This document shows positions 1 through 64,000 of a stretch of 64,000 nucleotides of DNA, piece after piece (within the stretch, counting starts at the first letter, position 1; each line of letters starts with the position of its first letter). The position numbers and the translations under genes are program-made. Under the pieces are notes generated by a model, which saw only the letters and a program-made list of their open reading frames with translations, did no database searches and was not told the origin of the DNA. This stretch comes from a bacterium (GTDB lineage Bacteria; Desulfobacterota; Binatia; HRBIN30; CADEER01): the NCBI GenBank assembly GCA_019637795.1, contig JAHBUY010000002.1:62001-126000 (forward strand), written 5' to 3'.

Positions 1-879
1 ACTGCTCGCCGGGTCGACCGAGAACATGTTGGCGACCCGCACGCCGTTGCCGAGCAGCGCCGCGGTGAACAGCGGCAGCGATCCAGGGGGCACGTTCACC
101 AGGGTGCGGAACTGGGCGTCGGCGGCGGCGACGATCGCCGGCGGCAGGCTCGAGGGAACGGTCGGGGTCGGCCCACCCGGGAGGACGAACGGCGCGGCGA
201 GCAGCGGCGCGCCGGTGGCGCGATCGAGGGCATAGAGGTGCCCGTCGCCGGTGAGCGCCACCAGCGCGTCGGCGGCCGGGACGTAATTGAGGCCGAGGAC
301 GAGATAGCCGAAGGGCGCCGGGCCGACGGTGAGCCCGGTGGGCACGTCCCAGACCACCGTGCCGTCGGTGCGCACGGCGAGCGCGCGATCGTAGAGCGCC
401 AGGTAGACGATCTCGGCGCCGGGCGTGTCGGGGTCGGCGAGGACGAGCGGCGTCGAGCCGCCCGGCGGCGCGCCGGTGCCGGCGATCGCCCAGCGGCGGG
501 CGCCGCTGGCCGGCTCGAGGGAGACGAGGACGACGTTCTCGTAGGGGATGAAGGGGGAGAAGTACAGATTGCCGGCGCGGTCGAAGACCGGTCCGGTGAC
601 GTTGTAGGTCGCCGGCTCCGCCGTCCAGTCGGCGCGCAGCACCGCCGGCAGCGCGATCGACACCTCGTCGCTGCTCGCGCTGTCGCCGTGCAGCGCGTGC
701 CAGCCGTCGCGCGGCGGCAGCAGGGGATCGGGCGCCTGCGCCTGCCGGCATCCGCGCGGCGCCCAGGTGGTCGGCGGCGGCGGCGCGAAGCTCTTCGCCG
801 CCGGCAGTTGCGCCTGCGCCGGCGCCAACCAGGCCAGCAGCGTCAGCGCGATCGTCCAGTGCCGCCCGTGTGTCCGCAT
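1..879 (-). CDS. Secreted quinoprotein-like beta-propeller protein (3' part outside window)
   Basis: An open frame runs from an ATG at 879 off the left edge of the window, giving at least 293 residues. The first about 25 residues form a signal peptide (basic MRTHGRHW, hydrophobic stretch, AQA cleavage-like site). After it come repeated blades of the PQQ/quinoprotein type: 'VFDRAGNLYFSP', 'RWAIAGTG', 'IVYLALYDRALAVRTDG' and 'GHLYALDRATGAPL' are the alternating query/display strands seen in outer-membrane or periplasmic propellers. No catalytic residues can be assigned because the C-terminus is missing. It lies divergent to the DUF3108 gene. The family call is by repeat pattern only; substrate and role are unknown. 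Confidence 0.7.
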   Translation of the reverse strand, partial: MRTHGRHWTIALTLLAWLAPAQAQLPAAKSFAPPPPTTWAPRGCRQAQAPDPLLPPRDGWHALHGDSASSDEVSIALPAVLRADWTAEPATYNVTGPVFDRAGNLYFSPFIPYENVVLVSLEPASGARRWAIAGTGAPPGGSTPLVLADPDTPGAEIVYLALYDRALAVRTDGTVVWDVPTGLTVGPAPFGYLVLGLNYVPAADALVALTGDGHLYALDRATGAPLLAAPFVLPGGPTPTVPSSLPPAIVAAADAQFRTLVNVPPGSLPLFTAALLGNGVRVANMFSVDPASS

Positions 880-987
880 GCGTCCCCCGTGCCCGAGGCA
901 CGACAAAGCCACTTCGCAGACGCTTTTGGAAGCCGGGCAGCGTGGTGGGCCTCCTCAGAGGGAGGGAAAGGGCGTAGAACAGGGCGC

Positions 988-1743
988 ATGAAGCGGCTGG
1001 TGCTCGCGCTCCTGCTCGTCCCGCTGCTGCCCGGACCGACTTCCGCGACCGGCGTGACGCTCGAATACGATGTCCTCTACGGACCGCTGCAGGTGATGAC
1101 GCTGCGCAGCACGGCGCGCTTCGCGCCCGCCGGCTACGAGACCAGCACCCAGGTGCGCACGGTCGGCCTGGCCGGCGTGCTCTTCCCCTGGACGGCCGAC
1201 GCCAACACCGTCGGCAGGCGCGGCGACGGCGGCTTGCTGCCGCTCCGCCACCGCGCCCATGGCGAGTACCGCGGCAGCGAGCGCTCCGTCGCCCTCGACT
1301 ACGGCGCCGACGGCGCCGTGCAGGCGGTGATCGCGCCGCCGCCGGAAGCCGACGATCGCCAGCCGGTCCCGGATGCCGAGCGGCGGGCGACCATCGACCC
1401 GCTCACCGCGACCCTGACCGCGGTGCAGGACGGCTGCCGCGGCATCCTGCGCGTCTTCGACGGCCGCCGCCGCTACGACCTGGCGCTCGCCGACCAGGGC
1501 GAGAGCGAGCTGCCGGCCGCCACGCCGGCCTACCGCGGCCGCGCCCAGCACTGCCAGGCGCAGGTGACGCCGCGCACCGGGTTCTGGCAGGCGACCGCGC
1601 AGCACGACGAGCGGCCGGCGCAGCTCGACGTGTGGATCGCGGCGCCGACGCCCGACGTCATGCGCGTCCCCGTCTACATGCGACTCTCCGGGGCGCGCGG
1701 CACCCTCGGGTTCCGGCTCAGCGCTGCCACTCCCCTGCCCTGA
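988..1743 (+). CDS. DUF3108-like secreted protein
   Basis: 251 residues with a clear signal peptide (MKRLVLALLLVPLLPGPTSA). The mature part begins 'VTLEYDVLYGPLQVMTLRST' and continues as short amphipathic beta strands with 'DPLTATLTAVQDGC' near the middle, the pattern of DUF3108 proteins, which are exported beta-rich proteins of unknown function. The frame is open far upstream, but that region is antisense to the propeller gene, and the signal peptide fixes the ATG at 988. A TAGAAC hexamer at 975-980 ends 7 nt before the ATG and the Shine-Dalgarno is weak, so the mRNA may be leaderless. The next gene starts 43 bp downstream and is also exported, so the two may form an operon. Confidence 0.65.
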   Translation: MKRLVLALLLVPLLPGPTSATGVTLEYDVLYGPLQVMTLRSTARFAPAGYETSTQVRTVGLAGVLFPWTADANTVGRRGDGGLLPLRHRAHGEYRGSERSVALDYGADGAVQAVIAPPPEADDRQPVPDAERRATIDPLTATLTAVQDGCRGILRVFDGRRRYDLALADQGESELPAATPAYRGRAQHCQAQVTPRTGFWQATAQHDERPAQLDVWIAAPTPDVMRVPVYMRLSGARGTLGFRLSAATPLP

Positions 1744-1786
1744 TCCGCGGGTTGCAGTCGCCGCCGCGTCGCAGCAGAAGGGCAGC

Positions 1787-3064
1787 ATGACCTGGCGCGG
1801 CGTCCGCCTGCCCCTGCTGCTCCTGGCGATCAGCGCCCTGACCGCGACACCGGCACGGGCGCGGCCGCTCGGTCGCGACGCCGAACCGGTCGTCATCGGT
1901 ACCGAGGCCCTGCTCGTCCTGCCCCGCCCGCACACCGATCACCTGCGGCTCTACCGCTGGCGCGCGGGCGGCTTCGAGGCCGTGCCGTACCAGTTCGACG
2001 CGCGCGACGGGGGCGGCGACATCGAGCTGAGCCGCGAACACTTCGCCCTCGACGCCAACGACGAGCTGGTGTTCATGGCCGGTGACACCGGCGAGCGCGC
2101 CGATCCCGCGGCGTTGCCGGCGGCCAGCACGGCGGCGCTCGAGATCGCGGTCGGGGATCCCGGCGACGACCGGCGCGGCTGGGTGTATCTCCTCGCCTTC
2201 GACGACCCGCCACCGCCGCTCGACCGCGCCCCGTACGCGGTCATCGACAGCGACGGCCGCCACGTGCGCTCGGCGAATTACGCCGTGGAGTACGGCGACG
2301 GGATGAACGTCTTCACCGCCCTGCGCATCGCGCCGGCGGCCGGCGGCAGCGGCGAGAACCTGCTGCGCCAGACCCGCATGACCGGCGAGCCGACCCTGCG
2401 CCTCCTGTTCGCCGATCTGACGCTGCGCTTCGACGAGCGCAGCACCGTGGCGCGGATCGACGGAGTCAAGAACGGCCCGGTGCGCGCCATCCGCCAGGTG
2501 CGCCTGTCGATCGACCTCGGCAAGATGTTCCCCGACCTGCCGAACGGCACCACCCAGACCTACCACTACAGCGCGGGGTTCGACTCGCCCGCCAAGGTGT
2601 CGATCCCCTGGGTGGTGCTGAAAACGCTGCGCGCCTTCCGCTTCGAGGACGTGGTGGTGTTCGACCCGGCGGTGCAGCCGCTGCGCTACTGGGACGGCGC
2701 CAATCCCGACGGCGTCGACCTCGCCGCCGGCGCCGCCCTGCGCACCGACGTCGACCACGACTGGTGGGCGGTGCGCACGCGCGCCGGCTCGATCCTGCAG
2801 ACGCTGCAGATCCCCGATCGCTGGCGCGAATGGGGGATCGCCCGCGGCACGGTCGCCGGCGACCGCCGCGGCGACGCGGACGGCGACGAGACCTACGTCG
2901 CAGGCTACAGCCTGCTCAACATGACGCGGCTCCGGGCGCACGGCGACTACGACTTCCGCCAGCTCATGCTGGTGGTCCCCGGCGGCTACCGCCCGGGCGC
3001 CGAGCGCGCCGCGCGGGCCTGGTCCAACGACCCGCTGCGCGCGACGGTGACGCGGATCCGCTAG
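1787..3064 (+). CDS. Secreted protein of unknown function
   Basis: 425 residues beginning with a signal peptide (MTWRGVRLPLLLLAISALTA, ending ARARP). I do not recognise a family. The mature chain is rich in short beta strands and aromatic residues ('LRLYRWRAGGFEAVPYQFDA', 'DELVFMAGDTGERADP', 'YHYSAGFDSPAKVSIPW') and has no further membrane segment. A late acidic stretch 'GDRRGDADGDETYVAGYS' could bind calcium. It follows the DUF3108 gene by 43 bp in the same direction and is probably co-expressed. A periplasmic or surface location is inferred from the signal peptide alone. Confidence 0.6.
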   Translation: MTWRGVRLPLLLLAISALTATPARARPLGRDAEPVVIGTEALLVLPRPHTDHLRLYRWRAGGFEAVPYQFDARDGGGDIELSREHFALDANDELVFMAGDTGERADPAALPAASTAALEIAVGDPGDDRRGWVYLLAFDDPPPPLDRAPYAVIDSDGRHVRSANYAVEYGDGMNVFTALRIAPAAGGSGENLLRQTRMTGEPTLRLLFADLTLRFDERSTVARIDGVKNGPVRAIRQVRLSIDLGKMFPDLPNGTTQTYHYSAGFDSPAKVSIPWVVLKTLRAFRFEDVVVFDPAVQPLRYWDGANPDGVDLAAGAALRTDVDHDWWAVRTRAGSILQTLQIPDRWREWGIARGTVAGDRRGDADGDETYVAGYSLLNMTRLRAHGDYDFRQLMLVVPGGYRPGAERAARAWSNDPLRATVTRIR

Positions 3065-3224
3065 CTGGGAATCATTCAACGCGCAGACGCCGGGTCCGGA
3101 GGAGCCACGTCGTTCGACGGCAACGGCGCGCAGCCCGTCCCGATCTCACGCGACACCACGCCCAGCGCGGGCGATCCGAGGCAGCGCGCGACGCCCTGAC
3201 GAAGTCCGCCAGGCCCGCCCACGA

Positions 3225-5405
3225 TCACGGCGTGCTGCTGCGGCGCGCGAAGCCCTTGGGCCGCCGCTTGCGCAGGCGGCCGGCTTCCTTCTGCCGCCTC
3301 TCGGCCATCCCGATCTGGATGCTCTGGCAGCTCTCGGCCTCGGGGGTGCGGCGCACGTACGTCCCGTCGGACTGCATCTCCCAGGCGTCCCGGCTCGGCG
3401 CGAGCTGCAGATCGAGCACGGCGCGCAGCTCGGCCCGCAGGTCGGGATCCTCGACCGGCGCCACCACCTCGACCCGGCTCTCGAGGTTGCGCTTCATGCA
3501 ATCGGCGGAGCCGATGAAGTACTCCTCGGCGCCGCCGTTGCGGAAGTAGTAGATGCGGCCGTGCTCGAGGAAGCGGCCGACGATGCTGACCACGCGCACC
3601 CGCTCCGACAGCCCGGCGATGCCGGGCCGCAGGCGACAGGTGTCGCGCACGATCAGATCGACCTGCACGCCGGCCTGCGAGGCGCGGTAGAGGGCGCGGG
3701 TGACGTCGGCGTCCTCCAGCGCGTTCACCTTCATCTGGATGAGCGCCGGCTGACCGGCGCCGCGGTGCTCGCACTCGCGCTCGATCTTCGCCAGCAGCGC
3801 GTCCTTGAGCAGCGTCGGCGCCGGCAGGATCTTCGCGTAGGCGCGCTTCGGTCGGTAGCCGGTGGTGAGGTAGTTGAACAGCTCGGTGAGGTCGCGGCCG
3901 AGCGCCTCGTCGCTGCTCAGCAGCCCGTAGTCGGCGTAGATGCGCGCCGTCCCGGCGTGGTAGTTGCCGGTGCCGATGTGCACGTAGCGGCGCAGACCGT
4001 TGTAGTCTTGGCGCACGACCAGGATCACCTTGCAGTGGGTCTTGAGGCCGACGACGCCGTAGGTGACGTGGATGCCATCCTCCTCGAGCTGGGTGGCGAA
4101 GCGGATGTTCGCCGCCTCGTCGAACCGGGCCTTCAGCTCGATCACCACCGCCACCTGCTTGCCGTTGCGCGCGGCGACGCGCAGGTACTCGATGATGTTC
4201 GAGTCGGCCGAGGTGCGGTAGAGCGTCATCTTGATCGCCCGCACCTTGGGGTCCTCGCTCGCCTCGCGCACGAGGCGCTCGACCGAGGTGGAGAAGGATT
4301 CGTACGGGTGCTGCAGGAGCAGCGCCCCGGCGTCGCGGAGGATGTGGAAGATGTTGCGCGACGGCGCCAGCCGGGGGTGATCGATCGGGTGGTGCGGCGG
4401 ATCGTGCAGCGTCGCGTCGTCGAGCTGCGCGATCTCCATCAGATCGCGCAGGGCGAGGAGGCCGTCGACGTCGGCGACGTCGGCGTGCTCGTCGAGGCCG
4501 AGCTCGGCGGCGAGCATGCCGCGGTGGGACGACTGCATGCCGGCCGCCACCTCGAGGCGCACCATCGGGGCGAAGCGGCGGTCGCGCAGCTCGGACTCGA
4601 TCATCGCCAGCAGATCGTCCGCCTCCTCCTCGTCGCGTTCGGTGTTGGCGTTGCGGGTGACGCGGAAGCTCTCGCACGATGCCACCGCCATGCCGGGCAG
4701 CAGCAGGTCGAGGTGCTGGGCGATGACGTCCTCGAGGGGCACGAAGCGGCGCGAGTCGCCGACCGGGATGAAGCGCGGAATGCCGCTCCCCACCGGCACC
4801 TTGACGCGGATGAGCAGCGGCTCGCTCTCCTTCGGGTGGTGGCCGCCGACCAGGAGGTTGATCGACAGGTTGGAGATGAACGGAAAGGGGTGCGCCGGAT
4901 CGAGCGCCAGCGGCGTCACCAGGGGGAAGATGTTGCGCACGTAGCGCTCGCGCAACGCCGCCTGCTCGTCGCTGGCGAGCTCGGCGTGGGCCTGGATCTG
5001 GATGCCGTGCTCGTCGCGCAACTGGTCGCGCAGGTGGTTCCAGAGCTGACGCTGCCGGCGCTCGAAATCGCGCACGATGGCGTACGCGGCGGCGATCTGT
5101 TCCTGCGGCGTGCGGCCGTCGACCGTGCGCTCCTGCAGACCGGCGACCACCTGCTGCTTCAGGCCGCCGATGCGTTTCATGAAGAATTCGTCGAGATTGG
5201 AGGCCGAGATGGCGAGGAACTTGATCCGCTCGAGGAGCGGCACGCGCGCGTCCTCGGCCTGGTTCAGCACCCGCTCGTTGAACGCCAGCCAGGCGAGCTC
5301 GCGATTGAGATAGAGCTCAGGGTTCGCCAGCCCGTCCGCCGGCACCTCCGGTGCCGGCGCCGGCGCCGCCGCCCGCAATCGCGTTCGCCCGCCCCGCTCG
5401 ACCAT
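3225..5405 (-). CDS. ppk1: Polyphosphate kinase 1
   Basis: 726 residues from an ATG at 5405. It polymerises the gamma-phosphate of ATP into inorganic polyphosphate and runs in reverse. Seen: the N-terminal 'YLNRELAWLAFNERVL' block, and the two phospholipase-D-like half sites with the autophosphorylated histidine in 'LKTHCK' (about 457) and the second catalytic histidine in 'GRFLEHGRIY' (about 615), plus 'HIGTGNYHAGTARIYADYGL'. The frame stays open 55 codons upstream of 5405, but those codons read as low-complexity Arg/Pro/Ala, and the chosen start gives the usual family length of about 700. The C-terminus ends in a basic tail (RLRKRRPKGFARR). It is transcribed alone, convergent to the upstream secreted-protein gene. 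Confidence 0.93.
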   Translation of the reverse strand: MVERGGRTRLRAAAPAPAPEVPADGLANPELYLNRELAWLAFNERVLNQAEDARVPLLERIKFLAISASNLDEFFMKRIGGLKQQVVAGLQERTVDGRTPQEQIAAAYAIVRDFERRQRQLWNHLRDQLRDEHGIQIQAHAELASDEQAALRERYVRNIFPLVTPLALDPAHPFPFISNLSINLLVGGHHPKESEPLLIRVKVPVGSGIPRFIPVGDSRRFVPLEDVIAQHLDLLLPGMAVASCESFRVTRNANTERDEEEADDLLAMIESELRDRRFAPMVRLEVAAGMQSSHRGMLAAELGLDEHADVADVDGLLALRDLMEIAQLDDATLHDPPHHPIDHPRLAPSRNIFHILRDAGALLLQHPYESFSTSVERLVREASEDPKVRAIKMTLYRTSADSNIIEYLRVAARNGKQVAVVIELKARFDEAANIRFATQLEEDGIHVTYGVVGLKTHCKVILVVRQDYNGLRRYVHIGTGNYHAGTARIYADYGLLSSDEALGRDLTELFNYLTTGYRPKRAYAKILPAPTLLKDALLAKIERECEHRGAGQPALIQMKVNALEDADVTRALYRASQAGVQVDLIVRDTCRLRPGIAGLSERVRVVSIVGRFLEHGRIYYFRNGGAEEYFIGSADCMKRNLESRVEVVAPVEDPDLRAELRAVLDLQLAPSRDAWEMQSDGTYVRRTPEAESCQSIQIGMAERRQKEAGRLRKRRPKGFARRSSTP

Positions 5406-5612
5406 GCTGGTCACGTCTGCCACGTCAGACCTCCGCGCCGGCGGAGTCTGACGGGAACCGGCATCGGGCGCAACCAGCGAGCCGGCGAACCGGCCGGCCG
5501 CGGCGCGCGCCAGCCCGCCGCGGCCGAGCGCCGGCACCAGGCACCCCCCTCGGTAGCCATCGGCCTGCATCTGTGGTTCTGTCGCCCTTCAACCCTCGCG
5601 AAGGAGAAGAGC

Positions 5613-6803
5613 ATGCGCGAAGCCGTCATCGTCGATGCCGTCCGTACCCCGCTCGGGCGCGGGAAGGAGAACGGGGCCCTGCACGGGTGGCACCCCGCCG
5701 ATCTCGCCGCCGAGACGCTGAAGGCGCTGGTCGGCCGCACCGGGATCGACCCGGGCGAGATCGAGGACGTGATCATGGGCTGCGTCGGCCAGGTCGGCGA
5801 GCAGGGCCTGAACATCGGCCGCAACGCGGCCCTCGCCGCCGGCTTCCCCGAATCGGTGGTGGGGACGACGGTGGACCGCCAGTGCGGATCGAGCCAGCAG
5901 GCGCTGCATTTCGCCGCCCAGGGCGTGATGGCGGGCGCCTACGACGTCGTCGTCGCCGCCGGCGTCGAATCGATGAGCCGCGTGCCGATGGGCACCAGCG
6001 CCGCGGTCGGCGGCGCGCCGTTCGGGCCGCGCATGATCGACCGCTACGCGCGGGAGAACCTCTACGGGGTCGGCGGGCTGGTGAACCAGGGCATCTCGGC
6101 CGAGATCATCGCCGAGCGCTGGAACCTGTCGCGCCAGGAGCTCGATACCCTGTCGATGGAGTCGCACCACAAGGCGGCCAAGGCGGCGCGCAGCGGCTGG
6201 TTCGACAAGGAGATCGTCGGCATCGACATCCGCCACAGCGACGGCACGACCGAACAGGTGAAGAGCGACGAGGGCATCCGCCCCGAGACGACCCTGGAGC
6301 GCCTGGCATCGCTGAAGCCCGCGTTCAAGCCGGACGGCCGGATCACCGCCGGCAACTCCAGCCAGATCACCGACGGCGCCGCCGCGGTGCTGGTGATGGC
6401 GAAGGAGAAAGCCGCGGCGCTCGGGCTCAGGCCGCGCGCCCGCTTCCACAGCTTCGCGCTCGGCGGCGTCGATCCGGTGGTCATGCTGACCGGCGTCATC
6501 CCCGCGACCCGGAAGATCCTCGAGCGCTCGCGGCTGGGGATCAAGGACTTCGACGCCATCGAGGTCAACGAGGCCTTCGCGCCGGTGGTGCTCGCCTGGG
6601 CGCGCGAATTCGGCGCCGACCTGGCGAAGGTCAACCAGTGCGGCGGCGCCATCGCCCTCGGTCACCCGCTCGGCTGCAGCGGCAGCCGGCTGATGACCAC
6701 GCTGCTCAACACCCTCGAGCGCACCGGCGGCCGCTACGGCCTGCAGACCATGTGCGAGGGTGGCGGCATGGCGAACGCGACGGTGATCGAGCGCCTCGAC
6801 TGA
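5613..6803 (+). CDS. Thiolase family protein (acetyl-CoA C-acyltransferase)
   Basis: 396 residues, full thiolase length. It condenses or cleaves acyl-CoA and acetyl-CoA. The nucleophilic cysteine is C91 in 'TVDRQCGSSQQAL'; the base histidine is H351 in 'GGAIALGHPLGCSGSR'; the second cysteine is C381 in 'CEGGGMANATVIERL'. The start at 5613 is set by an AAGGAG Shine-Dalgarno at 5601-5606. Chain-length preference and direction (beta-oxidation or biosynthesis) cannot be read from the sequence. It is convergent with the quinone oxidoreductase gene, with a strong hairpin between them, and has no acyl-CoA dehydrogenase or hydratase beside it, so a pathway is not indicated by context. Confidence 0.92.
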   Translation: MREAVIVDAVRTPLGRGKENGALHGWHPADLAAETLKALVGRTGIDPGEIEDVIMGCVGQVGEQGLNIGRNAALAAGFPESVVGTTVDRQCGSSQQALHFAAQGVMAGAYDVVVAAGVESMSRVPMGTSAAVGGAPFGPRMIDRYARENLYGVGGLVNQGISAEIIAERWNLSRQELDTLSMESHHKAAKAARSGWFDKEIVGIDIRHSDGTTEQVKSDEGIRPETTLERLASLKPAFKPDGRITAGNSSQITDGAAAVLVMAKEKAAALGLRPRARFHSFALGGVDPVVMLTGVIPATRKILERSRLGIKDFDAIEVNEAFAPVVLAWAREFGADLAKVNQCGGAIALGHPLGCSGSRLMTTLLNTLERTGGRYGLQTMCEGGGMANATVIERLD

Positions 6804-6808
6804 GCCGG

Positions 6809-6853
6809 GAGGTCGCGAGGGCGTCCGCCATCGCGCGGCCCCCTCGCGACCTC
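6809..6853. terminator. Hairpin between convergent genes
   Basis: A perfect 13 bp stem (GAGGTCGCGAGGG at 6809-6821 with its complement at 6841-6853) encloses a 19 nt loop. It begins 5 bp after the thiolase stop and overlaps the stop of the oppositely oriented oxidoreductase gene. There is no U-run, so it may work as a Rho-assisted or bidirectional barrier rather than a classical intrinsic terminator. Confidence 0.5.
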
Positions 6854-7823
6854 ACGGCACCAGCACCACCTTCCCCGCCACCTTGCGGTCGACCAGGGCC
6901 TGCAGCGCGTCGCCGGCGTGGTCCAGCGCATAACGGGTCGGCTCCACCGGCTGGATGGTGCCGCAGGCGGCGAGCGCCAGGACCTCGCCGATCAGCGCCG
7001 CGTTTTCGTGCGGATGCTCGAAGGTCCAGGCGCCCCAGTCGACGCCGACCACCGAACGGTTCTGCAGCAGCACCAGGTTGGCCTTGAGGGCGGGAATCTC
7101 GCCGGCGGCGAAGCCGACGATGAGATAGTTGCCGAACGACCGCAGGGCGCGCAGCGCCGGCTCGGCGTACGAGCCGCCGACCGGATCGACGACCATGTGC
7201 ACGCCGCCACCGCTGATCTCGCGCACCCGCGTCTTCAGGTCCTCCTCGTCGTAGCGGATGCACGCCTGCGCGCCGACGGCGCGCGCCGCGGCGAGCTTGG
7301 CGGCGCTCGACGCGGCGGCGATCACGCGGGCGCCGAGATGGCGGGCGACGTCGACCATGGCGAGGCCGACGCCGCCGCCGGCGCCGAGCACCAGGACCCA
7401 GTCGCCGCGCCGCACCGTCGCCCGCCGGGTCAGCGCGAACAGCGCCGTCGCATAACTCTGGATCAGCGCCGCGCCCTGCCCGAAGCTGAGGGTCGGCGGC
7501 AGCCGGCGCGCCATCGCCTCCGGCACCGCGAGGCGTTCCGCGAACCCGCCGACGCCGCACGACACCAGCACCCGTTCCTGCAGGCGCGCCGGGTTGACGC
7601 CGCTCCCCACGGCGACGATCACCCCCGCCACCTCGCCTCCCGGCGTGAACGGCAGCGGCGGCTTGATCTGATAGCGCCCCTGCACCAGCAGCGCGTCGAC
7701 GAAGGTGACGCCGGCGGCGCGGACCTCCACCACGACGTCGCCGGCGCTGGGGAGCGGGTCCGCGACCTGCTCCACGGTCAGGCGATCCGGCGGGCCGAAC
7801 TCCCTGCAGACGACGCGTCTCAT
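6852..7823 (-). CDS. Zinc-independent quinone oxidoreductase, MDR superfamily
   Basis: 323 residues. The GroES-like N-terminal half ('VVVEVRAAGVTFVDALLVQG') and the Rossmann half with the NADPH-binding 'VLVLGAGGGVGLAMVDVA' (about 144-161) are typical of NADPH:quinone oxidoreductase/zeta-crystallin-like members of the medium-chain family. The catalytic and structural zinc ligands of alcohol dehydrogenases are absent. 'TPGGEVAGVIVAVG' is the usual glycine-rich turn. The ATG at 7823 has no Shine-Dalgarno, but a TAGGGT hexamer (7838-7833) ends 9 nt before it, so transcription may start at or near the AUG. The gene stands alone between the thiolase and GH1 genes. The true substrate (quinone or enone) is unknown. 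Confidence 0.88.
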   Translation of the reverse strand: MRRVVCREFGPPDRLTVEQVADPLPSAGDVVVEVRAAGVTFVDALLVQGRYQIKPPLPFTPGGEVAGVIVAVGSGVNPARLQERVLVSCGVGGFAERLAVPEAMARRLPPTLSFGQGAALIQSYATALFALTRRATVRRGDWVLVLGAGGGVGLAMVDVARHLGARVIAAASSAAKLAAARAVGAQACIRYDEEDLKTRVREISGGGVHMVVDPVGGSYAEPALRALRSFGNYLIVGFAAGEIPALKANLVLLQNRSVVGVDWGAWTFEHPHENAALIGEVLALAACGTIQPVEPTRYALDHAGDALQALVDRKVAGKVVLVP

Positions 7824-7938
7824 GGCGCGGTGACCCTAGCGAATCACGAGCGCCGCCGATAGTTTCCCAGCGGCCGCCAGGGCGCGCCCAGCGAAGCGCG
7901 CGACGCGCCCTGTCCGCCGGCGCGCTCGCGCCGCATCC

Positions 7939-9180
7939 TCACTCACCGAGCGCGTTGGCGCGCGCGATCGCCCCGAGCCACGCGGCGCTGGCTTTCGGGC
8001 GCCGCATCTGGCTCTGGCGATCGACCGCGACCAGGCCGAACTTCGGACCGTAGCCGAACAGCCACTCGAAGTTGTCCATCAGCGACCAGTAGAAGTAGCC
8101 GCGGACGTCGATGCCGTCGCCCAGGCAGCGCGCGACGCCCGCCAACGCCCGGCGCACGTAGTCGTGGCGCAGCTCGTCGTCGTCGGTGCCGATGCCGTTC
8201 TCGGTGACGTAGATCGGCACGCCGGCGCGGGCCGCGGCGTAGCGGATGGTGCCCTCGAGCGCCTCCGGCCAGTACTCGTAGCCCAGGGCCAGTACCGGCA
8301 CGCCGGGCTCCGGACCGACCGGGCCGTTGGCGTCGAAGCGCACCCGGCTGTAGGTCTGCACGCCGACGAAGTCGTCCGCCCTGGCGGCGTCGAGGAACGG
8401 GTCGAAGCTCACCCGCCGCGCCTCGTCGCGCTGCGCCTCTCCGCCGGGCAGCGCCTGGTAGTCCTGCATCGCCAGGGTGATGCCGACCGGGAAGCGCCCC
8501 GGCCCCGCCTTCAACACCTCGCGGGCGCGGGTGTGGGCGCGCAGCAGGGTGTCGCTGATGCGCAGCGGGTGGCCGAGGAAGAACGGGCCGAAGCGCTCGA
8601 GCGTCGTGCCGCAACGCCGCGCCGACTCGGCGACGAACGGCGCCACCGATTTGAAGCCATCGCGCGGCAGCACGCCGGACACCGCCAGGGTCGCCAGCAG
8701 ATTCGCTTCGTTGATGGTGTAGGCGGTGTCGATGAGGTCGCCGAGATGACGCACGACGCGCTCGCAGTAGCGCGCGAAGCGGTCGGCATTCGCCGCCTCC
8801 TCCCAGCCGCCGTCGGCGGTGAACCAGCGCGGCGAGGTGAAGTGATGGAAGGTGACGCAGGGCCGCACCCCGAGCTCGTGGCAGCAGGCGAGCACGCGGC
8901 GGTAGTGGTCGAGCGCGGCGAGCGAGAACTGCCCCTCCTCGGGCTCGACGCGCGCCCACTCGACCGAGAAGCGGTACGCCTGGAAGCCGAGATCGCGCAC
9001 CAGGCGGATGTCGTCCGGGTAGCGATGGAACGAGTCGCAGGCGTCGCCGGACGGCTCGGCGAACATGGTGCCCGGCGTGTGCTCCATCACCCAGAAGTCG
9101 CTGTTGACGTTGTTGCCCTCGATCTGGTGCGCGGCCGTGGCCGTGCCCCACGTGAAGCCCTGCGGAAATCGGAACGCCAT
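7939..9180 (-). CDS. Glycoside hydrolase family 1 protein (beta-glucosidase-like)
   Basis: 413 residues from the ATG at 9180, which places the GH1 signature 'FPQGFTWGTATAAHQIEG' at residues 5-22. The acid/base glutamate is E158 in 'YTINEANLL' and the nucleophile is E327 in 'IYVTENGIG'. The acid/base motif usually reads NEP; here it is NEA, an unusual substitution next to a catalytic residue. 'GYFYWSLMDNFEWLFGYGPK' near the C-terminus is the conserved aglycone and substrate loop. No signal peptide is seen, so it should be cytoplasmic. There is no sugar transporter nearby, so its substrate is not indicated by context. A start five codons upstream (9195) is possible but would be a GTG. Confidence 0.9.
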   Translation of the reverse strand: MAFRFPQGFTWGTATAAHQIEGNNVNSDFWVMEHTPGTMFAEPSGDACDSFHRYPDDIRLVRDLGFQAYRFSVEWARVEPEEGQFSLAALDHYRRVLACCHELGVRPCVTFHHFTSPRWFTADGGWEEAANADRFARYCERVVRHLGDLIDTAYTINEANLLATLAVSGVLPRDGFKSVAPFVAESARRCGTTLERFGPFFLGHPLRISDTLLRAHTRAREVLKAGPGRFPVGITLAMQDYQALPGGEAQRDEARRVSFDPFLDAARADDFVGVQTYSRVRFDANGPVGPEPGVPVLALGYEYWPEALEGTIRYAAARAGVPIYVTENGIGTDDDELRHDYVRRALAGVARCLGDGIDVRGYFYWSLMDNFEWLFGYGPKFGLVAVDRQSQMRRPKASAAWLGAIARANALGE

Positions 9181-9250
9181 GCGCCCGGTTCTCACGCGCG
9201 CGGCGCGAGTGCAAGCGCGCGCCGCGCAGCCGACGACTGGCCGCCGCGCC

Positions 9251-9730
9251 TCAGCCGCGCGGGGTGAGGATGACCAGGGGAATGTCGCGCTGCGTGCGCG
9301 CCTGGTAGTCGTCGTAGTCGCGGTAGACGGCGACCGCCTTCGGCCACAGCGCCCGCTTCTCCTCCGCCGACGCGGTGCGCGCGGTCATCGCCCGGACCTC
9401 GGCGCCGATCTGCACCTCGACCTGCGGGTTGGCGTCCAGGTTGCGGTACCAGAGCGGGTGATGGTCCATGCCGCCCTTGGAAGCGACGAGCAGCAACCGT
9501 TCTCCGTCGCGCGCGTAGATGAGCGGCGCCACCCGCCGCGCGCCGCTCTTGCGGCCGATGGTGGTGAGCAGCAGGACCGGGGCGCCGCGCAGGAAGCGGC
9601 CGCCGACGCGCCCATTGGTCGCCCGATACGCCCAGGTGTTGAGCCGGCTCATCAGCTTGATGATCGGGTTGGCGATCGCGACTTCGGTTTTCGAGAATGG
9701 GCGCGGGGCGCTGGCCATGGCGCGCTCCAT
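9251..9730 (-). CDS. Nitroreductase/deazaflavin-dependent oxidoreductase (Ddn-like)
   Basis: 159 residues with the split-barrel fold pattern of the F420-dependent nitroreductase family: 'PVLLLTTIGRKSGARRVAPL' (about 51-70), then 'LLVASKGGMDHHPLWYRNL' and 'NPQVEVQIG'. These are the diagnostic blocks of Ddn-type proteins, which reduce quinones or nitro compounds with reduced deazaflavin. The family is best known from Actinobacteria. Whether this organism makes F420 cannot be judged from the window, as no cofactor biosynthesis gene is present. A second ATG four codons in (9718) is an equally good start. Confidence 0.82.
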   Translation of the reverse strand: MERAMASAPRPFSKTEVAIANPIIKLMSRLNTWAYRATNGRVGGRFLRGAPVLLLTTIGRKSGARRVAPLIYARDGERLLLVASKGGMDHHPLWYRNLDANPQVEVQIGAEVRAMTARTASAEEKRALWPKAVAVYRDYDDYQARTQRDIPLVILTPRG

Positions 9731-9816
9731 TGCCCCGCCACCGCGTCGCGGTCAACCGGCGGCGCCTGGACTTTCTCCGCCGATCCCGGCATAGGCTCGC
9801 GGCGGAGGAGTTGCGG

Positions 9817-10215
9817 ATGCGCCGGATCCTGCTGATCGCCGCCCTGGGCATCGTCGCCACGGTCGCCGCGCGCCCGGTGTCGGCGGCGTTCCTCACCGGC
9901 TGCTGCGCCTGCCTGGAGCAGCACAATGCGCAGACCGCGAGCGGGCCTCCCCAGGCCCAGCCGGCGCTGTTCTGCAGCCAGGTGGTCGGCATGGGATATC
10001 CCGACTTCGTGCAGCGCTGCGACGACGCCGGCGGCGCCAGCGCGCCCTGCTTCGACCCCTCGCCGGGTCAGTCCTGCGGCGCAACCCTGGCGCAGCAGGG
10101 CATCGGCTGCCCGGCCGCGCCCGGCGCCCCGGCGGCCGGCCACCTCGGGCTGGCCGCGTTGGCCGTGGCGCTGAGCAGTCTCGGGTTCGCCGCCCTGCGC
10201 CGCCGCGCCCGCTGA
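9817..10215 (+). CDS. Eight-cysteine secreted protein, 'CCAC' family copy A
   Basis: 132 residues; one of three paralogues in the window (see also 12181-12594 and 12680-13084). Signal peptide MRRILLIAALGIVATVAA, then 'CCAC' followed by a cysteine array that keeps the same spacing in all three: CCxC-x20-C-x14-C-x9-C-x8-C-x10-CP, with AQT five residues after CCAC. The C-terminus is 'GAPAA', a hydrophobic helix (LAALAVALSSLGFAAL) and an RRRAR tail, the layout of PEP-CTERM/MYXO-CTERM sorting signals. The start is set by GGAGGAG at 9804-9810. I know no family for it. Four disulfides and surface anchoring after C-terminal processing are inferences. It does not overlap or pair with a single neighbour. 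Confidence 0.75.
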   Translation: MRRILLIAALGIVATVAARPVSAAFLTGCCACLEQHNAQTASGPPQAQPALFCSQVVGMGYPDFVQRCDDAGGASAPCFDPSPGQSCGATLAQQGIGCPAAPGAPAAGHLGLAALAVALSSLGFAALRRRAR

Positions 10216-10245
10216 ACCGCGCGCCCGCCGCCCCTCCTGCCGCCA

Positions 10246-10275
10246 TTGCCGCAGTCGCGCCGCGGCTGCTAGGCA
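10246..10275 (+). promoter_or_regulatory. Candidate promoter of the hydrolase gene, leaderless type
   Basis: TTGCCG (10246-10251), an 18 nt spacer and TAGGCA (10270-10275). The hexamer ends 6 nt before the ATG at 10282, so a start about 7 nt downstream would give an mRNA beginning at or beside the AUG. No Shine-Dalgarno is present. Confidence 0.4.
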
Positions 10276-10281
10276 ACGGCG

Positions 10282-11190
10282 ATGCCGATCGTCGACAGCA
10301 ACGGAATCCGCCTCGCCTACCAGGAGTTCGGGGACCCGCGCGCCACCCCGATGCTGCTCATCATGGGCTTGGGCGCGCAGATGATCCTCTGGCGCGATGA
10401 CTTCTGCGAGACCCTCGCCGGCCGCGGCTATCGCGTCATCCGCTTCGACAACCGCGACGTCGGCGAGTCGACCTGGATGGACGACCTCGGCATGCCCGAC
10501 GTGCTCGGGGTCCTCGGCGCCATCGCCGCCCGGCAGCCGGTGCAGGCGCCGTACCTGCTGCGCGACATGGCGGCCGACGCCGCCGGCCTGCTCGCCGCGC
10601 TCGCCATCGACAGCGCCCACGTGGTCGGCGCCTCGATGGGCGGCATGATCGCGCAGACCCTGGCCCTCGACGCGCCGGCGCGGGTGCGTTCGCTGACCTC
10701 GATCATGTCGTCGACCGGCAACCCCGACCTGCCACAGCCGCGGCCCGACGCCATGGCGGTGCTGCTCACCCCGCCGCCGGCCGACCGCGAGGGCGCGATC
10801 GCCCGCGGCGTCGAGGTGTTCCGCACCATCGGCAGCCCCGGCTTCCCCTTCGACGAGCCGGAGATCCGCCGCCTCGCCGCGCTGAGCTACGACCGCGGCT
10901 TCAACCCGGTCGGCACCGCCCGGCAACTGGTGGCCATCCTCGCCTCCGGCAGCCGCGTCGAGCGCCTGCGCGAGCTGCGCCGGCCGACGCTCGTCATCCA
11001 CGGCACCGACGACCCGCTCGTCCCCTTCGCCGCCGGCCAGGATACCGCCAGCGCCGTCCCCGGGGCGCGCCTGCTCGCCATCGAGGGTATGGGGCACGAC
11101 ATGCCGCGTCCGGTCTGGCCGCGCATGATCGACGCCATCTGCGAGCTGGCCGAACGCGCCGAGTCCGCGATGGACGCCGCCGGCCGCTGA
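10282..11190 (+). CDS. Alpha/beta hydrolase
   Basis: 302 residues with the full alpha/beta-hydrolase core. The oxyanion-hole region is 'LLIMGLGAQMILW', the nucleophile elbow is 'VGASMGGMIAQ' (S118), the acid is the aspartate in 'IHGTDDPLVP', and the catalytic histidine is in 'GMGHDMPRP'. It has no signal peptide and is probably cytoplasmic. The neighbours (an SDR and secreted CCAC proteins) do not show the substrate; esterase, epoxide or lactone hydrolysis are all possible. The ATG lacks a Shine-Dalgarno and follows the promoter-like element at 10246-10275. Confidence 0.85.
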   Translation: MPIVDSNGIRLAYQEFGDPRATPMLLIMGLGAQMILWRDDFCETLAGRGYRVIRFDNRDVGESTWMDDLGMPDVLGVLGAIAARQPVQAPYLLRDMAADAAGLLAALAIDSAHVVGASMGGMIAQTLALDAPARVRSLTSIMSSTGNPDLPQPRPDAMAVLLTPPPADREGAIARGVEVFRTIGSPGFPFDEPEIRRLAALSYDRGFNPVGTARQLVAILASGSRVERLRELRRPTLVIHGTDDPLVPFAAGQDTASAVPGARLLAIEGMGHDMPRPVWPRMIDAICELAERAESAMDAAGR

Positions 11191-11260
11191 TGCCCGCCGC
11201 CAGCGCCGCCGCCGGCCTCCCCGTCCAACGGCGGCCCTCGGCGTTCGCCGGTGCCTCGCG

Positions 11261-12103
11261 ATGCCCTCGGTTCTGATCACCGGCTGCTCCTCCGGCATCG
11301 GGCTGGCGGCCGCGGTCGAAATGGGGCGGCGCGGCTGGACGACGATCGCCACCCTGCGCGATCCGCGGCGCGCCGATCGCCTGCGCGACGCGGCGACGCG
11401 CGCCGGGGTTGCCTCGCGGCTGGTCATCGAGGCGCTCGACGTCACCGACGCCGCGTCGTTCCCCGCCGTGCTGCAGCGGGTGCTGGCGCACGGCGGCGGC
11501 CGCCTGGACGCGGTGGTGCACAACGCCGGCATCGCCAGCGGCGGCGCCTTCGAGGACCTGCCGGACGGCGAGCTGCGCCGGGTCATGGAGACCAACTTCT
11601 TCGCCGTGCTGGCGCTGACCCGCGCCCTGCTCCCCACCTTCCGCGCCCAGCGCCGGGGCCGCATCGTCGTCGTCTCCAGCAACTCCGCCTTCGCCGGCGA
11701 GCCCGCGAACTCCATCTACGTCGCCTCCAAGTGGGCGATCGAGGGCTGGGCGGAATCGCTCGCCTACGAGGTCGAGCGCTTCGGCATCGACGTCGCGCTC
11801 ATCGAACCCGGCCCCTACCGCACCGAGATCTGGCGGAGCTCGCCGCGCATCGTGCCGGACGGCAGCCCCTACGCGCCCTGGCTCCGCCGCCTCGAGGCGG
11901 CGATCGACGCCAAGGTGGTGGCCAGCGCCCGCGACCCGCGCGAGGTCGCCACCGCCATCGCCGCGGCGCTGGAGGCGGTACGGCCGCGCTTCCGCTACCC
12001 CGTCAGCCCGCAGGCCTGGTTCGGATTCCTCATGCGCGGCGTCGTGCCGACCCGCGCCCAGCGCCGGCTGGTCACCCGCCTCCTCGGCCTGCGCGGCGAG
12101 TGA
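11261..12103 (+). CDS. Short-chain dehydrogenase/reductase
   Basis: 280 residues. The cofactor motif is 'LITGCSSGIGLAAA' at about 5-18, the structural NAG is 'VVHNAGIASGG', and the catalytic Ser-Tyr-Lys set is 'VVSSNSAFAG' then 'YVASK' (about 153-157). 'IEPGPYRTEIW' is the usual post-catalytic PG motif. The arginines following the first strand suggest NADP(H) rather than NAD(H). The C-terminal about 60 residues ('PVSPQAWFGFLMRGVVPTRA') resemble the long-chain or retinol-type SDR extension. It is 70 bp downstream of the hydrolase gene in the same direction and may share its transcript. The substrate is unknown. Confidence 0.87.
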   Translation: MPSVLITGCSSGIGLAAAVEMGRRGWTTIATLRDPRRADRLRDAATRAGVASRLVIEALDVTDAASFPAVLQRVLAHGGGRLDAVVHNAGIASGGAFEDLPDGELRRVMETNFFAVLALTRALLPTFRAQRRGRIVVVSSNSAFAGEPANSIYVASKWAIEGWAESLAYEVERFGIDVALIEPGPYRTEIWRSSPRIVPDGSPYAPWLRRLEAAIDAKVVASARDPREVATAIAAALEAVRPRFRYPVSPQAWFGFLMRGVVPTRAQRRLVTRLLGLRGE

Positions 12104-12180
12104 CCCCTTCGACGAGGTCGCGGCACGGGTGGAGTCCGGGCGGGCGCTTTGGTAAACGGCCGCTCCGTGGAGGGAACGCC

Positions 12181-12594
12181 GTGAACAGGATCGCCGCGGT
12201 TGCCATGGTCATCGCCGCCATCAGCCTCTCGACCGGCCCGGCGGCCGCCACGCTGTTGCAGTCCTGCTGCGCCTGCGTCAAAGGCGAACAGGCCCAGACG
12301 AGCGGCGCGTTCGGCGCCAACCCGCAGGTCTACTTCTGTGCCGAGGCGCAGCCGGGAGACATCCCGGGCCTCGAAGAACGGTGCGACGCGGTCTCCGACC
12401 AGAGCGGCACGCTGCACTGCGAGGCCAACATTCCCGGCCCGACCTGCCGCGCCCAGCTCGCCGACGGCGGTCTCTTCTGCCCGGCGGCCGGCGCGCCCGC
12501 CGCCGCTCCGTTGCCTCTTGCCGCGCTGGCCATCGCCCTGGCGATTCTCGGTGCCGCCACGGCGCACCGTCGCCGCCCCGGCGGCCGCGCCTGA
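12181..12594 (+). CDS. Eight-cysteine secreted protein, 'CCAC' family copy B
   Basis: 137 residues from a GTG at 12181 preceded by GGAGGGA (12169-12175, 5 nt spacing). Signal peptide (VNRIAAVAMVIAAISL), then 'SCCACVKGEQAQTSG'. Cysteine spacing is CCxC-x20-C-x14-C-x11-C-x8-C-x10-CP, matching copies A and C apart from one loop. The tail is 'AAGAPAAAP', a hydrophobic segment (LPLAALAIALAILGAA) and HRRRPGGRA. Its frame lies inside a longer open frame that upstream is antisense to nothing and overlaps the SDR in another phase, so the signal peptide decides the start. A TAAACG hexamer about 20 nt upstream could be a -10 element. Confidence 0.75.
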   Translation: MNRIAAVAMVIAAISLSTGPAAATLLQSCCACVKGEQAQTSGAFGANPQVYFCAEAQPGDIPGLEERCDAVSDQSGTLHCEANIPGPTCRAQLADGGLFCPAAGAPAAAPLPLAALAIALAILGAATAHRRRPGGRA

Positions 12595-12679
12595 CCCCGA
12601 AGCCATGCCATTTGCCCCGCCGCCGTCCGTGACATCCGAGGGCGCAGCTTGCTACAGGCGCGCCCCGGGAGGGTTCGCC

Positions 12680-13084
12680 GTGAGAAGCATCGTCGCCACC
12701 GCCATCGTCGCCGCGCTCGCGGGCACCGCATCCGTCGCCGCCGCGCTTGGCCCCGTGTGCTGCGCCTGTGTTCCCGGCGACGATGCGCAGACCGGCGGCT
12801 TCGCGAATCAGACCGCGGTCAAAGCCCTCCTCTGCGCCCAGGCGCCTCCCGCCGATCCCCAGACCCTCGACGCGCAGTGCCAGCAGGCCAATCCCAGCTA
12901 TACGCTGTTCTGCGCCCCCCATCTCCCCGGCTCGTCGTGCACCGCCGAGCTCGCCGATGCCGGCATCCGCTGTCCCAGCGCCGGGGTGCCCGCGGCCACG
13001 GGCGCGACCGCGCTCGCGCTCGCCGTCGGCCTGGTCGTCGCCGGCGCCCTGCGGCTGCGGCGCCGCCGGGCCGCCCGCTCCTGA
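12680..13084 (+). CDS. Eight-cysteine secreted protein, 'CCAC' family copy C
   Basis: 134 residues from a GTG at 12680 with GGGAGGG at 12667-12673. Signal peptide (VRSIVATAIVAALAGTA), then 'VCCACVPGDDAQTGG'. Cysteine spacing is CCxC-x21-C-x14-C-x10-C-x8-C-x10-CP. The tail is 'SAGVPAATG', a hydrophobic helix and [10 protein letters not shown]. It lies 85 bp after copy B in the same direction, so B and C look like a tandem duplication, while A sits 2 kb away beyond the hydrolase and SDR. Outside the cysteines, the AQT motif and the 'L(A)D(A/G)G' before the last cysteine, the three sequences have diverged strongly, so the duplication is not recent. Confidence 0.75.
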   Translation: MRSIVATAIVAALAGTASVAAALGPVCCACVPGDDAQTGGFANQTAVKALLCAQAPPADPQTLDAQCQQANPSYTLFCAPHLPGSSCTAELADAGIRCPSAGVPAATGATALALAVGLVVAGALRLRRRRAARS

Positions 13085-13113
13085 CGGGTCGCTCCCGCGC
13101 TCCGCCGGCGGGA

Positions 13114-16659
<3,546 letters not shown>

Positions 16660-16769
16660 GGCAGTCAGACCACTCCCCTCAGCAACTCCAACCCAGACTC
16701 CCGACCGCGGAGGACACGGCTCTCAGGGATGCCCGATGCGCGACATCCGTGGTCACCGCTTCTCTCCGC

Positions 16770-18302
16770 TCACTCCCACTCGATCGTCGCCGGCGGTTTC
16801 GACGAGATGTCGTAGACCACGCGATTGACGCCCTCGACCTCGTTGATGATGCGGCTCGACATGCGCGCCAGCAGCTCCGGCGGCAGGCGCGACCAGTCCG
16901 CGGTCATGCCATCGACCGACTCCACGGCGCGGATCGCGAGCACGTGCTCGTAGGTGCGCTCGTCGCCCATGACGCCGACGGTCTTCACCGGCAGGAGCAC
17001 GCAGAACGCCTGCCAGACGCGGTCGTACCAGCCGGCGGCGCGGATCTCCTCCTCCATGATGGCGTCGGCCGCCTGGACGACGGCGACGCGCTCGGCGGTG
17101 ACCTCGCCGATGATGCGGATCGCCAGGCCGGGGCCGGGGAACGGATGCCGGCCGGTGATCGAGGCCGGGATGCCGAGCGCGGCGCCGAGCTCGCGCACCT
17201 CGTCCTTGAACAGCTCGCGCAGCGGCTCGACCAGCGCCAGGCGCATGCGCTCGGGCAGGCCGCCGACGTTGTGATGACTCTTGATCGTCTGCGACGGCCC
17301 CTTGAACGACACCGACTCGATGACGTCCGGATACAACGTCCCCTGGGCGAGGAACGCGACGTCGCGCAGCCGCTTCGCCTGCTCCTCGAACACCTCGATG
17401 AAGGTGACGCCGATCGTCCGCCGCTTCTGCTCCGGATCGGTGACGCCGGCCAGACGGCGGAGAAAGAGCGCCCCGGCGTCCACCGCCTCGATGCGGAAGT
17501 GGAACGCGTCGCCGAGAAACCGCATCACCCGCGTCGCCTCGTCGCGGCGCAGCACGCCGTTGTCGACGAAGATGCAGGTGAGCTGATCGCCGATGGCGCG
17601 GTGGATCAGCGCCGCGGTGACGGTCGAATCGACGCCGCCCGACAGGCCGCAGACGACGCCGGCGGCGCCGACCTGCGCGCGGATGCGCGCGCACGCGGAC
17701 TCGATGAAGCTCTCCATCGTCCAGTCGGCCCTGGCCCGGCAGATGCGGAAGAGGAAGTTCTCCAGCAGCTCACGGCCGCGCCGGGTGTGCACGACCTCGG
17801 GGTGGAACTGGATCGCGTAGCGTCGGCGCGCGCGATCGGCGAGCGCGGCGATCGGCGAGTTGGCGCTGTGGGCGAGGATCGTCCAGCCGGCCGGGAGCTC
17901 CTCCAGGCGATCGCCGTGGCTCATCCACACCGGCGTCGGGTGGCCGACGCTGAAGCCCTGGAAGAGGTCGGCGTCGTCGTCGACGATGAGCTCCGCCGGC
18001 CCGTACTCGCGCGCCGCCGCGCGCGCCGTGCGCGCCCCGTCCTCCTTGGCGAGGACGCCCATGCCGTAACAGATGCCGAGCAGCGGCACCCCGAGCTCGG
18101 CGAGGCGCGGATCCGACAGGGGCGCGTCGGCCTGGTAGACGCTCGCCGGCCCGCCCGAGAGGATGATGCCCTCCGGTTGCAGGGCGCGGATCTTCTCGAG
18201 CGGCAGGTTGTACGGGTGCAGCTCGCAGTAGACGTGCGCCTCGCGCACCCGCCGCGCGATCAGTTGCGTGTACTGGGAGCCGAAGTCGAGGACGAGGATC
18301 AT
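16770..18302 (-). CDS. guaA: GMP synthase (glutamine-hydrolysing)
   Basis: 510 residues; converts XMP, ATP and glutamine to GMP, the last step of guanine nucleotide synthesis. The class I amidotransferase domain holds the catalytic C78 in 'LLGICYGMG' and the His-Glu pair in 'QFHPEV'. The ATP-pyrophosphatase domain has the P-loop '[14 protein letters not shown]' (about 220), and the C-terminal dimerisation domain ends in '[17 protein letters not shown]', the conserved XMP-binding tail. The nucleophile motif is usually GICYGMQ; here the last residue is Gly, which is uncommon. guaB lies 16 bp upstream in the same direction, so the pair should be co-transcribed from the guaB promoter. Confidence 0.97.
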
Positions 18303-18318
18303 CGGCGGAATCCGATGC

Positions 18319-19935
<1,617 letters not shown>

Positions 19936-19975
19936 TTACCAGACGCCCTACAGCTTCGGCAAGAGGGGTGCGACC

Positions 19976-19993
19976 TCCACAACATCTTGTGGA
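19976..19993. promoter_or_regulatory. Dyad operator candidate between guaB and carbonic anhydrase genes
   Basis: TCCACAA, CATC, TTGTGGA: a perfect 7 bp inverted repeat with a 4 bp centre, 182 bp from the guaB ATG and 48 bp from the ATG of the divergent gene. No U-run follows, so an operator is more likely than a terminator. On the plus strand TTGTGG could also be a -35 with TATCGT 19 bp on. The rest of the gap (19795-20040) shows no gene. Confidence 0.35.
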
Positions 19994-20040
19994 CGCGGCC
20001 CCGGCGCGCCGTATCGTCGCGGATGCGCTAAGAAGCCGGG

Positions 20041-20556
20041 ATGCTGATCCCCCTCGACGGCATCGCGCCGCGCATCGCGGCCACCGCCTACGTGCAGGCC
20101 AGCGCCCAGGTGATCGGCGATGTGCACCTCGGCGACGAGTCGAGCGTCTGGTTCAACGCCGTGCTGCGCGGCGACGTCTTTCCCATCCGCATCGGCGCCC
20201 GCACCAGCATCCAGGACAACAGCACCGTGCACGTGACCACCGGCCGGCACGCGACCGAGGTCGGCGACGACGTCACCGTCGGACACAACGTCGTCCTGCA
20301 CGGCTGCCGGATCGGCGACCGCTGCCTGATCGGCATCGGCGCCATCGTGCTCGACCGCTGCGTCGTCGGCGACGACTGCATCGTCGGCGCCGGCGCGCTG
20401 CTGACGCCCGGCACCGTCGTGCCGCCCGGTCACTTGGTCCTCGGCCGCCCGGCGACGATCGTCCGGCCGCTCCGCGACGCCGAGCGCGCGCACGTGCTGC
20501 AGTCGGCGCGCGGCTACGTCGCGAACGCGGCGCGCTATCGCGCCCAGGGCATCTGA
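20041..20556 (+). CDS. Gamma-type carbonic anhydrase family protein
   Basis: 171 residues forming a left-handed beta helix of hexapeptide repeats ('[19 protein letters not shown]', '[15 protein letters not shown]', '[16 protein letters not shown]'). The three metal-ligand histidines of the family can be picked out in 'DNSTVHVT' and '[10 protein letters not shown]'. '[20 protein letters not shown]' carries the conserved Arg and Asp that shape the trimer interface. Such proteins (YrdA/PaaY-like) are usually annotated as carbonic anhydrases, but many have no shown activity. The ATG has no Shine-Dalgarno and a TAAGAA hexamer (20029-20034) ends 6 nt before it. It diverges from guaB. Confidence 0.88.
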
Positions 20557-20575
20557 ACGGACGCGCGGCCGGCGG

Positions 20576-23425
20576 TCAGCAGCCGGCGAGCGCCGCGTTC
20601 ACGGCGGCGATCAGGTCGTCGATGCTGACCGTGCCGTCGCCGCCGCGGTCGGCGGCGACGCAGGCGTCGAGCGCGCTCTCGCCGAGGGCGATGCGCACCG
20701 CGCGCACCAGGTCGTCGATGGTGACGGCGCCGTCGTCGCCGCAGTCGCCGGCGCACGCGCCGTCGACGAACAGCTCGACGCCGGTGCTCCCATCGTCGGC
20801 GGCGAAGAGCACGCGCGCGCCGAGCGCCGTGAACCCGCTCGGGTTCGAGGACGCGGCGCCGGGTGCGAGATCGGCCACCCGCGTCACTCGGCCGTCGCGG
20901 CGCGCCGCCCACGGCTCGCAGCCGCTCGCGGTGTCGCAGGCCTGGAACAGCAGGCGGTCGCCGGCCGGCGTCAGGAAGGCCGGGAACGAGCTCTCGGGGC
21001 CGGGATCGATGTCGGCCGCCAGGCGCGTCCCGGCCTCGCTGCCGTCGCTGCGCCACAGCTCGACGCCGTGCGTGTCGTCATCGGCGGCGAAGTAGAGCAC
21101 CCCGTCGAGCAGGCCGAACGAGAAGTAGAAGGTCTCGGTGCCGAACGCCGGGCCGTTCGGATTGATGTCGGCGATCATGGTCGTGCCGCTCTCGCTGCCG
21201 TCGCTGCGCCACAGCTCGAGCCCGTGCTCGCCGTCGTCGGCGACGAAGTAGACCTCGCTGCCGACCGCGGTGAGGAACTGCGGCCGCGAATCGTCGGCGC
21301 CGACGCGGATGTCGCGCACCAGCCGCGTCCCGTCGGCGGTGCCGTCGCTGCGCCACAGCTCGGTGCCGTGCTCGCCATCGTCGGCGGTGAAGTAGAGCGT
21401 CCCCCCGGCGACGACCATGTAGAAGACGCGCGGCGGCAGGAAGGCGCTGCCGTCGGGATTGATGTCGCGCACCAGGCGGGTGCCGGGCGCCGTCCCGTCG
21501 CTCATCCACAGCTCGACGCCGTGCTCGCCGTCGTCGGCGGTGAACGCCACCTCGGCTCCGTACGCCGTCATCAGGCGCGGGTCCGACGGCCCGTCCGGAT
21601 TGATGTCGCGGATCGGCAGGGTGCGGCCGCTGGCGTCGGTGCGCCAGAGCTCGTTGCCGAAGAAGCCCTCGTCGGCGGCGAAGAAGAGGACGTCGGCAGC
21701 GGCCGCGAGCTGGTGCGGATCGCCGCTGGCGGCGCCGCGGGCGATGTCCTTCCAGAGCACCGTGCCGTCGGGGGTGCCATCGCTGCGCCACAGCTCGCTG
21801 CCGTGCTCGCCGTCGTCGGCGGCGAAGTAGAGCGCGTCGCCCAGGCGCGTGAAGGCGGTGAACAGCGAGAAGCCGTTGCCACCCGGATTGATGTCGCGCA
21901 GGCGGCGGGTGTTGGCGGCGGTGCCGTCGCTGGCCCACAGCTCGCGCCCCGTCTCGCCGTCGTCGGCCGAGAACAGCACCTGATCGCCGAGCACGGTGAG
22001 GCCAGAGGGGAAGCTGCCGCTGACGAGATCGTCGGGCGCCACGTTGGCCAGGATGGCGGTGCCGTCGCGGGCGTTGCTGCGCCAGGGCTCGACGCCGCTC
22101 GCGCCATCGTCGGCGGCGAACAGCAGGCCGAAGGGGCTGGCCGCGAGCTGCCCCTCGACGCCGTCGGCCGGCCCGGGGTTGATGTCGTCCACCAGGGCGG
22201 TGCCGGCGGTCGTGCCGTCGCTGCGCCAGAGCTCGCGCCCGTGCGCGCCATCGCTGGCGATCAGGAAGAGCGCGCCATCGGCGACGGTGAGAAAGGTGGG
22301 AACGGAACCGTCGGGGCCCTGCCACAGGTCGGCGAGCAGGGTCGTGCCGGCCTCGCTGCCGTCGCTGATCCACGGCTCCTCGCCGCTGTCGTCGAGCGTG
22401 GCGGTGAAGGCGACGCGGTCGCCGAACGCGGTCAGCCAGAAGGGAAACGAACCGTCGCTCCCGGGCACGAGATCGCGCACCAGCGTCGTCCCCGCTTCCG
22501 TGCCGTCGCTCACCCAGAGCTCGTTGCCGTGCGCGCCGTCGTCGGCGCTGAAGAAGACGCGGCCGCCGACCGCCACCAGCTCGGCGGGATTCGACCCGCT
22601 GGCGCCGGGGGCGATGTCGCGCACCCGCTGCGTGCCGTCCGCGGTGCCGTCGCTGCGCCACAGCTCGTCGCCCGTCTGACCGTCGTCGGCGGTGAAATAG
22701 AGAGTACCGCCGGCGGCGGCGAAGAAGCTCGGGAAGGAGCCGTCCGGGCCGTCGGCGATGTCGCGCAGCAGCACCGTGCCGGCCTCGGAACCGTCGCTGC
22801 GCCACAGCTCGTTGCCGTGCGTCGCATCGTCGGCGGCGAAGTAGAGCACGTCGCCGAGCACGGCGAGGTCGGAGGGGAAGGACCCCTGGGCCCCGGCGAC
22901 GATGTCGCGCACCTGCTGGGTGCCGGCCTCGGTGCCGTCGCTGCGCCACAGCTCCTCGCCGTGGACGCCGTCATCGGCGGTGAAGTAGACGTGGTCGCCC
23001 ATCGCCACCAGGTGGCGGGGATTGGAGGAGAGCACGCCGTCGTTGATGTCGCGCACCCGCGCGGTACCGGCGGCGGTGCCGTCGCTGCTCCACAGCTCGA
23101 CGCCGGTGACCACGTCGTTGGCGGCGAAGAGCACCCGGTCGCCGAGCGCGGTCAGCCAGAACCGCTGGCTGCTGACGTTGCCGAAGCCGCGCAGCAGCAC
23201 GGTGCCGGCCGCCGTCCCGTCGGTCCGCCAGAGTCCGATGCCCGCGGCCGGCGTGGTGGCGACGAAGAAGACCCGATTGCCGGCGCTGACGAATTCGCGT
23301 GGCGAGGACGACTCGATCAACGGCCGTGAGTTGATGTCCGCGAGCAGACGCACCGACGCCCCGGCGGGCATCGCGCCAACCAGGACGGCGATCAGGGAAC
23401 CGAGACGGAGCGCGCGCCCAACCAC
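20576..23425 (-). CDS. Secreted ELWxxDGT-repeat protein with dockerin-like C-terminus
   Basis: 949 residues from a GTG at 23425. A signal peptide (GSLIAVLVGAMPAGAS) is followed by about 17 tandem repeats of about 48 residues, each with 'YFxADDGxHGxELWRSDGT' and 'GTxxVRDIxPG' elements (variants GLWRTDGT, EPWISDGS, NELWVSDGT). This predicts a large beta-propeller or solenoid rich in Asp, probably calcium-binding. The last about 60 residues, flanked by cysteines, hold two dockerin-like EF-hand loops ('GDDGAVTIDDLVRAVRIALG' and 'GGDGTVSIDDLIAAVNAAL'). Extracellular or cell-surface location is inferred. DNA repeats follow the protein repeats but are diverged, so the array is old. It overlaps no neighbour and has its own promoter-like element. 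Confidence 0.88.
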   Translation of the reverse strand: MVGRALRLGSLIAVLVGAMPAGASVRLLADINSRPLIESSSPREFVSAGNRVFFVATTPAAGIGLWRTDGTAAGTVLLRGFGNVSSQRFWLTALGDRVLFAANDVVTGVELWSSDGTAAGTARVRDINDGVLSSNPRHLVAMGDHVYFTADDGVHGEELWRSDGTEAGTQQVRDIVAGAQGSFPSDLAVLGDVLYFAADDATHGNELWRSDGSEAGTVLLRDIADGPDGSFPSFFAAAGGTLYFTADDGQTGDELWRSDGTADGTQRVRDIAPGASGSNPAELVAVGGRVFFSADDGAHGNELWVSDGTEAGTTLVRDLVPGSDGSFPFWLTAFGDRVAFTATLDDSGEEPWISDGSEAGTTLLADLWQGPDGSVPTFLTVADGALFLIASDGAHGRELWRSDGTTAGTALVDDINPGPADGVEGQLAASPFGLLFAADDGASGVEPWRSNARDGTAILANVAPDDLVSGSFPSGLTVLGDQVLFSADDGETGRELWASDGTAANTRRLRDINPGGNGFSLFTAFTRLGDALYFAADDGEHGSELWRSDGTPDGTVLWKDIARGAASGDPHQLAAAADVLFFAADEGFFGNELWRTDASGRTLPIRDINPDGPSDPRLMTAYGAEVAFTADDGEHGVELWMSDGTAPGTRLVRDINPDGSAFLPPRVFYMVVAGGTLYFTADDGEHGTELWRSDGTADGTRLVRDIRVGADDSRPQFLTAVGSEVYFVADDGEHGLELWRSDGSESGTTMIADINPNGPAFGTETFYFSFGLLDGVLYFAADDDTHGVELWRSDGSEAGTRLAADIDPGPESSFPAFLTPAGDRLLFQACDTASGCEPWAARRDGRVTRVADLAPGAASSNPSGFTALGARVLFAADDGSTGVELFVDGACAGDCGDDGAVTIDDLVRAVRIALGESALDACVAADRGGDGTVSIDDLIAAVNAALAGC

Positions 23426-23431
23426 TCGCCC

Positions 23432-23461
23432 AACCTAGGGAAATGCGCCGACAGTTGCCAA
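23432..23461 (-). promoter_or_regulatory. Candidate promoter of the ELWxxDGT gene, leaderless type
   Basis: On the minus strand TTGGCA (23461-23456), an 18 nt spacer and TAGGTT (23437-23432), ending 6 nt before the GTG at 23425. The -35 matches consensus in 5 of 6 positions. No ribosome-binding site lies between, which again fits a leaderless mRNA. Confidence 0.45.
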
Positions 23462-23545
23462 CTGGCGGCGCGCGGACGACGCCGATCGGCGGGAGGCCAT
23501 GGGGAGCTGCGCGGCCGCCCCTCGCCCTGCGCTGGCGAACGGCGC

Positions 23546-24280
23546 TCAGGCCGAGCGGCGTTCGCGCGCCGGCTTGCTCTCCCACAGGCCGCCGATGACG
23601 GCGCGGATCGGCAGGTGATCCGAGGCGCGGCGGGCGCGCGGGGTGTTGTGCACGTCGACCGCGACGAGGGCGTGCCGCGGCTGCACCCAAATGCGGTCGA
23701 GGGCCAGCACCGGAAAGCGGGCCGGGAAGGATGGCACGCCCGGGGTGCGGCCGAAGCGGCGGTGCAGGCGGCGCAGCGGCGCGCTCGGCGGCCGCCATTC
23801 GTTGAAGTCGCCGAGCAGGATCATCGGGTGCTCCGCCACGCCGTCGAGCTCGCCGAGCAGCCGGCGCACCTGGATCTCGCGCTCGCTGAGCCCCAGGCCC
23901 AGGTGGGCGGCGATGATCCGAATCGGCCGGCCGTGGATCTCCAGGTCCACGTCGAGGGCGCCGCGGCGCTGGTAGCGCGGCACGCTGAGATCGATGCCGC
24001 GCACCTCCAGCACCGGGTGGCGCGTGAGCAGGCCGTTGCCGTACTGGCCGCGCGCGCGGTAGAGCACCGGGCCCCAGACGCTCTCGTAGCCGGTGGCCTC
24101 GGCGAGGACGCGGAGCTGATCGACGCCCTGGCGGACGTGGTACCGGTAGTCGACCTCCTGCAGCGCGATGACGTCCGCATCGAGCTCTTCGAGGACGCGC
24201 ACGATGCGCTGCGGGTCGCACCGCCCGTCGCGCCCGATGCAGCGGTGGACGTTGTACGAGGCGATCGTCAGCGTCCGCAT
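23546..24280 (-). CDS. Endonuclease/exonuclease/phosphatase family protein
   Basis: 244 residues from the ATG at 24280, which has AAGGGGA just upstream. The DNase I-like fold is shown by 'LTIASYNVHRCIG' at the N-terminus, 'DVIALQEVDYRYH' with the metal-binding glutamate, 'PMILLGDFNEWRPP' with the Asp-Asn pair, and 'RRASDHLPIRAVIG' with the C-terminal catalytic Asp-His. This subgroup (EEP-2/YbhP-like) acts on phosphodiesters, but whether DNA, lipid or nucleotide cannot be told. No signal peptide is seen. It is divergent from the ferritin-encapsulin operon across about 180 bp. Confidence 0.85.
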   Translation of the reverse strand: MRTLTIASYNVHRCIGRDGRCDPQRIVRVLEELDADVIALQEVDYRYHVRQGVDQLRVLAEATGYESVWGPVLYRARGQYGNGLLTRHPVLEVRGIDLSVPRYQRRGALDVDLEIHGRPIRIIAAHLGLGLSEREIQVRRLLGELDGVAEHPMILLGDFNEWRPPSAPLRRLHRRFGRTPGVPSFPARFPVLALDRIWVQPRHALVAVDVHNTPRARRASDHLPIRAVIGGLWESKPARERRSA

Positions 24281-24330
24281 CGCATCCCCTTCGGCTCGAT
24301 CCTGCACCGACCTGCTTCCGCTTCCCGCCG

Positions 24331-24370
24331 CATTCTGACAAGCTCAGACGGAACGCAGTGTAGCAGAATG
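24331..24370. repeat. Inverted repeat upstream of the encapsulin operon
   Basis: CATTCTG at 24331-24337 and its complement CAGAATG at 24364-24370, 26 bp apart, in the gap between the divergent endonuclease and ferritin genes. A TAGCAG hexamer lies in the right part. It could be an operator for the iron-storage genes; it does not match a Fur box. Confidence 0.25.
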
Positions 24371-24462
24371 CCCGGCGAAGCCAGAGGGAATGCGCGAGGT
24401 GGTCAGCATCGCGGCGGTCCCGCGCCCGTTGGCGCCGGCCTACCCGGGAAGGAGGGCAACTG

Positions 24463-24840
24463 ATGGCCAACTCGGCCGGCTTCCACGAGGCGGAGGATGC
24501 GCTGCGCCCCGAGACCAAGGACGAGCACCGCGCGCTCACCTCGATGCAGGAGGAGCTCGAAGCCGTCGACTGGTACGGCCAGCGCGTCGACGCTGCGAGC
24601 GACGCCGAGCTGCGGGCGATCCTCGCCCACAATCGCGACGAGGAGATCGAGCACTTCGCGATGCTCCTCGAGTGGCTGCGCCGGCGCAGCCCGAAAGTGG
24701 CGCTGGAGATGGCCCAGCGCCTCGACACCACCGGTTCGATCGTCGCGGCCGAGCAGGCCGGCAAGGCCGCGGCCGCGGATGCCGGCGCCGACGGCGGATC
24801 GCTCGGCATCGGCAGTCTGAAGGGAGGGTCCAGTCTGTGA
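24463..24840 (+). CDS. Encapsulated ferritin-like protein (EncFtn), encapsulin cargo
   Basis: 125 residues. EncFtn is a two-helix half-ferritin whose decamer forms ferroxidase sites at a subunit interface and feeds iron into an encapsulin shell. Seen: 'EHRALTSMQEELEAVDWYG' (helix 1, Glu ligand) and 'HNRDEEIEHFAMLLEWLRRR' with the E-x2-H ligands (helix 2), then a flexible Ala/Gly/Asp linker and the C-terminal cargo-loading peptide 'GSLGIGSLKGG', the shell-docking motif of encapsulin cargo. The ATG has AAGGAGG at 24449-24455. It overlaps the shell gene by 4 bp (GTGA), so the two are translationally coupled. Confidence 0.93.
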   Translation: MANSAGFHEAEDALRPETKDEHRALTSMQEELEAVDWYGQRVDAASDAELRAILAHNRDEEIEHFAMLLEWLRRRSPKVALEMAQRLDTTGSIVAAEQAGKAAAADAGADGGSLGIGSLKGGSSL

Positions 24841-25655
24841 ACAACCTGCGACGCGAGCTCGCACCGATCTCCGATGCCGCCTGGCGCCTCATCGACGAGG
24901 AGGCCACCCGCGTCCTCAAACTGACGCTGGCCGCGCGCAAGCTGGTCGATTTCGTCGGTCCCAAGGGACCCGACTTCGGCGCCATCAACAGTGGCCGCGT
25001 CGACGACCTGAAGACCGGGCCGGTCGCCGGCGTCGACGCGGCGCTGCGCCGCGTCCTGCCGCTGACCGAGTTGCGCACCAGCTTCGAGCTGTCGCGTGCC
25101 GAGCTCGACGCGGTCGAGCGCGGCAGCGACAACCCGGACCTGGATCCGCTGATCGCCGCGGCGACGCGGATCGCCGCCGCCGAGGACAATGCCGTCTTCC
25201 ATGGCTACGCGGCGGGGGGCATCCAGGGCATCGACCAGGCGTCGCCGCACCCGGTGCAGACGATCTCCAGCGACTTCACCGCCTACCCGCAGAGCGTCGC
25301 CGAGGCGACGCGCCTGCTGCGCAACGCCGGCATCGATGGACCCTACGCCATCGCCCTCGGTCCCCGCTGCTACGCCGGCCTCACCCAGGCCACCGGCCCG
25401 GGCGGTTTTCCCGTGCTCGAGGTGGTCAAACGCATCGTCGACGGCCCCATGGTCTGGGCGCCGGCGGTCAACGGCGCCGTGGTCCTCAGCACCCGCGGCG
25501 GCGACTTCCAGCTCACCGTCGGCCGCGACCTGTCGATCGGCTATACGAGCCACACCGATGCGACCGTGACGCTCTACCTGACGGAATCGTTCACCTTCCG
25601 CATCCTCATGCCCGAAGCGGCCGTGGCCCTGGCGTACGCGGACAAGAAGAAGTGA
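24837..25655 (+). CDS. Encapsulin shell protein (family 1)
   Basis: 272 residues from a GTG at 24837 that overlaps the ferritin stop; AGGGAGGG at 24821-24828 serves as Shine-Dalgarno. The HK97 capsid-like fold is indicated by the N-terminal 'LRRELAPISDAAWRLIDEEA' helix that binds the cargo peptide, 'LKLTLAARKLVDFVGPKGPD', 'RTSFELSRAELDAVERGSDN' and the late 'VVLSTRGGDFQLTVGRDLSI' and 'YTSHTDATVTLYLTESFTFR' strands. Size fits the T=1, 60-subunit class with about 265-residue subunits. With EncFtn as cargo it should store iron and protect against peroxide. A strong hairpin terminator follows directly. Confidence 0.95.
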   Translation: MNNLRRELAPISDAAWRLIDEEATRVLKLTLAARKLVDFVGPKGPDFGAINSGRVDDLKTGPVAGVDAALRRVLPLTELRTSFELSRAELDAVERGSDNPDLDPLIAAATRIAAAEDNAVFHGYAAGGIQGIDQASPHPVQTISSDFTAYPQSVAEATRLLRNAGIDGPYAIALGPRCYAGLTQATGPGGFPVLEVVKRIVDGPMVWAPAVNGAVVLSTRGGDFQLTVGRDLSIGYTSHTDATVTLYLTESFTFRILMPEAAVALAYADKKK

Positions 25656-25659
25656 GTCG

Positions 25660-25693
25660 GAGCTGGGGGCGCCCCCTGTGGCGCCCCCAGCTC
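25660..25693. terminator. Bidirectional terminator hairpin after the encapsulin gene
   Basis: A perfect 14 bp stem (GAGCTGGGGGCGCC at 25660-25673 and its complement at 25680-25693) with a 6 nt loop. It lies 4 bp after the encapsulin stop and overlaps the stop codon of the convergent der gene. No U-run on either side. Confidence 0.6.
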
Positions 25694-27074
25694 ACCGTCG
25701 TGGGCGGGCCCTGAAGCGGACCCGCAGCGGCGTGCCCTCGAGCCCGAACTCGGCGCGCAGGCGGTTCAGCAGGAAGCGCTCGTAGCTGGCCGCGATGCGT
25801 TGCGGATGGCTGCAGAAGACGGTGACGGTGGGCGGCGCCGTCGCGGTCTGCGTCGCGTAGTACAGGCGCGGCCGGACGCCATTGACCATCGGCGGCTCCT
25901 GGGCGCGGCGGGCGCGCTCGAACACCGCGTTGATCTTGGCGGTCGGCAGCCGGCTGCGGTGCGCGGCGACGACGCGGTCGATGGCGCCCCAGATGCGCTC
26001 CACGCCGCGGCCACTGCGCGCCGAGATGAACAGCTTCGGCACCACCGCCAGGCTCGGATAGCGGCGGTCGATGTCGTCGCGCAGGGCCGCCGCCGCCTTC
26101 GGCGCCGCGGGGACGGCGTCCCACTTGTTGACCAGCAGGACCAGGGCCCGGCCGCGCTCCCAGGCGTAGCCGGCGACGCGCGCGTCCTGCTCGGTCATGC
26201 CCTCGACGGCATCGATCACCAGCAGCGCCACCTCGGCCCGCTCGAGGGCGCGCAGGGCGCGGACGACGCTGGCGCGCTCGATGTGCTGGTCCACCCGCCC
26301 GCGGCGGCGCACGCCGGCGGTGTCGACCAGGACGTAGTCGCGGTCGCCGCGCCGCAGCGGCGTGTCGAGCGCGTCGCGGGTCGTCCCGGGAACGGCGCTG
26401 ACGATGCTGCGTTCGAATCCGACCAGGCGGTTGAGCAGCGACGATTTGCCGACGTTGGGGCGGCCGATGATCGCCACCGCGATCGGCGGTTCGGCGTCGT
26501 CGGCCGGGGCCGCGGGCGCCTCGCCGAGGTGCGCCAGGACGTCGCCCAGCAGCTCGTCGACCCCGATCCCGTGCTCGGCCGAGATCGGATACAGGGTCTC
26601 GATCCCCAGGGCGTAGAAGTCGGCCACCAGATCGTCCTGCTTCGGGGTGTCGATCTTGTTCACCGCCAGCAGCACCGGCTGGCGCAGTTGCCGCAGGCGT
26701 TCGACGAGCTGACGATCGAGCGGATTGAGCCCGGCGCGGGCGTCGACGACGGCGATGACGACGTCCGCCTGTTCCGCCGCCAGCAGCGCCTGCACGCGCA
26801 CCGCGCGCCCGAGCTCCGCCTGCTCCTCGGCCTCGAAGCCGCCGGTATCGACCACCAGAAAGCGTCGCCCGTCCCAGTGGCCGACGGCGATGTTGCGATC
26901 GCGCGTCACCCCCGGCGTCGGCGCCACCAGGGCGCGGCGGGAATGGGTCAGGCGGTTGAAGAGCGTCGACTTGCCGGTGTTCGGGCGCCCGACGAGCGCG
27001 ACCACCGGCAGGGTCTCGAGGATCTCGGCGCGCGGCAGCGGCGCATCGGTGTCGCGGGACGGCGGTCGCGGCAT
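25692..27074 (-). CDS. der: Ribosome biogenesis GTPase Der (EngA)
   Basis: 460 residues with two tandem GTPase domains and a KH-like domain, the Der arrangement; it helps 50S maturation. G1 motifs are 'GRPNTGKSTLF' (about 30-40) and 'GRPNVGKSSLLN' (about 206); G3 is 'DTGGFE' and 'DTAGVR'; G4 is 'NKID' and 'NKWD'. The C-terminal KH domain carries 'PPMVNGVRPRLYYATQTATA' and a basic tail. About 20 residues precede the first strand. The ATG has no Shine-Dalgarno; a TAAGGC hexamer (27089-27084) ends 9 nt upstream. It lies 104 bp downstream of era, also on the minus strand. Confidence 0.96.
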   Translation of the reverse strand: MPRPPSRDTDAPLPRAEILETLPVVALVGRPNTGKSTLFNRLTHSRRALVAPTPGVTRDRNIAVGHWDGRRFLVVDTGGFEAEEQAELGRAVRVQALLAAEQADVVIAVVDARAGLNPLDRQLVERLRQLRQPVLLAVNKIDTPKQDDLVADFYALGIETLYPISAEHGIGVDELLGDVLAHLGEAPAAPADDAEPPIAVAIIGRPNVGKSSLLNRLVGFERSIVSAVPGTTRDALDTPLRRGDRDYVLVDTAGVRRRGRVDQHIERASVVRALRALERAEVALLVIDAVEGMTEQDARVAGYAWERGRALVLLVNKWDAVPAAPKAAAALRDDIDRRYPSLAVVPKLFISARSGRGVERIWGAIDRVVAAHRSRLPTAKINAVFERARRAQEPPMVNGVRPRLYYATQTATAPPTVTVFCSHPQRIAASYERFLLNRLRAEFGLEGTPLRVRFRARPRR

Positions 27075-27178
27075 GGAACTGGAGCCTTATCGCATCTCGC
27101 CGGGCGGTTGGAGTGCGGCGCCACGGCGCCGCGCCCGGCGCCAGCGCGCGGCGCCGTCACCCTCGGGACACGGCTCCC

Positions 27179-28099
27179 CTACAGCCCGAAGTCGCGCAGA
27201 CGGGCGGCGTGACCGGTCCAGTTCTCCTGCACGCGGACGAAGAGCTCGAGGTAGACGCGGGTGCCCAGCAGGGTCTCCAGCTCGCGCCGCGCCGACTGGC
27301 CGATCTGCTTCAGCCGGGCCCCGCGGTCGCCGATGACGATCGGCTTCTGCGACTCGCGGGCGACGTGGATGGTGGCGCTGATCACCACCAGATGCTTCTG
27401 CGGCTTCTCCTCGAAGGCGTCGACGCTCACCGCCACCGCGTAGGGCACCTCCTCGCGCGTCGCCAGCATCACCTTCTCGCGCACGATCTCGGCAGCGATG
27501 GCGCGCTCGGGCTCGTCGGTCAGCTCGTCCGGCGGGTAGAAGCGCGGCCCTTCCGGCAGCTCCGCCTCGATCGTCCGCAACAGCTCCTCGACGTTCTCGC
27601 CGGTCTCGGCGCTCACCGGCACGACCGGCCGGTCGGGCAGCAGGGCGGCGACCGCGGCGATGATCGGCAGCAGCTCCGCCTTGGCCACGGCGTCGATCTT
27701 GTTGATCGCCACCACCACCGGCTTGCCGCGCGACGGCAGGCGGGTGGCGACGTCGCGGTCGGCCGCGGTCAGCCCTTCCGGCGCGGCCACCACCCAGAGC
27801 GCGACGTCGGCCTCGCCGATGCTGGTGATCGCCCGCTCGACCATGCGCGCGGTGAGCAGGTCGCGGCTGGCGTGGATGCCCGGCGTGTCGAGGAAGAGGA
27901 TCTGCGCCTGGGGCCGCGTCTTGATCCCCAGGAGCCGCCGTCGGGTGGTCTGTGGCTTCGGCGTGACGGCGGCGATCTTGCGCCCGAGGACGCGGTTGAG
28001 CAGCGTCGACTTGCCGACGTTCGGCCGCCCGACGATGCTCACGAAGCCCGAGCGGTGCCCGGGCGGCAGGTCGGGTCCGAAGAGCGGCGCCTCGGCCAC
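27179..28099 (-). CDS. era: GTPase Era
   Basis: 306 residues from a GTG at 28099. Era binds the 3' end of 16S rRNA and aids 30S assembly. The GTPase domain shows 'SIVGRPNVGKSTLLNRVLG' (about 21-39), G3 'DTPGIH' and G4 'NKIDAV'. The KH domain holds 'EIVREKVMLATREEVPYAVA' and 'PIVIGDRGARLKQIGQSARR', the RNA-binding loop. The GTG shares one base with the TAG stop of the upstream small membrane-protein gene (TAGTG), so translation is coupled, and no separate Shine-Dalgarno is needed. Confidence 0.96.
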   Translation of the reverse strand: MAEAPLFGPDLPPGHRSGFVSIVGRPNVGKSTLLNRVLGRKIAAVTPKPQTTRRRLLGIKTRPQAQILFLDTPGIHASRDLLTARMVERAITSIGEADVALWVVAAPEGLTAADRDVATRLPSRGKPVVVAINKIDAVAKAELLPIIAAVAALLPDRPVVPVSAETGENVEELLRTIEAELPEGPRFYPPDELTDEPERAIAAEIVREKVMLATREEVPYAVAVSVDAFEEKPQKHLVVISATIHVARESQKPIVIGDRGARLKQIGQSARRELETLLGTRVYLELFVRVQENWTGHAARLRDFGL

Positions 28100-28395
28100 T
28101 AGAACTGCCGGCGCGCCGCCTCGACGCTGCGCTCGTGCTGCGCCGAAGGCAGCCAGTTGCTGCCGGCGGGCGGACGCAGGTGCAACGGGTCGCGCGACAG
28201 GCGCATCAGCACCCCGGTGGGCACGACCACGGTGAGGTAGAGGACCATCATGATCACCCGCGTCTGCACCACCCCCACCGCATGCGCGGCCCGCCGCCAG
28301 CGATCGTAGATGCGTTGGAACACGTTGCGGCTCACCGCCGCCCGCGCTGGCGTCGGGATCACCACCGCGGCGCCGAGCGCGCTCTGGTTCTCCAT
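28099..28395 (-). CDS. Small single-pass membrane protein
   Basis: 98 residues from the ATG at 28395 (a GTG at 28419 is the alternative). One transmembrane helix at about 48-68 (VIMMVLYLTVVVPTGVLM) is preceded by a basic amphipathic stretch (FQRIYDRWRRAAHAVGVVQT) and followed by 'RLSRDPLHLRPPAGSNWLPS'. Small proteins with this 'VxQTR..TM..RDPLxLR..SNWxP' layout are common and uncharacterised in Gram-negative genomes, often near surface-polysaccharide genes. Here it sits directly upstream of era with a one-base overlap, so it is co-translated with era. Function unknown. Confidence 0.65.
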   Translation of the reverse strand: MENQSALGAAVVIPTPARAAVSRNVFQRIYDRWRRAAHAVGVVQTRVIMMVLYLTVVVPTGVLMRLSRDPLHLRPPAGSNWLPSAQHERSVEAARRQF

Positions 28396-28462
28396 CGTTG
28401 ACCTATGGCAGCTCGCCACCAGACGCTCAAGCGGGAAATCGGCGCGCCCAGCGCGGCGCGCC

Positions 28463-29344
28463 TCAACTCACCGAGACGTGTCCGGGCCGGAAGATGACCT
28501 TCTTGTCCTTCACCACCAATTGGTCGGCGGCGAAGAGCTGCACGGCCTGCGACAACACCTTGCCCTCGAGCTCCTGACCGCGCGCGCGCACGTCATCGAG
28601 GGTGTCCTCGCCGACCCGGATGTGGAAGACGTCCTGCAACACCACCGGCCCCTGGTCGAGCTGCTCGGTGACGAAGTGGGCGGTGCAGCCCGAGACGCGG
28701 CAGCCCTCCTCGAACGCCTGCTTATAGGCGTTGGCGCCGGGGTGATAGGGCAGCAGCGAGGGATGGATGTTGATGATCCGGTTGCGGAACTGCTCGACGA
28801 GCTCCGGCGTCACCACCTGCATGTAGCGCGCGAGCACCACCAGGTCGGGACGGTGGGCGCGCAGGCGCTCGAGCAGGAAGGCCATATGCGCCGGTTTGTC
28901 CGTGGAGGGCATCCACTCGAAGGGAATGGCGGCCGCCTCGGCGATCGGGCGCAGCACCTCGTGGTTGGAGAGCACGCAGACGAAGTCGCCGGCGATGAGA
29001 CCGGCGGCCTGGTCGGCGATGAGCTGCTGCAGGCAGTGCGGCTCGCGGCTCACCAGGAGGGCGATGCGCTTGCGCAGGCGCTCGCCGTGCAGGCGCACCG
29101 AGACGTCGAGTTGCATCTCGGTACCGATCTCCTTGAGGCCGAGGATGAGCTCGTCGAGCGTCTGCGTGACGTCGGCGAGGTCGACCACCATGGTCATGAT
29201 GAACAACCCCTCGACGACCCGCTGCTCGATGTCCTCGATGTTGCAGTTGGCGGCGGCGAGATAGGTGCAGACGCGGGCCACCACGCCCTTCTGGTCGCGG
29301 CCGATGACCGAGACCACCGCCAGGTTCTTCGCCGCCGCGCGCAT
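28463..29344 (-). CDS. purU: Formyltetrahydrofolate deformylase
   Basis: 293 residues; hydrolyses 10-formyl-THF to formate and THF, balancing one-carbon pools and supplying formate for purine synthesis. An N-terminal ACT domain ('LAVVSVIGRDQKGVVARVCT') precedes the formyltransferase-like domain. The catalytic Asn-His pair is in 'IINIHPSLLPYHPGANAY' and the Asp is in 'TEQLDQGPVVLQD'. 'VLSNHEVLRPIAEAAAIPF' is the typical PurU strand-helix. The start is preceded by no strong Shine-Dalgarno; the ferredoxin gene ends 28 bp upstream, so they may be co-transcribed. Confidence 0.95.
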   Translation of the reverse strand: MRAAAKNLAVVSVIGRDQKGVVARVCTYLAAANCNIEDIEQRVVEGLFIMTMVVDLADVTQTLDELILGLKEIGTEMQLDVSVRLHGERLRKRIALLVSREPHCLQQLIADQAAGLIAGDFVCVLSNHEVLRPIAEAAAIPFEWMPSTDKPAHMAFLLERLRAHRPDLVVLARYMQVVTPELVEQFRNRIINIHPSLLPYHPGANAYKQAFEEGCRVSGCTAHFVTEQLDQGPVVLQDVFHIRVGEDTLDDVRARGQELEGKVLSQAVQLFAADQLVVKDKKVIFRPGHVSVS

Positions 29345-29372
29345 GCGTCCGACCGGCCCGCCAGGCGGCGGC

Positions 29373-29726
29373 TCAGCCCGCCCAACTCCACTTCTTCTTG
29401 TTGGCCTCGATCTGCTCGGCGCTCGGCTTCGGCTTTTCCTCGTGCGGCGACACCTCGAAGCTGTCGCGATTGTCGACCATCGCGGCGTTCAGCTTGACGT
29501 CGTCGGCGAAGACCGTCGGCACCGCCGCCTCCTCGAAGATCGCCTGCCACGGGCACTCCGGCTCGCAGGCGCCGCAGTCGATGCACTCGTCCGGGTGGAT
29601 GTAGAGCTGGTTCGGGAAACTGGCCCTGTCATCGCCGGTGTAGCGATAGATGCAGTCGACCGGGCACACCGCCACGCAGGCGGTGTCCACGCAGTCGCGA
29701 CACAGGCGAGTGATCACGTAAGCCAT
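29373..29726 (-). CDS. FdxA-type [3Fe-4S][4Fe-4S] ferredoxin
   Basis: 117 residues. Cysteines at 9, 12, 17, 21 and 25 ('[19 protein letters not shown]') and at 48, 51, 54 and 58 ('[14 protein letters not shown]') match the seven-iron ferredoxin pattern of the Azotobacter FdI/FdxA family. The C-terminal about 50 residues are charged and non-conserved in type, ending '[13 protein letters not shown]', a tail often seen in FdxA. GAGGAGG just before the ATG is a strong Shine-Dalgarno. It is 21 bp downstream of the Rrf2 regulator gene and likely part of its transcript, which suggests redox or iron-sulphur-responsive expression. Confidence 0.9.
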
Positions 29727-29747
29727 CGGTCCTCCTCGTGCGCCCCC

Positions 29748-30206
29748 TCAGGAGCGGGATGGTGATGCGGTCTGCGTCTCGGCCAGGCGGCTCACCAGCC
29801 CGGCGCGATCGGCGATCTGACGGACGGAGATGCCGTCCAAATAGTCGAACAGAACCCGCTGCGCGCCCTGCCAGACTTCGCGCTGCGCGCACACCGACGC
29901 GAAGCAGCAGAAGGCGTCGCGGCGCTCCACGCAGTCGATGAGCGACAACTGCCCCTCGATGCACTCGTACACCTGACGGACCGTGATGCGATCGGCGGGC
30001 CGCCCGAGGCGGAAGCCGCCGCGCGCGCCGGGCACCGATTCCAGCACCCCGGCGGCGACCAGCCGGCGCAGGATCTTGGAGAGGAAGTGCGGCGGCACCG
30101 CCTGCCGCGCCTGGATCTCGGTGCAGGTGACGACGCGATCGTCGTCCTGGGCGGCGAGGTAGCAGAGGGCGCGCAGGGCGTAGTCGACCCGCCGGCCGAC
30201 GTTCAT
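29748..30206 (-). CDS. Rrf2-family transcriptional regulator with cysteine cluster
   Basis: 152 residues from the ATG at 30206, chosen because it gives the canonical N-terminus 'MNVGRRVDYALRALCYLA'; an ATG at 30239 is the alternative. The winged helix is seen in 'TEIQARQAVPPHFLSKILRR' and 'GARGGFRLGRPADRITV'. The sensor part has C92, C100, C101 and C106 ('CVERRDAFCCFASVCAQREV'), the arrangement used by IscR/NsrR-like proteins to hold an iron-sulphur cluster. Downstream are the ferredoxin and purU. A consensus-like promoter lies about 210 nt upstream, so the leader is long and may hold an operator for autoregulation. Confidence 0.88.
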   Translation of the reverse strand: MNVGRRVDYALRALCYLAAQDDDRVVTCTEIQARQAVPPHFLSKILRRLVAAGVLESVPGARGGFRLGRPADRITVRQVYECIEGQLSLIDCVERRDAFCCFASVCAQREVWQGAQRVLFDYLDGISVRQIADRAGLVSRLAETQTASPSRS

Positions 30207-30426
30207 CAGCGAGCTGCGCGCGACGGCGCTGGCGGGCATGCGCTCAGCGGCGCCGCGTGCGACGGCGGCGGGCATCAGCATCCGCGGATCGGTGGCGCGG
30301 ACCCTCGGTCCCGCGCTCCACGCTGCGCCTCTGCGCGTCGGCTTGCTCTCACGTCTGCACCCTGGTCGTCGCGTCGCTCGCCGAACGGCGGCGCGCTGAG
30401 GCCGGCCGACGCGGAGCAACCTCTCC

Positions 30427-30455
30427 GTATAAGCGTGCGCGATTTGCGAAGTCAA
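30427..30455 (-). promoter_or_regulatory. Sigma70-type promoter upstream of the Rrf2 gene
   Basis: TTGACT (30455-30450), exactly 17 nt, TTATAC (30432-30427) on the minus strand: one of the best promoter matches in the window. The predicted start near 30420 gives a leader of about 210 nt to the Rrf2 ATG. The 244 bp between this gene and the lipoprotein gene hold no other feature I can support. Confidence 0.6.
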
Positions 30456-30483
30456 CGCGGGTCGCGCCGGCGCACCGCGCCGG

Positions 30484-30750
30484 TCAGGAGCTCGGCGTCG
30501 CGGTAGGCGTCGGCGCCGCGTGGCAGTCGCTGCAGCTCTTCACCAGGCAGCGCTTGTTCTTGTTCGAGTACGTGATCTCGTCCGAGCAGCCGCGCTCGAC
30601 GGCGATCGCCCGACAGTCCTCGAAGCGCGCCACGTCCTCGATCACGTGGTTGCACGAGTCGCTGTCGCCGCAGGCATTGATCGCGCCGGCAAGCAGCAGC
30701 GCCCCCACCATCGGTCGCCAGCGCCGCCGATGTGCCGAAATCCCTCGCAT
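30484..30750 (-). CDS. Small cysteine-rich exported protein, possible lipoprotein
   Basis: 88 residues. A basic N-region and hydrophobic core (VGALLLAGAINAC) end at a cysteine in an imperfect lipobox (position -2 is Asn), so it is either a lipoprotein or cleaved by signal peptidase I. The mature part has seven cysteines including the lipobox one ('DSCNHVIED', 'EDCRAIAVERGCSDE', 'RCLVKSCSDCHAAP') and ends in a Pro/Thr tail (TPTATPSS). AGGAGGGG upstream of the ATG is a good Shine-Dalgarno. I do not recognise a family. Its promoter region has been interrupted by the insertion sequence. Confidence 0.6.
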   Translation of the reverse strand: MRGISAHRRRWRPMVGALLLAGAINACGDSDSCNHVIEDVARFEDCRAIAVERGCSDEITYSNKNKRCLVKSCSDCHAAPTPTATPSS

Positions 30751-30885
30751 GATCGTCGCTCCCCTCCTGTCTGCGCGCCGCGGCCCGAGCCCCGCGCCGC
30801 TTCCCCCCCGCGCGGCAGACGCGCGGCGCTTACCACAGGGTCGCGATCCGGCTCAACCGATCGGTGGCCGCCCAGGGGGCGGCGC

Positions 30886-30915
30886 CTCATCGCCCGTCAG
30901 CGCGCGCCTTGTCAA
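30886..30915 (-). promoter_or_regulatory. Weak promoter candidate of the small exported protein gene
   Basis: A perfect -35 TTGACA (30915-30910, minus strand) with a poor -10, GATGAG, 18 nt on (30891-30886). It lies just outside the left target duplication of the insertion sequence and faces away from the TTGACG at 32388. Confidence 0.3.
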
Positions 30916-30932
30916 CCGCGCCGACGGGCCGC

Positions 30933-30949
30933 GTCGGCCATGCGGCCCC
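30933..30949 (+). repeat. Left copy of 17 bp target-site duplication
   Basis: GTCGGCCATGCGGCCCC, repeated exactly at 32371-32387 on the far side of the insertion sequence. The next base (T) also matches but belongs to the element's TGT end. A duplication this long is unlike most IS families and fits the IS1202 group, for which a 27 bp duplication is known. Confidence 0.85.
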
Positions 30950-30956
30950 TGTTGAA

Positions 30957-31001
30957 GCTCAGTGATTTTGTCCGCCTAACTGCTCAGTGAAAATGTCCGC
31001 C
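30957..31001 (+). repeat. Left-end tandem pair of 20 bp IS repeat
   Basis: GCTCAGTGATTTTGTCCGCC at 30957-30976 and GCTCAGTGAAAATGTCCGCC at 30982-31001, 25 bp apart. They differ at three positions. They are likely transposase-binding sites; the inner copy ends 22 bp before the transposase start. Confidence 0.8.
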
Positions 31002-31023
31002 CCTCCGCGGCAAAGAAGGAGGG

Positions 31024-32310
31024 ATGGAGAGGATGAGCAAGCGGCAATGGAAGCGGCTGGACGCCGTGGAGCGGATCGAGCGAGGGGCGCTGACGGTGGG
31101 AGAAGCGGCAGAGGTGCTGGGACTGTCGAAGCGGCAGGTGCGACGGCTGCGGCGGGCGGTGGGGCGGCGTGGGGCGAAAGGAGTGCAGCACGGGAACACG
31201 GGGCGGGCGCCGAAGCACCGCTTGGGGGAAGCGGTGCGGGAGCAGATCCTGGAGCTGCGGCGCAAGAAGTACGACGGGTTCAACGACCAGCACTTCACCG
31301 AGAAGCTGGGGGACGTGGAAGGGGTCAAGGTCTCTCGGGCCAGCGTGCAGCGGCTGCTGCGCGCGGCGGGCATCGGGCCGCCGCGCCGGCGGCGCGCCCC
31401 GAAACACCGCCGGCGCAGAGACCGCAAACCGCAGGCGGGGTTGATGATCCTCTGGGACGGCAGCCGACACGAGTGGCTCGAGGGGCGCGGGCCGATGCTG
31501 TGCCTGATGGGAGCGATCGATGACGCGACCGGCGAGCTGCTGCCTGGGGCGTCGTTCGTGGAGCAGGAGTGCGCGGCAGGGTACCTGCGGGTGCTGCGAG
31601 CGATCGCGGAGGCGAAAGGACTTCCGTACAGCGCCTACATGGATCGGCACGGGAGCCTGAAGCGCAACGACGCGCACTGGACGCTGGAAGAGGAGTTACG
31701 CGGGGTCCAAGACCCGACGCAGGTGGGCCGGGCGCTCGCGGCCTTGGAGATTGAGGTGATCTACGCGCTGTCGCCGCAGGCGAAGGGCCGAGTGGAGCGG
31801 CTGTGGGGCACGCTGCAGGATCGGTTGGTCTCCGAGCTCCGGTTGGTGGGGGCCACGACCGTGGAGGAGGCCAATGCCGTGCTGGAGGCCTTTCGGGCGG
31901 AGCACAACCAGCGGTTTGCCATTCCCCCGGCCGAGGCCACCCCGGCGTGGCGGCCGGTGCGACGGGGGACCGATCTGAGCCGGATCTGCAGCTTCCAGTA
32001 CGAGGCGACCGTGCTGAACGACAACACCGTGCGGATCGGCGGCCTGGTCCTCGACATCCCGCCCGGCCCGCGCAAGCGCAGCTATGCGGGGACGCGCGTC
32101 GAGGTGCGCCAGCTCCTCGACGGCAGCTGGCGCGTCTACGGCGGCGACACGGTGATCGCCACGGCCGCCGCCACCTCGCCCGGCGCCCTCCGCACGCTCA
32201 AGCGCCGGCGGCGGCGGCCGCCGAGCGCCGCCTCGGTGGGGAAAACTCCAGTCGCCCTGCGGGCTCCTTCCGTTTCCCCCACCGACATGATCCCGTCACC
32301 ACCACGATGA
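31024..32310 (+). CDS. DDE transposase, ISNCY/IS1202-like
   Basis: 428 residues. An N-terminal helix-turn-helix ('LTVGEAAEVLGLSKRQVRRL', about 23-42) binds the terminal repeats. The integrase-core catalytic triad is readable as D145 ('LMILWDGSRHEW'), D207 ('PYSAYMDRHGS') and E258 ('SPQAKGRVERLWGTLQ'). The C-terminal domain is beta-rich and ends in a basic tail. AAGGAGG at 31016-31022 is only 1 nt from the ATG at 31024, so the ATG at 31033 (start MSKRQWKR) may be the true start. There is no frameshift signal or stop within the frame. Confidence 0.92.
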   Translation: MERMSKRQWKRLDAVERIERGALTVGEAAEVLGLSKRQVRRLRRAVGRRGAKGVQHGNTGRAPKHRLGEAVREQILELRRKKYDGFNDQHFTEKLGDVEGVKVSRASVQRLLRAAGIGPPRRRRAPKHRRRRDRKPQAGLMILWDGSRHEWLEGRGPMLCLMGAIDDATGELLPGASFVEQECAAGYLRVLRAIAEAKGLPYSAYMDRHGSLKRNDAHWTLEEELRGVQDPTQVGRALAALEIEVIYALSPQAKGRVERLWGTLQDRLVSELRLVGATTVEEANAVLEAFRAEHNQRFAIPPAEATPAWRPVRRGTDLSRICSFQYEATVLNDNTVRIGGLVLDIPPGPRKRSYAGTRVEVRQLLDGSWRVYGGDTVIATAAATSPGALRTLKRRRRRPPSAASVGKTPVALRAPSVSPTDMIPSPPR

Positions 32311-32316
32311 ACCCCG

Positions 32317-32363
32317 GGGGGACGGAATCACTGAGCAGTTGAGGGCGGACAGAATCACTGAGC
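32317..32363 (-). repeat. Right-end tandem pair of 20 bp IS repeat
   Basis: Inner copy at 32317-32336 and outer copy at 32344-32363, both in inverted orientation relative to the left pair and 27 bp apart. The outer copy differs from the left outer copy at one position. The inner copy is more degraded (GTCC followed by C/G run). Confidence 0.75.
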
Positions 32364-32370
32364 AGCGACA

Positions 32371-32387
32371 GTCGGCCATGCGGCCCC
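32371..32387 (+). repeat. Right copy of 17 bp target-site duplication
   Basis: Exact match to 30933-30949. In the sequence without the element the site would read as the centre of a dyad (GGGCCGC, 9 bp, GCGGCCC) lying between two outward-facing -35 hexamers. Confidence 0.85.
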
Positions 32388-32417
32388 TTGACGCCTCCGC
32401 GACGGCCAGCCTAGTAA
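32388..32417 (+). promoter_or_regulatory. Promoter candidate of the OmpA-family gene
   Basis: TTGACG (32388-32393), 18 nt, TAGTAA (32412-32417). It starts one base after the right target duplication, so the insertion has removed whatever lay upstream of it. The predicted leader to the ATG at 32491 is about 66 nt. Confidence 0.35.
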
Positions 32418-32490
32418 GGGGCCTTGCGCGTTCAGTATTTGATGCGTTCCGACGCCGGCTGCGCATCGGCTGTCACGCTGGGGGGATCAG

Positions 32491-33273
32491 ATGAGATGCC
32501 GTGCCAGTCGCCTGATTCGGGGAGTGCTCGCCGCCCTGCTGCTCGTGCAGGCGGGGTGTAGCGCCGCCAACCGCCCCGGGTGGCTGCAGGAGCCGGGCTG
32601 GAACAAGCCCTGGAGCTACCGCTCCGGCGTCGCCGCCGCCGTCTGCGCGGCGATCGGCGCCGGCGCCGGCGTCGGCATCCAGCAGGCCCGGACGAGCTGC
32701 GCCACGGCGACCGTCAACGGGCAGAAGATCCAGGACTGCCAGTCGATCTCGAACTCGAACGACGACACCTTCTGGCTCTGGGGGGCGCTGATCGGCGCCG
32801 CCAGCGGCGCCGTGCTCTGCGGCGTGCTCGGGCACGTGTTCCTCGACCCCGCCGCCGAGCCGGAGCCGGTGACGCCGCCGCCGCCACTGCCCGAGCCGAC
32901 GCCGGAACCGCCCGTGCGCCAGCGCATCGTGCTGCGCGGCGTGAACTTCGCCTTCAACTCGAGCGCGATCGAGCCCGAGTCGCGCCCGGTGCTCGACGAG
33001 GCGGCGAACATTCTGAAGCGGCATCCGGATGTGCAAGTCCTGGTGAAGGGCTACACTGACGCCATCGGCAGCGTCGAATACAATCAGGCGCTCTCGGTCC
33101 GACGGGCCGAGGCGGTCTTCCGTTATCTCGTGAACCAGGGGGTCGACCCGGAGCGGCTGACCGTCCAGGGCTTCGGCAAATCGAACCCCGTCGCGTCCAA
33201 TGACACCGAAGCGGGCCGTGCCCAGAATCGCCGCGTCGAGCTGCATCCCGTGCAGAGCGACGCCGCGCCGTGA
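32491..33273 (+). CDS. OmpA-family (Pal-like) lipoprotein
   Basis: 260 residues. A lipoprotein signal (MRCRASRLIRGVLAALLLVQ then AGC) gives lipid-anchored Cys at about 24. A glycine-rich double-hairpin segment follows ('VAAAVCAAIGAGAGVGIQQ' and 'LWGALIGAASGAVLCGVLG'), then a Pro/Glu linker (EPEPVTPPPPLPEPTPEPP), then an OmpA/MotB peptidoglycan-binding domain with 'VNFAFNSSAIEPESRPVLDE' and 'VKGYTDAIGSVEYNQALSVR', and 'DTEAGRAQNRRVEL' with the diaminopimelate-contacting Asp and Arg. It tethers the outer membrane to the cell wall. Start set by a GGGGGGA at 32480s. The DUF1329 gene follows 40 bp on and may be co-transcribed. Confidence 0.93.
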   Translation: MRCRASRLIRGVLAALLLVQAGCSAANRPGWLQEPGWNKPWSYRSGVAAAVCAAIGAGAGVGIQQARTSCATATVNGQKIQDCQSISNSNDDTFWLWGALIGAASGAVLCGVLGHVFLDPAAEPEPVTPPPPLPEPTPEPPVRQRIVLRGVNFAFNSSAIEPESRPVLDEAANILKRHPDVQVLVKGYTDAIGSVEYNQALSVRRAEAVFRYLVNQGVDPERLTVQGFGKSNPVASNDTEAGRAQNRRVELHPVQSDAAP

Positions 33274-33313
33274 CCGCGGGCGCGCCATCCGCTGGATCCA
33301 TATGGAGGAACCC

Positions 33314-34585
33314 ATGACCTTTCCCAGACAGCTCGCGGCGCTCTGCGGCGGCCTGGCGCTGGCGCTGCTCGCCGCCGCGCCGACGCGCGCCGACGTCAAC
33401 CCCGGCGACGTCATCAACAAGGACAACAAGGACAAGGTCACCGACCTCGTCTCGCCGGGCGTGATGTGGTGCATCGAGCACGGGATGACGATGAAGATCG
33501 TCCCGTACCAGAAGATCGACTGGAACCCGGCCTACAAGGAGGCGACCGAGAAGTACTCCGGCCAGGTGAAGCTGTCGGCCGACGGGCGCACGATCGAGAA
33601 CCACGTCGGCGGCCTGCCCTTCCCGAACATCGATCCCAACGACCCGAACGTGGCGCTGAAGATCATGTTCAACTACGAGTACAAGCCGTTCGTCACCGAC
33701 GACCAGGACCTGCGCAACTTCGACGCGGACACCGGCACCGTCTCCGACAAGCCGCTCGACGTCGAGCGCCACTACATCCTCGACCACCTGCGCACGCTCT
33801 TCTACACCGGTCGCCTGTACATCGATCCCAAGCCCATCCTGCTGCCCAACACCGACGGCGTGCGCGCCAAGCAGTCCCTGCACCCGATCCTCGAGCCCTT
33901 CGACCTCAAGGGCGTCGGCCTGACCGGCATCCGCTACCTCGACCCGGATCGCCAGGACGACACCTGGCTGTATCTGCCCACCCTCCGCCGCGTCCGCCGG
34001 CTCTCCAGCGCCCAGCGCTCGGACGCCCTCTTCGGCCAGGACACGGACGTCGACAGCTACGGCGGCTACGCCGGACAGATCCCCTGGTTCACCTGGAAAT
34101 TCCTCGGCAGCAAGAAGATCCTCGGCACCTTCCATGCCGAGAAGTTCCCGGTCGAGTACTGCCCGGGTGGCGCCGACTTCGTCTACTGCGACAATTGGGA
34201 GCCGCGCGACGTGTGGGTCGTCGAAGGCACCGCCAAGCAGGCGCAGTACGCCTACGGCAAGCGCGTGCTCTTCATCGACAAGGAGTCGTACTACATCGCG
34301 TACAGCGACATCTACGACAAGGCCGGCCAGCTCTGGAAGGTGTGGCTCAACCAGTTCGGCTTCCGCAACAAGGCGGCCCCGGGCTACGGCGACACCTACG
34401 ATTCCGTGATGCCGTTCACCCACAGCATCACCATGGCCGACATGCAGCTCAGCCACGCCACGCGCGCCGCGCTGCCGAGCCCGAAATACCCCGGCGAGCC
34501 GGGCTGGTACTTCAACCAGGGCGCGAAGACCGGTCTCACCGAGGAATTCTTCACCATCGCCCACATGATCGCGGCCTCGAACTGA
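33314..34585 (+). CDS. DUF1329 secreted protein
   Basis: 423 residues; start fixed by GGAGGA at 33304-33309 and a signal peptide (MTFPRQLAALCGGLALALLA, ending TRA). The mature chain shows DUF1329 traits: 'PYQKIDWNPAYKEATEKYSG', 'DPNVALKIMFNYEYKPF', 'DDTWLYLPTLRRVRRLSSAQ' and 'WYFNQGAKTGLTEEFF'. Family members are exported, LolA-like beta-rich proteins seen with hydrophobic-compound transport or degradation genes; no activity is established. Here the partner is the OmpA-family lipoprotein upstream. A strong hairpin follows the stop. Confidence 0.88.
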   Translation: MTFPRQLAALCGGLALALLAAAPTRADVNPGDVINKDNKDKVTDLVSPGVMWCIEHGMTMKIVPYQKIDWNPAYKEATEKYSGQVKLSADGRTIENHVGGLPFPNIDPNDPNVALKIMFNYEYKPFVTDDQDLRNFDADTGTVSDKPLDVERHYILDHLRTLFYTGRLYIDPKPILLPNTDGVRAKQSLHPILEPFDLKGVGLTGIRYLDPDRQDDTWLYLPTLRRVRRLSSAQRSDALFGQDTDVDSYGGYAGQIPWFTWKFLGSKKILGTFHAEKFPVEYCPGGADFVYCDNWEPRDVWVVEGTAKQAQYAYGKRVLFIDKESYYIAYSDIYDKAGQLWKVWLNQFGFRNKAAPGYGDTYDSVMPFTHSITMADMQLSHATRAALPSPKYPGEPGWYFNQGAKTGLTEEFFTIAHMIAASN

Positions 34586-34605
34586 GCGCCGATCCCGACC
34601 CGAAG

Positions 34606-34640
34606 CGAAGGGCCGACCGGCATCGCCGGTCGGCCCTTCG
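34606..34640. terminator. Strong terminator hairpin after the DUF1329 gene
   Basis: A perfect 16 bp stem (CGAAGGGCCGACCGGC at 34606-34621 with its complement at 34625-34640) and a 3 nt ATC loop, followed by TCGTT. It lies 20 bp after the DUF1329 stop and 62 bp from the stop of the convergent rnc gene; it can serve both strands. Confidence 0.75.
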
Positions 34641-34702
34641 TCGTTGCGAGGGAGCCGATCGCCCGCGCGTCGTAGTGCCAGCGCCGCCGGGGGCGCCGCG
34701 GG

Positions 34703-35386
34703 CTACTCCTCCAGCGCCGCCCGGGCGGCGTCCTGTTCGGCGGCGCGCTTGCTCGGGCCGTAGCCGACCGCCAGGCACTGCTCGGCGACCCACACCTCGA
34801 TCGTGAAGCGGCGCGCGTGCGCCGGCCCGCTCTCCTCGACCACCCGGTACTCGGGCACGATCCGCTGCGCCGCCTGCGTGCGTTCCTGCAGGATGGTCTT
34901 CCAGTCCGGCGCGCCGACCATGCCGCCGCGGGCGATGTCCTCGGCGAAGTGGCGCGCGATCAGCGCCCGGGTGCGCGCGAAGCCGCCGTCACGGAAGACC
35001 GCGCCGAGCGCCGCTTCGTAGACGTAGGCGAGGATCGAGGCCTTCTCGCGCCCGCCGCTGCGATCCTCGCCCCGTCCCAGGCGCAGCGCTTCGTCGAGGC
35101 CGAGGGCGCGCGCCTTGTCCGCCAGTGTCACCGTGCGCACCAGGGTGGCGCGCCGCTTCGACAACTCGCCCTCGTCGAGCTCCGGCAGGCGCAGCAGCAG
35201 CAGATCGGCGATCACCAGGTCGAGCACGGCGTCGCCGAGGAACTCGAGTTGCTCGCCGGCGCGCACGGCGCCGACCGGCAGCGCCGACGGGTGGGTGAGC
35301 GCCGCGTCGAGCAGACTGCGATCGAGAAAGCTGTAGCCGAGCCGCTCCTCGATGCGCCGGAACTCGTCACCCAGCGCTCGCGCCAC
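34703..35386 (-). CDS. rnc: Ribonuclease III
   Basis: 227 residues from a GTG at 35386. It cleaves double-stranded RNA, including pre-rRNA. The signature 'GEQLEFLGDAVLDLVIADLL' (about 44-63) holds the metal-binding Glu and Asp; 'KASILAYVYEAALGAVFRDG' holds the second acidic set. The C-terminal dsRBD is 'WKTILQERTQAAQRIVPEYR' through 'GYGPSKRAAEQDAARAAL'. Its start lies 20 bp inside the end of mtaB, so it is the last gene of a tightly packed tRNA/rRNA-modification operon (desulfurase, mnmA, mtaB, rnc). It is convergent to the DUF1329 gene. Confidence 0.96.
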   Translation of the reverse strand: MARALGDEFRRIEERLGYSFLDRSLLDAALTHPSALPVGAVRAGEQLEFLGDAVLDLVIADLLLLRLPELDEGELSKRRATLVRTVTLADKARALGLDEALRLGRGEDRSGGREKASILAYVYEAALGAVFRDGGFARTRALIARHFAEDIARGGMVGAPDWKTILQERTQAAQRIVPEYRVVEESGPAHARRFTIEVWVAEQCLAVGYGPSKRAAEQDAARAALEE

Positions 35387-36701
35387 CGAGGCCCCCTACC
35401 CGCTCGCCGCGCAGCCGGTCGCCCACCCGCGCCAGCACCCGCACGGGCACCTCGTGGTTGGCGAGGTCGTCGTCACCGTCGAGCAGCACCCGGGCGTAGT
35501 TCCGGCTGTAGCCGATGAGCTTGCCGGTCGACGCATCGCGCGTCGACTCGACCAGCACCCGCAGCTCCTGCCCGAGGCAGCGCTCGGCGAAGGCCTCGCG
35601 CTGCGCGCGTCCGAGCCGCCGCAGTCGCCCGGCGCGTTCGCGGATCACCGCCGGCGCCAGGTGGTCGCTCGCCTTCGCCGCCGTCGTGCCGCTGCGACGC
35701 GAGTAGGGAAAGACGTGCAGGTAGCTGAAGCCGCTCTCGGCGAGCAGCGCCTCGGTGGCGGCGAAGTCGGCGTCGCCCTCGCCGGGGAAGCCGGCGATGA
35801 CGTCTGTTCCGAGCCCGGCGCCGGGGAGGCGGCGGTGGATCTCTGAGGCGACCGCGCGCACCAGCGCCGCGTCGTAGAGCCGGCGCATGCGGCGCAGCAC
35901 CCGGTCGGCGCCGGCCTGCACCGGCACGTGCAGGTGCTCGCACAGCACCGGGCTGCGCGCGATCAGATCGAGCAGGCGCGGCGTCACCTCCGGTGGGTCG
36001 ATCGAGCTGAGGCGGACGCGCGGCACCGGCGCCGCCTCGGCGATCATCTCCACCAGGTCGGCGAGCTGCAGCGGCGTCTCCAGGTCCTTGCCGTAGCCGC
36101 CGAGATGGATGCCGGTGAGCACGACCTCGCGGAAGCCGAGCCCGGCCAGGCGCGCGAGCTCGGCGAGCACCCGGCGCGGCGACACGCTGCGGCTGCGACC
36201 GCGCGCCATCGGCACGATGCAGAAGGTGCAGAAGAGATCGCAGCCCTCCTGCACCTTGAGAAAGGCGCGGGTCTGCCCGGCGAACGCCTCGGCGCCCAGC
36301 GTGCTCACCGTCGCCGCCCGGCGCAGGTTGCTGACGAAGACCCGGCCCTCGGCATCCGGGATCTGGTCGCGCACGGCGCGCAGCAGGTCCGGCAGGCGGC
36401 CGACGCCGATGACATAGTCGACCTCCGGCAGATCGGCGCGCTGCGGGCTGGTCTGCGCGAAGCAGCCGGTGAGGATGACGCGACCGCGCGGGTTCCAGCG
36501 CCGCGCCCGGCGCGCCAACTGGCGGCTCTCGGCATCGGCGCGGTCGGTGACCGTGCACGAGTTGACGACGTAGACGTCGGCGCCGGCGGCGAAGGGCACC
36601 GGCTCGCAGTCGGCGGCGAGCGCCGTCTGCATGGTCGCCGTGTCGTACTGGTTCACCTTGCAGCCGAGGGTGGCGAAGGCGACGCGCAACTTGCGGCTCA
36701 T
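35367..36701 (-). CDS. mtaB: tRNA t6A37 methylthiotransferase MtaB
   Basis: 444 residues; a radical-SAM enzyme that adds a methylthio group to t6A at position 37 of ANN-decoding tRNAs. The N-terminal UPF0004 domain carries the first cluster cysteines ('FATLGCKVNQYDTATM', 'VNSCTVTDRAD', 'LTGCFAQ'). The radical-SAM CxxxCxxC is 'EGCDLFCTFCIVPMARGRSR' at about 158-177. A TRAM domain closes the protein. The frame continues upstream through mnmA as a shadow; the ATG at 36701 overlaps the mnmA stop (ATGA). Together with tsaE (t6A formation) in this window, the pathway to ms2t6A is well represented. Confidence 0.93.
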   Translation of the reverse strand: MSRKLRVAFATLGCKVNQYDTATMQTALAADCEPVPFAAGADVYVVNSCTVTDRADAESRQLARRARRWNPRGRVILTGCFAQTSPQRADLPEVDYVIGVGRLPDLLRAVRDQIPDAEGRVFVSNLRRAATVSTLGAEAFAGQTRAFLKVQEGCDLFCTFCIVPMARGRSRSVSPRRVLAELARLAGLGFREVVLTGIHLGGYGKDLETPLQLADLVEMIAEAAPVPRVRLSSIDPPEVTPRLLDLIARSPVLCEHLHVPVQAGADRVLRRMRRLYDAALVRAVASEIHRRLPGAGLGTDVIAGFPGEGDADFAATEALLAESGFSYLHVFPYSRRSGTTAAKASDHLAPAVIRERAGRLRRLGRAQREAFAERCLGQELRVLVESTRDASTGKLIGYSRNYARVLLDGDDDLANHEVPVRVLARVGDRLRGERVGGLGGASAG

Positions 36702-37804
36702 GGGTTCGCCGCCCCGCCGATCGCCGGCTCCGCCGCCCCGTCGGGCAGCGCGGCGCGGATCCACCCGCCGCCCAGCACGCGCTCGCCGTCGTACAACACC
36801 GCCGCCTGCCCGGGCGTCACGGCGCGCAGGCCGTCCGCGGCGACGACCACGAAGCCCTCCGCGTCGGCGCGGACGACGCGCGCCGCCTGCGGCGCGAAGC
36901 GCGAGCGGATCTTGACCGCGACCGGCGCCCCGACGGCCGGCGGCGCCGTGAGCCAGTTCACCGCCGCGGCGACGACGCCGCGCGCCAGCACCTGCGCCGC
37001 GCCACCCAGGCGCACCGTGCCGTCCGCCTCGATGGCGGTCACGTAGCGCGGCGCGCCGCCGGCGACCCCGAGGCCGCGGCGCTGGCCGATGGTGAAGCGG
37101 TGCACGCCGTCGTGGGTCGCGATCACCTGACCGGCCGCGTCGACCAGGCGGCCACCGCGCAGTGGTTCCGGCGAGGGGTGTCGCTCGACGAAGGCCGCAT
37201 AGCCACGGCGCGGCACGAAGCACACCTCCTGGCTGTCCGGCTTGCCGGCCACCGGCAGGCCGCGCCGCGCCGCCGCGGCGCGCACCTCGGACTTGCACAG
37301 GCCGCCGACCGGGAACAGGGTCCGCGCCAGCACCGCCCGTTCGATGCCGAAGAGGAAATAGGACTGGTCCTTGTCGGCGTCGACCCCGGCGAGCAGCGCC
37401 GCCCCGTCGCCGGCGCCGGCGATCCGCGCGTAGTGGCCGGTGGCGATGCGCGTCGCCCCGAGCTCGCGCGCGCGCTCCCAGAAGCCGGCGAACTTCACGT
37501 GCTGATTGCAGCGCGCGCACGGGTTCGGAGTCCGCCCGCGCCGGTACTCGGCGACGAAGTCGTCGACCACGGCGCGTGCGAAGGCGGCGCTGAAGTCCAT
37601 CACGTAGAAGGGGATGCCCAGGCGCTCGGCCACCAGGCGCGCGTCGAGGAAGTCGTCGAGCGAGCAGCAGCCGCTGTCGCTCGCGCCCGCCCACAGGCGC
37701 ATCGAGATCCCGACCACCTCGTAGCCGGCTTCCACCAGCAGCGCCGCGGCCAGTGAGCTGTCGACGCCGCCGCTCATCGCGACCACCACCCGTTCCCGCG
37801 CCAT
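36698..37804 (-). CDS. mnmA: tRNA-specific 2-thiouridylase
   Basis: 368 residues; makes 2-thiouridine at U34 of Glu, Gln and Lys tRNAs. The PP-loop is 'VVAMSGGVDSSLAAALL' at about 7-23. The catalytic cysteines are in 'PNPCARCNQHVKFAGF' and 'SQEVCFVPRRGYAAF'. 'IATGHYARI', 'KDQSYFLFGI' and 'HRFTIGQRRGLGVAGG' are family blocks. The sulphur donor, a cysteine desulfurase, is encoded 3 bp upstream, and mtaB overlaps the 3' end, which makes a sulphur-transfer tRNA-modification operon. Confidence 0.95.
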   Translation of the reverse strand: MARERVVVAMSGGVDSSLAAALLVEAGYEVVGISMRLWAGASDSGCCSLDDFLDARLVAERLGIPFYVMDFSAAFARAVVDDFVAEYRRGRTPNPCARCNQHVKFAGFWERARELGATRIATGHYARIAGAGDGAALLAGVDADKDQSYFLFGIERAVLARTLFPVGGLCKSEVRAAAARRGLPVAGKPDSQEVCFVPRRGYAAFVERHPSPEPLRGGRLVDAAGQVIATHDGVHRFTIGQRRGLGVAGGAPRYVTAIEADGTVRLGGAAQVLARGVVAAAVNWLTAPPAVGAPVAVKIRSRFAPQAARVVRADAEGFVVVAADGLRAVTPGQAAVLYDGERVLGGGWIRAALPDGAAEPAIGGAANP

Positions 37805-37807
37805 CGC

Positions 37808-38923
37808 CTATCCCACCGCCCGCGCCGCGAGCGCGCGGGCGCGCGCCACGACCCGCCGCAGCGCCGCCGCCGCGGCCTCGATCTCCGTCGCCGTCGTCCG
37901 CGGCCCGAGGCTGAAGCGCACGCCGCCGCGCGCCGCCGCGTCGTCGCAGCCGATGGCGCGCAGCACGTACGAGGCCTCCCCGGATCCGGCCGCGCAGGCC
38001 GAGCCGACGGAAGCGCACACCCCCTCGAGATCGAGCGCCGCCACCACCGTCTCCCCGGCCAGGCCGTCGATGCCGAGGCACAGCGTGTTCGGCAACCCTC
38101 CGGTGCCGGGCCCGTGGCGCCGCACGCCGTCCACCCCGGCGACCGCCTCCCACAGCCGCGCCCGCAATGCCGCCAGGCCGGGGGCGGGCGCCACCGCGAG
38201 CGCGGCGGCGAAACCCGCCGCCGCGGCCGCGTTCTCGGTTCCCGGCCGCAGGCCTCGCTCCTGCTCGCCGCCGCGCAGCAGCGGCCGCACCCCGACGCCG
38301 CGGCGCACCACCAGCGCGCCGATGCCGACTGGTCCGCCGAGCTTGTGCGCCGAGAGCGTGCACAGATCGACCGCGCCCGCGTGCACCGGAACGCGCCCCA
38401 CCGCCTGCGCCGCGTCGACGTGGAGGAGCACGCCGCGTGTCCGACAGAGGGCGGCGATCTCGGCGATCGGTTGCAGGGTGCCGATCTCGCCGTTCGCCCA
38501 GCCGATCGAGACCAACGCCGTGTCCGACCGCAGCGCGGCCGCGACGTCATCGACCGCGATCCGCCCCTCGGCATCCACCGGTAGCCAGGTGACCCGCGCG
38601 CCGCGCCGCTCGAGCTCGCGCACCGGCGCGAGGACCGACGCGTGCTCGATGGGCGTGGTGACGACGTGCCCCCCCGCCACCACCGACCCGAAGAGAGCCA
38701 GATTGTTGGCCTCGGTGGCGCCGCTGGTGAAGCACACCGACGCCGCGGGGACGCCGAGGATCTCGCCGATCGCGCGCCGCGACCGCTCGAGCACGGCGCG
38801 CGCCGCCCGCCCCGCGGCGTGCGCGCTCGACGGATTGCCGATCCCCTCGTCCAGCGCCGCCAGCATGGCCTGGCGCGCCACCGCCGCGAGCGGCGCGGTC
38901 GCATTGTGGTCGAGATAGATCAT
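37808..38923 (-). CDS. Cysteine desulfurase (IscS/NifS family)
   Basis: 371 residues; PLP enzyme that moves sulphur from cysteine to a protein persulfide. 'IYLDHNATAPLAAVARQAML' is the N-terminal signature, the PLP lysine is in 'LCTLSAHKLGGPVGIGALVV' (about 195), 'HVDAAQAVGRVPV' holds the PLP aspartate, and the mobile-loop cysteine is in 'VCASVGSACAAGSGEASYVL'. The short loop resembles class I members. No iscU or iscA is nearby; direct linkage to mnmA (3 bp) suggests that tRNA thiolation is a main use. It follows cimA by 25 bp on the same strand. Confidence 0.92.
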   Translation of the reverse strand: MIYLDHNATAPLAAVARQAMLAALDEGIGNPSSAHAAGRAARAVLERSRRAIGEILGVPAASVCFTSGATEANNLALFGSVVAGGHVVTTPIEHASVLAPVRELERRGARVTWLPVDAEGRIAVDDVAAALRSDTALVSIGWANGEIGTLQPIAEIAALCRTRGVLLHVDAAQAVGRVPVHAGAVDLCTLSAHKLGGPVGIGALVVRRGVGVRPLLRGGEQERGLRPGTENAAAAAGFAAALAVAPAPGLAALRARLWEAVAGVDGVRRHGPGTGGLPNTLCLGIDGLAGETVVAALDLEGVCASVGSACAAGSGEASYVLRAIGCDDAAARGGVRFSLGPRTTATEIEAAAAALRRVVARARALAARAVG

Positions 38924-38948
38924 CGCCCCGAACGCGCCGCGCTGCCTC

Positions 38949-40622
38949 CTACGGCCGCCGGCTGCGGGCCCGCGGGGCGCGCCGGGCGCTTCGCTTGCCG
39001 TCCTTGTAGAGCTTGTACTCGAAGCTATCGACCAGCGCCTGCCAACTGGCCTCGATGACGTTCAGCGACACGCCCACCGTGCCCCAGCGGTCGACGTCGT
39101 CCGCCGACTCCATCAACACCCGCACCGGCGCCGCGCTGCCCGCGGCGCCGCTCAGCACCCGGACCTTGTAATCGAGCAGGCGCACGGCCTCGATGTCGGG
39201 ATAGAAGCGGCGCAGGGCGCGCCGCAGGGCGGTGTCGAGGGCGTTCACCGGGCCGTTGCCTTCGGCCGCGGTGTGCTCGATGTCGCCGGTCGGCCCCTTC
39301 AGCATCACCGCCGCCCAGGCCGACGCGGGACCGTGCTCGATGCGCTCGTCGGTCCTGACCGCGACGGAGCCGTTGTCGCCGAAGACCAGGCGCATGTAAC
39401 CCTTCTCGTCGACGACCCGGAACTGCACCAGCTCGAAATAGCGCAGCTCGCCGTGCTGGATGCGGTGCATGCGCAGCTCGAGGGACGCCTCGGCGCCCTC
39501 GAACTGGTAGCCCTGGTGCTCGAGCTGCTTCACTTCCTGCAGCAGGTGCTTCACGTGGCCGTCGAGCGCCTCCATGTCGACGCCGAACTGCCTGGCCTTG
39601 TAGACGATGTTGGCGCGCCCGGAGAGGTCCGACACCAGCACCCGCTGCGTGTTGCCGACCAGCGCCGGATCGATGTGCTCGTAGGTCCGCGGATTGCGTT
39701 GCACCGCCGCGACGTGGACCCCACCCTTGTGCGCGAAGGCGCTCTGCCCGACGTAGGGCTGGCGCTTGCTCGGTTCGACGTTGGCGAGCTCGTCGACGAA
39801 GCGCGACACCTCGTGCAGGCGACGCAGGTTGGCGGCGCTGACCACGTGGTAGCCCATCTTGAGCTGCAGATTGGCGATCACCGAGCAGAGGTTGACGTTG
39901 CCGCAGCGCTCGCCGATGCCGTTGATCGTGCCCTGCACCTGGATGGCGCCGTGCTCGACGGCGATCAGGCTGTTCGCCACCGCCAGCTCGGAGTCGTTGT
40001 GGCAATGGATGCCGATCGGCGTCGGCCCCTGCGCCCGCACGGCGTCCACCGCCGCCGCGATCTCCCACGGCATGCGGCCGCCGTTGGTGTCGCACAGGCA
40101 GAGGACGTCGGCGCCGGCGTCGGCGGCGACACGCAGGCACTCGAGCGCGAACTCCGGGTTGGCGCGGTAGCCGTCGAAGAAGTGCTCGGCGTCGTACACC
40201 ACCTCGTCGACGTGGCGCTTCAGGTAGCGGATGGTGTCGTGGATGAGGTCGAAGTTCTCGGCCAGGGGGATGCGCAGGTCGTCGCGCACGTGCAGATCCC
40301 AGCTCTTGCCGAAGATCGTCACCACCGGGGTGTCGGCGCGCAGCAGCTTCTCGAGGTTGCGGTCGTCGCTGGCGCGGGCGCCGGCGCGGCGCGTCGAGCC
40401 GAACGCGGCGACCCTGATGCGCGTCAGCTTCCGCTGCTTCACCGCCTGGAAGAACGCCTCGTCGCGCGGGTTCGAGCCCGGCCAGCCGCCCTCGACGTAA
40501 TCGATGCCGAAGTCGTCCAGGCGCTCGGCGATGCGCAGCTTGTCCTCGAGGGTGAGGGCGATGTCCTCCGCCTGGCAGCCGTCGCGCAGCGTCGTGTCGT
40601 AGATGTGGATGGTCTTCGCCAC
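38949..40622 (-). CDS. cimA: (R)-citramalate synthase
   Basis: 557 residues from a GTG at 40622 with GGAGG 7 nt upstream; the start lies 2 bp after the lysC stop. It condenses pyruvate and acetyl-CoA to citramalate for isoleucine synthesis independent of threonine deaminase. The HMGL-like TIM barrel shows 'IHIYDTTLRDGCQAEDIALT', metal ligands in 'GIHCHNDSELAVANSLIAVE' and 'GTINGIGERCGNVNL', followed by the LeuA-type regulatory dimer domain ('HTAAEGNGPVNALDTALRRA', 'RVLMESADDVDRWGTVGVS'), which should confer isoleucine feedback. A homologous 2-isopropylmalate synthase role is less likely given the DGCQAEDI start block and length. Confidence 0.9.
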   Translation of the reverse strand: MAKTIHIYDTTLRDGCQAEDIALTLEDKLRIAERLDDFGIDYVEGGWPGSNPRDEAFFQAVKQRKLTRIRVAAFGSTRRAGARASDDRNLEKLLRADTPVVTIFGKSWDLHVRDDLRIPLAENFDLIHDTIRYLKRHVDEVVYDAEHFFDGYRANPEFALECLRVAADAGADVLCLCDTNGGRMPWEIAAAVDAVRAQGPTPIGIHCHNDSELAVANSLIAVEHGAIQVQGTINGIGERCGNVNLCSVIANLQLKMGYHVVSAANLRRLHEVSRFVDELANVEPSKRQPYVGQSAFAHKGGVHVAAVQRNPRTYEHIDPALVGNTQRVLVSDLSGRANIVYKARQFGVDMEALDGHVKHLLQEVKQLEHQGYQFEGAEASLELRMHRIQHGELRYFELVQFRVVDEKGYMRLVFGDNGSVAVRTDERIEHGPASAWAAVMLKGPTGDIEHTAAEGNGPVNALDTALRRALRRFYPDIEAVRLLDYKVRVLSGAAGSAAPVRVLMESADDVDRWGTVGVSLNVIEASWQALVDSFEYKLYKDGKRSARRAPRARSRRP

Positions 40623-40624
40623 GC

Positions 40625-41848
40625 TCAGGCCTCCGACGGCGCCTCCTCGATCAGCGCCTTGTGCAGCGCCCGCACCGCCAGCTCGCCGTACTTCGCCTCG
40701 ATGACGACGGAGATCTTGATCTCCGAGGTCGAGATCATCTGGATGTTGATGCCCTCGTTGGCCAGCGTCTCGAACATGCGCGCCGCCACCCCGGCGTGAC
40801 TGCGCATGCCGAGGCCGACGACCGACACCTTGACCACCTCGGTATCGGCGCTCGCCTGTGCGCCGATCTCGCGCGCCGTCTCCTCGACCATCTGCAGCGC
40901 CCGCGCCACGTCGGTCTTGGGCAGCGTGAAGGTGAAGTCGGCGTCGCCGGCGGTGCTGGCGTTCTGGATGATCATGTCGACGCTGATGTGCGCCCGGGCG
41001 ATCGGGCCCAGCACCTTCGACGCCAGGCCCGGCTTGTCGGGGACGTGGCGGAGCGTGATCTTCGCCTGGTCGCGGTCGAGCGACACGCCGGATACCATCA
41101 CCTGTTCCATCGCCTCGTCCTCTGGCACCACCCAGGTGCCGTCGCTGTCGTCGAAGCTGGAGCGCACGCAGAGCGGCACGCCGTAGCGCTTGGCGAATTC
41201 CACCGAGCGGATCTGCAGCACCTTGGCGCCGAGACTGGCGAGCTCGAGCATCTCGTCGTGCGAGATGCGCTGCAGCTTGCGCGCCTGCGGGCAGATGCGC
41301 GGGTCGGTGGTGTAGACGCCGTCGACGTCGGTGTAGATCTCGCACACATCGGCCGTGAGGGCCGCCGCCACGGCCACCGCCGAGGTGTCGCTGCCGCCGC
41401 GGCCCAGGGTGGTGATGTGGCCGTGCGCATCGACGCCCTGGAAGCCCGCCACCACCGCCACCTCGCCGCGGTCGAGCACGGCGCGGATCTGGTCGCCGTC
41501 GATGCGCTGGATGCGGGCCCGGCCGTAGGCGCTGTCGGTGTCGATGCGAACCTGGTGGCCGAGGAACGAGCGCGCCGGGATCCCCTGCCCCTGCAGCGCG
41601 ATCGCCAGCAGCGCGCTGGTCACCTGCTCGCCGGTGGCGATCAGCACATCGACCTCGCGCAGCGAAGGCTGCGGCGCGCAGCGCTGCGCCAGCTCGAGCA
41701 GCCGATTGGTCTCGCCCGACATCGCCGAGACCACCACCACCAGACGGTGGCCCGCCGCGTGCCCGGCCGCCACCCGCGCGGCCACCGCCTGGATGCGCTC
41801 GATGCTGCCGACCGAGGTGCCGCCGTACTTCTGGACGATCAGACTCAT
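40625..41848 (-). CDS. lysC: Aspartate kinase
   Basis: 407 residues from the ATG at 41848 (an in-frame GTG four codons earlier is less likely). It phosphorylates aspartate, the first step to lysine, methionine, threonine and isoleucine. Catalytic-domain motifs: '[16 protein letters not shown]' (about 3-18), '[20 protein letters not shown]' and '[15 protein letters not shown]'. Two C-terminal ACT domains ('[11 protein letters not shown]', '[17 protein letters not shown]') bind lysine or threonine as feedback inhibitor. It lies 2 bp before cimA, so aspartate-family and isoleucine precursors are co-expressed. The upstream 145 bp gap to tsaE shows no other gene. Confidence 0.95.
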
Positions 41849-41993
41849 CTCACAGCCCACACCCGGATGGACACCGCCCCCGCCCGCCCCACGCCGGCGA
41901 GCACCGAAGCAGTCGCTGCGCCATCGACGCGTTCGTTGCGGTCCGATCCGTGTGCATCGGCGTGGGGCGGGCGGGGTCGCTGTCCATCTGTGC

Positions 41994-42458
41994 TCAGCCC
42001 TTGCGTGTCAGGGCGTCAATCGCGGCACCATAACCCGAACCATGCGCGACGGCCAGCAGGCGCCGGCCGCCGGGAACGAACTCGATGCGGACCTCGAGGT
42101 GGTCGCCGAGTGGCTCGTCCAGGCGCTCCGGCCACTCCACGGCGCAGACCCCGGCGCCGAAGATGTATTCGCGCAGGGACAGCGAGTCGACATCTCCCGC
42201 GGGGAGGCGGAAGAGGTCGATGTGGTAGAGCGGCAGGCGCCCGCCCTCGTGGGGAATCAGGATCGGGAACGAGGGACTGCGGATCTCCTCCGGCGGCACC
42301 CCGAGGCCTTCCGCCAGGCCGCGCACGAAGCAGGTCTTGCCGGCGCCGAGCTCGCCGGAGAGGCCGATGCGTTCGCCGCCGCGCAGGGCCGCGGCCAGGC
42401 GGCGGCCGACGGCGCGCGTCTCCTCCTCGCTGGTGGTGATCAGCTCGACCCGGTCCAT
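41994..42458 (-). CDS. tsaE: tRNA t6A synthesis ATPase TsaE
   Basis: 154 residues; the P-loop partner of TsaB/TsaD in threonylcarbamoyl transfer to A37. The Walker A is '[20 protein letters not shown]' at about 33-52, with '[20 protein letters not shown]' and '[10 protein letters not shown]' as switch regions and '[16 protein letters not shown]' near the end. The ATG at 42458 shares one base with the nnr stop (TGATG), so they are translationally coupled, an arrangement often seen for nnr and tsaE. TsaB and TsaD are not in the window. Confidence 0.94.
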
Positions 42459-44005
42459 CACCCGGCCAGCAGCGCTGCCATGGCGGGGCGCAGGCCCTCG
42501 ACCACGTCCCCCGCCAGCAGCCCGACCTCGCCGTCGGCCGCCGCCCGGTCCGCCGCCAGGCCGTGCAGGTAGACGCCGAGGCAGGCCGCCTCCGCGGGCG
42601 GCAGGCGTTGCGCCAGCAGGCCGCCGATGGCGCCGGCCAGCACGTCTCCCATGCCGCCGGACGCCATGCCGGGATTGCCGGTCGGATTGATCCAGGCGAA
42701 GCCGCCCGGCTCGGCGATGACCGTCCGCGCTCCCTTGAGCACCAGGGTACAGCCGTGGGCGGTGGCGAAGCGGCGCGCCTGACCGATGCGGTCGGCCTGC
42801 ACGGACGCGGTGTCGCCGCCGTTCAGCCGGCTCATCTCCCCCGGGTGCGGGGTCAGCACCGCCCGACCGCCGGCGGCGCGCAGCGGCGCCGGGTCACGGC
42901 CGAGGATGGTCAGCGCGTCGGCGTCGAGGACGATTGGCAGCCCCGTCTCCTCGAGCAGCCAGCGCACCGTGGCGGCGGCGCCGTGGTGGGTCCCGATGCC
43001 GGGGCCGATCACCACCGCGCTCTTGCCGCCGACCAGGGCGGCGAGGCGCGCCGCGTCGAAGCGGATGCGGCCGTCATCATCGGGCAACGTCTCGGTCATC
43101 GCCTCGAGCACGCCGGCGGCATACACCGGATACAGCGATCGCGGGCCGACCAGGGTCACCAGTCCGGCGCCGACCCGGCCGGCGCCGCGCGCCGCAAGTT
43201 GCGCGGCGCCGGTGTGCCCGAACGAACCGGCGATGATCAGCACGTGGCCGCAGTCGCCCTTGTGGACCTCGGGGTCGCGGCGCGGCGCCAGGCGGGCCGC
43301 ATCCGCGGCCTCCAAGAGCGCGGCGCGCGCCGGCACCGCGGCCAGCGCCGCCGCGGCGAGGCCGATGTCCACCACCGCCAGCGCGCCGCAGTGGCGCACG
43401 CCCGGATGCTGGACCTGGCCGGCCTTGGCGAAGCCGAACGTGGCGGTCACCTCGGCCTGCACGGCGACGCCCAGCGGCCGGCCGCGGTCGGCGTCCAGGC
43501 CGGATGGAATGTCGACCGCCAACACCGGCGCGCCGCAGGTGTTGACGATCTCGATCGCCGACGCCGGCAGGCCCCGAACGGCGTCGCGCAAGCCGGTGCC
43601 GAAGATCGCATCGACGACGGCATCGACCTCGCCGGCCATCGCGCTCAGGCGTGCCAGGCCGGCGTCGTCCGTGATCTCGACCAGCACCCCGCGCAGTCGT
43701 CGATAGGCGCGCAGGTTGCGCAGCGCGTCCCCGCCGACCTCGGCCGCGCGCCCCAGCAGCGCCACCTGGACGCGCGCCCCGCGCTTCTTCAGCAGCCGCG
43801 CGATGACGAATCCGTCGCCGCCGTTGTTTCCCTTGCCGGCGACGATCAGCACCCGCGCGCCGCGGCGCCGCAGGCGCGGCACGCACTGCAGAAAGGCCGC
43901 CGTCGCCCCCTGACCGGCGCGTTCCATCAGGACGTTCCCGGGCGTGCCGCCCTCGATCGTCAGCCGATCGAGGGTCCGCATCTCCTCCGCGGTCACCAGG
44001 CGCAT
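42458..44005 (-). CDS. nnr: Bifunctional NAD(P)H-hydrate epimerase/dehydratase
   Basis: 515 residues; repairs hydrated NADH and NADPH. The N-terminal YjeF epimerase half holds 'VLIVAGKGNNGGDGFVIARL' and 'VDAIFGTGLRDAVRGLPA'; the C-terminal ribokinase-like dehydratase half holds 'HVLIIAGSFGHTGAAQLAAR', 'LDADALTILGRDPAPL', 'LTPHPGEMSRLNGGD' and the catalytic 'GNPGMASGGMGDVLAGAIGG'. Both active sites look complete. It sits between pdxJ (58 bp) and tsaE (1 bp overlap). Confidence 0.95.
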   Translation of the reverse strand: MRLVTAEEMRTLDRLTIEGGTPGNVLMERAGQGATAAFLQCVPRLRRRGARVLIVAGKGNNGGDGFVIARLLKKRGARVQVALLGRAAEVGGDALRNLRAYRRLRGVLVEITDDAGLARLSAMAGEVDAVVDAIFGTGLRDAVRGLPASAIEIVNTCGAPVLAVDIPSGLDADRGRPLGVAVQAEVTATFGFAKAGQVQHPGVRHCGALAVVDIGLAAAALAAVPARAALLEAADAARLAPRRDPEVHKGDCGHVLIIAGSFGHTGAAQLAARGAGRVGAGLVTLVGPRSLYPVYAAGVLEAMTETLPDDDGRIRFDAARLAALVGGKSAVVIGPGIGTHHGAAATVRWLLEETGLPIVLDADALTILGRDPAPLRAAGGRAVLTPHPGEMSRLNGGDTASVQADRIGQARRFATAHGCTLVLKGARTVIAEPGGFAWINPTGNPGMASGGMGDVLAGAIGGLLAQRLPPAEAACLGVYLHGLAADRAAADGEVGLLAGDVVEGLRPAMAALLAG

Positions 44006-44063
44006 GGCGACTGCGCCGGCGGGCGACCCGCTCGCAGTGCGGCGCCAAGTCCGGCCGCCCCGG

Positions 44064-44792
44064 TCATGCGCCCGCCGCGGCGACCATCGCCGCCTTCAGC
44101 TCCCGCACCGCGGCCTCGAGGCCGACGAACAGCGCCCGCGCCACCACGCTGTGACCGATGTTGAGCTCGTGCATGCCGGGAACGGCGGCGATCGGCCCGA
44201 CGTTCTCCACCGTCAGACCGTGCCCGGCGTTGACCACCAGGCCGAGCGAGCGGCCGAGCGCGGCGGCGGCGCGGACCCGCGCCAGCTCTGCGGCGCGCCC
44301 CGCCGCATCCGGCGCGTCGGCATAGCGGCCGGTGTGGATCTCGATCGCCCGGGCCCCGAGGCGGTGCGCCGTCTCGACCTGCGCCGGCTCGGCGTCGATG
44401 AACAGGCTGACGCGCGTGCCACCGTCCTGCAGTCGCCGCACGGCGTCGCCGACCACCGCCGGGTTGCCCGCCGCGTCGAGCCCGCCCTCGGTGGTCACCT
44501 CCTGGCGCCGCTCCGGCACCAGGCAGACATCGGGCGGACGCAGTCGGCAGCCGATCGCGACCATCTCGGGCGTCACCGCCATCTCCAGGTTCACCTTCGT
44601 CGACACCGCCGCCAGCAAGCGCTCGACGTCGCGATCCTGGATGTGCCGGCGATCCTCCCGCAGGTGCACGGTGATGCCGTCGGCGCCACCGCGCTCCGCC
44701 GCCCGCGCCGCCTCCACGATGTCGGGATACGGCGTGCCGCGCGCCTGGCGGACGGTGGCGACGTGATCGATGTTCACGCCGAGGCGGATCAT
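44064..44792 (-). CDS. pdxJ: Pyridoxine 5'-phosphate synthase
   Basis: 242 residues; closes the ring of vitamin B6 from deoxyxylulose 5-phosphate and aminoacetone phosphate in the DXP-dependent route. Motifs: '[20 protein letters not shown]' at the N-terminus (active-site Asn and His), '[20 protein letters not shown]', '[11 protein letters not shown]' with the catalytic Glu, 'VSLFIDAEP', 'IEIHTGRYA' and '[11 protein letters not shown]'. It lies 91 bp after glmM and 58 bp before nnr, all on the minus strand. Confidence 0.97.
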
Positions 44793-44883
44793 GGGAGGAC
44801 GTCGGCCCGCGCCCCCCTCGCCGTTGGCCCGGTTCGGCGACCGCCGCGGCGCGCCCGCGGTCCTGGCGTGGCGGCGCGCGGGC

Positions 44884-46278
44884 TCACCGACGCGCCTCCT
44901 CGTCGCGCGCCCCCACCTGCTCGCGCAACGCCGCCGCGATCTCCTCGCAATAGCGCTCCACCTGGCCGATGTGCTCCCCCTCGACCATGACGCGGACCAG
45001 CGGCTCGGTGCCGGAATAGCGCACGAGGACGCGGCCGCGCTCGCCGAGATCCGTGCTCACCCGGTCGATGACCCGCTGCACGACGGGCAGCGCCGCCAGC
45101 TCGCGGCGCTCGCGAACGCGCACGTTGACCAGGCGCTGCGGCAGGCGCTGCATGACCCGGCGCAGCGCGCTGAGCGGACGGCCCGTCTCCACCATCACCG
45201 CCAGCACCGCCAGCGCCGACACCAGACCGTCGCCGGTGGTGCCGTGCTCGAGGAACACGATGTGCCCCGACTGCTCGCCGCCCAGCAGATGGCCGCCGCG
45301 CACCATCTCCTCGACCACGTAGCGGTCGCCGACCTGGACGCGGCTCAGCGCGATGCCATGGGCGCGCAGCGCCAGATCGAGGCCGAGGTTGCTCATCACC
45401 GTCGCCACCACCGCCCCGGTCGGCAGGCGGCCGCTGCGCTGCAGCTCGATCCCGAGCATCGCCAGCACCTCGTCGCCGTCCACCACCTCGCCCTGCTCGT
45501 CGACCAGGATGACGCGGTCGGCGTCGCCGTCGAGGGCGACGCCGATGTCCGCGCCGTCCTGCCGCACCCGCGCCGCCAGGCCCTGCGGGTGCAGGGCGCC
45601 GCAGTCGCGGTTGATGTTGGTGCCATCGGGCTCGTCCGCCATCGCCACGACGTCGGCGCCGAGCTCGGCGAAGACCTCCGGGCCGACCCGGTACCCGGCG
45701 CCGTTGGCGCAGTCGATCACCACCTTCACGCCGTCCAGCGTGCGCTGGCGCGGAAAGGTGTTCTTGAGGAAGACGTTGTAGCGGCCGAGCGCGTCGTCGA
45801 CGTGGAAGGCCTTGCCGATCTGATCCGCGGTCGGCCGCAGCCCGTCCGTCCCGCTGCCGAGCACCAGATCCTCGATCTCGCGCTCGACGTCGTCGGCGAG
45901 CTTGAAGCCGCTGGAGGCGAAGAACTTGATGCCGTTGTCCTGGAACGGGTTGTGCGAGGCCGAGATCATCACCCCGGCGTCGGCGCGCATGCTGCGGGTG
46001 AGGAAGGCGATCCCCGGGGTCGGAATCGGCCCGCACACCAGGACGTCGACGCCCATCGAGCAGATCCCGGACGTGAGCGCGCTCTCGAGCATGTAGCCGG
46101 AGAGGCGCGTGTCCTTGCCGATGATGATCTTGTGGCGGCGCGGGCTGCGCTTGACGACATGCGCGATGGCGCGGCCGAGGCGGACCGCGGTCTCCGACGT
46201 CATCGGTTCGACGTTGGCGGTGCCGCGAATCCCGTCGGTCCCGAACAGACGCGGCCGCGCCGCCCTCTCATTGCCCAT
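44884..46278 (-). CDS. glmM: Phosphoglucosamine mutase
   Basis: 464 residues; converts glucosamine-6-phosphate to glucosamine-1-phosphate for peptidoglycan and LPS. The phosphoserine loop is '[19 protein letters not shown]' (about 101-119), the metal loop is '[15 protein letters not shown]', the sugar loop is '[10 protein letters not shown]' and the phosphate loop is '[16 protein letters not shown]'. The ATG at 46278 lies 11 bp inside cdaR; the open frame further upstream is a shadow. The order cdaA-cdaR-glmM matches the c-di-AMP operon of Firmicutes, where CdaA, CdaR and GlmM interact. Confidence 0.95.
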
Positions 46279-47257
46279 CGGCTCTCCGTCTCTGGCGCAG
46301 GACGCGCAGCTCCACCACGGCGGGATCCTGTTTGACGAGCTCGATGCCGGCCGGCAGGTCCACCGCCGGGGTGACTCGGTAGCTGCCCGGCTCGCGTCCG
46401 CCGGCGTCGATATAAACCGCGCCGTGGTCGAGCTCAAGCGCGTCGGTCGCCGACTGCGGTCCGCGCACCGTGATCTGCTGCTTCGGCGGCACGACGGCCG
46501 TCTGGTAGTCGGCATTGCGAACGACGATCGTCACGCCGCTGAGCGTCCGCGTGCGCTCCGGCTCCTCGAGCCGCACCTGGACGTGGACCAGCGCGGCGCT
46601 GAACGACAGGAACTCCCCCGGGACGTCGAGCGGCAGCTCGCGCTCGAGCAGGCCGGCCTGCGCGTCGGCGAGATCGAGCGGATCGGTCTCCGCCGTCTTC
46701 AGCGCGCTCACCTCGGCCGCCGGCCCGACCACCTCCACCGACTCGGGCGCCACGCGCGTGTCGGTGACGAGCAGATTCGCCGGCGGCTTGCCGGCGAAGG
46801 CGACGTGCACCGGCACGCGCTTGCGCATCACGGCGGCGAGCTCGAGCGTCACCTCCGCCGGCGTCATGCGCACGATGGTGACGCCGCGCGGCAGATCGAG
46901 GGTGTCGCCGACGATGCGGAACACCGCCGGACCCGGCCGCACGCCGTGCAGGTCGAGGGTGATCGCGGCGCGCTGCGGATCGATGCGGTTGAGCAGCGTC
47001 CGCGGGCCGCGCACGACGAGGTCGATGAAGTCGACGCGCGGGCTCACCAGCATCACGTTCGGGGGCCGGTTCCGCAGCTCCACCGGCACCTGCACCGCGA
47101 TCTCGGTGTCGCGCTCGCCGGCGTTGACGAAGAACCAGAGCCCGACGGCGATGACGAGCGAGAGCAGCTTGACGCCGGCGTTGTGCAGCAGCAGCCAGCG
47201 CAGCGACTCGCCGACGTCGCGCAGGGTGATGTCGCGCAGGCGGTCGCGCCAGGTCAT
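46268..47257 (-). CDS. cdaR: YbbR-domain protein, CdaR-like regulator of diadenylate cyclase
   Basis: 329 residues. One N-terminal transmembrane helix ('LLSLVIAVGLWFFVNAGE', about 31-48) is followed by three or four YbbR beta-domains with alternating 'PVELRNRPPNVMLVSPR', 'VTLELAAVMRKRVPVHVAFA' and 'RTRTLSGVTIVVRNA' elements outside the membrane. In Firmicutes CdaR binds CdaA and tunes c-di-AMP synthesis. The start overlaps the cdaA stop by 4 bp (ATGA) and its end overlaps glmM by 11 bp. Confidence 0.9.
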   Translation of the reverse strand: MTWRDRLRDITLRDVGESLRWLLLHNAGVKLLSLVIAVGLWFFVNAGERDTEIAVQVPVELRNRPPNVMLVSPRVDFIDLVVRGPRTLLNRIDPQRAAITLDLHGVRPGPAVFRIVGDTLDLPRGVTIVRMTPAEVTLELAAVMRKRVPVHVAFAGKPPANLLVTDTRVAPESVEVVGPAAEVSALKTAETDPLDLADAQAGLLERELPLDVPGEFLSFSAALVHVQVRLEEPERTRTLSGVTIVVRNADYQTAVVPPKQQITVRGPQSATDALELDHGAVYIDAGGREPGSYRVTPAVDLPAGIELVKQDPAVVELRVLRQRRRADGQ

Positions 47258-47997
47258 ACCACGAGCTTCTGCAGCGTGCCGCGCAGCGAGCCGGCGTCGA
47301 GGTCGCGCGTCAGGCGGCCGTCGAGCACCAGCGAGATGCTGCCGGTCTCCTCCGAGACCGCGATCACCACCGCGTCGGTCTCCTCGGTGATGCCGATCGC
47401 CGCGCGATGGCGGGTGCCGAAGGTCTTGCTGACGTTCGGATTGGTGGTCAGCGGCAGGAAGCAGCCGGCGGCGGTGATCCGCCCCTTGCGGATGATCAAC
47501 GCCCCGTCGTGGATCGGCGACGTCGGCGTGAAGATGCTGACGATCAGCTCCCGGCTGATCTGCGCGTCGATCGTCGTCCCGCCCTCGATGAACTCGTTGA
47601 GGCCGGTCTCGCGCTCCAGGACCACCAGGCCGCCGACGCGCCGCCCGGCGAGCGTCACCACCGCGCGCAGGATCTCCTCGAGGTCCTGGCCGCGCAGCGC
47701 GCTGGCGGCGCCGAAGATCGGCCGGCTGCCGACCTGCACCAGGGCGCGGCGGATGTCGTGCTGGAAGATGATGACGATGACCAGCAGGACGGAGCTGAGG
47801 AAGTTATCGAGGATCCAGTTGACCGTGTAGAGGTCGAACAGCCGCGACGACAGGTAGATGAGGACGACGATGCAGAGCCCGATCAGCATCCGCGCCGCGC
47901 GGGTGCCGCGGATGAGCTCGATCAGGCTGTAGACGATGAACGCGACGATGCCGATGTCGACGGCATCTTGCAGGCGGAAGTTGTCGAGAAAAGTCAC
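47254..47997 (-). CDS. cdaA: Membrane diadenylate cyclase CdaA
   Basis: 247 residues from a GTG at 47997. Three N-terminal hydrophobic helices (about 12-28, 36-52 and 60-80) anchor a DAC domain that joins two ATP into c-di-AMP. The diagnostic 'SPIHDGALIIRKGRITAAG' (DGA motif) and 'TFGTRHRAAIGITEETDA' (RHR motif) are both intact, so it should be active. It lies 10 bp downstream of ftsH and is coupled to cdaR. c-di-AMP controls osmolyte and potassium balance and wall homeostasis in known hosts; no phosphodiesterase is in the window. Confidence 0.95.
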   Translation of the reverse strand: MTFLDNFRLQDAVDIGIVAFIVYSLIELIRGTRAARMLIGLCIVVLIYLSSRLFDLYTVNWILDNFLSSVLLVIVIIFQHDIRRALVQVGSRPIFGAASALRGQDLEEILRAVVTLAGRRVGGLVVLERETGLNEFIEGGTTIDAQISRELIVSIFTPTSPIHDGALIIRKGRITAAGCFLPLTTNPNVSKTFGTRHRAAIGITEETDAVVIAVSEETGSISLVLDGRLTRDLDAGSLRGTLQKLVV

Positions 47998-48007
47998 CCG
48001 CCCGGGG

Positions 48008-49849
<1,842 letters not shown>

Positions 49850-49912
49850 ATGACCCCCGGAAGGCTCAAAATCGACGCCAGCCTAACATGGCACATATCC
49901 TGCGGCAACGGC

Positions 49913-50938
49913 TCATAACGGCTTCTCGGCAGCGCGAACGCCGCGTCCGGACGATGACTTACGCCGCGCGGCGACGAGGCGTCCGCGCCTCCGCCGCACC
50001 GTCCAACCGAGCGGCAGATGGATCTCGCCGCGCCCCTCCGGCGCCAGTGCCAGCGCCACCGCGGCGCGGATGTGACGCCGCTGCAGGCGGCGCCGCGGCA
50101 CGCCGGCGCGCAGCAACCAGCGCCGCGCCAGCACGGCGCGGGCGCCGGCGCCCTGGCCGGCGAGCCAGGCGACCGGCAGACCACCGTCGCCGGCGACGGA
50201 CGCCAGCTCGGCATCGGCCCAGCGCGCCACCACCGCGCGTTCGGCGCGCGCCGAGGCGGCGAGATTGGCGCACGCCTCGGCGATCGCCGGGTTGAGCTCG
50301 CCGAGCAGCGGCAGCACCCGCTGCCGCACCTGGGTGCGCAGGAAGCGCGGATCGTCGTTCGAGGCGTCGTGCCGATAGGCGAGGCCGGCCTGCTCGACCA
50401 CGGCGCGGACGTCGGCGCGGCGGCACTCGAGCAGTGGCCGCACCACCCCATCGCGCCGGCGCGGCCGGATGGCGCCGAGCCCGCGCACGCCGGCGCCGCG
50501 CAGCAGGCGCATCAGCACCGTCTCCGCCTGATCGTCGACGGTGTGACCGGTGGCGATGCGCGTGCACTCGTGCGCCGCCGCCAGGCGGTGCAATGCGGCG
50601 TAGCGCAGCGCCCGGGCCCGCGCCTCGAGATTCGGCATGGCGACGGTCAGCCGGCCGCCCAGGTCGCAGCGCGCGAAGCGCACGCCCAGGGTCGCGGCGG
50701 CGGCGGCGGCCGCCGCCTCGTCGGCGTCCGCCGCGGCGCCGCGCAAGCCGTGGTGCACGTGCGCCGCCACCAGCTCGATGCCGAGCTTGCGGCGCAGCTC
50801 GCGCAGCGCCAGCAGCAGGCCGATCGAGTCCGACCCGCCCGATACCGCGACCAGCACCCGATCGCCGGGGGTCAGCAGCGCCTGTTCCCTGATCGTGCGC
50901 TGCACGGTGCCGAGCAGGATCGCCAGAGCATGTCGCAC
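49913..50938 (-). CDS. tilS: tRNA(Ile)-lysidine synthase
   Basis: About 341 residues. It modifies C34 of tRNA-Ile(CAU) to lysidine. The PP-loop is 'VLVAVSGGSDSIGLLLALRE' (about 29-48); 'AAHVHHGLRG', 'IATGHTVDDQAETVLMRLLR' and 'LRTQVRQRVLPLL' are family motifs. The C-terminal tRNA-binding part is short and very basic (VRRRRGRLVAARRK). The start is uncertain: GTG at 50938 is chosen, but GTG at 50980 is also in frame, and no clear Shine-Dalgarno supports either. Upstream is the PspC gene. Confidence 0.9.
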   Translation of the reverse strand: MRHALAILLGTVQRTIREQALLTPGDRVLVAVSGGSDSIGLLLALRELRRKLGIELVAAHVHHGLRGAAADADEAAAAAAAATLGVRFARCDLGGRLTVAMPNLEARARALRYAALHRLAAAHECTRIATGHTVDDQAETVLMRLLRGAGVRGLGAIRPRRRDGVVRPLLECRRADVRAVVEQAGLAYRHDASNDDPRFLRTQVRQRVLPLLGELNPAIAEACANLAASARAERAVVARWADAELASVAGDGGLPVAWLAGQGAGARAVLARRWLLRAGVPRRRLQRRHIRAAVALALAPEGRGEIHLPLGWTVRRRRGRLVAARRKSSSGRGVRAAEKPL

Positions 50939-51010
50939 GCCACCCAGATGAACACAGATGGCCGTCGATGGACACCGCACGGCGGCCCGGCCCCGCGCCG
51001 GGCCTGATCG

Positions 51011-51361
51011 TCACCGCTGGCTGTCGGTGCTCACCGGCGAGCGCAGCTCGACCGTCTCGACATCGCGCGCCGCCAGCGCCAGGCGCTCCGGCCGATAAGG
51101 CATCACCACCCAGAGGACGACGTAGAGCACCAGCCCGGCGCCGCCGGCGATCAGGGTCAGCAGCACGAACGCCAGGCGCACCGGCGTGGCGGCGATGCCC
51201 AGCTCCTGCGCCAGGCCGGCGCAGACGCCGGCGATCTTCTTGCCGTCGCGCGACCGATACCACTCGCGCGACAGCGGCGAGGCGACCAGCGAGCTGCCGC
51301 AGTAGCGGCACTTGATCGCCGCCTCCTGGATCGGCTCGGCGCAGTAGGGACAGGTCTTCAT
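51011..51361 (-). CDS. Zinc-ribbon PspC-domain membrane protein 1
   Basis: 116 residues. A CxxC-x(11)-CxxC zinc ribbon ('[20 protein letters not shown]') is followed by a PspC domain: '[20 protein letters not shown]' then a hydrophobic helix '[20 protein letters not shown]'. PspC proteins act in envelope stress sensing. It is the fourth gene of a four-gene minus-strand set (PspC 2, ECF sigma, membrane protein, PspC 1), 9 bp after the membrane protein. The two PspC proteins share the ribbon and domain order but are diverged. Confidence 0.85.
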
Positions 51362-51370
51362 CGTCGCACC

Positions 51371-51748
51371 TCAGGCGGCGAGCGCGTCGTCCGGCGGACG
51401 CCGCGCCAGCAGGAGGGGAATGCTCGCGTAGGAGAGGCCGACGCCGACCAGCGCGGCGAGGGCGTAGCTGGCGGCGAGGTAGATCGCCACGCCGTGCGGC
51501 AGCCAGGCATCGGCCAGCGCGTACAGCCACGCGACCAGCGCCACGTTGGCCGCCACCAGCAGCGGCAGGGGCATCAGCGCGACCCCGAGCACGCGCAGCA
51601 GGCGCGGCCAGAAGGCAGCGCGCGCCGCCAGCTCGGGGCCGGCGGCCGCCAGGGCGCGCGCCGACAGCGCCGCCGTGTCGATCGACACCCGCGCCGCCGC
51701 CAGGGCCGCGGCCAGGCGCGGGTCGAGCCGGTCGTCGCCGTCGCTCAT
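51371..51748 (-). CDS. Two-helix membrane protein, possible anti-sigma factor
   Basis: 125 residues. The N-terminal about 50 residues are polar and alanine-rich ('DPRLAAALAAARVSIDTAAL'); two long hydrophobic helices follow ('LLRVLGVALMPLPLLVAANV' and 'AIYLAASYALAALVGVGLSY'). Its ATG overlaps the sigma gene stop by 4 bp (ATGA). Membrane proteins translated with an ECF sigma factor in this way are usually its anti-sigma factor, but no zinc-binding HxxxCxxC or other anti-sigma domain is visible, so the role is inference from position. Confidence 0.6.
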   Translation of the reverse strand: MSDGDDRLDPRLAAALAAARVSIDTAALSARALAAAGPELAARAAFWPRLLRVLGVALMPLPLLVAANVALVAWLYALADAWLPHGVAIYLAASYALAALVGVGLSYASIPLLLARRPPDDALAA

Positions 51749-52257
51749 TCCCCATCCTCGCCGCGGACCAGCGCGTTCAGCGTGGCGATCGCGTGGTGCA
51801 GGCGGCTCTTCACGGTGCCGCGCGGGATGCCGAGTATCGACGCCACGTCGTCCTCGCTCAGATCGTGCAGGTAGCGGAGCGCCACCACTTCGCGCTGCCC
51901 GTCCGGGAGGCGCGCCAGGAGGCGCGCGACGTCGATGCCGGCGTCGCCCGGCGGGGCCGCGCCGTCGCCCTCGCCGCTCGCTGCGCCCGACTCGCGCGGC
52001 TGCCGCCGTTGCCAGTCGCGGCTGAGATTGAGGGCGATCTGGAACAGCCAGGTCGAGAAGCGCCGCTCGCCGTCGAAGCGTTCGGCGGCGCGAACCACGC
52101 GCAGCCAGACCTCCTGGTAGAGGTCCTCGACGTCGCGGCCGCCGGTGCGGCGGTGGAGGAAGTGCGCCAGCGGCCGCTGCCAGCGCCGCAGCAGCTCCGC
52201 CAGCGCCTGCTCGTCGCCGCGCGCCACCTGCGCCACGAGCGCTTCGTCGGTCGGCAT
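51745..52257 (-). CDS. ECF-type RNA polymerase sigma factor
   Basis: 170 residues. Region 2 is 'FLHRRTGGRDVEDLYQEVWL' with 'RRFSTWLFQIALNLSRDWQR'; region 4 is 'LPDGQREVVALRYLHDLSED' and the helix-turn-helix 'DVASILGIPRGTVKSRLHHA'. Regions 1 and 3 are absent, as in ECF sigma factors. It lies between the PspC 2 gene (32 bp upstream) and the putative anti-sigma gene (4 bp overlap). This suggests an envelope-stress circuit in which the sigma factor reads the state of the membrane. TATGCG ending 6 nt before the ATG could also be its own start signal. Confidence 0.92.
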   Translation of the reverse strand: MPTDEALVAQVARGDEQALAELLRRWQRPLAHFLHRRTGGRDVEDLYQEVWLRVVRAAERFDGERRFSTWLFQIALNLSRDWQRRQPRESGAASGEGDGAAPPGDAGIDVARLLARLPDGQREVVALRYLHDLSEDDVASILGIPRGTVKSRLHHAIATLNALVRGEDGE

Positions 52258-52289
52258 CGACTGCGCATATCACCCGCTCGCGGCCCGCA

Positions 52290-52670
52290 TCAGGACTCGC
52301 GCACCGCCGGCGGCCCGGAGCCCGGGCGGCCGCTCAGCCGCGCCGCCAGGTCGAGCCCGAGGTGCAGCACCCGCTCGAGCAACGACTCCTCGCCCGGCCG
52401 GCGCGGGATCGCCAGCCAGAGCGCCGCGTAGAGCAACGGTCCGGCGAAGTGGAAGAAGGTCAGCACGACGAAACCGACGCGCACCGCCACCACCGGTACC
52501 GCGAAGGCCCGCGCCAGCGCCGCCGCAACGCCGCCCAGCCGCTTCTCGGGATGGCTGCGGTGCCAGCGGTCGCTGGCGAACGAGGTCAGCCGGCTGCGGC
52601 AATAGCGGCAGCGCGTCGCCTCGCCGCGAATCTCCTCGGCACAGAATGGACAGCGCTTCATCTCGGGCAT
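52290..52670 (-). CDS. Zinc-ribbon PspC-domain membrane protein 2
   Basis: 126 residues from the ATG at 52670, with AGGAGGAG directly upstream. Zinc ribbon 'CPFCAEEIRGEATRCRYCRS', then PspC domain 'KRLGGVAAALARAFAVPVVA' and helix 'VGFVVLTFFHFAGPLLYAAL'. A second amphipathic region 'LLERVLHLGLDLAARLSG' follows. It is the first gene of the sigma cluster. A longer open frame upstream crosses the tRNA and integrase region and is a shadow. Confidence 0.83.
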   Translation of the reverse strand: MPEMKRCPFCAEEIRGEATRCRYCRSRLTSFASDRWHRSHPEKRLGGVAAALARAFAVPVVAVRVGFVVLTFFHFAGPLLYAALWLAIPRRPGEESLLERVLHLGLDLAARLSGRPGSGPPAVRES

Positions 52671-52692
52671 CGACTCCTCCTCGTCTCGCCCG

Positions 52693-52723
52693 ATGATACG
52701 CGCCGCCCTCACGGCGGGTTCAA
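52693..52723 (-). promoter_or_regulatory. Candidate promoter of the PspC/sigma cluster
   Basis: TTGAAC (52723-52718), 19 nt, TATCAT (52698-52693) on the minus strand, about 22 nt before the PspC 2 start. The spacer contains a 5 bp dyad (CCGCC, GTGAG, GGCGG). The 183 bp from here to the tRNA hold no gene. Confidence 0.4.
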
Positions 52724-52814
52724 TGCCGGCGCAAAATACCCAGGATCGGTCCGTCGGGCGCTGCGCCCGTCCCGTCGCCCGGCGATCTTCTGCGTCCTCC
52801 GCGGCGATCCCCCT

Positions 52815-52843
52815 TTGACTCGCACCACGACCTTCGCTAATCC
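52815..52843 (+). promoter_or_regulatory. Promoter of tRNA-Gly
   Basis: TTGACT (52815-52820), 17 nt, TAATCC (52838-52843). A start near 52850 would begin the precursor a few bases before the tRNA at 52854. Confidence 0.55.
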
Positions 52844-52853
52844 CAACAGGCAC

Positions 52854-52927
52854 GCGGGCGTAGCTCAGTTGGCTAGAGCGTATGCTTGCCAAGCATAAGG
52901 TCGCCGGTTCGACCCCGGTCGCCCGCT
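52854..52927 (+). tRNA. tRNA-Gly(GCC)
   Basis: 74 nt cloverleaf: acceptor GCGGGCG (52854-52860) pairs with CGCCCGC (52920-52926), D arm GCTCAGTTGGCTAGAGC, anticodon stem TATGC/GCATA with loop TTGCCAA, anticodon GCC at 52888-52890, and T arm GCCGGTTCGACCCCGGT. Discriminator T; CCA is not encoded. The 3' half is also the end of the integrase gene on the other strand, so it is the likely attachment site of the element to its right. Confidence 0.96.
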
Positions 52928-54231
52928 CTCGAAAGCCCCGCAATTCCAACGAGTTGCGGGGCTTCTTCTTTCTGGGATTCCGTGTCGCCGGTGGCTGGTT
53001 GCGGATAGGTTGCGGATGGTTGCGGGGCGTCGTCGAGTTGATCGAGCTGCGCCAGCCGGCGCTTGCGCGCTTCCGCGTCGCCCTTGATGAGGTGCCCGTA
53101 GCGCTCGAGGGTGAAGCTCGCCTTGTGGTGCCCGAGCTGCTGAGAGACGTACAGCAGCTCAACGCCGTCCTGCAGGAGCTGGCTCGCGTAGCCGTGGCGG
53201 ATGTCGTGAATCCGCACCTTCCGCAACTCAGCCGCAACCAAAAGCGGCTCGAACACCCGCTTGCGGAAGTTGTCGGGGTCGCCGGGGTCCTTGCCGTGGC
53301 TGAACACCCAGGCATCCAGGGCACCGGCCAGGTCGGCTTCGAGCGCCGCCTGCGCCTCGGCGTCGATGGCGACCACGCGCTCGAAGCGGTCCGCCCACAG
53401 CTCGCGCAGCACGGCCTGTAGCTGGGAGGACATGTCGACGCGCCGGGTCGCCCGCCGCCCCGCCCGGCTGCCCTTCGGGCTGACGATCTTGCCTTTCACC
53501 CAGGCGCGGTCGACGGTCAGGAAGCCGCCGGCAAAGTCGATGTCGCCCCACTTGAGCGCCAGCGCCTCGCCCAGGCGCAGGCCGGTGCGGGCGAGCAGCA
53601 AGAGGAACGGGTGGTGGTCGCGGTACGGGTACACCGTCTTGCCGTGCCGCTCGATCGCGTGCGTCTGCGCGGTGTGGAGGAGCTGCGCCGTCTCGCCGCG
53701 CGTCAGCGGGTCGATCTTCTTTGCCTCGGCGGGGAACAGCTTCTTCAGGCCGCGGGCCGGGTTGGTGGCAATGTGCTCGTCCTCGATCGCCTCCGAGAAC
53801 AAGCTCGATAGGGTCGCCAGCGTCTTCTGGATGTTCCGGCCGGACTTCTCCGCGGCCTGCAGCCCGTGAGCAAACGCCTTCACGTCGGCGCGCGTGATCT
53901 CGCCCAGGCGCCGCGGGCCGAGCACCGGCAGGATGCGGAGTCGGAAGCTGATCTCGTAGTCCTCGGCGGTCGTGGCCTTCCGCCGCCTCTCGATGCGGGG
54001 CAGGAACACCTTCGTGGCGTACTCCTCGAGCGTCGGCGTCGTCGCGGCCGGCTCCGGATCTTTGGGCACGATCCCCAAGTCGACCGCGGCCAGCCGCTCC
54101 TCGGTTCGCTTCCGCAGCTTCTCGGCTTCCTTCTTCTCGATCCGCCCGAGTCGCTTCGCCGTCCGCTTGCCGTGATGGTCGACAAACAGCCACCACTCGC
54201 CCGGCCGGCGCTCGCGCAGTTTCACCGCCAT
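52873..54231 (-). CDS. int: Tyrosine recombinase (site-specific integrase)
   Basis: 452 residues from the ATG at 54231. An N-terminal Arm-type region ('RRPGEWWLFVDHHGKRTAKR'), a SAM-like core-binding domain ('TTPTLEEYATKVFLPRIERR' onward) and the catalytic domain with the tetrad R ('LLARTGLRLGEALALKWGDI'), HxxR ('VRIHDIRHGYASQLLQDG'), H ('QQLGHHKASFTLERYGHL') and nucleophile Y in the same stretch. The last about 18 codons (ending LMLGKHTL) are written in the tRNA-Gly gene on the opposite strand, so the stop lies inside the tRNA. This is the usual sign of an element integrated at a tRNA 3' end. The start overlaps the next small gene by 3-4 bp (ATGA). Confidence 0.95.
   Translation of the reverse strand: MAVKLRERRPGEWWLFVDHHGKRTAKRLGRIEKKEAEKLRKRTEERLAAVDLGIVPKDPEPAATTPTLEEYATKVFLPRIERRRKATTAEDYEISFRLRILPVLGPRRLGEITRADVKAFAHGLQAAEKSGRNIQKTLATLSSLFSEAIEDEHIATNPARGLKKLFPAEAKKIDPLTRGETAQLLHTAQTHAIERHGKTVYPYRDHHPFLLLLARTGLRLGEALALKWGDIDFAGGFLTVDRAWVKGKIVSPKGSRAGRRATRRVDMSSQLQAVLRELWADRFERVVAIDAEAQAALEADLAGALDAWVFSHGKDPGDPDNFRKRVFEPLLVAAELRKVRIHDIRHGYASQLLQDGVELLYVSQQLGHHKASFTLERYGHLIKGDAEARKRRLAQLDQLDDAPQPSATYPQPATGDTESQKEEAPQLVGIAGLSRAGDRGRTGDLMLGKHTL
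52934..52963 (+). terminator. Intrinsic terminator of tRNA-Gly
   Basis: A 10 bp stem (AGCCCCGCAA at 52934-52943 with its complement at 52954-52963), a 10 nt loop and TCTTCTTT directly after. It also falls inside the integrase coding region on the other strand. Confidence 0.8.
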
Positions 54232-54392
54232 CAGCCCCTCCCCTTCCGCCGCCGCGGCTTCGTCGGCTGCGCGGCCTGCTCCTGCTCGCGGTTGATCGCG
54301 AGAACATCCCGGGCAAACGTCTCCAGCGCCTGCAGCAGCGCCGCCAGCGCCGGCGCGGGAACGGCGATCGTGCGCGTGGTCGCGGTCGCCAT
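54231..54392 (-). CDS. Small unknown protein upstream of integrase
   Basis: 53 residues, 'MATATTRTIAVPAPALAALL' then 'FARDVLAINREQEQAAQ' and a basic tail 'KPRRRKGRG'. It starts with an ATG overlapping the stop of the next gene upstream and ends overlapping the integrase ATG, so it is held in a coupled series. The helical Ala/Leu core and Lys/Arg tail suggest a small DNA-binding protein; an excisionase role would be guesswork. Confidence 0.5.
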   Translation of the reverse strand: MATATTRTIAVPAPALAALLQALETFARDVLAINREQEQAAQPTKPRRRKGRG

Positions 54393-54658
54393 CACTCCGC
54401 CTCCCTGGTCTTCGGCGGCTTGCAGCGCCAGCCGTGGATCTCGAGCACCGCCGCCAGCGTGTCCTGCGTGCACCGATACTCGGCATCGGCGATGAGCAAC
54501 TGTGCCCACGTCATGGCGAGGTCGTGCGCGACCTCGTCGCGGCGGTCCAGCAGCTTCGCCCACTTCTTTTTCCCATTGCGTCCTCCGTTGGCCCTTGGCC
54601 GGTTGTGTTTCGTGTGCGTGCGTGATACATCACGCGCACATGAGTAGCAAGCGCCCAT
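54392..54658 (-). CDS. Small unknown element protein
   Basis: 88 residues if the ATG at 54658 is used; the first about 30 residues (with 'CYSCARDVSRTHTKHNRP') overlap the dyad-rich control region, so the true start may be later. The convincing part is 'KKKWAKLLDRRDEVAHDLAM' and 'CTQDTLAAVLEIHGWRCKPP', helical and charged. The stop overlaps the next gene by 3-4 bp. Family unknown. Confidence 0.45.
   Translation of the reverse strand: MGACYSCARDVSRTHTKHNRPRANGGRNGKKKWAKLLDRRDEVAHDLAMTWAQLLIADAEYRCTQDTLAAVLEIHGWRCKPPKTREAE
54620..54635. promoter_or_regulatory. Operator-like dyad 1 in element control region
   Basis: GCGTGAT, AC, ATCACGC: a 7 bp inverted repeat containing TGATAC. Between the integrase-side genes and the divergent RHH gene. 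Confidence 0.4.
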
Positions 54659-54679
54659 TGGAGGAGTGCCGCCGACGTG

Positions 54680-54694
54680 ATACCCGAGTGGTAT
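54680..54694. promoter_or_regulatory. Operator-like dyad 2 in element control region
   Basis: ATACC, CGAGT, GGTAT: perfect 5 bp arms, and the sequence from 54678 reads TGATACC, sharing TGATAC with dyad 1. It ends 17 bp before the RHH gene start, where a repressor of that family could bind. Confidence 0.45.
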
Positions 54695-54711
54695 TGGTCG
54701 GGGGTGTGGGG

Positions 54712-54921
54712 ATGGCGAAGGGAAGCAAGGTTCCTGCGTCGGACGCGGCGATCTCAATTCGCCTTCCAACGGAGATAGTCCGGCGGGCTGATGCGCTGGT
54801 TGCGCCGCTGGCACACGAAGCCGCGGCACAGGGTATCACGCGCGTTGGCCGCTCCGTCGTCATCAAGCGGGCACTGCTTGAGGGTCTCGCGGTGCTCGAG
54901 GCGCGGTACAAGTCCCGCTGA
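54712..54921 (+). CDS. Ribbon-helix-helix DNA-binding protein
   Basis: 69 residues from the ATG at 54712. The ribbon is 'DAAISIRLPTEIVRRADALV' (about 10-29), the helices are 'VAPLAHEAAAQGITRVGRSV' and 'VIKRALLEGLAVLEARYKS'; this is a CopG/Arc-type layout. It is the only gene of the element on the plus strand and lies beside two dyads that share TGATAC, so it is probably the repressor of the integrase side or of itself. An ATG at 54640 would add 24 residues without family likeness. Its 3' end overlaps the convergent zinc-ribbon gene by 59 bp. Confidence 0.7.
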   Translation: MAKGSKVPASDAAISIRLPTEIVRRADALVAPLAHEAAAQGITRVGRSVVIKRALLEGLAVLEARYKSR

Positions 54922-55099
54922 CCGCGTACACCGTCACCGCCCCCAGCTCCGCCCCGCAGAGCGCGCAGCCCGCGTCGAGGTCGCCCGCCAGCGGCGCCCC
55001 CGGCCGGCTGTAGCGATAGCGGCAGCGCGAGCACGCCACGGTGAACCAGCGCCGGTCCGGCTCGCGTAACGGTGTGACGTGTGGCGTAACGGGTAACAT
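54863..55099 (-). CDS. Small zinc-ribbon protein
   Basis: 78 residues from the ATG at 55099 (a GTG at 55105 overlapping the upstream stop is the alternative). Two CxxC pairs, 'VACSRCRYRYSRPG' and 'GCALCGAELG', about 24 residues apart, make a zinc ribbon. 'REPDRRWFTVACSRC' resembles small phage zinc-finger proteins found beside terminases. It is the last gene of the TerL-side series. Function unknown. Confidence 0.55.
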   Translation of the reverse strand: MLPVTPHVTPLREPDRRWFTVACSRCRYRYSRPGAPLAGDLDAGCALCGAELGAVTVYAVSGTCTAPRAPRDPQAVPA

Positions 55100-55101
55100 C
55101 G

Positions 55102-55389
55102 TCACAGCTCCCGCACGTCCGGCACCCGCTGCCGATCCCGCCAGCGGTGCAGCAGGCGACGGCAGTTGGGTGGCACGCGGAAGCCGGTCAGCGTCTCCAT
55201 CTCGACGGCGCCCGGCCAGTCGCGCGTTTTGACCTGCACGAGAACCACGTCGGTCGACCCGATGCCGATCAAGTCCCACGCGCCGAGCGAGCCCGCGGCC
55301 CGCGTGACCGCATAGCCCGCCGCCTCGAGCAGCACGCGGCTGCGGTGCTCGTTGCGCGTGCCTTTTCGTTTCGCGTTGGGGAGCGCCAT
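55102..55389 (-). CDS. PD-(D/E)XK nuclease, Holliday-junction-resolvase-like
   Basis: 95 residues. 'KRKGTRNEHRSRVLLEAAGY' holds the first-helix Glu, 'VTRAAGSLGAWDLIGIG' the motif II Asp, and 'DVVLVQVKTRDWPG' the QxK of motif III, which is the order of archaeal-type Hjc and phage resolvase/endonuclease families. It would resolve or trim branched DNA before packaging or during replication. The ATG shares one base with the TerL stop (TGATG), so it is made with the terminase. Confidence 0.75.
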   Translation of the reverse strand: MALPNAKRKGTRNEHRSRVLLEAAGYAVTRAAGSLGAWDLIGIGSTDVVLVQVKTRDWPGAVEMETLTGFRVPPNCRRLLHRWRDRQRVPDVREL

Positions 55390-56789
55390 CAGAAGCCCGT
55401 CAGCCGGGCCAGGCCGCGGAAGCCCTCCCGGCGCCCGCCCGCCAGATAGGTCGCCATCGCGACTGCATTGGCCCGGTCGTCGTGGGCGCCCGGCCGATGG
55501 TCGACACGGTCCTTGCCGCCGAAGCCGCGTTTGCGCTCCAGGCCGCGCAGCTCGCGCAGCAACACCGGATCATGCGGCACCGTGACGGTGCCGGAGAGCA
55601 CGCGCGGTAGAAACTCGAGGTACAGCGCCGAGCGGTCCAACTCGCTCGGGATCAGCGACGCGCCAGCCCGCTCCGCGGCGCGCTGCGGGAATTGCGCGCC
55701 GTAGCGGTCGGCCGTGATGCGCTGGCACCCGTAGCGGCGGGCGAAGTCGACCAACTCGCCCATGACCGTCTCGGGATTGTGCGGCGCGGGCCAGGCGCGC
55801 ACCGCCGCCACCACGACCCGATCACCGTCACGGTACGCCACCGCCGCCGCGGTCGCGTCGCGCTGCCCGCCCGACACGTCGGCACCGCAGACGTAGGTTA
55901 CGCCGTCTCGCGGCGGCTGCTCCCGCCAGTCGGCCACGCAGCCGTCGAGCGCCTCGGGATCGAGCAGCGTCGCGAGACCCGCCCGGAACTCGCCCAGCAC
56001 CTCCGACCGGTAGGCGTCGGGGTCGTCGTCCCGCATCCGCTCAAGGTAGTCGGCTGGCAAGCCGTCGTGCATCGTCGTCGCCGACGCCTGCCAGACGAGC
56101 GTCGCCGAGTCCTCGCGGCCGAAGTGCCGGCGGTGCAGCTCCCAGAGCGCGCCCGCCTGCCCATACGGCGACGACAGCACCAGCAACCGCCCGCCCGTGG
56201 TCGCGAGCGCCGGCGTCAGCGCCCGCAGCATCTCGACGTCCACGGGGTTGCCGTCGCTGGCGCGGTAGAACGCCAGCTCATCGGCCACGGCAACTAACGC
56301 CCGGATGCCGCGCACCGCCGCCGGCCGGCAGGGATAGACGCCGATCGTCACGCCGTTGGCCAGCGTCAGCGCGTCCGCGGTGCGCCCGGTCACCATGCGC
56401 GCCAGCATCGGCACGCGCTCGAATGCCTGGCAGATGTAGCGGAAGGCGGCGCGCATCGAGCCGCGCATGTCCTGCGCGACCAGCACCGCGTAGGTGCCGT
56501 CCGCGCTGCCGTCCGCCGGCGCGGTGGCGGCGGTGTAGATCACGACGTCGCCGGCCGTCTGTGTCTTGCCGGATTGGCGGCCGGTGATGACCGCACCCGC
56601 CGGATAGCCGCCGGCCCGCGGCTGCTCGCGGCCCGTGCAGGCGCGGAAGAGCGCCAGCCCGTTGTCGTCGAGCGGCAGGCCGTAGAGTGCCCGCAACCAT
56701 GCATCCCACGCGCGCTGCGTCGCTGGGCGCCGCATGTGCGGCAGGCGCCCAAGTAGCTGCGGGTCGTGGCGGAAGTCGATGATGTCCAC
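55389..56789 (-). CDS. terL: Phage terminase large subunit
   Basis: 466 residues from a GTG at 56789. ATPase domain: Walker A 'VITGRQSGKTQTAG' (K75) and Walker B 'RALVAVADELAFY' (D170, E171), with the coupling motif 'LLVLSSPYG' at about 202-210. RNase H-like nuclease domain: D304 in 'YVCGADVSGGQRDATA', a second Asp in 'RITADRYGAQ' and a third in 'GAHDDRANAVAMATYL'. Both activities look intact. It packages concatemeric DNA into a procapsid, yet no portal or capsid gene lies beside it, which is the strongest hint that the element depends on a helper or that it lost these genes. Confidence 0.9.
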   Translation of the reverse strand: MDIIDFRHDPQLLGRLPHMRRPATQRAWDAWLRALYGLPLDDNGLALFRACTGREQPRAGGYPAGAVITGRQSGKTQTAGDVVIYTAATAPADGSADGTYAVLVAQDMRGSMRAAFRYICQAFERVPMLARMVTGRTADALTLANGVTIGVYPCRPAAVRGIRALVAVADELAFYRASDGNPVDVEMLRALTPALATTGGRLLVLSSPYGQAGALWELHRRHFGREDSATLVWQASATTMHDGLPADYLERMRDDDPDAYRSEVLGEFRAGLATLLDPEALDGCVADWREQPPRDGVTYVCGADVSGGQRDATAAAVAYRDGDRVVVAAVRAWPAPHNPETVMGELVDFARRYGCQRITADRYGAQFPQRAAERAGASLIPSELDRSALYLEFLPRVLSGTVTVPHDPVLLRELRGLERKRGFGGKDRVDHRPGAHDDRANAVAMATYLAGGRREGFRGLARLTGF

Positions 56790-56804
56790 CGGGACGCGGC
56801 CCCG

Positions 56805-57254
56805 TCACATGCCGCGCGCCGGCATGAACCCATGGCGCGGCCGCCCGGTGCCGGCCGCACCGGCGAGGATGTCGCGCGCCTGGTCCTTGCTCAGCTCGCC
56901 CGCCTCGACGCGGCGGGCGACGTCCGCGCACAGGTCCTCGGCCACGCCGTCGTCGGCGGTGCCGGCGAGAATGGCGTCGAGCGTCTGGCGGGCCGCGCGC
57001 TCCACGCGCAGCAACTCGTCGTGCTCGACGCGCCAGCGCGTCAGGTCCCCAGCATCGGCGGCGGACGCCGAGCGGATGCGGTCCGCCAGCGCCGTACGGC
57101 GCGCCGCCGCCCGCCTGAGCGGCTCAGCGGCCGAGTCCGCAGCCGCGGCGTGTGCCCGATCGCGGAGCTGCCGCGCCTGGTCGGGCGCGGCGGCGGCGAG
57201 CGCATCCATCAGGCGGCGGTGCCGGTCACGCAAGGTGGTGATGATGTCGGTCAT
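56805..57254 (-). CDS. Helical protein upstream of terL
   Basis: 149 residues from the ATG at 57254 (GGAG about 7 nt upstream). Almost entirely helical and charged: 'ITTLRDRHRRLMDALAAAAP', 'LRDRAHAAAADSAAEPLRRA' and 'VARRVEAGELSKDQARDILA'. Coiled coil is likely over about 10-110. Small terminase subunits often lie just upstream of terL and are helical, so that is a possible role; no DNA-binding HTH is clear. 15 bp separate it from terL. Confidence 0.6.
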   Translation of the reverse strand: MTDIITTLRDRHRRLMDALAAAAPDQARQLRDRAHAAAADSAAEPLRRAAARRTALADRIRSASAADAGDLTRWRVEHDELLRVERAARQTLDAILAGTADDGVAEDLCADVARRVEAGELSKDQARDILAGAAGTGRPRHGFMPARGM

Positions 57255-57400
57255 GATGAATCTCCAGCTCCTCCTGTCGGTGGTGTGAACCGGGCACCGC
57301 CGGACGCGCGCCGGGAGGAGTCGGACGCGACGCCGGCGGGCCGGCCTGCCGGGGGTCGGCAAGGGTCAGTGCATCGCCTCCCGAGCATCGAGGCGCGACA

Positions 57401-57535
57401 TCACGCAGTTCGATTATCTTGGTGGTCGGTCAAGGCGTCGCCCACGGCCGCCAGCCGTCGACGCAAGTGCCACCGCTCGGCGTCCACGGCGTCGAGGTCC
57501 CAGAGCGGCCAGGCGAGGCGCTCGGCGTGCGTCAT
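57401..57535 (-). CDS. Very small element protein (44 residues)
   Basis: 'MTHAERLAWPLWDLDAVDAE' followed by 'RWHLRRRLAAVGDALTDHQD' and a short end. Its ATG overlaps the stop of the 77-residue gene (ATGA), as in all other links of this series, which is the main reason to call it. Charged amphipathic helices are likely. The 146 bp between it and the next gene hold only an 11-codon frame (start overlapping its stop) and no other feature. Confidence 0.5.
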   Translation of the reverse strand: MTHAERLAWPLWDLDAVDAERWHLRRRLAAVGDALTDHQDNRTA

Positions 57536-57765
57536 CGGCGGTCCTCGCCGTAGGCGTGCCGCCCGCAGGCGCAGCGCCAGTCCGCCAGCAGCCGGCCCAG
57601 CTGCCGCTCACTGGCGGCGCGCAGCACCTCGCGCGTGTGGCCCGGGCCGAGCTGGCCGCAGGAGGCGCCGGCGATCGGCAGCGCCACGCCACACTCCGGG
57701 CGCCACACGCGCAGCGGCGGGCCATCGTACGGGCTAGCAGGGCGCGGATGCGATGGGTCAGTCAT
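57532..57765 (-). CDS. Small cysteine-containing element protein (77 residues)
   Basis: Cysteines in 'VWRPECGVALPIAGASCGQ' and 'DWRCACGRHAYGE' could bind one zinc. A helical middle (EVLRAASERQLGRLLAD) lies between. It overlaps the next gene upstream by 8 bp and the 44-residue gene downstream by 4 bp. Family unknown. Confidence 0.5.
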   Translation of the reverse strand: MTDPSHPRPASPYDGPPLRVWRPECGVALPIAGASCGQLGPGHTREVLRAASERQLGRLLADWRCACGRHAYGEDRR

Positions 57766-57955
57766 CGAGGTCTCCCTCGAGCAGCCCGGCGGCGATCAGC
57801 TGGTCGCGCAGGCTGCCGTGCTGCGTCGCCACCGGCTGGCGATCGCGCTGCTGCTGCTCGCGGCGGCGGCGCACCTCGGCACTGATCGCGCTGCCGAGCG
57901 CCTGCGCGGCCCGGCGCTCGCGGTCGGATGCCCAGCGGCGGCCGGCGCGGCTCAT
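57758..57955 (-). CDS. Small helical element protein (65 residues)
   Basis: 'MSRAGRRWASDRERRAAQAL', 'SAISAEVRRRREQQQRDRQP', then 'LRDQLIAAGLLEGDLDD'. Basic at the N-terminus and acidic at the C-terminus. The ATG overlaps the stop of the 137-residue gene by 4 bp. Its long upstream open frame is a shadow of that gene. Family unknown. Confidence 0.5.
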   Translation of the reverse strand: MSRAGRRWASDRERRAAQALGSAISAEVRRRREQQQRDRQPVATQHGSLRDQLIAAGLLEGDLDD

Positions 57956-58365
57956 CGGTCGGCCCTCGGGTGCGCGAAATCGGCCGGGCAAGGGGTAGAC
58001 CCCACCCCGGCCGAAATCTGTGGACAAGACGTAGGAACGGCGGGCATTTTTCGGCGGCGCGTGGCGCGGCTGGTGCGCGTGTACGCCAACTCGCGGGCAT
58101 ACCAGTCGAGCACGCACCGGAACGGGATCACCACCGCGCCGTGGCGGTCGTGGCGATCGAGCACGCGGGCGAAGAACTCGCCGGGCTGGTCGATCCGGCC
58201 GCGGAACTGCCGCGTCAGGAAATCGAGCGACCAGCCGTAGCGCCGGGCGGCGCGGGCGAAGTCGCGGCACGTCACCGCCACGGGCACCGGCAGGCGCGGG
58301 CGAGCATGGCAGGCACGGGCCGGTAGGCCGGCATGGCACAGGCACTCGAGGATGTCGTCGGTCAT
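57952..58365 (-). CDS. Unknown element protein (137 residues)
   Basis: The core is 'CRDFARAARRYGWSLDFLTR', 'QFRGRIDQPGEFFARVLDRH' and 'FRCVLDWYARELAYTRTSRA', then a Pro/Cys-rich tail. Several cysteines near the start ('LECLCHAGLPARACHA') and end are loosely spaced. Helical DNA- or protein-binding roles are possible. Both ends overlap neighbours by 4 bp. I do not recognise a family. Confidence 0.55.
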   Translation of the reverse strand: MTDDILECLCHAGLPARACHARPRLPVPVAVTCRDFARAARRYGWSLDFLTRQFRGRIDQPGEFFARVLDRHDRHGAVVIPFRCVLDWYARELAYTRTSRATRRRKMPAVPTSCPQISAGVGSTPCPADFAHPRADR

Positions 58366-58964
58366 GCGGGATCGTCTCCTGTGGTGTCGGCGGACACCTC
58401 GGCGTCGACCGCGGCCGCCTCGGCCGGCGGCGCAGCCTCGGCCGGCGCGGCAGCGGGCGCGGCGCGATCGCGCAGGTAGGCGTCGAGGTCCGGCACGTCG
58501 ACGGTCCGGTCTGGGCGCAGGCCGAGCGCCTGCAGCATCCGAGACAGCGACTGGACGTGGGTCACGTACCCGCGGCGCAGGATGGGCAGCAGCTCGCCGG
58601 CGTTGTCGACCAGGCGGTCGGCGTGGCCGAACACGTGTCCCTCAATCGTCGAGCAAATCAGCGCCGCCGCGGCGCAGCGGTCGATCAGCAGCCGCTCTCG
58701 CGCCGTCAGGCGGTCCAGCCCGCCGGCATCGGCGGCGAGGTCCTGTCGGAGGTCGGCCAGCGCCCGGGCAATCCAGGTGCGGCGGTCGAGGCTCCCGGCG
58801 GCGATGTGGCGGGCGAGCGAGCGGGCACCGCTCTTGAGCGGGGCGCCGGCGCGGCGGGGGCCGACGTCCTGCCGGCGGTGCCGCGAGCGTCCGCCGTCTC
58901 GGCCGCGACGTGGTGACTGCGCGGTGACCGGCCCATCATCGCCGGCGTAAGTAGGCGTCGTCAT
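58362..58964 (-). CDS. Unknown element protein (200 residues)
   Basis: Starts at the ATG 58964, overlapping the stop of the HTH gene upstream. A basic, disordered N-terminus (about 1-45) leads to a helical domain 'SLARHIAAGSLDRRTWIARA', 'GLDRLTARERLLIDRCAAAA', 'YVTHVQSLSRMLQALGLRPD' and an Ala/Pro/Glu tail (about 150-200). Domain layout and position resemble small phage-packaging or terminase-associated proteins, but nothing specific is recognisable. Confidence 0.55.
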   Translation of the reverse strand: MTTPTYAGDDGPVTAQSPRRGRDGGRSRHRRQDVGPRRAGAPLKSGARSLARHIAAGSLDRRTWIARALADLRQDLAADAGGLDRLTARERLLIDRCAAAALICSTIEGHVFGHADRLVDNAGELLPILRRGYVTHVQSLSRMLQALGLRPDRTVDVPDLDAYLRDRAAPAAAPAEAAPPAEAAAVDAEVSADTTGDDPA

Positions 58965-59317
58965 GCGGCTTTTTCCGCTCGATCCCCGATGCCATGCTCG
59001 GCACACTCGGAATCGAGCGCGGCGGTCAGCTCGGCGAGGCTGAATCGCCGGTAGCGACCGAACATCCGGTGCGGCAGCCGGCCGAGACGGCTCAGCTCGT
59101 TGATCGTCGAGACTGACAAGCTGAATCGCCGCGCCACCTCAGCGGCGGTCACCCACTCGCCGACCGGCGAGCTGCTGGGCGCCGCCGGCGGTGCGGTCAG
59201 CCGGGCGTGCAGACGCGCCTGCGTCGCCGCGCACGCGCCGATGGCGTCCGCCAGCTCGGCTCGCGGCAAGTCGCGCTCGGCCTGCTCGAGGGCGCGGCGC
59301 AGCTCCTCGAGGGTCAT
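58961..59317 (-). CDS. Helix-turn-helix protein, excisionase/MerR-like
   Basis: 118 residues. N-terminal helix pair 'LEELRRALEQAERDLPRAEL', then a winged HTH 'WVTAAEVARRFSLSVSTINE' with 'RLPHRMFGRYRRFSLAELTA', the HTH_17 excisionase-type domain. Its position between the origin-like array and small genes suggests a replication or excision control factor. Overlaps both neighbours by 4 bp. Confidence 0.75.
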   Translation of the reverse strand: MTLEELRRALEQAERDLPRAELADAIGACAATQARLHARLTAPPAAPSSSPVGEWVTAAEVARRFSLSVSTINELSRLGRLPHRMFGRYRRFSLAELTAALDSECAEHGIGDRAEKAA

Positions 59318-59859
59318 CGTCCCTCCTCGCCGACGATGCGCGAAGCATCAGCGGCCCCAGGGGCGCCGGTCGCGGGCCGGTCATCCGCCACCCGATCCCG
59401 CACCGCGAGCAACTCACCCACGGTCACTCGCCCACACCACGCGCGCCAGCTCGGCTCGCCCGCGATGGTCTCGCCGGCCACCTCGAGCGCGGGCCAGCCA
59501 CGGCGGGCGAGCCAGAAGAGCGCGGAGGAGAGGTCAGACCAGCGCGGGCGGTCGGAGGGAGCGAGCGGGCGCGGCGCCAGGAACGCGACTCGCGACGGCG
59601 TCCGGCGCGCCTCAGAATCGACGAAATCAGCCTGTGGATAACTTGCGGCGTGATCCGCGGGTGCGGATCGCTCTGATCCGCGCTGTGATCCGCAATCGTG
59701 ATCCGCAGGACCACGAGAAAACGTAGCATCGACAAGGGCCAGCAGCTCGGCTGATCCGCGCGTGATCCGCTGATCCGATCCGGCGGAGCCTCCGTGATCC
59801 GCTGATCCACCCTCTATAGGGTGGATCGCGGATCGCTGGATCGCGGATCGGTCAGTCAT
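59314..59859 (-). CDS. Unknown protein whose N-terminal half is coded by the iteron-like array
   Basis: 181 residues from the ATG at 59859. The first about 75 residues are repetitive ('TDRSAIQRSAIHPIEGGSAD', 'SDQRITRGSAELL', 'ADHDCGSQRG'), because they are written in the repeat array; the C-terminal half ('RPRWSDLSSALFWLARRGWP', 'GRVTVGELLAVRDRVADD') looks like a normal small domain. Overlap with the helicase gene is 8 bp and with the HTH gene 4 bp. It resembles the way the lambda O gene carries its origin iterons within the coding sequence. Function unknown. Confidence 0.55.
   Translation of the reverse strand: MTDRSAIQRSAIHPIEGGSADHGGSAGSDQRITRGSAELLALVDATFSRGPADHDCGSQRGSERSAPADHAASYPQADFVDSEARRTPSRVAFLAPRPLAPSDRPRWSDLSSALFWLARRGWPALEVAGETIAGEPSWRAWCGRVTVGELLAVRDRVADDRPATGAPGAADASRIVGEEGR
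59633..59849. other. Putative replication origin: DnaA box plus iteron-like array
   Basis: A perfect DnaA box (TGTGGATAA, i.e. TTATCCACA on the other strand) at 59633-59641. Then seven exact TGATCCGC copies starting at 59651, 59674, 59686, 59699, 59752, 59763 and 59795, two near copies at 59771 (TGATCCGA) and 59803 (TGATCCAC), and three inverted GCGGATC at 59663, 59828 and 59843. The array lies beside the helicase/primase gene. A mild AT-richer stretch (GAGAAAACGTAGCATCGACA) interrupts it at about 59715-59735. Confidence 0.6.
59804..59827. repeat. Perfect inverted repeat at the end of the iteron-like array
   Basis: GATCCACCCT, CTAT, AGGGTGGATC: 10 bp arms with a 4 bp centre. It may be a Rep/initiator binding site or a hairpin. 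It overlaps the last TGATCCAC copy. Confidence 0.6.
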
Positions 59860-61633
59860 CGTCACCTCCCGGGAGGTGTCCGGCAGCCTGGGCGAGGCGT
59901 CGATGGCGGGCGACGGTAGCGACGCCGACACTCAGCTCGGTGGCGATCTGGCGGTGGGTCATGCCGTCGCGGATCATCGCGGCGACGCGCTCGGTGAGGC
60001 AGTCATCGAGTGACCGCGATGCCCAGACGAGCCCGCCGCGGCCGTCGTCGGCGAGCGATACCTCGATCGTGCGGGCGTCGTCGCCGTGGACGCCGCGGCC
60101 CTTCTCGAGCGCCAGCTCGACCCGGGCGCCCTGCTCAGCGCGATAGTCGCGCGGGCGGCGGAGCGCGAGCACGGTATCGAGCACGTCCTCTCGGCGGCTG
60201 GTGCCGCGCTGCTGGCCGCCTTTGCCCGCGTGGTGAATCAACAGGACCGTGCGCCCAGCCCGGCGCTGTGCGAGCACCCAGCGCTGGAGCGGGAGCCACT
60301 CGTCGGCCTCACTCTCGGCGGCGCTGGTGAGCGTCGAGATGCTGTCGACGATGATCGTGTCGACGCCGTCGAGGTGCGGCGCGATGGCGCGCTGGCCCTC
60401 GGGGCGGGCGAGGTCGGGTAGCGGGCCGGGCTGCAGATCCGGCGTGATGATCCGCAGCATGTCCGGCTCGGGCGCGATCCGCGCGCCGCGGATGAGCTGG
60501 CGCAGGCGGTCGCGCATGGTGACGGCCGGCATCTCGCCGTCGACGTACAGCACGCGGCGCGGCTGCGGCGCCGACCAGCGCAGCAGTGCGGCGCCGGTGG
60601 CGATCGCCAGCGCGATCGACAACGTGAAGTACGTCTTGCCAGCGCCGCGGGGGCCATAGAGCATGGCGAGTCCCTGGGTCGGGAGCACCGGCGCCAGCAC
60701 CATCTCGCGGGGCGCGAGGTCGAGGGTCAGTAGCTCGGCGACGGTGACGACGCGCAGCCCCGGCGTCGCGGCATCCTCGCCCTGGCGCAGCCCGAGCCAC
60801 TCGCGCAGCCGCGCCACCACCGCCTCGCCGTCGGCGAGCAGCTCGGCGAGCCGCGGCCCGCCCGTGGCGGGGTCGCCCGCGGCGATGGCGGCGGCCGTGT
60901 CGCGCACGGCGCGCACTCGGTCGGCCACCTCCGGATCGCCGGCGACGCGCGCCAGCACGCCGATGATCTGCTCGGCATCCTGGGCCGCCATGCCGCCGCG
61001 CAGCAGTGTGCCGGCCAGCGCCAGGGCCACATCGTGGCGGGCACCGTCCGGCCAGCGGCGGGCGAGCATGGCGACGGCGGCGCACTGCCGCACGGCACGC
61101 TGGAGGGCGGCCACGGCGACGTGCGCTGGCTCGCCGGCGGCGTGCCACGTGATGGCCTCGCCGGTCGGGTGCGTCGACGGCGGCACGACGGTCTGACCGC
61201 CGCTCGACCGCAGCTCGATCAGCGTCACCGCACGGCCCTGCGCGTCGCGGGCGGTGGGGTCGCGCAGCCGCTCCGTCTGCGCCGGCGGCGCGTCGACCAC
61301 GTACCAGGCGTGCGACTCAGGCGATGACGCGCGGCCGTGGCGCATGTCGGTCGCGGGACCGAGCAGCGGCCACGCGGCCCGCGCATACGCGTCGTCGAAG
61401 TCGACATCGCAGAGCCCGCCAGACGGCGCGCCGCAAAGGATGCCGATGCCGCCGGCGCTGCCCACCTCGCGCTCGAGGTCGGCGCCCTGCAGGCGCAGGC
61501 GCTGCCAGCCGCGCAGGGTCGGCGCCTTCGCCGCGCGCCCGAGCGGCACGACCGACCAGCCACGCGCCACGTACTCGCGGGCCGCGGCGAGGATGGCGCT
61601 CGGCGCCTCGGCGCGGGCGGTGGCGGCGGTCAC
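59852..61633 (-). CDS. Primase-polymerase/RepA-like helicase fusion
   Basis: 593 residues from a GTG at 61633. The N-terminal Prim-Pol domain has 'YVARGWSVVPLGRAAKAPTL', the metal-binding DxD in 'GLCDVDFDDAYARAAW' (D76, D78) and 'SSGGQTVVPPSTHPTGEAI'. The C-terminal RecA-like domain is of the RepA/RSF1010 type: Walker A 'MLYGPRGAGKTYFTLSIALA' (K333), Walker B 'DTIIVDSIST' and 'LLIHHAGKGGQQRGTSRRED'. A small HTH closes the protein ('MTHRQIATELSVGVATVARH'). It should unwind and prime at the adjacent array. The gene overlaps the AlpA-like gene by 4 bp and the next gene by 8 bp. Confidence 0.9.
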   Translation of the reverse strand: MTAATARAEAPSAILAAAREYVARGWSVVPLGRAAKAPTLRGWQRLRLQGADLEREVGSAGGIGILCGAPSGGLCDVDFDDAYARAAWPLLGPATDMRHGRASSPESHAWYVVDAPPAQTERLRDPTARDAQGRAVTLIELRSSGGQTVVPPSTHPTGEAITWHAAGEPAHVAVAALQRAVRQCAAVAMLARRWPDGARHDVALALAGTLLRGGMAAQDAEQIIGVLARVAGDPEVADRVRAVRDTAAAIAAGDPATGGPRLAELLADGEAVVARLREWLGLRQGEDAATPGLRVVTVAELLTLDLAPREMVLAPVLPTQGLAMLYGPRGAGKTYFTLSIALAIATGAALLRWSAPQPRRVLYVDGEMPAVTMRDRLRQLIRGARIAPEPDMLRIITPDLQPGPLPDLARPEGQRAIAPHLDGVDTIIVDSISTLTSAAESEADEWLPLQRWVLAQRRAGRTVLLIHHAGKGGQQRGTSRREDVLDTVLALRRPRDYRAEQGARVELALEKGRGVHGDDARTIEVSLADDGRGGLVWASRSLDDCLTERVAAMIRDGMTHRQIATELSVGVATVARHRRLAQAAGHLPGGDDD

Positions 61634-61833
61634 GCGGCGGCCCCCTGCCGGGCGGCCAGCCAGGCGCGCACGTCAGCCAGCCGGTAGCGCACACATCGCG
61701 CCGTCAGGTGCACGGCCGGCGGTGCGATGCCGCGTCGCTGCCACGCGTCGAGGGTGCGCGGCGCGATGCCGAGTGTCAGGCACAGCTCGGCGCGCGAGAT
61801 GAGACGGTCAGCGTCGGGGTCGGTATGCGTCAC
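61630..61833 (-). CDS. AlpA-like helix-turn-helix protein
   Basis: 67 residues from a GTG at 61833. 'LISRAELCLTLGIAPRTLDA' forms the HTH, followed by 'WQRRGIAPPAVHLTARCVRY' and 'RLADVRAWLAARQ'. The HTH_17/AlpA type is common in excision and satellite control. It is the first gene of the main operon, with a TACCGT hexamer 9 nt before the GTG and a hairpin 35 bp upstream. Confidence 0.78.
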   Translation of the reverse strand: MTHTDPDADRLISRAELCLTLGIAPRTLDAWQRRGIAPPAVHLTARCVRYRLADVRAWLAARQGAAA

Positions 61834-61842
61834 GGTGCGTGC

Positions 61843-61870
61843 ACGGTAGCGCGCACGCCGGCAGCGTCAC
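61843..61870 (-). promoter_or_regulatory. Candidate promoter of the element's main operon
   Basis: GTGACG (61870-61865), 16 nt, TACCGT (61848-61843) on the minus strand, ending 9 nt before the GTG at 61833. An imperfect dyad (GTGCG...CGCAC) covers the -10. Confidence 0.35.
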
Positions 61871-61899
61871 GGGACCTATATCCGTGGCGCTAGGTCCCG
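61870..61899 (-). terminator. Hairpin after the coiled-coil/HTH gene
   Basis: CGGGACCTA (61870-61878) and its complement TAGGTCCCG (61891-61899) with a 12 nt loop. It overlaps the stop codon of the upstream gene and precedes the operon promoter, so it can separate the two transcripts. Confidence 0.5.
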
Positions 61900-62456
61900 C
61901 TGCTCCGACCGTCGGCGCTCGGCGGGACGCGCACGTACATCGCGCCCTTCTGCGCCATCGCGCGCAGGATGCTCCGGACCGCGGCGTAGCTGCGTCCCGT
62001 CGCCGCCGCCACCGCTGAGCAGGCCACGTACCGCTCGCGGCCCGTCAGCGCGTCCGTGGCGACGCCGCGGCGGTGTGCCATCGTCTGGCACTCCACCTCA
62101 TAGGGGATGACCACCGCCGCCATGTGCTGCTCGTCGGCGTCGGTCCATCGCGGCCCGCGCGCTCTACGGACTGCCGGCAGCTCCTTCTTGCGGTCGCGAT
62201 CCTTGGCGCGTCGCGCCTCGGTTTCGCGCCTCCAGGCGGCGCGGACCGCCGCGATGCGCTCGTCTGCGTCCGCGCGCTCCAGGCCGATGACCACGTCCAC
62301 CGCGTGCTCGAGCTGCTCGACGCGCGCCCGGAGCTGCGCGTTCTCCGCGCGCAGCCGCGCCAGCTCAGTGCGCGGCGGGCGCGTGGCCTTGCGGGCCGCA
62401 CCGACCTGCGCCTCGATCACCTCGCGGGGCGCCAGCTCGATCCGCCGCCGTGCCAT
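61890..62456 (-). CDS. Coiled-coil protein with C-terminal HTH-like segment
   Basis: 188 residues from the ATG at 62456. 'MARRRIELAPREVIEAQVGA' and 'LARLRAENAQLRARVEQLEH' form a coiled coil (about 28-55), then a basic helix 'RAAWRRETEARRAKDRDRKK'. The C-terminal part 'RERYVACSAVAAATGRSYAA' and 'VRSILRAMAQKGAMYVRVPP' reads as an HTH. It could be a DNA-binding regulator or packaging factor. It is the right-most gene I assign to the element. Confidence 0.6.
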   Translation of the reverse strand: MARRRIELAPREVIEAQVGAARKATRPPRTELARLRAENAQLRARVEQLEHAVDVVIGLERADADERIAAVRAAWRRETEARRAKDRDRKKELPAVRRARGPRWTDADEQHMAAVVIPYEVECQTMAHRRGVATDALTGRERYVACSAVAAATGRSYAAVRSILRAMAQKGAMYVRVPPSADGRSSGT

Positions 62457-62884
62457 ACCCACTCCCGTCGTGGCCCCCGATCTGTGAGACACCGCCGCCG
62501 GCAGGCGCTCGGGATGCGCCGTTCGGTCGGCCGGACCTAGCCGGCGGCGGTATGTGCGCGGCCTAGACTGGCGACGGCTCGACCCGCGCGTCAAGACTCG
62601 GCATGGCGGTCACCACCGCAGTCACCATTCCGCCCCGCCCTCGCCGTTCGGAGCCGACGAGCCGCGGCGAAAAATGCCCGCACTTCCGTTCGACGCGGGT
62701 CGGTTCGGTATGGCAGACCGTCACATAGCCCATGGACAAGCTCGGGATTCTGGACCGGGACGCCAGCGACGTCGGTTCGTGAGCACGTCCACCCGCCGCC
62801 GCCTGCCGCGGTGTGGCTCGCGCGCGATGGCCGCGGCGGGCCGCGGATGCCGATGCACGGCCTGACCGGCTCCCTCGTCGCACC
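62457..62884. other. Gap of 428 bp between element and glycosyltransferase genes
   Basis: No convincing gene. A 103-codon plus-strand frame and a 187-codon minus-strand frame are compositional. A 16-codon plus frame (62731 onward, starting MDKLGILDRD) stops early and could be a gene remnant. The perfect 12 bp inverted repeat at 62491-62551 is the only structure. The right attachment site is expected near here but no copy of the tRNA 3' sequence was found. Confidence 0.5.
62491..62551. repeat. Perfect 12 bp inverted repeat near the element's right end
   Basis: ACCGCCGCCGGC (62491-62502) and its complement GCCGGCGGCGGT (62540-62551), 37 bp apart. It lies just upstream of the right-most element gene. 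A regulatory or end-marking role is guesswork. Confidence 0.5.
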
Positions 62885-63856
62885 GTGACCCCCTTCTGGG
62901 TGCTGTTCTCGCAGAACAACTGGAACGACGGCGGCAACTCGACCGAGCAGTACGGGCGCGCCCTCGCGGCCGCGGGCGCCGTGTTCGTCCACGGCGCGAA
63001 CCGGCGCACCCGCCACCGGTTGCTCGACCTGGAGATCATCCCGCGCGACGAGGAGAGCGTGCGCGCCGCCCTCGCGCAGCCGCGCGACGGGCGGCCGCGC
63101 ATCGCCATGTTCTGCCTCCCGGACACCGCGAGCCTGCGCTATCTGGAGATGGCGCGCGCCATGGGGATACGGACCGTGTACCGCTGCGTCGACGATTGGC
63201 AACGCTTCCCAGGCGATGCCTGGTACGACGCCCAGACCGAGCGGCGAATGGTCGCGCTCGCCGATGTCGCGGTGGCCTCGTCGCGCAGGATGGCGGAAGA
63301 TCTCGGGGTGCCCTATCTCCCCAACGCGTGTCAGCGCCTGGCGCCCGCCCCGCGGCCGCAGCGGCCCGGCGAGCCGCGCGTCGTCGGGTTCTGCGGCCTC
63401 GCCGACCTGGAGCGCTTCGACGGCGAGCTCGTCCGCGAGCTCGCGCGCCGCTTCCCGCGCGTCCGCTTCGAGATCGTCGGCGCGACGGAGGACGCCGCGG
63501 ACGGCAACCTGACCCGGCGCCGGCAGACCACCTGGGAGGCCGCCTGGCAACTCATGCAAGGCTTCGACGTGGGCCTGGTGCCGTACCGCGGCGCGCACCT
63601 CGCCGGCATGCAGCCGGTGAAGAGCTGGGAATATCTGGGGCTCGGAATCCCGCAGATGTGCCGGCGCGGACTGGACCTCCCCGAGCACGCGTCGGTGCAC
63701 CGTTACGACGACGCCGACGACTGCGCCGCGGCGCTCGAACCGTTGCTGCGCGGCGTCGATCCGGCCGAGCGCGCCGACGCGCGCGCGTTCGCCGCCCGCA
63801 ACACGTGGCACGACCGCATCCGGCAGCTCCAAGCCTGGCTCGGGATGGACTCGTGA
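62885..63856 (+). CDS. Glycosyltransferase, GT4/GT-B-like
   Basis: 323 residues from a GTG at 62885 (upstream in-frame sequence is Arg/Ala-rich and not protein-like). 'VLFSQNNWNDGGNSTEQYGR' at the start, 'GIRTVYRCVDDWQRFPGDAW', 'VGFCGLADLERFDGELVREL' (second Rossmann unit), 'FDVGLVPYRGAHLAGMQPVK' and 'SWEYLGLGIPQMC' (the E-x-L-G-x-G donor-binding turn of GT-B enzymes). No signal peptide. The next glycosyltransferase overlaps its stop by one base, so they form an operon, likely for surface polysaccharide. Confidence 0.82.
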   Translation: MTPFWVLFSQNNWNDGGNSTEQYGRALAAAGAVFVHGANRRTRHRLLDLEIIPRDEESVRAALAQPRDGRPRIAMFCLPDTASLRYLEMARAMGIRTVYRCVDDWQRFPGDAWYDAQTERRMVALADVAVASSRRMAEDLGVPYLPNACQRLAPAPRPQRPGEPRVVGFCGLADLERFDGELVRELARRFPRVRFEIVGATEDAADGNLTRRRQTTWEAAWQLMQGFDVGLVPYRGAHLAGMQPVKSWEYLGLGIPQMCRRGLDLPEHASVHRYDDADDCAAALEPLLRGVDPAERADARAFAARNTWHDRIRQLQAWLGMDS

Positions 63857-64000
63857 TGCGCGCCCCCGCGGCGAGCATCGTGGTGCCGCTCCTGCGCCAG
63901 GACGATGCCTGGCTGGCGCAGGCCCTGGACTCCGCGCTGCGGCAGACCGTCCCGGCCGAGGTGGTGGTGGTGACCGCGCCGACCACGCCGGCCTCGAACC
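63856..64000 (+). CDS. Family 2 glycosyltransferase (5' end only)
   Basis: At least 48 residues, open at the right edge. The ATG shares its A with the upstream TGA (TGATG). 'ASIVVPLLRQDDAWLAQALD' and 'SALRQTVPAEVVVVTAPTTP' are the first strand, helix and second strand of a GT-A family 2 enzyme. No catalytic residue lies within the window. Confidence 0.75.
   Translation, partial: MRAPAASIVVPLLRQDDAWLAQALDSALRQTVPAEVVVVTAPTTPASN

Follow-up and report, generated by a model that had tools for sequence, protein, structure and literature searches.

What is a chromosomal island that carries an integrase, a replication module and a large terminase next to no recognisable virion gene: a satellite that lives on another phage, or the remains of a prophage? 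The island considered here (island A) lies in a 64,000-nucleotide stretch, called the window below, which corresponds to positions 62001-126000 of contig C2 in a 6.16-Mb draft genome of 12 contigs. To our knowledge, known satellites either use the large terminase of their helper or make a whole head of their own. The features of island A, together with three related islands of the same genome, are listed in Table 1.

Table 1. Features of island A (window coordinates) and positions of its sister islands (contig C7)
Feature	Position	Strand	Evidence or remarks
tRNA-Gly(gcc)	52854..52928	+	Attachment gene; ARAGORN
att core, 46 bp	52884-52929		3' part of tRNA-Gly; exact 46-bp copy at C7:2334-2379
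Tyrosine integrase, 452 aa	52873..54231	-	PF00589 E 2.5e-17; phrog_1 E 5.4e-59
Two small ORFs, 53 and 40 aa	54231..54514	-	Gene calls
Divergent ribbon-helix-helix-like ORF, ~69 aa	54712..54921	+	ORF list; likeness judged by eye
Hjc-like PD-(D/E)XK nuclease, 95 aa	55102..55389	-	PF01870 E 4.2e-4, 20.6 bits against a cut-off of 21.1
Large terminase TerL, 466 aa	55389..56789	-	phrog_2 E 3.2e-27; ATPase and nuclease motifs intact
149-aa protein immediately upstream of TerL	56805..57254	-	Conserved in islands B and C
Three small ORFs, 44, 51 and 65 aa	57401..57955	-	Gene calls; conserved in islands B and C
137-aa ORF, doubtful	57952..58365	-	Weak coding score
Likely crossover point	58144..58410		267 bp identical between islands A and B
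Probable small terminase TerS, HK97/P27-like, 200 aa	58362..58964	-	AlphaFold model, Foldseek and gene position
Excisionase/HTH_17-like protein, 118 aa	58961..59317	-	PF12728 E 1.7e-7
Iteron cluster, candidate replication origin	59651..59802	+	Seven TGATCCGC within 152 bp
Prim-Pol and AAA_25 (RepA-type helicase) replication protein, 593 aa	59852..61633	-	PF09250 E 2.8e-17; PF13481 E 4e-30
AlpA-like HTH, 67 aa	61630..61833	-	PF12728 E 7e-6; MerR_1 E 1.3e-4
188-aa protein, probably coiled coil	61890..62456	-	Weak bZIP_2 match only
Right end of island A	62732..62773		42-bp copy (95%) of an ntrC/prsR-like gene's 3' end, contig C7
Island B	C7:2334-12028		Integrase abuts the ntrC/prsR-like response-regulator gene at its 3' end
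Island C	C7:302336-312455		tRNA-Leu(taa); exact 39-40-bp direct repeat at both ends
Island D	C7:161842-174320		tRNA-Arg(cct); imperfect 41-bp repeat

Island A is a real, bounded element of about 9.9 kb, which runs from the tRNA-Gly gene at 52854 to a 42-bp att copy ending at 62773. The original prediction had set its right end at 62456; an att site was sought at the far end and an att-like copy was found there, which moves the boundary to about 62773. The integrase gene does end within the tRNA gene, as had been proposed. Host genes flank the island on both sides, those beyond 62.8 kb lying on the plus strand and others left of tRNA-Gly, so that host genes, and not the capsid, portal or tail genes that would have continued a prophage, lie past the right end. 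The minus-strand gene series begins against the 3' end of tRNA-Gly and, in order of transcription, comprises the 188-aa protein, the AlpA-like HTH, the Prim-Pol/AAA_25 helicase, the iterons, the excisionase-like HTH, TerS, small ORFs, the 149-aa protein, TerL, the Hjc-like nuclease, further small ORFs and the integrase. Searches of PHROGs, Pfam and NCBIfam recognise the integrase, primase/helicase, HTH proteins and TerL, with a marginal Hjc nuclease. The predicted AlpA-like HTH, Prim-Pol/RepA helicase and second HTH protein were thus found by Pfam (two HTH_17 proteins), and the predicted resolvase-like nuclease corresponds to the Hjc-like match, just below the Pfam cut-off; the 118-aa HTH_17-like protein also falls just below the cut-off of TIGR01764 (E 2.4e-6). 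The same three databases gave no match to virion families (portal, capsid, tail, lysis) among the island A proteins tested, in agreement with the first reading of the sequence, and the portal, capsid and tail genes that stand next to terL in a complete prophage are not recognised here. A search for defence cargo with PADLOC returned HTH and ATPase cross-matches only.

The large terminase had been predicted to be complete, and its match to phrog_2 and its motifs agree with this. TerL also matches the T4 gp17 profile (E 2.1e-6), and its Walker A (G70-R71-x-x-G74-K75) and Walker B (D170-E171) motifs and acidic residues D304, D361 and D437/D438 are invariant in an alignment with ten relatives, mostly 33-38% identical to it. 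Between islands A, B and C the terL genes differ by a dN of 0.010-0.024 and a dS of 0.15-0.23, without stops, giving a dN/dS of 0.065-0.10, about 0.07. TerL is therefore under strong purifying selection, which speaks against decay. The Hjc-like nuclease shows a dN of 0.019 and a dS of 0.175 between A and B. Among isolated phages, even the nearest TerLs reach no more than 21-29% identity to that of the island; because of long branches, the TerLs of isolated phages have no reliable place in a quick TerL tree.

The original prediction saw in island A an intact TerL rather than a small subunit; the first half of this claim holds, and the small subunit had been missed. The 200-aa protein has no clear match by sequence, and only 2 of 65 relatives touch a PHROG TerS family (E 0.016 at best), so that fold comparison was needed. 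Its AlphaFold model has a pLDDT of 79.9, about 95 over much of the core; in BFVD the top 12 Foldseek matches are all small terminases (best E 5e-3, probability 1.0), and in the PDB the best match is the HK97 small terminase (probability 0.84-0.89, E 0.6). The E-values are weak, but the two libraries agree, and in 94 of 112 loci a member of this family, which falls into two clusters, stands a short way ahead of TerL, mostly as the directly preceding gene. The 200-aa protein is thus probably a small terminase and, if the model is right, island A encodes a whole terminase.

The other small proteins, compared with phage families as had been suggested, gave no virion match. The corrected list reads 40, 44, 51, 53, 65, 95, 137, 149, 188 and 200 aa, and so keeps the predicted proteins of 44, 65, 137, 149 and 200 aa but not those of 77 and 181 aa. 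The 149-aa protein has no family match in PHROGs, Pfam, NCBIfam or PADLOC. The 137-aa frame may not be a gene, because its dN/dS is about 0.7; it was compared with the 145-aa protein at the equivalent position of island D and the two are unrelated. Island C has a homologue of the 40-aa ORF, conserves the 188-aa protein, and carries a 57-aa divergent ORF at a position matching that of the ~69-aa ORF.

A DNA search of the genome revealed three more related islands (B, C and D), all on contig C7, and the four measure about 9.7-12.5 kb. No structural gene was recognised between the repeats of island C. The packaging side is common to all four, whereas the integrase and the replication module differ: Prim-Pol/AAA_25 in A and C, which also share the iteron repeats TGATCCGC, and a D5-type helicase in B and D, with a Prim-Pol and a DEAD-type helicase in addition in D. 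The replication proteins of A and C show a dN/dS of about 0.2. A stretch of 1,831 bp (56449-58279) is identical in islands A and C, although they are about 89% alike on the replication side. This stretch, together with the one identical between A and B, suggests that the islands recombine with each other.

The ends of A and B are swapped. At its far end, island A closes with a partial copy of the 3' end of B's regulator gene; island B, at its own far end, closes with a partial copy of A's tRNA-Gly, in which the exact copy of the att core stands without a tRNA gene. In five relatives, the genes just past the 3' end of the regulator are orthologous to C2 genes beyond the right end of A (window-equivalent positions 75986-79106), which indicates that the regulator and the right flank on C2 were once neighbours. 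The exchange reflects either recombination between islands with a chromosomal rearrangement or a crossover by the assembler at the 267-bp identity. The kind of gene content is the same in both cases; the pairing of replication module with integrase may differ. That the assembled ends of A derive from two different att sites counts against reading it as a satellite.

The genome was also searched for a helper. It gave no match to the phrog_12 portal, the PF05133 portal or the PF05065 (HK97) capsid, and no resident helper prophage was recognised. Matches to phrog_2 are those of the four islands and a weak one on contig C4 (E 2e-4), so that the only convincing TerLs of the genome are those of the islands. 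The absence of the tested portal and HK97-type capsid families suggests that the helper is probably an infecting phage; that no helper was recognised in the genome also counts against the satellite reading.

A new satellite family in one bacterial group had been envisaged; in fact the relatives span many phyla. Of 58 genomes searched, namely the host and those around it, 10 have the TerL family. When 84,980 genomes were scanned with the TerL profile, 174 relatives were confirmed and 80 of these retained; IMG/VR yielded 22. They occur in Alpha- and Gammaproteobacteria, Acidobacteriota, Planctomycetota, Nitrospirota, Myxococcota, Rokuibacteriota, Actinomycetota and Binatota, the closest TerLs (49-56%) coming from Acidobacteria and relatives. 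The gene order of the island, which was looked for elsewhere, recurs in unrelated bacteria. In 31 elements, tRNA repeats of 30 bp or more mark the two ends; these elements measure 7.5-18.3 kb, with a median of 11.6 kb, and every one carries the TerS family. Besides TerS and TerL they encode 77 proteins of at least 250 aa, which we searched against Pfam. Among the 25 Pfam families listed, which cover every match better than about 4e-14, primases and helicases are the commonest, at least three proteins match TMP_2 and at least two TMP_3 tape-measure models, at least one matches an HK97-type capsid, some elements show defence-like cargo of a sort carried by satellites, and there is no portal family. 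Among all loci, TerL is followed in some by a major capsid protein, as in Thiomicrospira (L045; phrog_10, E 2e-68) and in a Roseobacter-type locus (phrog_247, E 1.7e-95), by a head protease in L126, and by tape-measure, neck or hub proteins in other loci; one contig from IMG/VR, L123, does have an identified portal. Genome G021 contains a pair of islands that share the same core, TerLs included, which are identical; one sits at tRNA-Arg and the other at tRNA-Lys, and their replication genes and integrases differ. As in islands A-D, the TerS-TerL core is thus combined with different integrases and replication modules.

Some relatives appear as free forms. Direct terminal repeats were found on four contigs, and L127 (9,705 bp) and L128 (9,338 bp) close through a tape-measure gene. 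They must therefore be complete circles or concatemers joined head to tail, produced by excision or by packaging. Each of the two carries an integrase, an AlpA-like protein, a putative replication gene, TerS, TerL and the tape measure, and cluster matching recognised neither portal nor capsid in them. There are also plasmid relatives: pKNA06 of Komagataeibacter carries TerS-TerL-DUF2213, much of the plasmid being present twice, and a 9.7-kb Roseomonas plasmid carries a TerL fragment.

Taken together, these observations make it likely that island A is an intact, integrated, helper-dependent phage satellite with a complete terminase of its own. The satellite reading of the original prediction gains support from the att-like repeats on both sides, the low TerL dN/dS and the recurring gene order. 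Like satellites in general, island A is bounded and integrated, has its own integrase and does not encode a full set of virion proteins. For a complete terminase unaccompanied by a portal the obvious role is to pack heads whose portal is supplied by another. We infer from the gene content that the tyrosine integrase would excise and integrate the satellite under the control of the AlpA-like and excisionase-like HTH proteins, and that the Prim-Pol/helicase would replicate it from the iteron origin. Infection by a helper phage, or its induction, would trigger the packaging stage. In this step, deduced from what TerS and TerL are known to do, TerS would most likely select satellite DNA from which the Hjc-like nuclease had removed branches, and TerL would dock on the portal of empty heads made by the helper and load satellite DNA into these as a competitor of the helper's motor.

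That the terminase serves mainly as an anti-phage decoy motor on helper portals, the element spreading by generalised transduction or plasmid-like transfer, is an improbable reading: plasmid relatives do exist and some relatives carry defence-like genes, but the conserved nuclease and ATPase residues, together with the presence of TerS, indicate that DNA is genuinely cut and packaged. We regard as very improbable the decayed prophage, already named as an alternative in the original prediction, which would have lost its structural genes and kept its integration, replication and packaging ends. All recognised genes are indeed of phage type and the structural ones are missing; nevertheless four att-bounded copies have like content, TerL is conserved without stops, free circular relatives occur, and homologues, rather than forming one arm of a normal prophage, are bounded elements with the same gene set in many phyla. 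Least probable of all is a complete minimal virus with head and tail proteins among the unrecognised small ones, since, although several proteins have no match and some relatives have a capsid or tape-measure protein, the unmatched proteins of island A (188 aa at most) are neither large nor numerous enough to supply a portal, a capsid, connectors and a tail, and the bounded relatives show no portal among the matches listed. An unrecognised structural protein may nevertheless be among the small proteins of island A, which also counts against the satellite reading.

Returning to the satellite, a broader and more tentative reading, to which we give somewhat less than an even chance, is that of a large and old lineage in which the TerS-TerL core is constant and the rest is swapped, and which brings its own motor to the helper's portal. 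Sublineages would each override one more step: tail length (tape measure), head shell (capsid) or maturation (protease). Since the lineage retains no portal genes, the constant element of the parasitism would be the portal. If the satellite reading is true, an abundant group with a full motor and no portal represents a third way of hijacking phages, satellite TerLs are able to function on portals foreign to them, and the rules by which motors match portals become testable. We know of no satellites described in soil and groundwater bacteria, for which TerS and TerL without a portal offer a searchable marker pair; virus counts based on TerL will include satellites.

Among known systems, the best precedent is ML_43_3791 (named together with group G8), a 15.8-kb circle from a virus-size-fraction glacier virome with a terminase, a resolvase, a phage tail gene, a Prim-Pol and a P4-type integrase; the authors took it for a putative satellite without structural genes (PMC4490671). 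By its description, not by sequence, it closely resembles the tape-measure-bearing relatives; it differs in also having ParB and in being described from a single scaffold. Virus Rctr16k (KX853514; 16.7 kb, a partial genome) has a tail protein, an integrase, a replication protein and a very distant terminase (25%), with no portal annotated. PICIs and SaPIs share with island A the integrase, AlpA-like control and primase-type replication, and some encode TerS; however, PICIs are described with TerS only (PMC10690885) and classical ones rely on the helper's TerL, whereas island A encodes its own intact TerL. The cfPICIs are integrated satellites with TerS, TerL, portal and capsid (PMC10690885). 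They encode a protease and connectors as well and take nothing but tails from the helper; no portal, protease, capsid or connector is recognised in island A. P4-like satellites and AH14b resemble it in having integrase, AlpA and primase without virion genes, but P4 depends on the P2 terminase (PMC10690885) and AH14b has no identifiable terminase (PMC4936722); psu, sid, delta and the P4-type alpha primase had no PHROG or Pfam match in island A. PICMI is a reduced satellite of Vibrionaceae packaged by the helper's machinery, whereas island A belongs to another host group and has its own terminase; the word 'terminase' is absent from the PICMI paper. VEIMEs and tycheposons are integrative elements of marine bacteria that have been proposed to be satellites or have been found packaged in phage particles (PMC10803314, PMC11389934). 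The TerS-TerL group may overlap with VEIMEs, and is set apart here from PICIs, cfPICIs, P4-like satellites and PICMI only. A literature search for satellites with TerL and without capsid, with the VEIME, tycheposon, cfPICI and SatelliteFinder primary papers outside its scope, found no description of such a family. In conclusion, the group is wide and hardly described, extending from Acidobacteria to Alphaproteobacteria; satellites as a kind are known, and what may be new is a motor of their own without a portal.

Seven TGATCCGC iterons lie within 152 bp adjoining the replication gene of island A, the satellite-like island at tRNA-Gly, and the whole window holds 15 copies of TGATCCGC where 4.8 are expected.

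Coordinates of the two islands and of the replication region of island A
Feature	Sequence	Positions	Strand
Island A	window	52854-62773	
TGATCCGC iterons	window	59651-59802	
Replication gene (Prim-Pol + AAA_25 helicase)	window	59852-61633	-
Island B	contig C7 (locus L010)	2334-12028	

The attachment-site (att) ends of island A and of island B, its relative in the same genome, are exchanged between the two, reflecting either a rearrangement or an assembly chimera. Gene order in relatives shows that the regulator gene on C7 and the right flank on C2, the contig of island A, are former neighbours. The prsR-like gene is the integration site of island B, and its orthologue in genome G003 is adjoined by a tape-measure-bearing relative (L034).

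Direct terminal repeats were found on four related contigs: those of L127, L128 and L133 define circles of 9.3-9.7 kb, and that of L048 looks like the 3' end of a tRNA. Genome G021 carries two islands, at tRNA-Arg (L032) and tRNA-Lys (L033), which have a common core but differ in their replication genes and integrases. A further relative, the 25.8 kb Komagataeibacter plasmid pKNA06 (L152), carries TerS-TerL-DUF2213 and contains a long segment duplicated in tandem.

Several TerS-TerL islands (L056, L090, L108, L111, L113, L119 and others) carry tail genes, namely a tape measure and, in some, a neck or hub gene; no capsid or portal gene was recognised in them, and they are possibly satellites that set tail length.

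Follow-up and report, generated by a model that had tools for sequence, protein, structure and literature searches.

What does a dense array of short repeats do when it lies directly behind a primase–helicase gene and inside another open reading frame (ORF)? The question is raised by one locus in the 64,000-nucleotide stretch of bacterial DNA analyzed here, referred to in the following as the window. A sequence-only reading had listed a DnaA box, seven copies of the 8-mer TGATCCGC, near and inverted copies, and a 10-bp inverted repeat, and had proposed a probable origin adjoining the Prim-Pol/helicase gene. All of these repeats were found as described (Table 1). We consider it highly likely that a satellite-like element of ~10 kb has its replication origin in this array, and that the initiator encoded immediately upstream reads the 8-mer GCGGATCA through a helix-turn-helix (HTH) domain.

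The array begins past the stop of the initiator gene at 59852, that is, 3' of it. The 10-bp inverted repeat forms the core of a four-site palindrome, a form also seen behind homologous helicases, in which inverted 8-mers are followed by the centre CTATAGAG and then by GTGGATCA GCGGATCA; the outer arms are imperfect in the window (outer left arm). Two groups of direct iterons follow, separated by a gap that makes a fairly weak duplex, and 59706–59735 belongs to the element's ten weakest segments of 30 bp. The weakest 30-bp duplex of the whole ~9.8 kb element is the candidate unwinding element, at the far end of the array.

Table 1. Coordinates of the repeat array and of the associated genes in the window.
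Feature	Coordinates	Strand	Remarks
Excisionase/AlpA-like HTH gene	61630..61833	-	just upstream of initiator gene; PF12728 / phrog_66
Initiator: Prim-Pol + RSF1010-RepA-type hexameric helicase + C-terminal HTH	59852..61633	-	
Small ORF over array, 181 aa	59314..59859	-	ATG 59859, stop 59314
Whole repeat array	59633–59850		
Four-site palindrome	59795..59850	-	1–56 nt past helicase stop; contains inverted repeat 59804–59827
Perfect 10-bp inverted repeat	59804–59813 / 59818–59827		4-nt centre CTAT
TGATCCGC, seven copies	starts 59651, 59674, 59686, 59699, 59752, 59763, 59795		last copy ends 59802
Near copies of the 8-mer	59771 (TGATCCGA), 59803 (TGATCCAC)		
Inverted GCGGATC	59663, 59828, 59843		
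Direct iterons GCGGATCA, first group	59752..59778	-	
Gap between iteron groups	59707..59751	.	45 bp; fairly weak duplex
Direct iterons GCGGATCA, second group	59651..59706	-	59699, 59686, 59674, 59651 and inverted copy 59663
Candidate unwinding element	59614..59643	.	holds TTATCCACA
DnaA box TTATCCACA	59633–59641	-	sole TTATNCACA within the 64-kb window; 0.09 expected
Excisionase-like HTH protein	58961..59317	-	PF12728 / phrog_66
Large terminase subunit	55389..56789	-	phrog_2, E 3.2e-27
Holliday-junction-resolvase-like PD-(D/E)XK	55102..55389	-	weak: PF01870, E 4e-4, below curated cut-off
Tyrosine integrase	52873..54486	-	phrog_1, E 4.9e-60; overlaps tRNA-Gly
tRNA-Gly	52854–52928	+	

The relevant genes all lie on the minus strand. 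The presumptive initiator matched Prim-Pol (PF09250, E 2.8e-17) and AAA_25 (PF13481, E 4e-30), and in the PDB it matched RepA by sequence (1g8y, E 1e-6). In an AlphaFold2 model, the helicase and the three helices of the HTH (about residues 542–583) were well predicted and the Prim-Pol half poorly; the best Foldseek match was again 1g8y, with a TM (target) of 0.78. The core of the RSF1010/IncQ RepA helicase family is thus present by both sequence and fold. An integrase gene overlaps a tRNA gene. A large terminase subunit is encoded, and no small terminase was recognised. No virion structural genes were recognised among the ORFs scanned, several of which have no assigned function, and for this reason we describe the element as satellite-like.

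The same genome carries a second, diverged element (L064, contig C7), ~10.1 kb in length between perfect 40-bp direct repeats (2337–2376 and 12418–12457) at a tRNA-Leu gene. Its module is 89–94% identical to that of the window, and the two integrases share 26% identity; between the two elements the integration module has been swapped and the replication/packaging module retained. No right attachment site was identified for the window copy. We read the window element as a ~10 kb integrated, phage-satellite-like element.

The density of the array is well beyond chance, as had been proposed. The 8-mer TGATCCGC is the most clustered of the window, with seven copies in 152 bp (log10 Poisson about −15), while unrelated 8-mers reach at most four copies per 217 bp. 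The frequency of the repeat elsewhere was checked as well. Genome-wide, there are 235 scattered copies of GTGATCCGC in 6,157,168 bp, from which ~0.008 would be expected per 217 bp; five were observed in the array. Two other candidates were rejected: a genome-wide dispersed repeat, in view of the 235 copies scattered over 6.16 Mb, and a transcription terminator, since no T run follows the palindrome.

The array was previously placed inside a coding gene. This holds in so far as it occupies the first half of the small ORF, which starts in ATGACTGA, in overlap with the helicase stop, with GGGAGGTG just upstream; it does not hold for the initiator gene. Might the repeats then simply result from a repetitive protein or from base composition, and be functionless in themselves? 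In both resident copies the small ORF is open, and beyond the array its reading frame resembles coding sequence, with the highest dS and the lowest dN (0.20 and 0.08, respectively). Within the array, however, dS between the two copies drops to 0.018 (one synonymous change in 57.5 sites), compared to 0.316 in the helicase gene, and from 59685 to 59827 there are no substitutions at all. The seven iterons are spread over ORF frames 0, 1 and 2, with three, three and one copies. When the first 75 codons were recoded synonymously in 5000 trials, the mean was 0.66 copies and the maximum four, so that no trial reached the seven observed. Moreover, distant helicases carry equivalent arrays, some of which have no overlapping ORF. 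These results show that the repeats are maintained as DNA rather than as protein; the by-product explanation is barely credible, and the frame, dS and recoding data refute it for practical purposes.

The protein had been described as correspondingly repetitive. Its repetitiveness is better seen as a consequence of the iterons, because these fall in three frames and the ORF has no homologue among 148 genomes of the class besides the two copies in this genome; nor did it match any family. The low divergence of the array could in part reflect recombination, because a stretch of ~200 bp over the HTH gene at 61630–61833 is likewise identical. In that region (61630–61850), the flanks differ by ~10% between the two elements, and the identity of the HTH gene reflects either recent exchange or strong constraint.

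Relatives of the helicase were drawn from both genomes and viral contigs. Distant homologues from Pseudomonadota, Desulfovibrionaceae, Verrucomicrobiota, Chlamydiota and TM6 carry a cluster at the corresponding position. The recurring form consists of two tandem 8-mers, a centre of ~10 nt of the CTAG/CTTAAG type and two inverted 8-mers, then direct iterons, often 11–12 bp apart, and, after a gap of 40–65 bp, more copies. Examples are TGTACCGCTGTACCGC-ttcctaatgg-GTGGTACAGCGGTACA (L034), TGTCCCACTGTCCCAC-gcacctagggg-CTGGGACAGTGGGACA (L062) and, on a plasmid of Nitrobacter, TGTCCCGCTGTCCCGC-tcccctagggt-GTGGGACAGTGGGACA behind what remains of a helicase (L076). Each locus was compared with 36–787 control windows of its own, and for 23 of 49 loci the top-ranking cluster of exact 8-mers was the one directly 3' of the helicase stop, unmatched by controls. 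With helicases grouped into 24 clusters at 70% identity and one mismatch allowed, the 3' cluster ranked first in 13, and the palindrome 3' of the helicase ranked first in 14. About half of the homologous loci did not rank first in the automated tests; several of them are incomplete, carry frameshifts or run into the end of a contig. Of 20 clusters, 16 had CTA, TAG or TTAA in the palindrome centre, compared with a background of 11%. A very probable origin coupled to the Prim-Pol/helicase gene was supported by the persistence of equivalent arrays behind distant helicases and by the rarity of the repeat elsewhere in the genome, the two points on which the sequence-only reading could have been refuted.

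The primase type varies, being a fused Prim-Pol in the window and a separate DNA primase in L058, while the palindrome stays, which marks the helicase–HTH protein and the palindrome as the constant part. No array was found near proteins sharing only the Prim-Pol domain (L068–L070). Among phage and plasmid records, no full-length homologue reached 80% query coverage.

Several of these loci have further features of their own. In L062, the helicase–palindrome module is followed by genes for HNH, terminase, portal, protease, capsid and head–tail adaptor proteins, and the whole looks like a capsid-forming satellite or part of a prophage. On Nitrobacter hamburgensis plasmid 2 (L076, 6022–6471), a truncated helicase end and an intact palindrome lie beside CBASS defence genes. 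In L015, L016, L039 and L066, the ORF that overlaps the array just 3' of the helicase encodes a short shared peptide of the SLKALAxxVLxR type, which maps to the stretch separating the iteron groups; at that place the window ORF reads AELLALVDATFSR.

For the reciprocal search, 2.9 million viral contigs were scanned with palindrome patterns alone, regardless of the proteins encoded. A strict pattern matched four contigs, each just 3' of a helicase of this type. The helicase search had already yielded three of them; the fourth (L078) was new, with its helicase ending 167 bp upstream. A relaxed pattern matched 18 contigs; an AAA_25 protein ended within ~170 bp of the palindrome in 12, and none was found beside it in the other six. 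The GGTACA, GTGAGAC and TGAAACG types and the strict GGATCA type matched no viral contig. GGGAC-type palindromes lie in viral contigs L081, L082, L088, L091, L093 and L094 with no recognised AAA_25 helicase alongside, several of them with CTAAGG, CTTAG or TATATAGG centres. In L095–L098, the stop codon of a small terminase gene (phrog_4102 in L095) coincides exactly with a CTAG-centred four-site palindrome of the GGATC type. No RepA-type helicase was found near it, and it is perhaps a packaging or regulatory site. The palindrome type is therefore not exclusive to origins that adjoin a helicase.

Two features named by the sequence-only reading were not retained in the comparison. The DnaA box had been treated as a core feature. 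TTATCCACA is present in both resident copies, yet TTATNCACA is absent near the array in nearly all homologues, unlike in a DnaA-dependent origin with its conserved boxes. In the genome, TTATCCACA occurs five times and TTGTCCACA six times, none of them clustered, and the box consensus may not be that of this host. As for the suggested Dam sites, the homologous iterons read GGTACA, GGGACA, GGAACA and so on. GATC is incidental, since these equivalent iterons lack it.

The variation of the 8-mer is itself informative, because it changes by lineage in step with the recognition helix of the HTH. Among Desulfovibrionaceae, all ten initiators with Gln in this helix (SKGAIQR / SKAAVQR) are accompanied by GGTAC sites only, whereas all eight with His (SKSxxHR) are accompanied by GGGAC sites, either by themselves or together with GGTAC. 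On the core tree, well-supported branches require at least two switches of the Gln/His label. No such array was found with the homologous primase–helicases that lack this HTH (pATHE01 and Roseobacter phage CRP-810). Taken together, the covariation and the HTH-less homologues point to the fused HTH as the predicted reader of the 8-mer.

We also considered that the array might be an operator or copy-number-control site for the downstream genes, bound by the initiator HTH or by an excisionase-like protein, with replication starting elsewhere. The downstream ORF has the palindrome at its start, genes for two excisionase-like HTH proteins lie next to it, and in iteron plasmids palindromic sites near initiator genes often serve autoregulation. 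However, an operator would need less than is seen here, with over ten sites spread across 200 bp, iterons in phase, and segments of weak duplex. The array also trails the helicase at loci that have another gene downstream, or one that begins only past the array, and the iteron sequence follows the HTH that is fused to the helicase. We regard a purely regulatory role as quite improbable.

For an origin, the comparison suggests the following model, in which 8-mer binding, unwinding, loading, priming and replication itself are what we infer from sequence. The C-terminal HTH of the initiator would bind GCGGATCA in both the palindrome and the iterons. The palindrome sites just past the stop codon, two inverted and two forward 8-mers around CTATAGAG, would nucleate assembly of the helicase, which the phased direct iterons would stabilize. 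The duplex would then open at the TA-containing centre of the palindrome, at the weak segment at the far end, or at both, and a RepA-type ring would be loaded, after which the Prim-Pol domain would prime synthesis.

A rival to this model is that the palindrome acts as a single-strand hairpin for priming, of the RSF1010 ssi or pRN1 stem-loop type, with the iterons bringing in the protein and the primase recognizing the fold. In an automated palindrome test, the window palindrome came out at 10/15 and did not stand out, but it does stand out in folding, at −20.6 kcal/mol; z-scores for the strand range from −6.5 in the window to −10.8 in L067. In RSF1010, RepA-type helicases work with ssi hairpins. 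pRN1 requires an intact stem-loop (inverted repeat) just 3' of the Prim-Pol/helicase gene for ORF904 (PMC4234260). Against this, the palindrome arms are made of the same 8-mers as the iterons, so that duplex binding explains the symmetry without a hairpin, and the palindrome stays constant while the primase type varies. In addition, binding by SCCmec Cch2 requires the direct repeats, and the inverted repeat is dispensable (PMC7581432). We therefore consider a hairpin priming site unlikely, and prefer binding of the duplex 8-mers by the initiator.

How does the proposed origin compare with known systems? In SaPIs and PICIs, the origin lies immediately 3' of rep, two iteron sets flank an AT-rich region, and the C-terminal part of Rep recognizes the iterons (PMC6092414, PMC7581432). 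The window element resembles these in being an integrative, satellite-like element with its array right after the helicase stop, as in many homologues, and in having two iteron groups around a weaker gap, although its weakest segment lies at the far end instead. C-terminal recognition is here predicted from the covariation in Desulfovibrionaceae. With respect to whole PICIs, L064 spans ~10.1 kb between its 40-bp repeats and no structural gene was recognised among the window ORFs scanned, but no right attachment site was identified for the window copy, and the helicase-family homologue L062 carries portal, protease and capsid genes. Unlike in SaPIs and PICIs, the helicase is of the RSF1010-RepA type (AAA_25) and is fused to Prim-Pol and HTH domains; the DUF927 and D5-type Reps named in PMC7581432 belong to other helicase families. 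A CTAG/CTTAAG-centred four-site palindrome is also present, which is absent from the descriptions of SaPI/PICI origins compared here.

RSF1010 oriV shares the RepA fold, the combination of iterons and inverted repeats, and a dedicated primase. There, however, iteron binding, helicase and primase reside in separate proteins (RepC, RepA and RepB'), whereas here they would be joined in one chain, and no RepC match was found among the neighbouring ORFs scanned. pRN1 ORF904 also combines Prim-Pol, helicase and a C-terminal DNA-binding domain in one protein (PMC4234260), but it differs in its SF3 helicase, its stem-loop of ~100 nt and its lack of iterons. In phage P4, the α protein likewise combines primase and helicase with a C-terminal domain for binding repeats at the satellite origin (PMC4234260); its primase is of the TOPRIM type, unlike the Prim-Pol in the window, and the likeness is drawn from the protein, not from the origin layout. 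The earlier likening to lambda O was set aside: in lambda the iterons lie inside the initiator gene, while here they lie 3' of it in the next, poorly conserved ORF, although both are in coding sequence.

The SV40 core origin contains four short sites, in two inverted pairs, that direct two opposed hexamers. By analogy, the four-site symmetry of the palindrome suggests a loading geometry with two opposed rings. Large T antigen, which forms the double hexamer (PMC9894130), is an SF3/AAA+ helicase, so the likeness is an analogy only. No description of this origin type was found in the open-access journal literature searched. In the window case, known themes of SaPI/PICI and pRN1 origins are combined with a helicase of a different class and with a centred palindrome that is conserved.

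A wider proposal, which we put forward tentatively as possible but doubtful, is that these loci represent a widespread and hitherto undescribed class of origins in satellites and phage-like elements. In it, an SF4 helicase of the RecA fold with its own HTH would be loaded, in the manner of T antigen, as two opposed hexamers on a CTAG-centred palindrome of four 8-bp sites right behind its gene, and the 8-mer and the HTH would have changed specificity jointly and more than once. If so, compatibility groups would be readable from sequence. The signature of a helicase–HTH gene, then a four-site palindrome, then phased iterons can serve to locate origins of many unannotated satellites and phage-like elements across phyla, and the paired recognition helices and 8-mers provide a natural data set on the evolution of initiator specificity. 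Should the palindrome indeed load two opposed hexamers, bacteria would have a simple equivalent of the T-antigen origin in which a single protein serves as initiator, helicase and primase.
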